Source: Gammaproteobacteria bacterium RIFCSPLOWO2_02_FULL_57_10
GTDB taxonomy: Bacteria > Pseudomonadota > Gammaproteobacteria > Pseudomonadales > Pseudohongiellaceae
Length of the DNA stretch: 36,897 nt
Assembly: GCA_001802565.1 (NCBI GenBank)
Contig: MGYS01000009.1
Span: 80,202 to 117,098, forward strand
Direction of reading: 5' to 3'
Each line of letters opens with the position of its first letter. Positions within the stretch are counted from its first letter, which is position 1. Positions 1 to 36,897 of this stretch are shown here, piece by piece. A model generated the notes under the pieces. It was not told the DNA's origin. It did not search any database and saw only the letters and a list, made by a program, of their open reading frames with translations. Position numbers and translations under genes: made by a program.

Positions 1-16
1 CCCGCTCCCACAGGGG
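1..16. repeat. Partial REP-like repeat cut by the window edge (cccgctcccacagggg)
   Basis: Matches the 3' half of the REP-like units at 3313-3336 and 29675-29704. Confidence 0.5.
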
Positions 17-95
17 CATTGCAATCCGTGAAATCATTGGCAGTTCAGGGCGGCGGGCTATGCACCTCATCGCCTCATTGGGTACACTGGCTGCC

Positions 96-2171
96 ATGAA
101 AAAACTCATCAAGGTTCTGCTACTCACCATCGGCTCCGTCGTTGTTTTTGCGGCGGTGGCGCTCGCCCTGCTGTTTCTGGTCATCAGCCCCAATCGCTAC
201 AAACCCGCCATCGAATCGGTGTTTGCGCAGCAGACCGGCCTGCAACTGAGCATTGCGGGAGACATCAGCTGGGCCTTCAGCCCCGTCTTTGGTTTGAGCA
301 TGCAGGATCTGCGCGTGACCAAAGAAGGGGTGCGCATGGAGCTCGCATCCCTTTCCGAAGTGGCTGTTCGCATCGAGCCCTGGGCGCTGCTGGATGGACG
401 TCTGGAAATGCAGGAATTCCTGGCGACGAACCTGCACATCAACTGGCTGGTCGATGCGAACGGCGTGAGCAATTGGCAAACTGCCGACGGTGCCGGGACT
501 CCGGCAACTCCCGCAGCTACCACCTCGACAGAGGGCACCGAGATTGCCGCGGCCATCGAACAGATCACCGTCACCAATGCCAGCCTGTCGATTCAGGACG
601 CCCAGCGCGGCATCAATACGACTTTCAGTGACCTGCAGCTGACCAGTCAGAATACCAATCTCGAGAACCGCCCCTTCCCCTTCGAATTGTCCTTTACCGT
701 GGCGGACAACACGGCGGGGCAGACAGCCAACGTCAGTCTCGCCAGCACCGCCACCGTCGACTTTGCGGCAGGCAATGCCCGTTTCGATGATCTGACGTTG
801 AAGCTCAACCCGCTGCAGCTGTCAGGGAGTCTGGTGGCGCAGGACTTCCACAACAACCCGTCCTGGAACGGCTCGCTCGCCAGCAATACCTTCCCGCTGA
901 GCGACTTCCTGGATCTCTACATACGCGAGCCGGCCGATCCTGCACTCACCGTACCTGGTGACTTCAGCGCCGACACCGATCAGTTCAGCATGCGAGTGGA
1001 GTTCAATGGCAACGATCAGCAGATCAATGTCCCCGCGCTGGTCCTGTCGCTGGACGACATGCAGTTGAACGCCGATCTGGCATACATCGCCGCCTCGGGA
1101 AATGCGCCCGCGAATCTGCGCTACAACATCGCCTCTGACGCGCTCGATCTGAATCGCTACACCAGCGATCCTGCCCCGGTCCCAGAACCGACGGCAGCAC
1201 CGGCAGAACAGACACCCGCTGATGAAGAAGCGCCTGTTTCCGCCGCCGTTGCGACGGCCTCAGCCGAAGACACGCCGCTCCCCATAGAACTGCTGAACAG
1301 CATGAATGTGCAGGGCACCCACCGCATCGACTCGCTCATGGTCGCGGGACTCACCATGACCAACATCAATGTGGCACTGACGGTGCAGGACGGGCTGCTG
1401 AATCTGGACGTGCCACCACTCGGTTTCTACAACGGTCAGATCACCAGCAACATCAAGCTGGATGCCCGTCAGAACCCGCCCGCCTTGAATGCGCTCAGCT
1501 CGGTGCAGAACGTCAACGTCGCGCAACTGGGGCAGGCGCTGCCCGCTGCCCGCTTTGCGGAGGGTCGTCTGAATCTCGAATCCCTGCATACCGCGCGCGG
1601 CAGAACGGTGAATGAACTGCTCAACAGCATCAGCGGGACTGCCAGCTTCAGTCTCGCCGACAACGCGATCGATATCGGCATCATCAAGCAGGTGTTCTCG
1701 TCAGTCTCCGTGCTCAGTCCCGCGGGCACCGGTGACCTCGCGCAGCAGTGGCCCGACGTGGTTCGCTTCAGTACGCTCGAGGGCCATCTCATTCTTGCCG
1801 ACGGCATCGCCGAGAATCAGCAGTTGAAAGTCGTCATGGACAACTTCGAGATCACTGCGACCGGCGGCGTCGATCTTCCCGCCGAGAGCTTCAACTACGA
1901 CGTCGTGCTGACCGCCTTCGGCGAACCCGCAGTGCAGACGGTTCCCGTGGCCCCTCTCTATCAGGGCGTCGGCTGGCCGGTGGTTTGTAATGCCACATTT
2001 GCCAGCGAAGTGAGTCAATACTGCGGCCCGGACTTCGGCAAGGTGCGCGATCTGTTCGTGCAGATCTCCCGCAACGAAGTGCAGCGCAGGGTGCAGGATG
2101 CGGTGACCGAGCAGGTACCCCAGGACCTGCAGGACGCGGCGCGTGGATTGCTTGATCGCATATTGCGCTGA
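96..2171 (+). CDS. AsmA family protein
   Basis: ORF 60-2171; start probably ATG at 96 (MKKLIKVLLLTIGSVVVF..., N-terminal TM). AsmA-like N-terminus (NRYKPAIESVFAQQTGLQLSIAGDISWAFSPVFGL) and C-terminal AsmA layout. Confidence 0.85.
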   Translation: MKKLIKVLLLTIGSVVVFAAVALALLFLVISPNRYKPAIESVFAQQTGLQLSIAGDISWAFSPVFGLSMQDLRVTKEGVRMELASLSEVAVRIEPWALLDGRLEMQEFLATNLHINWLVDANGVSNWQTADGAGTPATPAATTSTEGTEIAAAIEQITVTNASLSIQDAQRGINTTFSDLQLTSQNTNLENRPFPFELSFTVADNTAGQTANVSLASTATVDFAAGNARFDDLTLKLNPLQLSGSLVAQDFHNNPSWNGSLASNTFPLSDFLDLYIREPADPALTVPGDFSADTDQFSMRVEFNGNDQQINVPALVLSLDDMQLNADLAYIAASGNAPANLRYNIASDALDLNRYTSDPAPVPEPTAAPAEQTPADEEAPVSAAVATASAEDTPLPIELLNSMNVQGTHRIDSLMVAGLTMTNINVALTVQDGLLNLDVPPLGFYNGQITSNIKLDARQNPPALNALSSVQNVNVAQLGQALPAARFAEGRLNLESLHTARGRTVNELLNSISGTASFSLADNAIDIGIIKQVFSSVSVLSPAGTGDLAQQWPDVVRFSTLEGHLILADGIAENQQLKVVMDNFEITATGGVDLPAESFNYDVVLTAFGEPAVQTVPVAPLYQGVGWPVVCNATFASEVSQYCGPDFGKVRDLFVQISRNEVQRRVQDAVTEQVPQDLQDAARGLLDRILR

Positions 2172-2210
2172 AGGAACCGCAATGAAAGCCTGTGTCGACC
2201 CGCTTCACTC

Positions 2211-3260
2211 ATGAACAGCCCCGCCTTCTCCCGCGCCGTCCTCGACTGGTTTGCCCACAGCGGTCGCCATCACCTCCCCTGGCAGGAACAACCCAACCCG
2301 TATCGGGTATGGGTGTCCGAGATCATGCTGCAGCAGACACAGGTCAGCACCGTCATTCCCTACTTCCAGAAATTCATGCAGCACTATCCCGATGTGCATG
2401 CGCTGGCCTCGGCGCCGATCGATGAGGTGCTGCATCTGTGGACGGGCCTGGGCTACTACGCGCGGGCAAGAAACCTGCACCGCAGTGCCGGCATCGTCAG
2501 CCGGGACCTGGGTGGCGAGTTTCCCCGCACGGTGGAAGGCCTGTGCGCACTGCCGGGCATCGGTCGCTCCACCGCAGGCGCGATTCTCTCGCTCGGAGCT
2601 GGCATCCGCGCACCGATCCTCGACGGCAATGTGAAGCGTGTTCTGTGTCGCTATCACGCGATCCCCGGCTGGCCGGACCAGCCCGCAGTGCAGAAGAAAT
2701 TGTGGGTGATCGCGGAGGAGGCCACGCCAGAACAGGACTTTGCAGCCTACACTCAGGCCATGATGGATCTCGGAGCGACCGTATGCACCCGCAGTAAACC
2801 AGCGTGCACGAGCTGCCCGCTGCAAAAAGGCTGTCAGGCTCTGGCACAAGGCGCCACCAAGGAGTTCCCGCATCGCAAACCCGCCAAGGCGATCCCGACC
2901 AGAACCACCCACATGTTGATGTGCTGCACAGCCAGCGGCAGCGTGCTGTTGGAGAAGAGACCGCCGAGTGGCATCTGGGGAGGGCTGTGGAGCTTTCCTG
3001 AGTTCGCCGACAAGCAGCAGATCGAGGAGTTCTGCCAGCAGTGGCTGGGCATGCAGAAACTGCAGCTCGAGAGCTGGCCGCTCGTGAAGCACACATTCAG
3101 TCACTTCCACTTGCAGATCACACCGGTGCACATCGTCACCCAGGCCCAAACAGATGGGGTCATGGAGGCCGAGCGCTGGCTCTGGTACCCTCTGGATCAA
3201 ACCGTCCCGGTCGGCCTCGCCGCGCCGGTCAAGGAACTGCTGCGAAGGCTGCAGGAATGA
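2211..3260 (+). CDS. mutY: A/G-specific adenine glycosylase MutY
   Basis: 349 aa; HhH-GPD features (PWQEQPNPYRVWVSEIMLQQTQVSTVIPYF, LPGIGRSTAGAILS), FeS cluster Cys set (CTRSKPACTSCPLQKGC), C-terminal NUDIX-like domain (GGLWSFPEF). Confidence 0.95.
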   Translation: MNSPAFSRAVLDWFAHSGRHHLPWQEQPNPYRVWVSEIMLQQTQVSTVIPYFQKFMQHYPDVHALASAPIDEVLHLWTGLGYYARARNLHRSAGIVSRDLGGEFPRTVEGLCALPGIGRSTAGAILSLGAGIRAPILDGNVKRVLCRYHAIPGWPDQPAVQKKLWVIAEEATPEQDFAAYTQAMMDLGATVCTRSKPACTSCPLQKGCQALAQGATKEFPHRKPAKAIPTRTTHMLMCCTASGSVLLEKRPPSGIWGGLWSFPEFADKQQIEEFCQQWLGMQKLQLESWPLVKHTFSHFHLQITPVHIVTQAQTDGVMEAERWLWYPLDQTVPVGLAAPVKELLRRLQE

Positions 3261-3270
3261 AAACGCTCCA

Positions 3271-3336
3271 TGTGGGAGCGAGCCTGCTCGCGAAAAATGA
3301 GTAGAGATGCAATCGCGAGCAGGGCTCGCTCCCACA
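3271..3336. repeat. REP/BIME-like inverted repeat
   Basis: TGTGGGAGCGAGCCTGCTCGCGA (3271-3293) faces TCGCGAGCAGGGCTCGCTCCCACA (3313-3336); intergenic between mutY and yggX. Confidence 0.8.
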
Positions 3337-3359
3337 GGAAGCCTTAACAAGGAAATCTC

Positions 3360-3632
3360 ATGTCCAACACCGTATTCTGCCGCAAATATCAGAAGGAACT
3401 GCCTGCCCTGAAGGCCCCGCCCTACCCCGGCGCGAAGGGCCGCGAGATATTCGAGAACGTCTCCCAGCAGGCCTGGACGGAATGGCAGAAGCAGCAGACG
3501 ATGCTGATCAACGAGAAGCAGCTCAGCATGATGAATGCCGACCATCGCCGCTATCTGCTGGAAGAGATGGACAAGTTCTTCGCGAACGAGCAGCACGACG
3601 TAGCCGAGGGTTATGTGCCCCCGGAGTCCTGA
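3360..3632 (+). CDS. yggX: Fe(2+)-trafficking protein (YggX family)
   Basis: 90 aa; [17 protein letters not shown]...[38 protein letters not shown], typical YggX; adjacent to mutY as is common. Confidence 0.95.
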
Positions 3633-3755
3633 CAGCACCTCCCGGATGAACTCGATCATGGAGCCTTTCTCGCGCTTGACTCGGAGAGGGCTCTCCGGGT
3701 TTAATACGCGCCTTGCCAAAAATGGCAGCCTTGCAAGACCGCAGCACCCCCCAAT

Positions 3756-3831
3756 GCCCAGATAGCTCAGTCGGTAGAGCAGAGGATTGAAAATCCTCGT
3801 GTCGGTGGTTCAATTCCGCCTCTGGGCACCA
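3756..3831 (+). tRNA. tRNA-Phe (GAA), CCA encoded
   Basis: GCCCAGA...TCTGGGC acceptor stem plus CCA; anticodon stem GAGGA/TCCTC with loop TTGAAAA (GAA at 3789-3791); T-arm GGTGG-TTCAATT-CCGCC. Confidence 0.97.
3807..3831 (+). repeat. Left attachment-site-like repeat (tRNA-Phe 3' end)
   Basis: GGTTCAATTCCGCCTCTGGGCACCA matches 29550-29574 at 22/25 positions (manual alignment). Confidence 0.75.
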
Positions 3832-3969
3832 CTTTTCCCCTCCATATCAAAAAGTTACAATTACCGCCCTTCTCGCAATTCCATAGCACACTCGTAATGG
3901 GGGAAGTCCAGAATTGTCTTTTATCGAGATGTCCAATTCAATTAGACCAGAACCGCGCGATGACTGACG

Positions 3970-4212
3970 TTATACAGGTTTACTATGACTGCCGTCACAG
4001 AGCGGTTGCGATGCGGTAATTTTACAGCCACAGAAATATACTTTTTTTGATTCCGTCGCCTGAAATCTCACTGGCACAAATTCGCTCCCTTTGTGAGAGC
4101 CATCACAAAAAGGTTGTTTTTGGCTGAGGCCGCATGAACACCAGAAATAGGATTTTCCCGATTCAACTTCAATTCCAAAGGGTGTATCTGCCGCTCTTTT
4201 AGGATTACTCAT
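3970..4212 (-). CDS. CDGSH iron-sulfur domain protein (two CDGSH-type motifs)
   Basis: 80 aa; CSCGLSQKQPFCDGSH and CGCKITASQPLCDGSH. Confidence 0.92.
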   Translation of the reverse strand: MSNPKRAADTPFGIEVESGKSYFWCSCGLSQKQPFCDGSHKGSEFVPVRFQATESKKVYFCGCKITASQPLCDGSHSKPV

Positions 4213-4799
4213 ACTCTAATTTCCTTACTTGATATTTTAAAAACACCTCAAACTATAGAAATGACACATGACACGTGTCTTGTCTTTGCTTCTTTTGATT
4301 GTCATATGTCTGATCGATCTCAATCATTGAGCATGTTCGAGCATTAATGGCGTAGGTTTTGCCCAGTCTCTGTATGCAAGAAGCATACTCACTCTTATCT
4401 TTTGTTCGAAAAAACTTTTGACCTGGTTAGCACTGGTCGTTCAGTGGCTATAGCCCAGCTTGTCTTTTGGTCTTCAATCGCTGTGGAAAATGGAATCACT
4501 TTAATGATTGTAAACAACAGTCGTCATCTCTGCTTCTAATTCAAAAAAGCACCAATACCTGACAGCCTCGCTCCGATTTTGTGCGCGCGCACCAACCCGG
4601 TGCAATCTGAAGTGTGCAAAGAGACGGGAATCAATCTCAGTTCCCGATATAAGGTTACTATCTACGGAATCCAGCAGCTGGCACGGAGCGTGCATCGGTG
4701 ACTGTCGCCGAGCATGCCTCTCGGCAAAGTGCAGAGTAATTCCGGCTTTGCCTGAGGGGTGTAAACAATCCACTTAAAGATGATGACTACGATAAAAAT

Positions 4800-4945
4800 G
4801 GAGTACTAGGGTTCCGGCATTGTAGAAGATGCGACTGGTCCGAGAGTACTCGACCTTTCAAGCTGGGTTCTCTCAGAGTAAACGAACTTCAGTATTAATC
4901 TTTTGTAAGGTTACACGGCGGGACAAAAGCCCGGGAGGATTAGCT
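4800..4945 (+). promoter_or_regulatory. Guanidine-I riboswitch (ykkC subtype 1); boundaries approximate
   Basis: Conserved blocks in order: CTAGGGTTCCG (4806-4816), ACTGGTCCGAGAG (4834-4846), ACACGGCGGGACAAAAGCCCGGGAGG (4913-4938); upstream of an ABC/'urea carboxylase' operon, a known context for this class. Confidence 0.92.
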
Positions 4946-4963
4946 GACAGCGGTTAGTGTCAG
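4944..4963 (+). promoter_or_regulatory. Hairpin between riboswitch and first gene (possible expression platform)
   Basis: CTGACA-GCGGTTAG-TGTCAG; no strong U-tract follows, so mechanism is uncertain. Confidence 0.4.
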
Positions 4964-5000
4964 TATTTCAATACGTGAATAACATACCAGGAGACATGAA

Positions 5001-6053
5001 ATGAGACGAAACCTACCAAAGAGCCTTATCACCCTTTTATTTGTAACCGCTGCGACGTTTGTCTCGCCAGCTACTTTTGCGCAGGATCGCTTCAGCCTAT
5101 GTTGGTCAATCTATGTCGGATGGATGCCGTGGGAGTATGGCGATGCTACCGGCATTATTGATAAATGGGCCAATAAATACGGCATAGAGATTGATGTCGT
5201 GCAAATCAACGATTACGTCGAATCCATTAACCAGTACACGGCAGGCCAGTTTGACGCCTGCTCCATGACCAACATGGATGCACTGACGATTCCCGCTGCC
5301 GGAGGTGTGGATTCTACAGCCCTTATTGTTGGCGACTTTTCCAACGGCAATGACGCGATCATCCTGAAAGAAGGGTCGACTTTAGGCGATATAAAAGGTC
5401 AGCGCGTGAATCTGGTTGAATTGAGCGTATCCCACTATCTTTTGGCGCGGGCCCTGGAATCCATAGGTTTGAGCGAGCGTGATGTCACTGTCGTCAATAC
5501 ATCAGATGCCGACATGGTCGCAGCATTCTCGACGCGTGATGTTACTGCGGTAACAACCTGGAATCCGCTTGTTAATGAAATACTGAAAGTGCCGGGGGCT
5601 ACAAAAGTTTTCGATAGCTCTCAGATTCCCGGCGAGATCGTTGATACCTTGATGGTCAAGACTGAAGTTCTCGAAGCTAATCCTGACTTCGGCAAAGCCC
5701 TTGTGGGTGCCTGGTATGAAATCATGTCTGCGATGGAGAGCCGCCCGGAAGTTCTTGCCCACATGGGCGAGGCTTCGGGTACTGACCAGGCTGGATACGA
5801 AGCACAATTGGCATCAACCCAGATGTTCTATTCGGCAAGCGATGCAGTTGCCTTTGTGAATAGCGACAAGCTGATGACAACCATGGAATATGTTGCCAAC
5901 TTTTCATTTGATCACGGTTTGTTGGGGGAAGGTGCTGCCGACGCTGGATTCATTGGTATTGAAACCCCTACAGGTGTCTTCGGCAACAGCCGCAATATTA
6001 AACTGCGCTTTGATCCTTCTTATATGGAAATGGCGGCCGAAGGCAGCCTGTAA
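5001..6053 (+). CDS. ABC transporter substrate-binding protein, 'urea carboxylase region' type (probable guanidine/related uptake)
   Basis: 350 aa with signal peptide; FSLCWSIYVGWMPWEYGDATGIIDKWANKYGIEIDVVQINDYVESINQYTAGQFDA; directly downstream of the riboswitch. Confidence 0.85.
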   Translation: MRRNLPKSLITLLFVTAATFVSPATFAQDRFSLCWSIYVGWMPWEYGDATGIIDKWANKYGIEIDVVQINDYVESINQYTAGQFDACSMTNMDALTIPAAGGVDSTALIVGDFSNGNDAIILKEGSTLGDIKGQRVNLVELSVSHYLLARALESIGLSERDVTVVNTSDADMVAAFSTRDVTAVTTWNPLVNEILKVPGATKVFDSSQIPGEIVDTLMVKTEVLEANPDFGKALVGAWYEIMSAMESRPEVLAHMGEASGTDQAGYEAQLASTQMFYSASDAVAFVNSDKLMTTMEYVANFSFDHGLLGEGAADAGFIGIETPTGVFGNSRNIKLRFDPSYMEMAAEGSL

Positions 6054-6104
6054 TGTCACAAGTCGAGCATTCCGTCCTCGTGACATTTTAAGAAGGGTAT
6101 CTCC

Positions 6105-6920
6105 ATGCGCAGACTTATCAATTTACAACCAAATCGCGCTCTCAAAATCGCGCTTGGCATCATTCCTTTTCTTCTCATTCTGCTGGTTTACCAGATCAGC
6201 TCTGATATCCGCAAAGCCGAGAATGAGCAAGACAAACTGTTGCCAAGCTTTACTGAAATCGCGGCCGGCATAAATCGAATGGCGTTTGAACCCAGCCAGC
6301 GCACCGGTGAATATGAATTTTGGGAGGACACAAAAAGTAGTGTCAAGCGCCTGTCGATGGGGATCGCTATTTCGGCTGCTATAGGTTTAGTTGTTGGTCT
6401 GGCGGCAGGGGCAATCCCTGTAATCGCAGCGCCATTGAGCCCCCTGATTACCGCCATATCCTTGATTCCTCCCATGGCCATCCTGCCCGTGCTGTTTATA
6501 GTTTTTGGTTTGGGTGAGTTGTCCAAGGTAATGCTGATTGTGATCGGGGTTTCTCCTTTCCTGATCCGTGACATTCTACAGCGTACCCAGGAGCTGCCAC
6601 GGGAACAACTGGTCAAGGCGCAGACCCTGGGCGGTAACAGTTGGCAAATAGTTCTTCGGGTGATTTTTCCACAGATCGTTCCTCGCCTGCTTGATGCCGT
6701 TCGACTCAGTCTGGGTGCCGCATGGCTGTTTTTGATTGCCGCCGAAGCCATCGCCGCTACAGACGGACTTGGGTACCGGATATTTCTGGTAAGGCGTTAC
6801 ATGTCGATGGATATCATCCTGCCTTATGTCGTCTGGATTACTTTCCTGGCGTTCACATTAGACTGGTGTCTGCTGAAGTTCAGTCGGGTGGTATTTCCCT
6901 GGTACCACGCAGAGAAGTAG
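6105..6920 (+). CDS. ABC transporter permease
   Basis: 271 aa multi-TM protein with EAA-type loop (REQLVKAQTLGGNSWQIVLRVIFPQIVPRLLDAVRLSLGAAW). Confidence 0.9.
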   Translation: MRRLINLQPNRALKIALGIIPFLLILLVYQISSDIRKAENEQDKLLPSFTEIAAGINRMAFEPSQRTGEYEFWEDTKSSVKRLSMGIAISAAIGLVVGLAAGAIPVIAAPLSPLITAISLIPPMAILPVLFIVFGLGELSKVMLIVIGVSPFLIRDILQRTQELPREQLVKAQTLGGNSWQIVLRVIFPQIVPRLLDAVRLSLGAAWLFLIAAEAIAATDGLGYRIFLVRRYMSMDIILPYVVWITFLAFTLDWCLLKFSRVVFPWYHAEK

Positions 6921-6928
6921 GAAACGGT

Positions 6929-7714
6929 ATGAGTGCATTCATTCAATTAGACCATCTGTCAAAGCACTACCGCGATAATGTGGTGCTCGAAAACTTGAGC
7001 TGCAAAGTTGCTGAAGGCGAATTCGTTACCCTTGTTGGCGCATCCGGCTGCGGCAAAAGCACCTTTCTCAGGTTGCTACTGGGCACGGAAAGCGTCAGCT
7101 CAGGACAACTGTTGATGGCTGGAAAACCGATAGAACAGGAGCCCAGTCCCGATCGCGGCATCGTGTTTCAGAGGTATTCAGTCTTTCCACATTTGAACGT
7201 CCGTGAAAATGTCGTGCTAGGGATCGAGTTTGTAGAGAGCGCATGGCTGGGGCGCCTGTTTGGGCAGCGTCGCAAAGCAGCTCTGGCAAAGGCTGATGAA
7301 TTATTAGCCGCAGTTGGGCTTGAGCAGGCACGATATAAATATCCTCACGAGTTATCCGGCGGCATGCAGCAACGACTCGCATTAGCGCAGGCGCTCATCA
7401 AGAAACCGAAGGTGCTGCTTTTGGACGAGCCTTTTGGTGCTCTGGATCCAGGTATTCGCAAAGAAATGCATGATCTGGTATTGGGGCTTTGGCGTCAGTA
7501 CGGGTTGACTATCTTCATGGTCACACATGACTTGAAGGAAGGCTTCCATCTTGGCACGCGTCTGTGGGTGTTCGATAAAGTCCGTCACGACCCGCATGCA
7601 CCGAACCGCTTCGGGAGCACAATCACCTATGACTTATCGCTTCAATCCAAAGATAAAGCGTCCACAATTGCCGCTATAGATGAAATCAACGCCCAACTAC
7701 AAGCGGTGGAATAA
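6929..7714 (+). CDS. ABC transporter ATP-binding protein
   Basis: Walker A GASGCGKST, signature LSGGMQQRLALAQAL, Walker B VLLLDEPFGALD. Start taken at ATG 6929 (MSAFIQLDHLSKHY) rather than 6722. Confidence 0.93.
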   Translation: MSAFIQLDHLSKHYRDNVVLENLSCKVAEGEFVTLVGASGCGKSTFLRLLLGTESVSSGQLLMAGKPIEQEPSPDRGIVFQRYSVFPHLNVRENVVLGIEFVESAWLGRLFGQRRKAALAKADELLAAVGLEQARYKYPHELSGGMQQRLALAQALIKKPKVLLLDEPFGALDPGIRKEMHDLVLGLWRQYGLTIFMVTHDLKEGFHLGTRLWVFDKVRHDPHAPNRFGSTITYDLSLQSKDKASTIAAIDEINAQLQAVE

Positions 7715-7756
7715 ATTAATTGATTTGACACTGAGTTAACCCGGAATCCAGAAAAG

Positions 7757-8485
7757 ATGAAAAGCCAAGAAATTTTTCCCAGTGAATATAAAACCGTCAT
7801 CGCACCCGGCGCCCATTGGTCGTTGGTTGTACGCAAAGGAATAGAGATGACGCTGACGGATCTGGAAGGCGGTGCAAACGTCGGTATGCTTTTTTACAAC
7901 CCAAATCTGATGAGCGAGAAATACAACGCCCCAGACACCTTGAAATGCCAACACACATTCAAACTGACACGTGGGCACTGTCTGTATTCTGATATGGGGC
8001 GTGTTTTCGCTTCCATCACCCACGACTCGTTTGGGTGGCACGACACAATCTGTGGCAACTCTCACTCTCATCATATTGAAAGCCGCTGGGGCGAGAGAAG
8101 CTATCAAACCCAGCGCAATGCATGGTTGCAAAACGGCTTTGATGCTTTTTTGGTTGAACTTGCAAAGTATCGAATGAAGAAGCAGGACCTAGCGGCAAAC
8201 CTGAATTTATTTTCAGAAGTCTCTGCGGACGATGAAGGAAAGTTGCGCTTATCCCGGCAAAGTCAGGCGGGCGACACCATTACACTAAGATTTGAAATGG
8301 ACACACTGGTAGTCATGCACACCTGCCCACACCCGCTGAATACGGCTTCTGTCTATCCGCACAAACCTGTTGAGGTTTGTCTGGAAAAAGCCAGTCCCAT
8401 GCAGCCGGATGACTACTGTCTGAATCTCTGTGGCGAAAACCGCCGCGGGTTTCACAACAATGCGTTGTATCACCTGGGTATGTGA
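7757..8485 (+). CDS. Urea-amidolyase-associated protein 1 (UAAP1, DUF1989); probable carboxyguanidine deiminase subunit
   Basis: 242 aa; APGAHWSLVVRKGIEMTLTDLEGGANVGMLFYNPNLMSEKYNAPDTLKCQHTFKLTRGHCLYSDMGRV; paired with UAAP2. Confidence 0.88.
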   Translation: MKSQEIFPSEYKTVIAPGAHWSLVVRKGIEMTLTDLEGGANVGMLFYNPNLMSEKYNAPDTLKCQHTFKLTRGHCLYSDMGRVFASITHDSFGWHDTICGNSHSHHIESRWGERSYQTQRNAWLQNGFDAFLVELAKYRMKKQDLAANLNLFSEVSADDEGKLRLSRQSQAGDTITLRFEMDTLVVMHTCPHPLNTASVYPHKPVEVCLEKASPMQPDDYCLNLCGENRRGFHNNALYHLGM

Positions 8486-8507
8486 AAGAGATATTTGAGG
8501 CATTAAC

Positions 8508-9152
8508 ATGATTAAAGAAAGCGACCTAGCCCTGGCTGACGCCAAATTCCGCACGAAGGTGGATGCCGGGAACTATTACATTCAGACCATCAAAGTGGGT
8601 GAAACCATCCGCATTATTGACCTGGAAGGCAACCAAGCAGCAGACACCCTGTTTTATAACGCTCAGGATCCAAGCGAACGTTACAGTGCCAGCGACACTA
8701 TCAGGGAAGCGGCGGCACTTTATCTCACCACGGGCTCCATTTTAAAAACCAACCTTAACAGGGATTTGCTTGAGATAGTGGCCGACACCTGTGGGCGACA
8801 CGATACCGTGGGCGGCGCCTGCTCAACAGAATCCAACACAGTGCGCTACGATCTGGAAAAGCGCTGCATGCACGCATGCCGCGACAGCTGGTTGCTGGCC
8901 ATCGCTGAACACCAGGAATACGGCCTGGCCAAGGAAGACATCGGCCACAATATAAATTTCTTCATGAATGTGCCTGTTACACAAGATGGGAAATTGCGAT
9001 TTGCCGATGGTGTATCGGGGCCGGGCAAGTATGTCGAGCTGACAGCAAAAATGGATACGATCGTTTTAATTTCGAATTGCCCGCAATTGAACAATCCTTG
9101 TAATGCCTACAACCCTACACCAATTGAAGTTGCTGTATGGGCAGCGGCATAG
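8508..9152 (+). CDS. Urea-amidolyase-associated protein 2 (UAAP2, DUF1989); probable carboxyguanidine deiminase subunit
   Basis: 214 aa; [77 protein letters not shown]. Confidence 0.88.
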
Positions 9153-9244
9153 GCCGCATAAGAATATAAGTTCAATAACGCGCAGGACGACCTGCTGGCG
9201 TTTTCAGTAATCCTGGGACGACCCACGTCAGACAGAGAGTAGTC

Positions 9245-12200
9245 ATGTTCAAACGAGTACTGGTTGCCAATCGTGGCGCTATCGCCACTCGCATTATTCG
9301 CACGCTTAAAAAGCTGAATATCGAATCTGTTGTTGTCTATCACGAAAAAGATCAGGACAGTTTGCATGTGCAGCATGCTGATATTTCGGTAAGCCTGGGC
9401 GGCGGCTCTGTTGCAGAGACCTACCTGAACCAGGAAAAAATCATCCAAATCGCCAAGGAAAATCAAGCCGAGGCAATACACCCCGGTTATGGCTTTCTCA
9501 GCGAAAACACAACATTTGTTGAAAAGTGTGAATCCCATGGACTTGTTTTCATCGGGCCGACACCGGACCAAATGAATGTTTTTGGCCTCAAGCATCTTGC
9601 GCGAGAAGCCGCACAAAATGCGGACGTACCCATGTTGCCGGGGTCACCGGTACTTGAAAGTATTGAAAGCGCTGTCACTTGGGCCGAAAAAGTCGGCTTT
9701 CCTGTCATGCTGAAAAGCAGCGCCGGGGGCGGCGGTATCGGTATGCAAGTCTGTCGCGATGTCAATGCCCTCAAAGGTGCTTGGGATAGCGTTAAACGCA
9801 TGAGTGCAAATTATTTTTCGAACGACACCGTGTTCCTCGAGAAATATATTGTCAATGCTCGCCACATTGAGGTGCAGATCTTTGGCGATGGCAGAGGTAA
9901 CGCTATCGCCCTCGGTGAACGTGATTGCTCCGCTCAACGCAGAAACCAGAAAGTAATAGAAGAGTGTCCGGCACCCAATTTAAGCCAGGACTTGCGCGAA
10001 GCCATGCATCGCACGGCCGAAACGTTGATGGCGTCTGTTCAGTATCGAAACGCTGGCACCGTTGAGTTCATTTTCGATATTGATGCGCAATCATTTTATT
10101 TTCTGGAGGTGAATACCCGTCTGCAGGTTGAGCATGGTGTCACCGAAGAAGTTTACGATGTTGACCTGGTAGAGTGGATGCTCAAGCTGGCTGCCAATGA
10201 AATGGAGCCTTTGGACTCCATTGCGCCGAACCTGACTCCCTCGGGTCACGCAATACAGGTACGTCTGTATGCAGAAGATACCACGCAGGACTTTCAACCG
10301 AGCGCCGGTTTGTTATCGGATGTGTTCTTTCCGAGTGCTGACTATTTGCGAGTGGACACGTGGGTGGAATCTGGCATTGAAGTCCCCTCCCTGTTTGATC
10401 CGATGCTGGGCAAGCTGATTGTTTTTAGCAGCACCCGCGAGGACGCATTGATCAAATTGATCGAGGTGCTCCAGCAATCGCGAGTGTACGGTATAGAAAC
10501 GAATCTGGCTTATGTCGCGTCAGTGCTGTCGACAGATCTGGCGCAGAAAGGTCTATTGCTGACAAAGACTCTGGCTTCCCATACTTTTCAATCTCACTCA
10601 TTGCGTGTCCTGAGCGCGGGCACTCAAACCACTATTCAAGACTACCCCGGCCGTCTGGGTTATTGGCATGTAGGCGTGCCGCCTTCAGGTCCCATGGACT
10701 CAGTGTCATTTCGTCTCGCTAACAGGCTGTTGAATAATCCGGCCGATGCCGCTGCTCTGGAAATGACATTGAGCGGGCCTACGTTACAGTTTCAATCCGA
10801 TACCGTTATTACGATCACCGGCGCTGACATGCAGGCTACGCTCGATGGGCTGCCGGTACCGCGCTATCAAACTGTACCCGTGTCTGCAGGTCAGGTCTTG
10901 GGCTTTGGTAAAGTGCTTGGCCAAGGTGCCAGATCATACCTTGCCATTGCTGGAGGGATTCAAGTTCCCACTTATCTGGAGTCAAAGGCCACTTTCACGC
11001 TCGGCCAGTTTGGCGGGCATGCTGGTCGCGCATTGAGAACAGGTGATGTACTGCACCTGTCTTCACCTGATGCTGTTGCCTCTGCTGCACTTGCGATTCC
11101 GGAAATTCCAGAGGTGATGGAGTTGCGCGTCATATATGGTCCACACGGCGCTCCGGACTTTTTCACTGATGCCGACATTAGTGAGTTCTTTGCCAGCGAA
11201 TGGAAGGTACATTACAACTCAAGCCGAACGGGTGTGCGCCTGATTGGTCCCAAGCCTGCCTGGGCCAGACCCTCCGGTGGCGAAGCCGGCATGCACCCTT
11301 CCAATATTCATGACAACGCCTATGCTTTTGGGACGGTCGATTTTACTGGCGATATGCCAGTGATACTCGGACCGGACGGGCCTTCTCTGGGCGGCTTTGT
11401 GTGTCCAGCCACGGTCATCACTGCAGACCTATGGAAACTCGGACAGCTTTCTGCCGGACAGCGCCTCAAATTCGTTCCTGTCAGCTATGAGGCAGCAGTG
11501 GCTGCAGAAGCTTCGCAAGCTGCAGCCATTGAGCAAAGGCGGCTTCCCCCCGCTGACACCGACCCTGAACCTGATGAACTTGGTACTCCCATTGTCAAAC
11601 GTATGCAATGGGAAGACGACGAACTGGTGTGCCGCCTGGCTGGTGATCATTTTCTGCTTATTGAAGTAGGCCCCATGGTGCTGGATATTCCGCGCCGCTT
11701 TCGCGTGCATGCCCTTATGCTGGCACTCGAAGAACTTGGTGTTTCCGGTGTCAGAGAGCTCACTCCCGGCATTAGATCTCTGCAAATCCATTACGACAGC
11801 CAGAAAATCCAGTTGTCTCAATTACTGGATATCATCGAAAAGACGGCCCAATCGCTGACCACTGGCGACCTGACAGTTCCCAGCCGCGTGGTTTATCTCC
11901 CTCTGAGCTGGGATGACGAAGCCTGCAAGTTGGCCATAAAAAAATACATGCAATCAGTGCGCGCTGATGCGCCATGGTGCCCGAGTAATCTGGAATTTAT
12001 CCGGCGCATGAATGGGTTAGATTCAATCGACGATGTGAAAGATATCGTCTTCAATGCCTCATACCTTGTTATGGGTCTTGGTGATGTTTACCTGGGTGCT
12101 CCCGTTGCAACTCCCGTTGACCCAAGACATCGATTGATTACAACCAAATACAATCCGGCCCGAACCTGGACAGCAGAAAATTCCGTCGGTATTGGTGGTG

Positions 12201-12844
12201 CCTACATGTGTGTGTACGGCATGGAAGGTCCGGGGGGCTATCAGTTTGTCGGCAGAACCTCGCAGATGTGGAATCGTTACAGAAAGACTGCCGAGTTCTC
12301 GGAGCCGTGGTTGCTGCGTTTCTTCGATCAGATTCGCTTCTACGAAGTCAGTGCTGATGAGCTCGCCGAGTTCCGGCGCGACCTACCCAAAGGCCAGGTC
12401 GCTCTGCGCATCGAAGAGTCCGAGTTTTCACTATCTCTTTACGAAAGCGGACTGACGGAGAACAAAGACAGCATTGCGACATTCATGGCAATGCGAGAAC
12501 AGGCTTTTGAGGAAGAGTTACAGCGTTGGCGCGATAACGGCCAGTTTACCTTCACTCCCCCGGAAACGAATGAAAGTAACGCCGATATTAGTGAAATCCC
12601 AGCAGGAGTATTACCGATAGATAGCTCAGTATCTGGCAATGTCTGGAAGGTTGAGGTGGAAGAGGGTGAGAGTGTCAGCGCAGGACAAACGCTGATGATC
12701 CTGGAGTCCATGAAGATGGAAATCGAGATTCATGCTCAACAAGCAGGAAAAATAACCAAGGTCCTGGTTGGCGAAGGACATGACGTCCAAGCTGGCCAGT
12801 GCCTGATATGGCTTGAACAACAGAAAGAGGCTAACGATGACTGA
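9245..12844 (+). CDS. Urea carboxylase-family biotin enzyme; probable guanidine carboxylase
   Basis: 1199 aa: biotin carboxylase (FKRVLVANRGAIATRIIRTL), carboxyltransferase (HPSNIHDNAYAFGTVDFTGDMPVILGPDGPSLGGF), BCCP with ESMKME biotinylation motif. Substrate inferred from riboswitch and CgdAB-like partners. Confidence 0.9.
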   Translation: MFKRVLVANRGAIATRIIRTLKKLNIESVVVYHEKDQDSLHVQHADISVSLGGGSVAETYLNQEKIIQIAKENQAEAIHPGYGFLSENTTFVEKCESHGLVFIGPTPDQMNVFGLKHLAREAAQNADVPMLPGSPVLESIESAVTWAEKVGFPVMLKSSAGGGGIGMQVCRDVNALKGAWDSVKRMSANYFSNDTVFLEKYIVNARHIEVQIFGDGRGNAIALGERDCSAQRRNQKVIEECPAPNLSQDLREAMHRTAETLMASVQYRNAGTVEFIFDIDAQSFYFLEVNTRLQVEHGVTEEVYDVDLVEWMLKLAANEMEPLDSIAPNLTPSGHAIQVRLYAEDTTQDFQPSAGLLSDVFFPSADYLRVDTWVESGIEVPSLFDPMLGKLIVFSSTREDALIKLIEVLQQSRVYGIETNLAYVASVLSTDLAQKGLLLTKTLASHTFQSHSLRVLSAGTQTTIQDYPGRLGYWHVGVPPSGPMDSVSFRLANRLLNNPADAAALEMTLSGPTLQFQSDTVITITGADMQATLDGLPVPRYQTVPVSAGQVLGFGKVLGQGARSYLAIAGGIQVPTYLESKATFTLGQFGGHAGRALRTGDVLHLSSPDAVASAALAIPEIPEVMELRVIYGPHGAPDFFTDADISEFFASEWKVHYNSSRTGVRLIGPKPAWARPSGGEAGMHPSNIHDNAYAFGTVDFTGDMPVILGPDGPSLGGFVCPATVITADLWKLGQLSAGQRLKFVPVSYEAAVAAEASQAAAIEQRRLPPADTDPEPDELGTPIVKRMQWEDDELVCRLAGDHFLLIEVGPMVLDIPRRFRVHALMLALEELGVSGVRELTPGIRSLQIHYDSQKIQLSQLLDIIEKTAQSLTTGDLTVPSRVVYLPLSWDDEACKLAIKKYMQSVRADAPWCPSNLEFIRRMNGLDSIDDVKDIVFNASYLVMGLGDVYLGAPVATPVDPRHRLITTKYNPARTWTAENSVGIGGAYMCVYGMEGPGGYQFVGRTSQMWNRYRKTAEFSEPWLLRFFDQIRFYEVSADELAEFRRDLPKGQVALRIEESEFSLSLYESGLTENKDSIATFMAMREQAFEEELQRWRDNGQFTFTPPETNESNADISEIPAGVLPIDSSVSGNVWKVEVEEGESVSAGQTLMILESMKMEIEIHAQQAGKITKVLVGEGHDVQAGQCLIWLEQQKEANDD

Positions 12845-14651
12845 CATACTTGATTTGCGCATAGCAGAAGTACACGACGCTTATGCCAATGGACGGGAAA
12901 CGCCCGAATCCTTGATTGCCAAGCTTCGCACCCAGGCTCTGGCCCAAAGTCAGTTTAATGCATGGATCTACTTGTTAAGTGAACATGAGCTCCAGGTTTA
13001 CTTGGATGCCCTAAAGCTCAAGCCTTTTGAAGAATCTCCGCTTTGGGGCATCCCTTTTGCGATCAAGGATAATATCGATCTCAAAAATGTACCAACCAGT
13101 GCTGGCTGCGAAGCTTTTACTTACACACCCGGACGATCCGCAACGGTTGTTGAGCTGCTTATTGACGCCGGTGCCATACCACTGGGCAAAACCAACCTTG
13201 ATCAATTTGCTACCGGCCTTGTGGGCACTCGTTCTCCTTTTGGTGAAGGCAAGAACGTCTTTAACCCGGACTATATCAGTGGCGGCAGCAGTGCGGGTTC
13301 CGCCATCGCAACAGCGCTGGGTCAAGTCTCTTTTGCTCTTGGTACTGATACTGCTGGGTCAGGGCGAGTACCTGCTGCTTTTAACAATTTGATTGGTCAC
13401 AAACCGACTAAAGGCCTGCTGAGTACCAGCGGAGTGGTGCCTGCCTGTAAGTCTTTGGACTGTGTGTCCATTTTTGCGCTAACCACAGAAGACGCCGTGC
13501 GGGTTTTGGACGTCGCAACGCTCGCAGATGACAACGATCCCTACTCACGAAAAAACATCACATTCAATACGCAACCCTACTGGAGTGATAAAGCACCGGA
13601 AGCCTTTCGCTTCGGAATTCCTGATCAACTTGAGTTTGATGATGTGCGGGCAGAAGAATTGTTTCATATTGCTTGCCAGCAGCTTGAGGCGCTTGGAGGC
13701 CAATCCGTTACGATTTATTTTGAGCCTTTCATGAAGACAGCGCGTCTGCTCTATGAAGGTCCCTGGGTTGCAGAGCGTGCATGGGCAACACAAGATGTTA
13801 GCCCCAGTGCAATGTTGCCGATAATTCAGGACATTCTAGCGACAACAAAGAAATTTGGGGTGACCGATGTGTTTGATGCGCAGTATAAACTGCAAGCTTT
13901 AAAACGAATCTGCGATCGCGAACTGGATCAAGTTGACTTTGTAGTGACGCCAACAACCCCCACTTGCTATCTCAGGTCTGAGATAGCACAACAACCAGTT
14001 GCATTGAACTCCAGACTTGGCACCTACACGAATTTTATGAATCTGCTCGACTACGCTGCCACTGCAATCCCGGTTGGACGATTGAGTTCACAAGTCAGTT
14101 GGGGAGTGACTTTGTTCGGCAAAGCCTTTACCGATATTCGCTTATTGAGTTTTGCCGGAGCATTACAGAGGCAACTCAATCTGCCCTTAGGCGCCACGCC
14201 ACACACCTTGCCAGCACAATCGGTAAAACCTGCCCGTACTGCGCCTGCGGAGTCAGTTGCAGTTGTTGTGTGTGGTGCCCATTTATCGGGACAGCCGCTA
14301 AATTGGCAATTACAGGATCGCGGCGCCACACTCAAAATGAAAACCCGTACAACCCAGGCCTATGCCTTGTTCGCACTGCCGGACGGAAAGCGCCCCGCGC
14401 TTGTTCAAAAAGAAACCGGCTCTGCCATTGAAGTGGAAGTCTGGCAATTGCCGATGGCAGAGTTTGGCAGTTTTGTAGCGGGTATTCCGTCGCCACTTGG
14501 AATCGGCAAGGTAGCTCTGGAAACAGGAGAATGTCTTCCGGGTTTTATTTGTGAAGAAGGTGGGATTGCTGATGCTGAAGACATATCACATTTTGGTGGG
14601 TGGAGAGCCTATCTGGCGTTTTGCTCCACCCGGAAATTAAAAAAGGTGTGA
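12837..14651 (+). CDS. atzF: Allophanate hydrolase (amidase-signature family)
   Basis: About 604 aa; amidase signature (PFAIKDNIDLKNVPTSAGCEAFTY, YISGGSSAGSAIATALGQVSFALGTDTAGSGRVPAA). Start likely ATG 12837, overlapping the carboxylase stop (ATGACTGA). Confidence 0.9.
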   Translation: MTDILDLRIAEVHDAYANGRETPESLIAKLRTQALAQSQFNAWIYLLSEHELQVYLDALKLKPFEESPLWGIPFAIKDNIDLKNVPTSAGCEAFTYTPGRSATVVELLIDAGAIPLGKTNLDQFATGLVGTRSPFGEGKNVFNPDYISGGSSAGSAIATALGQVSFALGTDTAGSGRVPAAFNNLIGHKPTKGLLSTSGVVPACKSLDCVSIFALTTEDAVRVLDVATLADDNDPYSRKNITFNTQPYWSDKAPEAFRFGIPDQLEFDDVRAEELFHIACQQLEALGGQSVTIYFEPFMKTARLLYEGPWVAERAWATQDVSPSAMLPIIQDILATTKKFGVTDVFDAQYKLQALKRICDRELDQVDFVVTPTTPTCYLRSEIAQQPVALNSRLGTYTNFMNLLDYAATAIPVGRLSSQVSWGVTLFGKAFTDIRLLSFAGALQRQLNLPLGATPHTLPAQSVKPARTAPAESVAVVVCGAHLSGQPLNWQLQDRGATLKMKTRTTQAYALFALPDGKRPALVQKETGSAIEVEVWQLPMAEFGSFVAGIPSPLGIGKVALETGECLPGFICEEGGIADAEDISHFGGWRAYLAFCSTRKLKKV

Positions 14652-14691
14652 TCTTCAGGTTTCGAGTTAAATTGTGAAAAAGGAGCAATCA

Positions 14692-15603
14692 ATGATTCAA
14701 GCGGTAAGGAGAATATTTCGGTCATCAACAGCAGTCAGATTTTCTTCACTGACCGCTTTGCTTCTCTTTGCACAGGGGTGTTATGCCCAAGCCGCCACCG
14801 ATCTCACTAATGTCCAGTGGATCCACGGGGCGCAGGACTGCGAAGCGGCGCGGAAAGAGCCAGGTTATGTACAGTGGCAGCAGATCCGCTACCAGACCAA
14901 TACCATCATTTTCCGCCAGAACAAGTGCTCCAACTACGAAGCACCATTCGTCTATCTATTTACAGGTGCTGAAAGGTCGCTGCTGATAGACACTGGTGCC
15001 ACCGAAGAGGGTGGTGCCAGCTTACTTGCTGCTGTCAGAGAGATCACCGACTTGCCCCTTATTGTTGCCCACTCCCATGGTCACGGTGATCATGTCAGGG
15101 GAGATTCAGCCTTTTCGGGCCAGGAAGACACGATTGTTGTCGGTGTGGGCGCTGATGCCGTGCAGGCATTCTTCGGTTTTGAAAACTGGCCGGAGGAGCA
15201 GGCCGAGCTTGAACTGGGGGGCCGCACAATAATGCTTTTGCCGATCCCCGGTCATACAGACGATGACCTGGCCTATTACGATCCGGTATCCCAGTTTGCC
15301 GTTACTGGCGACACCCTTTACCCGGGGAGGTTATATGTCAGAAATTGGTCAGCCTATCGAGCCAGCATTGCCAGGCTGAACGCCTGGATACAGGAAAAGC
15401 CGGTGTCTCACGTCTTGGGAACACATATTGAAATGACCGCAGAGGCAAACGTCGACTATCCAATTAGAACGACCTACCAGCCAGATGAGCACCCATTACC
15501 TCTGGCACCTTCTGATATCCTCAAGTTGCATGAAACTCTCATGTCGCTGGAGGCCCCCGAAAGAACCTACCTGGGCAGCTTCATCATCTGGCCAGTGGAT
15601 TGA
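14692..15603 (+). CDS. Secreted metallo-beta-lactamase-fold hydrolase, 'WIHG' family copy 1
   Basis: Signal peptide; HSHGHGDH motif, PGHTDDDLAYYD, TGDTLYPGRL, HIEMT. Start at ATG 14692 after AAGGAG; the ORF track uses upstream GTG 14674. Confidence 0.85.
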   Translation: MIQAVRRIFRSSTAVRFSSLTALLLFAQGCYAQAATDLTNVQWIHGAQDCEAARKEPGYVQWQQIRYQTNTIIFRQNKCSNYEAPFVYLFTGAERSLLIDTGATEEGGASLLAAVREITDLPLIVAHSHGHGDHVRGDSAFSGQEDTIVVGVGADAVQAFFGFENWPEEQAELELGGRTIMLLPIPGHTDDDLAYYDPVSQFAVTGDTLYPGRLYVRNWSAYRASIARLNAWIQEKPVSHVLGTHIEMTAEANVDYPIRTTYQPDEHPLPLAPSDILKLHETLMSLEAPERTYLGSFIIWPVD

Positions 15604-15613
15604 AGATCAAGAG

Positions 15614-16717
15614 TCAGAGCTGGTCCCAGGTAGCCCAGTCGATAGCCCTTCCTGGATAGGCCACATTCGAAAATGGCCAGCTTTGCTCTATCCACATCTG
15701 TGTCCATTCGTAAAGTATCGCATCAAATCCTGCATCAAAATCGGCCTGCGTGACCCACATTGTAACCTCGGCGTCATATCCCGGTTTGCTGCTTGGCTTG
15801 ACGTAGACGCTGCCCATTTCTCGCTCGCCATCCTGTGTGAGTACACCGTAGGCGAAAGATTCACGGCGTTCGAAACGGCCTTGCTCATTCAACATGTCCT
15901 GCATAGCCTCTTCAGCAGTGATGCCTTCATGGGGCCAACTCCCAGTACGGGAAAAAGTCTTTTGTAGATGATCAATCGATGACATGTAAGCTGCGTAGTC
16001 GATATCCACTAGTTCCGGACCAAGGGGTACCAGCTTGAAACCCCAGCCCCCGACAAGTACCGAAGGCTCGAACGCTTCCGGAATAAACGCGTCATCAGCA
16101 GCCGCTTGTTCCTTCATGGTATCCAGGAACTGTTTGTACTGTCTGTAACCGTCAGTCATGGCCCGAGAACAGTCAAGGGGTGTATCACGCACACCATCGG
16201 TACGCTTGCACGGCCCCTCCATCACCTCAGGCATATTTTCCTGAACCCACACTCTGGCATCGCGGTAAATGGGTTGATCATTGGAGCTGGTATCGACATT
16301 AACAAGAACGCCATCTTCAAATGTCAGATGAAAGGTATCCGTAACATCGAACCCTGTCTCAAGAGCCTGCACCAGATCATCCTGCACGGTGATGGGACAG
16401 GCTATCGTGCCTCCTTCTTCAAGAGCACAAGGCGTACGAACCAGTACCTTGTAATTGAGCCCTTCAGCCGAGGACTGGTAGGCGAGGATACCCGCAGCGG
16501 AATCACCCGCCTCTCTGAGAAATGATTGCAACCTGGTCGCATCAAACGAATAGAACGCATCGATCATTCCTTCCGCCTTTTCAAGGTTTGCGGCCAGTTC
16601 TGTTTTTTCAGGTTCTGTTGCCATCTCCGTGGTCACCTCCGCATCATTGGAACAAGCGGCCAGACCAAACAAACATAATGTAGAAACTGCAGCTCGTTTC
16701 TTTAATGACCTGTACAT
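15614..16717 (-). CDS. Lipoprotein with NTF2/SnoaL-like N-terminal half and GNAT-like C-terminal half
   Basis: 367 aa; lipobox LFGLAAC|S; MIDAFYSFDATRL... N-half; RESFAYGVLTQDGEREMGSVYVKPSSKPGYDAEVTMWV...QSWPFSNVAYPGRAIDWATW resembles small GNAT-family proteins. Fold calls are recall-based. Confidence 0.6.
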   Translation of the reverse strand: MYRSLKKRAAVSTLCLFGLAACSNDAEVTTEMATEPEKTELAANLEKAEGMIDAFYSFDATRLQSFLREAGDSAAGILAYQSSAEGLNYKVLVRTPCALEEGGTIACPITVQDDLVQALETGFDVTDTFHLTFEDGVLVNVDTSSNDQPIYRDARVWVQENMPEVMEGPCKRTDGVRDTPLDCSRAMTDGYRQYKQFLDTMKEQAAADDAFIPEAFEPSVLVGGWGFKLVPLGPELVDIDYAAYMSSIDHLQKTFSRTGSWPHEGITAEEAMQDMLNEQGRFERRESFAYGVLTQDGEREMGSVYVKPSSKPGYDAEVTMWVTQADFDAGFDAILYEWTQMWIEQSWPFSNVAYPGRAIDWATWDQL

Positions 16718-16793
16718 GGAAAATTCTCCGAATTAATTGATGGTTAGTTACGGCGTCATGCGTACCGAAAGTCAAAGTTGAGTAGTAAAACAT

Positions 16794-18305
16794 TTAAAAT
16801 GAGTCCGCAAAATCGTCCACTAGCTCCTGCAAGGAATCCGGGGAGAGTTGACCGATATCCTTGATCACTACCGCGCCAAGCTTATTCAGTTCTGAATCCA
16901 GCAACTGTTGCACCAAATCGGTACAGCCGCCGCAGCCTGTGGATGCCAAGGTCTGAGTCTTGATTTGGGCCAAAGTAGTTGCGCCATTTCTTACTGCACT
17001 TGTAATGACCAGCTTGCATACATCGTTACAGTAGCAAATCGTATCAGTGTCGGCGAAGTCATCGACAAAAGTTCCGTCACTTTTTGTGCCGGGCAAAATC
17101 ATTTCCTGAGGATCTTCCGGAAGCTCATTCCTATTCAGCACTATTTTCAGAAAATTTTCGTAGTCACCAACATCCCCGACAAGCACTGCGCCGAGCAAGG
17201 TTTTTCCATCCTCGGAAACCACCAGGCTTTTGTATATATCTCCCGAAATATCACTGTAGGAATACGTTTTTGCACCCGGCGTGCGGGCAATAGAATCGCC
17301 AATACTCGCCACATCCACACCCAGCAATTTAAGCTTGGTGCTCATGTCTGAACCTTTGAATTTAGCTTGTCCTCCAGTTATATGTGACACCGCCACTTTT
17401 GCCATTTGATATCCAGGGGCTACTAATCCAAAAATCCGGCCTTCCCAGACGGCGCACTCCCCAATGGCATAAATATTTTTCTCGGATGTTTGGCAATGAT
17501 CATCAATCGCAATTCCGCCACGATGACCCAGGCTTATTTCGCACTTTTTAGCTAACTCATCCTGAGGGCGAATTCCCGCAGAAAAAATAATCATATCGGT
17601 TTCAAGATGGGAGCCATCGGTGAAATTCAAGCGGTATCGGTAACGTTCTCCATCACTAATTTCCAGGGTGCTTTTCTGGGTGTGAACGTTCACGCCAAGC
17701 CTTTCAATTTTGTCACGTAAAAGCTTGGAGCCCCCGTCGTCCAGCTGCACTGACATCAGTTTTGGTGCAAACTCCACTACATGAGTTTCAAGGCCCATGC
17801 CTTTTATAGCGTAGGCTGCCTCCAGCCCTAGCAAGCCACCACCAAGCACTACCCCAACTTTGCTTTGACCGCCGGAGACCTTAATCTTCTGGAGATCTTC
17901 TATTGTTCTGTACACATGACAATGTTCCTGGTCATTACCTGGAACCGGGGGCACAAAAGGATAGGAACCGGTGGCTAACACCAGCTTGTCATAGGCTTTT
18001 AAACGACCACTTTGAGTAATAATCCATTTTTCTGACTTATTAATATCAACCACTTTATCGTCAAGAATGAAATTCACACCCTTGTTGCGATAATATTCTC
18101 TCTCGGCGAGTGCCAGATCGGCAGCAGTAGAACCTGAAAAATAGGTGCTGAGATGAACCCTGTCGTAGGCCAGCCTCGGCTCTTCCGAAAAGGTGGTAAT
18201 TTCATAATCATCAGCGTTGTCGCTAGCGAGAAGATATTCGATAAACTGGTGACCAACCATACCGTTTCCGATTACGACAACCTTTTGCTTTTCCTTTGTA
18301 TTCAT
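16794..18305 (-). CDS. NAD(P)/FAD-dependent oxidoreductase, NirB N-terminal-like, with C-terminal BFD-type [2Fe-2S] domain
   Basis: 503 aa; VVVIGNGMVGHQFIEYL, GVVLGGGLLGLEAAYAIKGMGLETHVVE, NIYAIGECA, CYCNDVCKLVITSAVRNGATTLAQIKTQTLASTGCGGC; lacks sulfite/nitrite reductase haem domains. Confidence 0.88.
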   Translation of the reverse strand: MNTKEKQKVVVIGNGMVGHQFIEYLLASDNADDYEITTFSEEPRLAYDRVHLSTYFSGSTAADLALAEREYYRNKGVNFILDDKVVDINKSEKWIITQSGRLKAYDKLVLATGSYPFVPPVPGNDQEHCHVYRTIEDLQKIKVSGGQSKVGVVLGGGLLGLEAAYAIKGMGLETHVVEFAPKLMSVQLDDGGSKLLRDKIERLGVNVHTQKSTLEISDGERYRYRLNFTDGSHLETDMIIFSAGIRPQDELAKKCEISLGHRGGIAIDDHCQTSEKNIYAIGECAVWEGRIFGLVAPGYQMAKVAVSHITGGQAKFKGSDMSTKLKLLGVDVASIGDSIARTPGAKTYSYSDISGDIYKSLVVSEDGKTLLGAVLVGDVGDYENFLKIVLNRNELPEDPQEMILPGTKSDGTFVDDFADTDTICYCNDVCKLVITSAVRNGATTLAQIKTQTLASTGCGGCTDLVQQLLDSELNKLGAVVIKDIGQLSPDSLQELVDDFADSF

Positions 18306-18537
18306 TCGTCTCTCGCTGGATAGTTCATCTCAAAAGCCCTACTGGGTAGCAAGGAAAGTGCCAATAGGAATGGGTTTAGTTAGATGGGCTTGAAAGCGTA
18401 TGATTACGTTTTTTTGAAACCATTCATGCTTTATTGACTGCACTATAAGAAATCAATACCCATACTTCGGATTCAATATGGTGCGATTTTGAAAATTGCT
18501 TTAATGAAGAATTCCAGCTTGTCAGCTTTATGAGTGA

Positions 18538-18626
18538 ACGACGCAGTGGGTGGAAGAAAACTGGCCGTTTGCAGAGGTAGCCTACCCAGGTCGATCCATT
18601 GAATGGACCGCCTGGGATCGGCTCCA
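18538..18626 (+). pseudogene. C-terminal fragment of the NTF2-GNAT lipoprotein family
   Basis: Frame from 18538: TTQWVEENWPFAEVAYPGRSIEWTAWDRL, versus EWTQMWIEQSWPFSNVAYPGRAIDWATWDQL in the 15614-16717 protein; in-frame TGA just upstream. Confidence 0.85.
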
Positions 18627-18635
18627 GTTGATTAC

Positions 18636-19673
18636 CTACAAACTCTTGAGGCGTTTGTCGGAATAGAAGGCCAGCATAAGCTGGTCTTTGATGGAAAGGC
18701 GAACGCCTTTGCCAGCGCCAGCGGGTCCCACCTCAGCATCGCCGCAGTAAGTGCCGAAGACGCGGTCCCAGAAAATGATGTCACAACCGTAGTTGGAATC
18801 TGCCTGACGGCGCTCCTGTGCATGGTGGCAATGATGCTGCTGTGCGGTAGCAAAGAACCAGTCCCATACAGGCATTGAAACCATAGGCAGGTTGGCATGG
18901 TTGAATTTGCCGTTCCACATGCCGAAGGCTGCTGAAACGATGAAAACTTCATCGCTGGCACCCATCAGGGCCAAAGCCATTGGAGTGCCGAGGCCAAGCG
19001 CCAGATATTCGAATGGATGGGTACGGTTGCCGCGCATGGCGCTCATCTTGGTCAGGTGATGATGGGTCGCGTGCATACGCCACCAGAACAGTGACTCGTG
19101 CTGAATCCGATGCAGCCAGTAGTAGAAAAAGCTGGAAACGAATCGGATACACAGCGCGGCGGCAATCAGCCCGAGCACTGTAGTGGGTTGAAATTCGATC
19201 TGCAGCGGAGACATATCACGCAGGGCGAGGAAGCCGTCAGAAACTGGCGTGCGATACAGGTCGGAAATGATAGGACCCCAAAGCAGGGCCCCCGAAGCCA
19301 TCCAGAACACGTCTTCCAGCATTTCGTCGGGCTTGAGCAGCCAGGACTTTTTCTTGGCCCAAAAGCGTTCTGCGATCAGCAGAAGAGGCGTGGAAAGGAC
19401 CGCAACGAACAGTGCCCATACTCGGTAGTACTCCCCACCCCATTCGTTTACCACAATGGCGGCGACCAGAAGCATTGAGCCCATCACCAGAAGCGGCTGG
19501 GGCAGCGCCCAAAGAATTGCCTTCTTGTTCCACGTCACTTTGCTGCCTTCGGTGATTATCCCTTCTTCGGTGCGCACTATTGGCTTGCCGGAGGGGCCTA
19601 TCTCGGGTGATGAGCGGTCCACCGAGTCAATCGGGTTACCCATGTCGAGAGGGTTTAAGTATTGATCAGTCAT
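18636..19673 (-). CDS. Sterol desaturase / fatty acid hydroxylase superfamily membrane protein
   Basis: 345 aa; His boxes HRIQHE, HATHHH, HHCHHAQ with multiple TMs. Confidence 0.9.
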   Translation of the reverse strand: MTDQYLNPLDMGNPIDSVDRSSPEIGPSGKPIVRTEEGIITEGSKVTWNKKAILWALPQPLLVMGSMLLVAAIVVNEWGGEYYRVWALFVAVLSTPLLLIAERFWAKKKSWLLKPDEMLEDVFWMASGALLWGPIISDLYRTPVSDGFLALRDMSPLQIEFQPTTVLGLIAAALCIRFVSSFFYYWLHRIQHESLFWWRMHATHHHLTKMSAMRGNRTHPFEYLALGLGTPMALALMGASDEVFIVSAAFGMWNGKFNHANLPMVSMPVWDWFFATAQQHHCHHAQERRQADSNYGCDIIFWDRVFGTYCGDAEVGPAGAGKGVRLSIKDQLMLAFYSDKRLKSL

Positions 19674-19745
19674 TACTGCTGCTCCTGAGTTTTTTGGCTG
19701 ATGGTTAGGTTGAATTGATTAGTCGTGCATTGCATTGTTGGTAAT

Positions 19746-20525
19746 CTAGCAGGCGTCTTTACCACCACAAGTCCCAGTGATTGCCCACTCAACTTCTCCG
19801 TCCTCGATCTTTGGGGTAAGAATATAGGTCACCCCATCCAGGTTGGACTCATCCTTCATCCATGTCGCAATGATCTGGCCGTCGATGACGGAAATGCCGT
19901 GGGCCTCTTCAGAAACAAGCACCTCATCGGGCAAACCTGCCTCTCCGCTATCGAGAGAATCCATGTCGACGGTGCTCCCGGATAGCAGAGCAGCCTCTAT
20001 CGTGTCTTGGATAGGCTCGACCATATCGACCAGTTCGCTATAGCGAAACTCAATGTTCAATTCTTCGTAACCGTCTACATTTCTCACCAGATAGATGACA
20101 ACTAATGCACCCAAAACACCCGCGAATGCGAGTAGGGCCAGCCGCTGCTGCTGATCTGGCTGAGTTTCACTCGCGTCCATTGAATGCTCGATTGAGTTGG
20201 AGTTTTCGGTAGATTCGGACACAGTGCCAGATGCAAAGGACTTATCGGCTGTGGAACTGCCCACTTTCTCGCCGACACCGTCACCCAGACCCAAAGCGCC
20301 CAACTGGGCAACGCCCCAGGCCATCAGGATAACGACCAGCGCACCGATGAGTTTGTTATCGCCTTCGAATTCCAGGTAGCCCCAGATGGGAATGCAGATA
20401 ACGATCAATGCAAAGCCCGTAACCAACGGAGGAAATTCTCTCCCGGCAATTTTCACAGTACTTTCCATCTTGATCTTCGTTAACAGGAGATCAAACTTAT
20501 CGACCAGATTGTTCCAAGTTTCCAT
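19746..20525 (-). CDS. Multi-TM membrane protein with a type IV pilin-like C-terminal head
   Basis: ORF to 20642; start taken at METWNNLVDKF (20525). C-terminal YSELVDMVEPIQDTIEAALLSG...GISVIDGQIIATWMKDESNLDGVTYILTPKIEDGEVEWAITGTCGGKDAC resembles type IVa pilin globular domain and disulfide loop. Confidence 0.6.
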   Translation of the reverse strand: METWNNLVDKFDLLLTKIKMESTVKIAGREFPPLVTGFALIVICIPIWGYLEFEGDNKLIGALVVILMAWGVAQLGALGLGDGVGEKVGSSTADKSFASGTVSESTENSNSIEHSMDASETQPDQQQRLALLAFAGVLGALVVIYLVRNVDGYEELNIEFRYSELVDMVEPIQDTIEAALLSGSTVDMDSLDSGEAGLPDEVLVSEEAHGISVIDGQIIATWMKDESNLDGVTYILTPKIEDGEVEWAITGTCGGKDAC

Positions 20526-20870
20526 ATCAGCCCCCGCCTCTTTTTGAGACAAAAAACAGAAGAATGCTCCGAATCTGTGCGATTTGGCGCTATACACCGC
20601 CAAAAGCATCCAGAAACAGTCAGATGTAGATTTATATAGCAATTACTGTGCCTAGCTTAGCTAGTGGCGCTTGGTGCCAGCCCCGTCAGCATTCCTGCAG
20701 GACCTGCTCATAGGCAGCAATGAAGTCTGAAGTCCTTTCGAAGAAAGCCATCGGCTCTGAACAGAAAGCCCGACAGAAAATTAATCGGCGCTCGGGTGCG
20801 AAAATTGCATCTTGATGTGCGTCTGCAATAGTGCAGGACATCACCATCTACAGAATTGGAGTTCAGCTCG

Positions 20871-21425
20871 ATGAAAAAACCGCAAACACGGAACCGGCAG
20901 TGGGGGCTCACAACCTCCGAGATGATTGTCTATCCCATGATAGTAGTAGTGCTTATAGGAGTTGCCTTTGGTTTTTTCCACAACTCCAGAATCGACGACG
21001 CAGTGTCCGCTGCCGTTGATCTGGGGCTGGAGCAGCAGGCAATTATTGAAGAGTACTTTGATACCTACGGCGAGATGCCGCAGTCAGAAGCGGACATCAA
21101 CCTGAGCTCTTTCATTCCGGAAGGCATTCTTATCGGTATGGACTACCGGGCAGGCGAGTTGGGAGTACCTGCTGCCGACAAATTACGCATCGGAACGCTC
21201 AGGGCCCTGGTAGATATGACAGAATTTGGTACACGATTTGAAGACATTGAATCTGGCTTCCTGCTCATTGCGCGAGCCCAGGACGACGACACCATCAAAT
21301 GGGACTGCGTGGCGGACGTGGTCACAGTAGACGCCTTAGGCAGGCGCTACTTGCCAGAGACCTGTAGCCGCGCGGACGGCGACGGAGATGAGGAAGGGGA
21401 TGGCGAAGAACTGGAAGAAGAGTAA
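20871..21425 (+). CDS. Atypical type IV pilin-like protein with long acidic tail
   Basis: Start likely ATG 20871: MKKPQTRNRQWG|LTTSEMIVYPMIVVVLIGVAFGFF, with G(-1) and E(+5) as in class III signal peptides; C-terminal IKWDCVADVVTVDALGRRYLPETC as in pilins; tail SRADGDGDEEGDGEELEEE. Confidence 0.65.
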   Translation: MKKPQTRNRQWGLTTSEMIVYPMIVVVLIGVAFGFFHNSRIDDAVSAAVDLGLEQQAIIEEYFDTYGEMPQSEADINLSSFIPEGILIGMDYRAGELGVPAADKLRIGTLRALVDMTEFGTRFEDIESGFLLIARAQDDDTIKWDCVADVVTVDALGRRYLPETCSRADGDGDEEGDGEELEEE

Positions 21426-21547
21426 AGGTGATGGACACCTTACAACCCTCTCAGGGACTTACCCAGCCACCCTGGCAGCACGCCAATCAGGAACACGCAA
21501 TTGTATTTTTACACTAACCCCATTTATTCCCTGTACTCGGAGATACT

Positions 21548-22159
21548 ATGAACACTTTTCGCCGCTCGATCACGATCACCTCTGTGGCCTGCCTCGCCGC
21601 CTGGCTAGGCGTCTGCTCGGCGAACGCGCAGCCCGAAGCCGCCGCCGATCCAGATCTGGTAATCGCGGAGTCCTTTATCGACGCCTTCTACTCCTTTGAA
21701 CCCGACCGTCTAGCGCCGATCATGGCGGCGGCGCCGGAGACCGCACCGCGTCTGCTCTACTACCAGGGCTCGGCGAAGGGCGGGAACTACGAGGTGCTGC
21801 TGCGCACGCCGTGCGCCCGGGACGAAGAGGGGATCGTGAACTGCCCCGTGAAGGTCAAGGACGATCGCGTGCAGGCGCTTGGCACGGGCTTCGATGTCAC
21901 CGACACCTTCCACCTCACCTTCGATGACGGTGTGCTCATCAAGGTCACGACCAGTTCGAACGATCAGGACATCTATCGCGAGGCCGCGGTGTGGGTGCGC
22001 GAAAACATGCCTGAGGTGGCGGAAGGCCCCTGCAAGAACCGGGGGACGATGGAGGGCACGCCCGTGGAGTGCTCGCGCGCCATGACCGCCGGTTACAACG
22101 CCTTCGTCGCAAGCCCGGACTTCCCCGGCGTGCCGCCGCTTCCGGAGGAGGCTCAGTGA
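21548..22159 (+). CDS. Secreted NTF2-like protein, paralog of the N-terminal half of the 15614-16717 lipoprotein
   Basis: 203 aa with signal peptide; FIDAFYSFEPDRL...GNYEVLLRTPC...VQALGTGFDVTDTFHLTFDDGVLIKVTTSSNDQDIYREAAVWVRENMPEVAEGPCK closely parallels the 367-aa protein; no GNAT half. Confidence 0.7.
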   Translation: MNTFRRSITITSVACLAAWLGVCSANAQPEAAADPDLVIAESFIDAFYSFEPDRLAPIMAAAPETAPRLLYYQGSAKGGNYEVLLRTPCARDEEGIVNCPVKVKDDRVQALGTGFDVTDTFHLTFDDGVLIKVTTSSNDQDIYREAAVWVRENMPEVAEGPCKNRGTMEGTPVECSRAMTAGYNAFVASPDFPGVPPLPEEAQ

Positions 22160-22200
22160 TCAGGCCGACTTCCGCGGCCTGATCACGATCGGGACCGGAG

Positions 22201-22224
22201 CGACCCCGGCCGATGCCGGGGTCG
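22201..22224. repeat. Perfect GC-rich hairpin downstream of the 203-aa gene
   Basis: CGACCCCGGC-CGAT-GCCGGGGTCG, 10-bp perfect stem; no T-tract follows. Confidence 0.6.
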
Positions 22225-22454
22225 TGCGCTTCAGGCCAGCGTGAAGGCGATCATCGAGGATGATGAATACCAGGGGACAGGTACAACATTCGTTAACTGG
22301 GTTTCAGATATATCGCAGTAACTACATATTATCTTTGTAAGCTTGTCTGGACCCCAGCCCTGATTACTCCTAAATGAACTTCGCTTGACCTCCAGTTCAT
22401 CATGCGAAAGAGCACTGACTACAAACTCGCTACTACCAAGTATCCTCTCATCGC

Positions 22455-22690
22455 CTAAACATCGTTACCAGGTTTGTCACTTGGTCTGGCATACACGCAG
22501 CCAAATTCACGCGAGCCGTCTTTAGTAAGCACAGCATAAGCAAAGGATTCGCGCTCGTTAGAACGCTTTTCCTCGTTCACCATATTCTGCATGGCATGCT
22601 CATCAGTGATATTTGCGTGGGGCCAAGTGGCACCAGATTAAAGTCATCAGTCTCTACCAACATCGGTGGTTCGAATTCTGAAGGAACAAA
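22455..22690 (-). pseudogene. Decayed GNAT-half fragment of the NTF2-GNAT lipoprotein family
   Basis: Minus strand: FVPSEFEPPMLVETDDFNLVPL, then (shifted frame) WPHANITDEHAMQNMVNEEKRSNERESFAYAVLTKDGSREFGCVYARPSDKPGNDV-stop; matches IPEAFEPSVLV..FKLVPL and WPHEGITAEEAMQDMLNEQGRFERRESFAYGVLTQDGEREMGSVYVKPSSKPGYDAEV. Confidence 0.88.
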
Positions 22691-22851
22691 GCTGCAAAGA
22701 TAATTAAAGACAGAGTAGATCCATAGAAAATGTGATGGTCAAAGTAAAAATCAAAATAGCGAAGTAAGTTTCCTAACTTCGATCGATCAAAGTTTGGTAG
22801 AGCACAACAATTGCTTATACCGCTTGCCCTAAAAAGATTCTCCAGGCTCCA

Positions 22852-22912
22852 TTTTAGCGCAGCATAACCTACCTCTTTGCTGCCTTTTAGCGCAGCCACC
22901 AGCCTTTAGCGC
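22852..22912. repeat. Short direct repeats TTTTAGCGCAGC upstream of the TonB receptor
   Basis: Exact 12-mers at 22852-22863 and 22885-22896; partial CTTTAGCGC at 22904-22912. Confidence 0.6.
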
Positions 22913-23089
22913 CATTTTTTTGCAGCGTCGACGTAAAAATTTGTCTGGCATTGTTATTGCATCGTGATTGCCAAGTGCAATCCTCCGCACGCTAGAAATT
23001 TGAGCAGGCGTGGCGGATAGAGCGTTGAACATAAACCGGTAATCTGCAATGAGGGGTACAAAATGACATTTTACTACAAGGGAAACACC

Positions 23090-26000
23090 ATGAAGAAAAA
23101 GCTATTAGTTCGAGCTATAGGTGCAATCTGCGCCACCACACTGCTCGGCACCGAGGCAATGGCACAATCTGAAGCAATTGAAGAGGTGCTGGTTACCGGT
23201 TCGCGCATCTCCAGAAACAGTGCAACTGAAGCGGCTAGCCCAATTGCCGTTATCGGCGGCGAAAGCATTCGCACTGCCGGTCAGGCTGACCTGGGCGAAC
23301 TGCTTCGCGAATCGCCAGCACTGAACAACTCGCTTCCGGCCAGCTTCTCCGCTATTAGCGATGCTGGCACAACTGATGTCGACGTCGGTCTGGGTCTGCT
23401 CGACCTGCGTGGACTGGGTGCCCAGCGAACCTTGACTCTGGTTAACGGCCGCCGCCACGTGGCTGGTGGTCAAGGCACCGCGGCTGTAGACGTAAACTCC
23501 ATTCCCACAGTGATGGTGCAGCGGGTTGAAACCCTGACCGGCGGCGCTTCTGCGGTATACGGTGCCGACGCCGTATCCGGTGTTGTCAACTTCGAGTTGC
23601 GGGAAGGCGGTGACTTCGACGGTATCGAAATAACTGCCCAAACTGGTCTGTCCAGCCAAGATGACGCTAACGAAAAATATGTTGCTGCAGCGACCGGTTT
23701 CGAATTTGCTGACGGCCGGGGCGAAATGGTATTTGCCGTTGAGGGGCAATCAAACGATGCAGTTCGCTCCAGAGACCGTGCGTCATTTGCTGGACCTTAC
23801 GAGGGTAATGACATCAATCAGACTGATCAGATTGCCGCGCTTACCGGCACTAATCCGGCTGCAACCCGTGCCTTCGTGCGCCCCACAACGAATCCGATTT
23901 CCTCACCTTATGGCGTGTTCAATCTGTCCTCTGCTGACGGCTTCGGCGCGGTGCTTGACGCTGCCAATAATGCCCGTGACGGCTTGCCACAGCAGTATAT
24001 TCCCGGCACCAATGTTCCTCTGGTGCAGGTGATAACAACGCCTATCAATGGTATCCCGCGACCTTATAACCCGGGCTTCGTGTCCAACGTAAACCAGGCC
24101 TACGGTATCGGTGACGGCTTGCAGAACGTGAAGGCAGCCATCCTGCCGAAGCAGGAACGATACAACATCAACCTGAACGGCAGCTTCGATGTCAGTGAAT
24201 CGCTTACATTCTTTGTTGAATCAAAGTACGCCTACTCGAACAACGTTGACGACCTCGCCGGCGTGGACTTCAACGACGCTATTCCAATTCAGTATGACAA
24301 CCCGTACATCCCGCCCGCGCTGCGGCTACAGATTAACGAACTGGCTGCTGTAGGCGTAATTCCTGCAAGCAACCCCAACGACGGCAGCTTCTGGGGCTTT
24401 GGGTCAAGCCGCGACAGTAACGACGATATCGTGCTTACCGGCAACGACGTTGACCGGGAAACCATCCGTATTGTGGTTGGTATTGAAGGCGAGTTGGATA
24501 TAGGCAGCGGTGTCGACTATGAACTGTCTTATAATTACGGTGAGACAACGGTCGAGAACCTGAACCTCAACAAGCGTATCGAAGACCGCTTCTACGCTGC
24601 TATGGACGCGGTGGTTGATCCTGCAACCGGGGATATCGTCTGTCGCTCTACCCTGGACCCCACCGCCCAACCACCGCTGGCCACAAACATAAGCCGCGGG
24701 CGTCTGCGTACACAAACCTACCCGGTGCCTGAGTTCACTGCGACGAATGCCACCGGTAACGGACGATACGTGGGAATTTCTTCGTTCACGCCTGGTGCGG
24801 GTAGCCCCTGCGCACCGTTCAACCCATTCGGTTCGAACTCAACCTCGCAGGCCAACGCCGACTTTGTTTACCCGGACCTGCTCGATATTTCTGAGCTGGA
24901 GCAAAACATTATCTTCGGCAACATCTCTGGCGACACGGACAGCTTCTTCGAACTGCCTGGCGGCCCAATCGGTTGGTCTGCTGGCGCGGAATACAGGGAA
25001 GAGAAGAGTGCATTCATCGTGAATCAGCTCGACCTTGACCTGGTTACATGGGACGCCTCCAACGGTAACGCGAACCTGCCGATCGCTGGCGAATTCGACG
25101 TGTTCGAATACTTCTTCGAAGTCCAGGCCCCGATTATTGCCAATGAGCCTGGCATCGAATTGCTGGAAGTTACCGGTGCGATGCGGTTTGCGGATTACAG
25201 CACCGTGGGCAACAACGAGGCCTGGTCAACCGGCCTGCGCTACTCACCGGGCTTCGGTTTGACTATTCGTGGAACCTTCGGTGAAGCGGTACGTGCACCG
25301 AACATCACCGAGCTGTTCTCACCCCAGCAGCCTTCGTCCTACGGATTCCAGAACGATCCATGCTCCGTCGACAACATCAACAACGGCACATCGAATCGTC
25401 CGGGTAACTGTGCGGCTATCGGTGTCCCAGCTGGCTACGATGTGAACGACTACATCACAGCTGGTATTCCGGGTGTGACGGGTGGTAACCCCGACCTGAA
25501 CCAGGAAGAGGCAACAACGTTTACAGCTGGTATCGTCTATGAGCCTGCCTTCGTCGAAAACCTGACCTTTATCGTTGACTACTACTCAATCGAGATCGAA
25601 GGTGCGATCGATAGCTTGTCCTCGGTGGCTATTTCAGAGCTCTGTGTTGACCTGCCGTCCGTCAATAACGATTACTGCGGGCTAATCCAGCGTGCGCCTG
25701 AAGGTTTCATTACCTATCACCAGTCTGGTCAGGTAAACCTGGCTGCGTTCGAATTGGAAGGTATCGACTTCGGTGTTGATTATGGCTTCGAGCTGTCTTC
25801 TCTGGGTCTGGATGACTGGGGCGGTATGGACTTCAGCTTGCAAGGTACTCACATGCTTGGCTTCGATGAGTTTCAGGATCCTCTGGATCCCTCTATCTTC
25901 GAGAGCCGCATGGGTGAATTTTCCTATCCCGAGTGGATCGTTAACGCCCGTGCCAGCTGGACACTCGGTGATCTGAGCCTGAGCTGGGCTGGTCGTTGGG

Positions 26001-26248
26001 AGGAAAGTCAGCTTCTGTCTGGTATCTCCAACCAGCAGATCAATGCAAACCCGCTGTTCGTCGATCCTTCGCAGACTGGCGATTCATGGGTGCATGACAT
26101 CAACTTCGCCTACATCTTCAGCGAAAGCATCAATATCTACGGTGGTCTGAACAACGCCTTCGACGAGGAACCCTACCTGGGCACGCTGTCTCGCCCAGCC
26201 GGTCCTCGCGGTCGCTTCGGCTTCGTAGCAGTGAACTTCAAAATCTAA
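23090..26248 (+). CDS. TonB-dependent receptor
   Basis: Start likely ATG 23090 (MKKKLLVRAIGAICATTLLGTEAMAQ); plug IEEVLVTGSRISR, VNGRRHVAG, GGASAVYGADAVSGVVNFELRE; C-terminal GLNNAFDEEPYLG...GRFGFVAVNFKI. Confidence 0.95.
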   Translation: MKKKLLVRAIGAICATTLLGTEAMAQSEAIEEVLVTGSRISRNSATEAASPIAVIGGESIRTAGQADLGELLRESPALNNSLPASFSAISDAGTTDVDVGLGLLDLRGLGAQRTLTLVNGRRHVAGGQGTAAVDVNSIPTVMVQRVETLTGGASAVYGADAVSGVVNFELREGGDFDGIEITAQTGLSSQDDANEKYVAAATGFEFADGRGEMVFAVEGQSNDAVRSRDRASFAGPYEGNDINQTDQIAALTGTNPAATRAFVRPTTNPISSPYGVFNLSSADGFGAVLDAANNARDGLPQQYIPGTNVPLVQVITTPINGIPRPYNPGFVSNVNQAYGIGDGLQNVKAAILPKQERYNINLNGSFDVSESLTFFVESKYAYSNNVDDLAGVDFNDAIPIQYDNPYIPPALRLQINELAAVGVIPASNPNDGSFWGFGSSRDSNDDIVLTGNDVDRETIRIVVGIEGELDIGSGVDYELSYNYGETTVENLNLNKRIEDRFYAAMDAVVDPATGDIVCRSTLDPTAQPPLATNISRGRLRTQTYPVPEFTATNATGNGRYVGISSFTPGAGSPCAPFNPFGSNSTSQANADFVYPDLLDISELEQNIIFGNISGDTDSFFELPGGPIGWSAGAEYREEKSAFIVNQLDLDLVTWDASNGNANLPIAGEFDVFEYFFEVQAPIIANEPGIELLEVTGAMRFADYSTVGNNEAWSTGLRYSPGFGLTIRGTFGEAVRAPNITELFSPQQPSSYGFQNDPCSVDNINNGTSNRPGNCAAIGVPAGYDVNDYITAGIPGVTGGNPDLNQEEATTFTAGIVYEPAFVENLTFIVDYYSIEIEGAIDSLSSVAISELCVDLPSVNNDYCGLIQRAPEGFITYHQSGQVNLAAFELEGIDFGVDYGFELSSLGLDDWGGMDFSLQGTHMLGFDEFQDPLDPSIFESRMGEFSYPEWIVNARASWTLGDLSLSWAGRWEESQLLSGISNQQINANPLFVDPSQTGDSWVHDINFAYIFSESINIYGGLNNAFDEEPYLGTLSRPAGPRGRFGFVAVNFKI

Positions 26249-26271
26249 GTCGATGTAGAAGATAGAAAACT

Positions 26272-26299
26272 AAAAGGGCGCTCTTCGGAGCGCCCTTTT
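26272..26299 (+). terminator. Rho-independent terminator after the TonB receptor
   Basis: AAAAGGGCGCTC-TTCG-GAGCGCCCTTTT: perfect 12-bp stem, tetraloop, T-run. Confidence 0.92.
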
Positions 26300-26329
26300 C
26301 CACAGTCTTGGTTTTCCAGGAAAGCAGGA

Positions 26330-27496
26330 ATGAGGCTATACAAAGTTATCTGCGGGTTATGTTTGTTGTTTATAACAACCGTTGCCCAAGCTCACCTCCT
26401 GAACATGACAGACCTGCACCTGGATACTACAAATCCAGAAGCAGTTACCTTGCGAGTCAAAATAGACTTGGGACAGTCTTTGTTATCACCGCAAGAATAC
26501 TGGCGTACGGTGAATATGGACTCCCGTGAACAGTTGGTAAACCTTGAGCCCGCGGTCAATAAATTGCTGGATGGTCTCGGCATTTTCGTTAACGGTGTGA
26601 CAGCTGCCGCCACCCTGGAAACCTGGAGCCTAACTGCGGCATCGCTTGAAGCCATTGAAAACCCTCTCTCTCCTCAAATGGCAGAGCTTACATTCAACTT
26701 TGGCAACTTGGGATTGGAGTCCTCAACTGCGCTAGCCAATGCATCAATCGAACTGCGCATTGCCGACTGGCTGGAGGTTCCTTGGCCAGCCTTACTGCGC
26801 ATCGATTCCGCCTCACGCCAGCTACCCGTATCTCGACTGCTAACAAGTAGTGATCGCAGCAGTCGATCAGTGCCACTAAGCGCGGATTCTGCGGTAGCTG
26901 GTTCGTCGTTTGCGGCGAAGCTGGCAACGGCATTTCAGAGTTGGATACCGGGCTTGAGTTGGTTGGCAATCGGATTTCAGCACATCATTCCGTGGGGCTT
27001 GGATCATATCGTGTTTGTTTTGGGCTTGTTCTTTCTGTCTACACGGTTGTCGACACTATTCTATCAAGTTAGCTGTTTTACCGTTGCGCATTCACTGTCG
27101 CTTGGACTTGCCACTCTGGGCATGGTGTCAGTGCCGGCAAGCATCGTAGAACCTCTTATTGCAGCCTCGATTATCTATATTGCAGTTGACAACCTTTACA
27201 GCAATTTTTTAGCGCGCTGGCGATTAGTCGTAGTGACACTGTTTGGACTGCTACATGGTTTAGGCTTTGCTTCGGCGCTGTCTGAACTCATGTTGCCCGC
27301 AGAAAACTTTTACACAGCCCTGTTGATGTTCAACCTTGGGGTTGAAGCAGGTCAGATTGCAGTGTTGGTATTGGCTTTTGCAGCAGTTGGCTGGCTGCGT
27401 AGCTGGACTGCTTACACTGAACGCGTCGCTCGTCCGGCTACTGTCACGATTGCTGGTGTGGGTACTTATTGGTTATTAAAGCGAGTACTATTTTAA
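26330..27496 (+). CDS. HupE/UreJ family membrane protein
   Basis: 388 aa, signal peptide; GFQHIIPWGLDHIVFVLGLFFL, FTVAHSLSLGLATLG, LFGLLHGLGFASAL, FNLGVEAGQIAVL are HupE/UreJ_2 motifs. Confidence 0.88.
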   Translation: MRLYKVICGLCLLFITTVAQAHLLNMTDLHLDTTNPEAVTLRVKIDLGQSLLSPQEYWRTVNMDSREQLVNLEPAVNKLLDGLGIFVNGVTAAATLETWSLTAASLEAIENPLSPQMAELTFNFGNLGLESSTALANASIELRIADWLEVPWPALLRIDSASRQLPVSRLLTSSDRSSRSVPLSADSAVAGSSFAAKLATAFQSWIPGLSWLAIGFQHIIPWGLDHIVFVLGLFFLSTRLSTLFYQVSCFTVAHSLSLGLATLGMVSVPASIVEPLIAASIIYIAVDNLYSNFLARWRLVVVTLFGLLHGLGFASALSELMLPAENFYTALLMFNLGVEAGQIAVLVLAFAAVGWLRSWTAYTERVARPATVTIAGVGTYWLLKRVLF

Positions 27497-28485
27497 TGGG
27501 TCTAATTAAACACTCTGAAAAACTACGCGCCATCGCAGGTATTGCGACGGTTGCCTCCTTGTTACTGGTTTTTGACGTGGCGTTTTCAGCCATGGCGCCA
27601 CCACGCTTGGCTTTCCCTCTCGATGAGCGAGCACCTGGTGAATTTCCCGATAGCTGGATACATGGCTCCAAGTCAGCAATGGACAACGATGATCCAGCAG
27701 TCCAAGTGCATGCTTATAACGAACACACCTATATTCTCCGCGAGAACAAGGCGATAAATTACGAGGGTGCATTCATGTACCTGTTTTTTGGCAATGAGGT
27801 AGCCATGCTGATTGATCAGGGCTCTACTTCTTCGCCTGCGCTATTTCCTCTTCGCGAAGTAGTCGATGAAATCATTGATGGTTGGGAAGAGCGTAACGGC
27901 CAAGAGAATATTGAGTTGATTGTTGCCAACAGTCATTTGCATGGTGACCACTACGCTGCATGGAATCAGTTTGTCGATCGGCCCAATACAGTCATGGTTG
28001 GATTGACCCATGAAGAGGTGATGGCATTTTGGGGGATTGATAATTACCCGCAGCAAATTGTTAACTTTAATCTTGGCGGAAGGGAGTTGGTAGTAACAGG
28101 AACCCCGGGACATCAGGGGTCAGAGTTGGCGATTTATGATGGCTGGACCGATCTCCTATATACGGGCGATATGTTCTATCGCGGTCGCCTCTATATTGAG
28201 GACTGGAATGCATGGGCTGCAAGCATTCAAAAACTGCGCAGTATTGCGGATCAAAACCCTGTCGTACATCTGGTAAATAATCATATAGAAATGACCACAG
28301 AACCTGGGGTCGACTATCCAGTTGGCACAACTTGGCAGCCCAGCGAACCGCCTATGCAGATGACTCTTGAGATGCTTGATCAAGCCGTTGAAGCAAGCTT
28401 CGAAATTGAAGAACCTGGCATATATACCTACGATGATTTTCTGATTTATAACCAGGTGCCCTGGTCATACACAACGGACCAATAG
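27496..28485 (+). CDS. Metallo-beta-lactamase-fold hydrolase, 'WIHG' family copy 2
   Basis: Start at TAATG overlap with the HupE/UreJ stop (27496); HLHGDH motif, TPGHQGSELAIYD, YTGDMFYRGRLY, NNHIEMT. Confidence 0.87.
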   Translation: MGLIKHSEKLRAIAGIATVASLLLVFDVAFSAMAPPRLAFPLDERAPGEFPDSWIHGSKSAMDNDDPAVQVHAYNEHTYILRENKAINYEGAFMYLFFGNEVAMLIDQGSTSSPALFPLREVVDEIIDGWEERNGQENIELIVANSHLHGDHYAAWNQFVDRPNTVMVGLTHEEVMAFWGIDNYPQQIVNFNLGGRELVVTGTPGHQGSELAIYDGWTDLLYTGDMFYRGRLYIEDWNAWAASIQKLRSIADQNPVVHLVNNHIEMTTEPGVDYPVGTTWQPSEPPMQMTLEMLDQAVEASFEIEEPGIYTYDDFLIYNQVPWSYTTDQ

Positions 28486-28494
28486 AGGCTAGCA

Positions 28495-29475
28495 ATGAAA
28501 AAATTATTTCTCGTCCTGGCCATCGTGCTAGTCAATGTTCAAAGCCAAGCTCAAATTTCATTCGACAGAGAAACGGCAGCGCCTGGCAATCTCCGGTTCA
28601 CTTGGATCCACGGCAGTCTGTCTGCTAAAGCTAATACTGATGTGCGTATCCAGGTACACCGATATAACGAGCATACCTACATTCTCAGACAAAACCCTGC
28701 GATTCACTGGGAAGCGCCTTTTATGTACCTCCTCATGGGTAACGAGCGTGCCTTGCTGCTCGATACAGGCGCGACCGAAGAAGCCGAGTACTTCCCACTG
28801 CGTGAGGTCGTGGATCAGGTATTAACCAGGTGGTCAGATGCGCAAGGAATTGAAATGCCTGAGCTTCTTGTATTGCCACTTGGTTCTGATCAGTCGCAGC
28901 TAGGCGCACTTGGCCAATTCAATGGTCGACCCAACACCGTGATAATACCGCCTACGGAAGAGTCACGAGATCAGCTTTTTGGTGAGGGATGGCATGAAGG
29001 CGGCCAACTTGACTTAGGTGGGCGCCTGTTGGAAGTTTTGCCAACCCCAGGTTTAGACACTGCTGCCATGAGTCTCTATGACCCTTGGGCCCAGCTTATG
29101 TTCACTGGCAATGCCTTCTATCCTGGTCGGCTGGTAATTAGAGATTTTAAGGACTACCGCCAATCACTCAGAGCTCTAGTCAAACTTGCTGATACCAAGC
29201 CCGTTTCCATGATCCTTGGTGGGCGTATCGAAATGACAAGTCAGCCTGGCATGGATTACCGGCTACGGACGAATTTTCGACCCAATGAACATTCATTGCA
29301 ATTGAGTGTGAGACATCTGGAGACAGCATTACAGGCAGTAACTCTGATCAATGGCACAACAGATATCCGAGTTCTGAACGATTTGATTCTCATGCATGGG
29401 GTAGGCCGTGGCGCACGCGACTCTGGTTCTCCGGTGTTCATACCGGAGCAGTTTAGAGCGCCCAATACCCGCTAG
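28495..29475 (+). CDS. Metallo-beta-lactamase-fold pseudoenzyme, 'WIHG' family copy 3
   Basis: Collinear with copy 2 (WIHGS, YNEHTYILRQN, DTGATEE, GRPNTV, GRIEMT) but HLHGDH is replaced by GSDQSQ and the other ligands are also lost. Confidence 0.85.
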   Translation: MKKLFLVLAIVLVNVQSQAQISFDRETAAPGNLRFTWIHGSLSAKANTDVRIQVHRYNEHTYILRQNPAIHWEAPFMYLLMGNERALLLDTGATEEAEYFPLREVVDQVLTRWSDAQGIEMPELLVLPLGSDQSQLGALGQFNGRPNTVIIPPTEESRDQLFGEGWHEGGQLDLGGRLLEVLPTPGLDTAAMSLYDPWAQLMFTGNAFYPGRLVIRDFKDYRQSLRALVKLADTKPVSMILGGRIEMTSQPGMDYRLRTNFRPNEHSLQLSVRHLETALQAVTLINGTTDIRVLNDLILMHGVGRGARDSGSPVFIPEQFRAPNTR

Positions 29476-29496
29476 ACCTGTCCCTGAGGTGAACGG

Positions 29497-29552
29497 CTGC
29501 TCATTGCGCTAGCCCAGGGCGACGACACCATCAAATGGGACTGCGTGGCGGA
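29497..29552 (+). pseudogene. 3' fragment of the pilin-like gene 20871-21425
   Basis: 56 bp aligning to 21261-21316 with 2 mismatches (manual); translates LLIALAQGDDTIKWDCVAD. Confidence 0.9.
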
Positions 29553-29574
29553 TCGATTCCGCCACTGGGCACCA
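29550..29574 (+). repeat. Right attachment-site-like repeat (tRNA 3'-end copy)
   Basis: GGATCGATTCCGCCACTGGGCACCA versus tRNA-Phe 3807-3831, 22/25. Confidence 0.8.
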
Positions 29575-29620
29575 TAACCATCTGTTTCCCTTGGCCTTTA
29601 TTTTTTGCCTTAGCCACATC

Positions 29621-29704
29621 CCTGACTGCGGGAGCGGGCCTTGCCCGCGATTGTTCATCGCCTGAGTCAAATGATCGCGGGCAAGGCCCGCTCCCACAGT
29701 CAGG
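29621..29704. repeat. REP/BIME-like inverted repeat
   Basis: CCTGACTGCGGGAGCGGGCCTTGCCCGCGA (29621-29650) opposes TCGCGGGCAAGGCCCGCTCCCACAGTCAGG (29675-29704). Confidence 0.85.
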
Positions 29705-29895
29705 AACACTCCCCCCTTTGCATGCAGTTCACGAACGACGTCAATCTGACATCTGCGGACGGCTTGCCAGCTTGTATACAAGTGCAAATTGCATGGCTTA
29801 GAATGGCTTCGGCCTCAATTCTCCCATAACAATTAAAATAGCCCCTCACTTCGCAACCACCTGCGGTTTACTGATCGGCTACGAGCACTACAAGA

Positions 29896-30504
29896 ATGAT
29901 TAATCGATACATAGTAGTAGATGATTTTTACAGCAATCCCGATGAATTGGTTCGCGTCGCCTTGAGCTCACTCAAACCCGAAGAGTCACCAACGGGAAAC
30001 TATGCCGGCGTGATGACCACCGATTACTTTCTGGGAGCAGAGAGCAGAGAAGTCTTTCAAAAACTGACATTGGAACCTTCCGTGAATTCTTCGACCAATG
30101 CGAACGGAAGACTGCGATTCACGAAGGCAAACGACCCATTCAAATTCCATATCCATTACGATGTGGACGTGGGGACCAAGTGGGCAGGCGTTGTCTATCT
30201 TTCCAAGGATCATCCGAAGACAGATGGCACGAATTTCTGGAGACATCTGCGCACAGGCCTGGAAGTGGCACCGAACACGCCCGAAGGTTTTGCAAAATAC
30301 GGATGGAAATCCTTTCATGACTTGAAGGCATTTCTGGAGACAGAAGGCCTCGATGAATCGCTGTGGGAAAAGACGTTCACCATTCCCTACAAATACAACA
30401 GGCTGGTGCTGTTCAGACCCTGGCTGCTGCACTCTCCAGGACCTGCGTTCGGAGATACGCTGGAATCTTCCAGAATAGTGCAGACACTGTTCCTGGGTAA
30501 CTAG
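29896..30504 (+). CDS. DUF6445-like protein (possible Fe/2OG-type fold)
   Basis: 202 aa; RYIVVDDFYSNPDELVRVAL...FKFHIHYDVDVGTKWAGVVYLSKDHPKTDGTNFWRH...RLVLFRPWLLHSPGPAFG. Confidence 0.6.
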   Translation: MINRYIVVDDFYSNPDELVRVALSSLKPEESPTGNYAGVMTTDYFLGAESREVFQKLTLEPSVNSSTNANGRLRFTKANDPFKFHIHYDVDVGTKWAGVVYLSKDHPKTDGTNFWRHLRTGLEVAPNTPEGFAKYGWKSFHDLKAFLETEGLDESLWEKTFTIPYKYNRLVLFRPWLLHSPGPAFGDTLESSRIVQTLFLGN

Positions 30505-30508
30505 CAGC

Positions 30509-31924
30509 TCAGTCGAGCTGCATCATGACGGTACCCACGCGTTTGGGCGTCTGCCCCACCGGCACCTTGGCCACTACCGTCAGTGAAGCCGTATCGACCA
30601 CGTATGTCGCATTATCCCCCGCAGCACCGATGTAGGCGTAGCGCCCATCCGGAGTGAACGCAATCCACTCCGGATGCTGGCCGACAAAAACGCGCCCGAC
30701 CTCTTTCAGATCCGGCAGTGAATGAACATAGGCGTGGCTGTAGACCTTGCTGGTGGACCACAAGGTCCTGCCGTCGGGAGAGACTCCCAGCCCATGCGCG
30801 GGTGCGGCCTGCAGACCATCGAGATGTGCTTCCTCTCCTTCTACCGGTGGATGCTCGATGCGAGCGATCTCTTCCCTGGTATTGAAATCTATCACAGCGA
30901 ATCCATGGAAGTTCGACAACTGCACATAGATGTTGCGGGTGGAGCCATCCGGATGCGTATCGAAGATCATCGGTCTGATGCCCGCATCCATCTCCTTGGT
31001 CCAGACGATTTCATCTGTGCGCGTATCAATGACATTGATGGTGCTGCGCTGAATCGAACCGCCGACAGCATAGCGACCATCAGGCGTGACATAGACGTTA
31101 TGAATTGCACCGACTGTCGGAACGCTCTTGATCCGGGCCATGCTGGCAGTATCAATCACATCAATGGCGCCAGGTGCCTCCATGATGGCGACGTAGACCT
31201 TGCTGCCATCCGGCGTAGTGGCGACATTGTTGGGACGATCCGTCAAGGGAATGCGGCGCTTCACGCGCAGGGTTCTGCTGTCCACCACATCGAGCGTATG
31301 CATGGCTTCGTTGGAAATGTAGACGACGCTGCCATCGGGTGAGCCGGAAACGCCGTGGGGGATTTCGATATCGCCGATGACTCCGACAACCTGATTGGTG
31401 TCCGGATCAATGACACTGGAATCGTCACCGGCCGCATTGGTCTGGATGATTCTCACGACGGTCTCGCGCGGCGGACGCCTTGATGTGGCACCTGCCACCC
31501 AATCCGCCATGATGCGCCACTCGGGATCACTCTGATTGAGGAAATGCTTGCCGCCACCGTGAAAGGCATCGCCTCCTGCGGAAGCATCCAGGGGATGCGT
31601 AAGGAAGCGGCTTTGCAGGGGATGTTCACCAGGTCGAATGAAGGCACGCGCGGATTCGAAATTCATGCGCGACTGCTCTTCGTTCCAGAACAGCGCGCCG
31701 TCACTCAGAGGCTGCAAGCGAAAAGCGCTGCTGCGGGTATGACATTGAATGCAGCGCACATTACCTTCACGCTTGGCCAGGAAAATCGGCTGCACCTCAT
31801 TCCTGAAAAACTCGAAGTCCGGCTCGACCGCAGACTGAGCCTGCAACGGGCCTGATAGTGAAGTGGACAAAAGCGACGCCAGCAGTACCAACCAGAGATA
31901 TTGACAGACCTTGCGTGTTGCCAT
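30509..31924 (-). CDS. Secreted protein with c-type haem motif and YVTN beta-propeller repeats
   Basis: Start likely 31924 (MATRKVCQYLWLVLLASLL); CIQCH haem motif; repeated YVTPDGRYA / VATTPDGSKVYVAI blades. Confidence 0.85.
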   Translation of the reverse strand: MATRKVCQYLWLVLLASLLSTSLSGPLQAQSAVEPDFEFFRNEVQPIFLAKREGNVRCIQCHTRSSAFRLQPLSDGALFWNEEQSRMNFESARAFIRPGEHPLQSRFLTHPLDASAGGDAFHGGGKHFLNQSDPEWRIMADWVAGATSRRPPRETVVRIIQTNAAGDDSSVIDPDTNQVVGVIGDIEIPHGVSGSPDGSVVYISNEAMHTLDVVDSRTLRVKRRIPLTDRPNNVATTPDGSKVYVAIMEAPGAIDVIDTASMARIKSVPTVGAIHNVYVTPDGRYAVGGSIQRSTINVIDTRTDEIVWTKEMDAGIRPMIFDTHPDGSTRNIYVQLSNFHGFAVIDFNTREEIARIEHPPVEGEEAHLDGLQAAPAHGLGVSPDGRTLWSTSKVYSHAYVHSLPDLKEVGRVFVGQHPEWIAFTPDGRYAYIGAAGDNATYVVDTASLTVVAKVPVGQTPKRVGTVMMQLD

Positions 31925-31976
31925 GACAAGCCCCCATTTCTTCTTGTTGTTGTCCGGACCATCTGTCAGGTTTGGA

Positions 31977-32990
31977 TCAGTTCGAATCGCAAGTGCTGTA
32001 ATTGGATTCAATGCACTGATCCGCCAGCCGCTGTGCCTCAGCCGCCTGCTCTTCGGTCAGCGTCGCTATCAGATTGTCGCGGTTCTGCTGAATCTGCTCT
32101 CGTTGCTCGCCGAACGCAAGCTTCGCGGCGACATTCAACCACATGCCCGCCCGCAACGGATTCCGCTCCACACCCTGGCCATTGCCATAAAGAATGCCGA
32201 GATTGTTCTGCGCATTGAAGTAACCCTGCCCTGCCGCTTCGCGATACCAGCGCGCGGCCTGGGCGTAGTCCTGCGGCACTCCCTGACCTTCTTCGTACAT
32301 CACACCCAGGCTGTACATGGCAGAGAAGTGCCCCTGATCGGCGGCACGTGCGAACAGCGCGGCGGCTTCATCGCCATCCTCAGCGACCCCCTGACCGGAG
32401 AGATGCATCGTCGCCAGACTGTACTGCGCAGCGGCATCGCCCTGATCGGCGGCCAGGCGGTACCACTTGCCTGCCTGCTCGAAATCCTGGGGAATGCCCT
32501 GACCGAGGAAATACATCTCGGCCAGATACAATTGCGAATTCAGGTCACCCTGCTCGGCCGCCATGGCGTACCACTTGGCTGCTGCGACCATGTCCTGCGG
32601 CACGCCCTGCCCGTTGGCGTAGATCATGCCCAGATTGGCCTGCGCCACCATCAGCCCCTGTTCACCCGCGAGCTCGAACCATTTCACCGCTGCCGCGTAA
32701 TCCTGCTGCAGACCCATGCCGAAGTTGTACATCATGCCCAGATTCAACTGCGCCATGGCATGACCCTGCTCGGCCGCCAGCGTGTACCAGCGCACGGCCT
32801 CGGTGACGTCCGGAGCCACGCCCTGCCCCATCTGATACATCACCCCGACGGCCTGCTGGGCGTCGGCATTGCCCTGCTCGGCGCGCTGCATTACTTCGGC
32901 GAAGTTCGTGGCGCCCTGAGCCCAACCGGGCAGGGACAGAAACGTGAAAAGGATTGCGACGACAAATGAGCCGATTCTTGATACAGACAT
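31977..32990 (-). CDS. Sel1-repeat (TPR-like) secreted protein
   Basis: Multiple ~36-aa repeats (AVKWFELAGEQGLMVAQANLGMIYANGQGVPQDMVAAAKWYAMAAEQG). Start likely 32990 (MSVSRIGSFVVA). Confidence 0.93.
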   Translation of the reverse strand: MSVSRIGSFVVAILFTFLSLPGWAQGATNFAEVMQRAEQGNADAQQAVGVMYQMGQGVAPDVTEAVRWYTLAAEQGHAMAQLNLGMMYNFGMGLQQDYAAAVKWFELAGEQGLMVAQANLGMIYANGQGVPQDMVAAAKWYAMAAEQGDLNSQLYLAEMYFLGQGIPQDFEQAGKWYRLAADQGDAAAQYSLATMHLSGQGVAEDGDEAAALFARAADQGHFSAMYSLGVMYEEGQGVPQDYAQAARWYREAAGQGYFNAQNNLGILYGNGQGVERNPLRAGMWLNVAAKLAFGEQREQIQQNRDNLIATLTEEQAAEAQRLADQCIESNYSTCDSN

Positions 32991-33122
32991 GATCTCTACC
33001 CTTGATCGGACGCTGCTGTCAGCGCCGATATTCATGTTGATTTTCGAGAGCTGAATGCTAGTCCCTATGACGTGAAAAGGAAAGTTTGGCCCGGTGTACG
33101 CCGTGGTTTATGATGCCAGTCC

Positions 33123-34385
33123 ATGACAACTCTCCCGCGCACCTCATTGGTTCTTTCTCTCACCCTGACCAGCCTGTTGCTGACGCAGTGCCAATCGGCC
33201 GCCGGCAGCGACAGCGGGCAGGACCTGGTCGGCGCATTCCTTTCTGCGAGCTCTCTGCAGGAACGCGAAGCGGCGGCGACGCAGCTGCAGACCACAACAG
33301 CAGACATCGAGACACTCTATGAAGTGCTCAAACGCGGCCCGGCCTACTCCGCAGAGGTACCACGCGGCGAATTGCAGCTCTCACGCATCGGGTCGGATCG
33401 CCAGGAGTATCCCTATGTCGTACTGGTGCCGGACAACTACAATCCGCGCCGCGCCTATCCAGTCGAGTTCAATCTGCATGGCGGAGTGGGCCGCCCGAAA
33501 CCGCTGCCCGGAGAGCCTCTGTGGCGCCAGGGCTATGATGCGCTGAAGGCCGATGATCGCATCATCGTTATCCCCGCTGCGTGGGACGATGCGTTCTGGT
33601 GGTTCGAGAATCAGGCCGAGAGCCTCCCTGCCATCCTGCGCAGCCTCAAGCGCACCTACCATGTGGACGACAACCGCGTCTTCATGACAGGCGTTTCCGA
33701 TGGCGGCACCGGCAGCTATTTCTTTGCGTTCATGCAGCCGACCGAGTGGGCCGCATTCCTGCCCTACATCGGCAATCCGGGTGTGCTGCGCAATCCTGCG
33801 GGCGTGGTGACCTATGCGTTGTCGTTCGAGAATCTGCTCGGCAAACCACTGTACATCGTCAACGGTGAGAACGATCCCCTCTACCCTGCCCGGGCCGTGC
33901 AACCTTACATCGATTACATGGAACAGTCTGGTGTCGATTACACCTTCACGATGATTCCCGGCGGTGGCCACGACACGCGCTGGCTGCCGGAAAAGCGTTC
34001 CGAGATCGAAGCGTTCAAGAGAGAGAATACACGCGACCCCTTGCCGGACAGCGTGCGCTGGGTGACCGATCGCACCGACAGCTACAATCGCAATCACTGG
34101 CTGCGCATTGATGAGTTGCAGACAGATGGCGAGCCAGGACGAGTCATCGCCACGCGTGACGACAACACGATTGACGTCCAGGCATTTCGTGTGCGCACAT
34201 TCACGCTGTTGTTGAATCCGGAAGAGATCGACTTCAGCCGTCCGCTGACAGTGCGGATCAACGGCACTGTCGTGCATGAGGGCATGGCACAGCAGAGTGC
34301 CGATACTCTGCTGGAATGGTTTGCGCGCGATCAGGATCGCGCGATGTTGTTTACTGCTGAGTTGAATCTGCAGGTGCCGGAGTAA
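33123..34385 (+). CDS. Alpha/beta-hydrolase-fold esterase/peptidase-like lipoprotein
   Basis: Lipobox-like LLLTQC; YVVLVPDNYNPRRAYPVEFNLHGG, VFMTGVSDGGTGSYFFA (GxSxGG), PGGGHDTRW. Confidence 0.8.
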   Translation: MTTLPRTSLVLSLTLTSLLLTQCQSAAGSDSGQDLVGAFLSASSLQEREAAATQLQTTTADIETLYEVLKRGPAYSAEVPRGELQLSRIGSDRQEYPYVVLVPDNYNPRRAYPVEFNLHGGVGRPKPLPGEPLWRQGYDALKADDRIIVIPAAWDDAFWWFENQAESLPAILRSLKRTYHVDDNRVFMTGVSDGGTGSYFFAFMQPTEWAAFLPYIGNPGVLRNPAGVVTYALSFENLLGKPLYIVNGENDPLYPARAVQPYIDYMEQSGVDYTFTMIPGGGHDTRWLPEKRSEIEAFKRENTRDPLPDSVRWVTDRTDSYNRNHWLRIDELQTDGEPGRVIATRDDNTIDVQAFRVRTFTLLLNPEEIDFSRPLTVRINGTVVHEGMAQQSADTLLEWFARDQDRAMLFTAELNLQVPE

Positions 34386-35229
34386 GATCCAGCACTTTCT
34401 GCCAAGCGAATGTCATATCACCCAGCGCGATGAATGAAGGGTTCAGCACTGACTCCTTGCTGTTGTAGCGCAGAGGCGCAAAATCCAGCGTACAGATCAT
34501 GCCGCCCGCAGCACACAGTACCGCCTGTGCCGCTGCCGTGTCCCACTCGCTCGTGGGAGCCAGACGCGGATAGATATCCGCCCCTCCTTCCGCGATGATG
34601 CAGATCTTCAACGAGCTGCCCATGTTCACGAGTTCCACTTCCTTGAAACGCAGCGCCAGCGTGTCCAGCATGCCCTGCAATTGTTCACCACCATGACGCC
34701 GACTCGCGACCACCATGACGGAAGATGACTCGATCTCCACAGGCATCTTCACACTGTGAATTATTTGCGGGACATCGGCCCCCTCCTGACGCCACGCACC
34801 CTCACCCTTCATTCCGGACCAGGTGCGGGCCAGCGCCGGGGCATGCACCACTCCCATGACCGGCTCGCCTGCACGCACCAGGGCGATATTGACGGTGAAC
34901 TCGTCGTTGCGGTTGATGAACTCCTTGGTGCCGTCGAGCGGGTCGATCAACCAGTACTCCACCCACTGGCTGCGAACATCCCAGGGCAGCACCGCCGACT
35001 CTTCAGACAACACCGGAATGTCCGGCGTCAGCCGCTTCAGCTCGCTGACGATGACATCGTTGGCACGAGTATCGGCTTCCGTCAGAGGAGAGTCATCACC
35101 CTTGGTCTGGGCAGCAATGCCGCCATCCCGGCGATAGACATCCAGAATTTCTTCACCAGCAAGTTTGGCAATGCGGACGACGGCTTCCAGCAGATTCTGT
35201 TGATCGGGGGTCATGGAGGGTTCAACCAT
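34351..35229 (-). CDS. cysQ: 3'(2'),5'-bisphosphate nucleotidase CysQ-like
   Basis: Inositol-monophosphatase family: SPLTEADTRAND, PVLSEES, WLIDPLDGTKEFINRNDEFTVNIAL, WDTAAAQAVLCAAGG. Confidence 0.9.
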   Translation of the reverse strand: MVEPSMTPDQQNLLEAVVRIAKLAGEEILDVYRRDGGIAAQTKGDDSPLTEADTRANDVIVSELKRLTPDIPVLSEESAVLPWDVRSQWVEYWLIDPLDGTKEFINRNDEFTVNIALVRAGEPVMGVVHAPALARTWSGMKGEGAWRQEGADVPQIIHSVKMPVEIESSSVMVVASRRHGGEQLQGMLDTLALRFKEVELVNMGSSLKICIIAEGGADIYPRLAPTSEWDTAAAQAVLCAAGGMICTLDFAPLRYNSKESVLNPSFIALGDMTFAWQKVLDLTPAPADSTQQ

Positions 35230-35369
35230 TTGCAGTTCGACGAGAGTCAGGCGCGAATGCTAGCATGATTCCGTTGCTGCACTGTTTGGAAGTTCCTGCT
35301 CACAAGTTCTCGAAAGCCGCACGCCCGACGAGTTCATAACAATAATTAACAAGAACAAGGAGATTCACC

Positions 35370-36170
35370 ATGCGTTTTCTATCGGCCCTGATGCTGCTCT
35401 GCGCCATTGCAGGCCCCGCCCATGCCCAGTTGGCAGTACCGAATGAGGCGGGCCTGACTTACGGGCACGTGCACCTGAACGTCAGCGACATCGAATTACA
35501 CAAGCAACTGTGGGTGGAGCACTTCGGCGGCACTGTCGTACAGAAGGGCTCACTGACGGCCATTCGCATGCCGAACATGGCGATTGTCCTGACCGCGCGC
35601 GAACCGACCGGTGGTTCCCAGGGGACAGTGATGGATCACTTCGGCTTCAAGGTGCGCAACATCGCGACCTTCCTCGCCAAGTGGCGTGCCGCCGGACTGC
35701 CAGTGGGCCGCGAATTCATCGGTGCCGAAGGTCAACCCAACGCCTACGTGATGATGCCGGACGATGTCTATGTGGAATTGCAGGAAGATCAGGCCCTGCC
35801 CCTTGAAGTCGAGCCTTACCACATCCACTTCTTCACACCACGCTTTGAAGAACTGCTGGCCTGGTATACCGATCTGCTGAATATTGAAGTGCGCCCACGT
35901 GGCTCTATCACCACCACGACCAATGTGCCGGGCATGAACCTGAGCTTCGGCAATTCGACTGAGGAACGCCTGCCGACGCGCGGTCGCTCCATCGATCACA
36001 TCGGTTTCGAAGTCGAGAATCTGGAAGAGTTCTGCAAGCTGCTGGAAGCCAAGGGAATTGCCTTCGACGTGGCATACAGAGAGATCGAGTCGATCGAACT
36101 GAAAATCGCGTTCATCACCGACCCGACTGGTGTCTACATCGAGTTCACGGAAGGGCTGGACGAGTACTGA
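35370..36170 (+). CDS. Secreted VOC (glyoxalase/bleomycin-resistance) family protein
   Basis: 266 aa with signal peptide; two VOC-like halves (YGHVHLNVSDIELHKQLWVEHFGG; HIHFFTPRFEELLAWYTDLLNIE; SIDHIGFEVENLEEF). Confidence 0.85.
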   Translation: MRFLSALMLLCAIAGPAHAQLAVPNEAGLTYGHVHLNVSDIELHKQLWVEHFGGTVVQKGSLTAIRMPNMAIVLTAREPTGGSQGTVMDHFGFKVRNIATFLAKWRAAGLPVGREFIGAEGQPNAYVMMPDDVYVELQEDQALPLEVEPYHIHFFTPRFEELLAWYTDLLNIEVRPRGSITTTTNVPGMNLSFGNSTEERLPTRGRSIDHIGFEVENLEEFCKLLEAKGIAFDVAYREIESIELKIAFITDPTGVYIEFTEGLDEY

Positions 36171-36195
36171 ACCTCATGATGCAAACGAGAGCCTG

Positions 36196-36864
36196 ATGAT
36201 TGATTGGAAGACCATCGACACGGTGTTGTTCGATATGGACGGCACCGTGCTTGATCTGCACTTTGACAACTACTTCTGGGAAGACCTGGTGCCCGCCCGC
36301 TACGGCGAGCGCCACGGCCTGAGCACCGCCGAAGCCTCCGCCCTCCTGCGCAAACGCTACGAGAGCGTCAAAGGCACTCTCGACTGGTATTGTCTAGACT
36401 TCTGGTCACAGAGTCTCGCCATGGATATTCCGCGCCTGAAAGAAGACATCCGGCACAAGATCACCCTGCGTCCCCACGCTCTGGACTTCGTGCAGCAACT
36501 TCGTGCCAGCGGCAGGCAGGTCATGCTGGTGACCAATGCCCATCCCGGCAGTCTGGATCTGAAGATGCGTCACACCGGCATCGCTCCTCACTTCGATCAC
36601 ATGATCAGCTCCCATACGCTCAAGCTCGCCAAGGAAAATGCGGGCTTCTGGAGTGCGCTGCGTGAGCGTCACGACTACGACCCGCGACGCACTCTGCTCA
36701 TCGATGACAGCCTGCCCGTGTTGCGGCAGGCAGAAAAAGAAGGCATCCGGCACCTGCGCGCCATCCATCAGCCGGACAGCCAGAGAGCGCCGCTGCACCC
36801 GGAAGAGTTCGTGCAGATCGAACACTTCACGGATGTCATGTCCGGCCTGGACCCGCGCGAATGA
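36196..36864 (+). CDS. yrfG: HAD-family hydrolase, GMP/IMP nucleotidase YrfG-like
   Basis: Start ATG 36196; DTVLFDMDGTVLDLHFDNYFWEDLVPARY, VMLVTNAHPGSLDLKM, LLIDDSLPVLRQAEKEGI. Confidence 0.85.
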   Translation: MIDWKTIDTVLFDMDGTVLDLHFDNYFWEDLVPARYGERHGLSTAEASALLRKRYESVKGTLDWYCLDFWSQSLAMDIPRLKEDIRHKITLRPHALDFVQQLRASGRQVMLVTNAHPGSLDLKMRHTGIAPHFDHMISSHTLKLAKENAGFWSALRERHDYDPRRTLLIDDSLPVLRQAEKEGIRHLRAIHQPDSQRAPLHPEEFVQIEHFTDVMSGLDPRE

Positions 36865-36873
36865 ACCTGTTGT

Positions 36874-36897
36874 GCTGTGTGGGAGCGTGCCCTGCTC
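36874..36897. repeat. Partial REP-like repeat cut by the window edge
   Basis: tgtgtgggagcgtgccctgctc, similar to the first half of the unit at 3271-3293. Confidence 0.6.

Follow-up and report, generated by a model that had tools for sequence, protein, structure and literature searches.

A predicted exported lipoprotein joining an NTF2-like domain to a GNAT fold without the CoA loop is linked to a guanidine carboxylase island in Pseudohongiellaceae

Introduction

What could a domain with an acetyltransferase fold do outside the cytoplasm? This question is raised by a gene of 367 codons in the stretch of 36,897 nucleotides from Gammaproteobacteria bacterium RIFCSPLOWO2_02_FULL_57_10 (Pseudohongiellaceae) analysed here as a whole and called the window. 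The original prediction, made from the sequence letters, described its product as an exported lipoprotein in which an NTF2-like domain (N-half) precedes a GNAT-like domain (C-half). It supposed that the latter, lacking acetyl-CoA outside the cytoplasm, may be repurposed.

The neighbourhood of the gene touches a broader question of the field, namely where guanidine in the environment comes from and which substrates guanidine operons serve. To our knowledge, few guanidine-releasing enzymes are known. The features of the window are collected in Table 1.

Table 1. Position of the fusion gene, its parts and its neighbours in the window
Feature	Position	Strand	Basis
Guanidine-I riboswitch, 85.3 bits	4795..4939	+	
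ABC importer: substrate-binding protein TIGR03427, permease, ATPase	5001..7714	+	
UAAP1 and UAAP2, carboxyguanidine hydrolase subunits CgdA/B	7757..9152	+	
Guanidine-II riboswitch, 32.0 bits (exactly Rfam's gathering score)	9179..9226	+	
Guanidine (urea) carboxylase, TIGR02712	9245..12844	+	
Allophanate hydrolase	12813..14651	+	
Exported metallo-beta-lactamase-fold protein, convergent with fusion gene	14674..15603	+	
Fusion gene, 367-aa lipoprotein, NTF2-like domain then GNAT-fold domain	15614..16717	-	ORF and AlphaFold model
C-half (aa 211-367), truncated GNAT fold, no R/QxxGxG/A	15617..16087	-	AlphaFold model, Foldseek, motif scan
N-half (aa 35-200), NTF2-like domain and linker helix; invariant Cys 97, 107, 170, 183	16118..16615	-	AlphaFold model, Foldseek, alignment
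Lipobox LAAC, Cys22, Ser at +2	16652..16663	-	Sequence
Relic of a second C-half (aa 335-367), in-frame stop, abuts 3' end of FAH gene	18526..18624	+	
Membrane fatty-acid hydroxylase FAH (PF04116), His boxes HRIQH, HATHH, HHCHH; conserved neighbour of N-half/fusion	18636..19673	-	
Stand-alone exported N-half paralogue, 203 aa, GC 65% (window 53%)	21548..22159	+	
C-half relic (aa 210-315), broken between two frames	22461..22693	-	
TonB-dependent receptor; homologues directly upstream of fusion gene in other genomes	23063..26248	+	

The fusion protein and its two domains

The reading frame lies where the original prediction had placed it and starts with ATG, about 10 nt downstream of GGAG, a ribosome-binding-like motif. 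Near relatives keep both the start and the lipobox (MYRSLKKRAA..LCL.GLAAC). A wrong start codon is rejected as an artefact, and with it the cytoplasmic start excluding the lipobox that had been named as refuting export. The protein has the n-region, hydrophobic stretch and Cys-containing lipobox of bacterial lipoproteins. Almost every fusion and several of the stand-alone relatives have a lipobox with a hydrophobic stretch, while the remainder have an ordinary signal-peptide-like start, all signals being called by a simple pattern and hydropathy and not by SignalP; in one close relative (L007) Tyr stands in place of the lipobox Cys. Tat export is less likely than Sec/lipoprotein export, since the signals do not keep twin arginines. 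The product is thus predicted, as had been claimed, to be an exported two-domain lipoprotein, here of marine bacteria and with domains that are usually intracellular; judged by Ser at +2 after the lipidated Cys, it would sit in the outer membrane and face the periplasm.

Sequence comparison of the fusion protein with Pfam, NCBIfam and PDB gave no significant match and no covering family. Purifying selection acts on both halves (dN/dS 0.29-0.37 for the N-half and 0.14-0.22 for the C-half), so the frame is not a chance open reading frame. AlphaFold2 modelled the whole protein with a mean pLDDT of 88.8 and pTM of 0.79 (alignment of 38 sequences), and the Foldseek matches of this model in PDB include the NTF2/SnoaL/ketosteroid-isomerase folds 4kvh, 3f40 and 4u13 (TMt 0.62-0.66), which on the model fit the N-half. 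In the predicted structure the N-half has the cone-shaped alpha+beta fold of NTF2-like proteins, which it has in common with SnoaL, ketosteroid isomerase and limonene epoxide hydrolase, but it has no Pfam match and adds four invariant Cys and a C-terminal helical extension. These Cys form two invariant pairs, which would fit an oxidising compartment, and many polar residues (Tyr, Arg, Asp) are invariant as well.

The C-half alone gave a pLDDT of 91.4 and pTM of 0.87 (alignment of 23 sequences), and its Foldseek matches in PDB are of the RimJ type (3igr, E 4.1e-5, TMq 0.62) and the RimL type (2fck, E 4.9e-5, TMq 0.63). AlphaFold2 and Foldseek therefore agree on both of the folds that had been proposed. 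The supposed kinship with small cytoplasmic GNAT-like proteins also holds, in that Streptomyces homologues are annotated as "N-acetyltransferase" and Pfam Acetyltransf_3 gives a sub-threshold match (E 9e-5), but the C-half has its closest relatives among exported proteins. The model has the core of the GNAT fold, in the order beta1, helices, beta2-beta4, alpha3, short beta5 and a short helix. It is the same as in the RimJ/RimL-like members of the superfamily up to beta4-alpha3, whereas beta6-beta7 of the complete beta5-alpha4-beta6-beta7 arm are missing from it.

The C-half also differs from the GNAT superfamily in its export and in the acetyl-CoA site, whose inspection had been recommended. 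The pyrophosphate-binding loop R/Q-x-x-G-x-G/A after beta4 is present in 0/28 distinct C-half sequences, while the control, 2fck, scored positive; at the place where 2fck has RQGYG, the C-half has DAGFD. Signal-less relatives from Streptomyces, Pseudoalteromonas and other bacteria belong to this loop-less set. The suspicion of a repurposed domain is thus upheld, but not the idea that export caused the loss, because the motif is already absent from cytosolic relatives.

At the same time, 16 to 23 positions of the C-half are invariant, many of them Trp and Tyr. Together with its dN/dS, this means that the domain is kept for some function, which, on sequence grounds, is unlikely to be ordinary acetyl transfer. 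One could suggest that the exported domain transfers acyl groups drawn not from cytosolic acetyl-CoA but from another donor, such as an acyl lipid; the GNAT fold, the 23 invariant positions of the C-half alignment and the stronger selection on this half than on the N-half agree with it. We consider this highly improbable, as none of the 28 relatives has the pyrophosphate loop, the canonical C-terminal strands are absent from the model, and the signal is not of the Tat type, which makes a preloaded cofactor unlikely.

The two halves do not always occur in one protein. Across genomes we found each half on its own as well as the fusion, the latter mostly in the order N-C, and in L092, L093 and L095 in the order C-N. 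In L096-L098 and L102 the halves are separate proteins with signal-like starts flanking the FAH gene (N, FAH, C), and in L099 they lie separately side by side, directly after the allophanate hydrolase gene. Because they are fused in both orders, there is strong evidence that the two domains would act together. The pattern for the genome scan came from an alignment of fusions only, mixed alignments with stand-alone halves having given none usable. What looked like FAH-N fusions in L111 and L117 proved to be out-of-frame extensions of open reading frames over the FAH gene and were rejected.

Other arrangements of the halves were seen as well. In L115:5938-7185(+), which equals L059:1423-2670(+), a single open frame, which begins within the last part of the FAH gene, joins the N-half to a class I methyltransferase-like domain; the N-half is here seen with a second enzyme domain of the cofactor type. 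A Novosphingobium plasmid encodes an exported C-half alone (L034:5929-6537(+)), annotated as "twin-arginine translocation pathway signal protein"; the annotation around it shows neither guanidine genes nor FAH.

Linkage to the guanidine carboxylase island

The window contains a complete guanidine carboxylase operon, and the fusion gene stands at its edge, facing the operon and converging on its end. A riboswitch scan of the window found no guanidine riboswitch directly 5' of the fusion gene; guanidine-I riboswitches occur also in L075, L077, L078, L080 and L085. Across genomes the fusion is linked to gca, cgdAB, the allophanate hydrolase gene and guanidine riboswitches, as would be the case for an accessory of guanidine carboxylase.

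In the host family the fusion was found in 19/137 genomes (one copy being incomplete at a contig end and one having stops), UAAP1 in 18/137 and both in 16 (Fisher 4.8e-16, ignoring kinship). The guanidine pathway is therefore present in 16/19 fusion genomes versus 2/118 others, loci from one family being non-independent data points. UAAP1 occurs in 1/20 family genomes that have an N-half or C-half only as a stand-alone protein. Guanidine genes are present at 24 of the 31 loci with a C-half, and many of the remaining loci are short contigs; L095, a draft genome of 2.6 Mb, has a C-N fusion but no UAAP1.

The DNA identity between genomes is 87-94% for the fusion and 88-95% for the carboxylase and allophanate hydrolase genes, far above the 71-77% of gyrB, so the fusion and the guanidine island moved together as a unit, also between genera. 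Another family is represented by Aestuariibacter (L075), with one fusion accompanied by FAH and a guanidine-I riboswitch. In the tree, C-halves of the guanidine loci form one clade (support 100/99), which includes the protein of the Novosphingobium plasmid. Other exported and cytosolic C-halves fall outside it, on long branches whose deeper order is unsure. The domain is rare, since of 369 genomes sampled from the class, the window's own and only 4 others have a C-half at E <= 1e-10.

Decayed C-halves lie next to FAH in genomes that also have an intact fusion, both in the window and in L047:5458-5640(-), which suggests that they are older resident copies replaced by the transferred fusion. The fusion is a conserved, co-transferred member of the guanidine-carboxylase island and of a linked set that contains FAH and often a TonB receptor. 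The statement that no function was described for this architecture can be narrowed down, as the gene belongs to this island and is tied to FAH, a context absent from the original prediction. We consider a functional link of the fusion protein to guanidine use very probable.

The FAH hydroxylase and the TonB receptor

FAH is the most constant neighbour: it lies <=600 bp from the N-half in 27/38 N-only loci, in 26 of them on the same strand, and in many Pseudohongiella-type genomes it converges with the fusion. The N-half and FAH also occur in genomes without UAAP1 (e.g., L107, L109, L111-L115 and L117-L119). Since the pair is found without the guanidine pathway, it has a use beyond guanidine, and is older or wider in use than the latter.

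This wider conserved pair could belong to an envelope-lipid module, in which FAH hydroxylates a membrane lipid that the NTF2-like domain carries or modifies, while the guanidine genes are co-inherited without direct biochemical coupling. The NTF2-like fold is used also by lipid carriers such as MlaC, and the FAH of the window has the three His boxes of the FA_hydroxylase superfamily and resembles the ornithine-lipid hydroxylase OlsE, though below the cut-off for the latter (92.6 bits versus 475). However, this explanation does not account for the close C-half joining almost only where guanidine genes are present, for the several gene orders, or for the co-transfer, and we regard it as rather unlikely.

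The other partner is a TonB receptor: in 13 loci it lies <=1.5 kb away in the same orientation, in most of them immediately upstream (gap 59-1000 bp). Such a position, the residue of outer-membrane type at +2 and the absence of a recognisable catalytic motif in the fusion protein agree with a non-catalytic partner of the receptor, binding a guanidino compound in the manner of SusD/BtuG. This seems improbable, as the linkage to FAH is stronger and wider than that to the TonB receptor, and the many invariant polar residues of the N-half suggest chemistry.

Proposed role in guanidine assimilation

Our favoured reading, which we consider about as likely as not, is that the fusion protein is a CoA-independent extracytoplasmic accessory that helps to supply guanidine from an outside compound. 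Tentatively, this can be taken further: a TonB receptor, a membrane hydroxylase of the di-iron type and an exported CoA-free GNAT-fold/NTF2-like enzyme may strip guanidine from external guanidino compounds, and would then represent the first extracytoplasmic arm of guanidine assimilation. An external guanidino compound would enter via the TonB receptor, FAH would hydroxylate one of its alkyl carbons, and the NTF2-like domain would speed up the breakdown of the hydroxylated compound, much as MgdL follows MgdH when methylguanidine is demethylated. The aromatic-rich GNAT-like domain would hold the cationic substrate without acetyl transfer, the ABC transporter would import free guanidine, and the carboxylase pathway would break it down. 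The implied division of labour, with chemistry in the N-half and binding in the C-half, is a similarly speculative part.

The di-iron site of FAH-superfamily enzymes is commonly assumed to lie on the cytoplasmic face of the membrane. Since both domains of the fusion are exported, a hand-over across the membrane would be needed, and this topology is the main difficulty of the proposed mechanism.

The V. boliviensis operon has a guanidine-I riboswitch upstream, a guanidine-II riboswitch before gca, and oxygenase and lyase genes (PMC12508155). The operon of the window follows the same plan. The V. boliviensis operon is likewise extended by an oxygenase gene and one for an uncharacterised small protein, and serves growth on an alkylguanidine (PMC12508155). 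MgdH is a 2-oxoglutarate dioxygenase and the respective genes lie inside the operon, whereas in the window a membrane hydroxylase of the di-iron type and exported domains are found at the operon's edge. The linked oxygenase is a PF04116 FA_hydroxylase and not a 2-OG/Fe(II) dioxygenase of the MgdH type; by analogy, MgdH/MgdL may serve as a model for the mode of action but not as the family of the fusion protein.

In the literature available to us we found nothing relevant on exported GNATs, nor on guanidine together with a fatty acid hydroxylase or sterol desaturase. As a mobile conserved set that supplements the carboxylase pathway with a receptor of the outer membrane, a membrane hydroxylase and exported domains, these genes represent specific candidates for the question of guanidine sources. 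In addition, the C-half clearly exemplifies a GNAT fold that is maintained outside the cytoplasm and lacks a CoA site, which is useful for annotation, its relatives being labelled "N-acetyltransferase".

Several further genes surround the fusion. Between it and FAH lies a gene for a short NirB-like protein (16794-18305(-); 503 aa, FAD/NAD and BFD-like 2Fe-2S), which L072 and L073 have as well. A HupE/UreJ-like gene with two metallo-beta-lactamase-fold genes after it (26330-29475) recurs by the fusion loci L073, L075, L081, L084, L086, L093 and L095. Along with the third metallo-beta-lactamase-fold gene at the end of the operon, these may belong to the same pathway as the fusion. Finally, a 56-bp direct repeat (96%) is located at 21261-21316 and 29497-29552, between a pilin-like gene and an intergenic region. 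Beside its second copy lies an 84-bp palindrome (29621-29704); both are possible traces of a mobile element.
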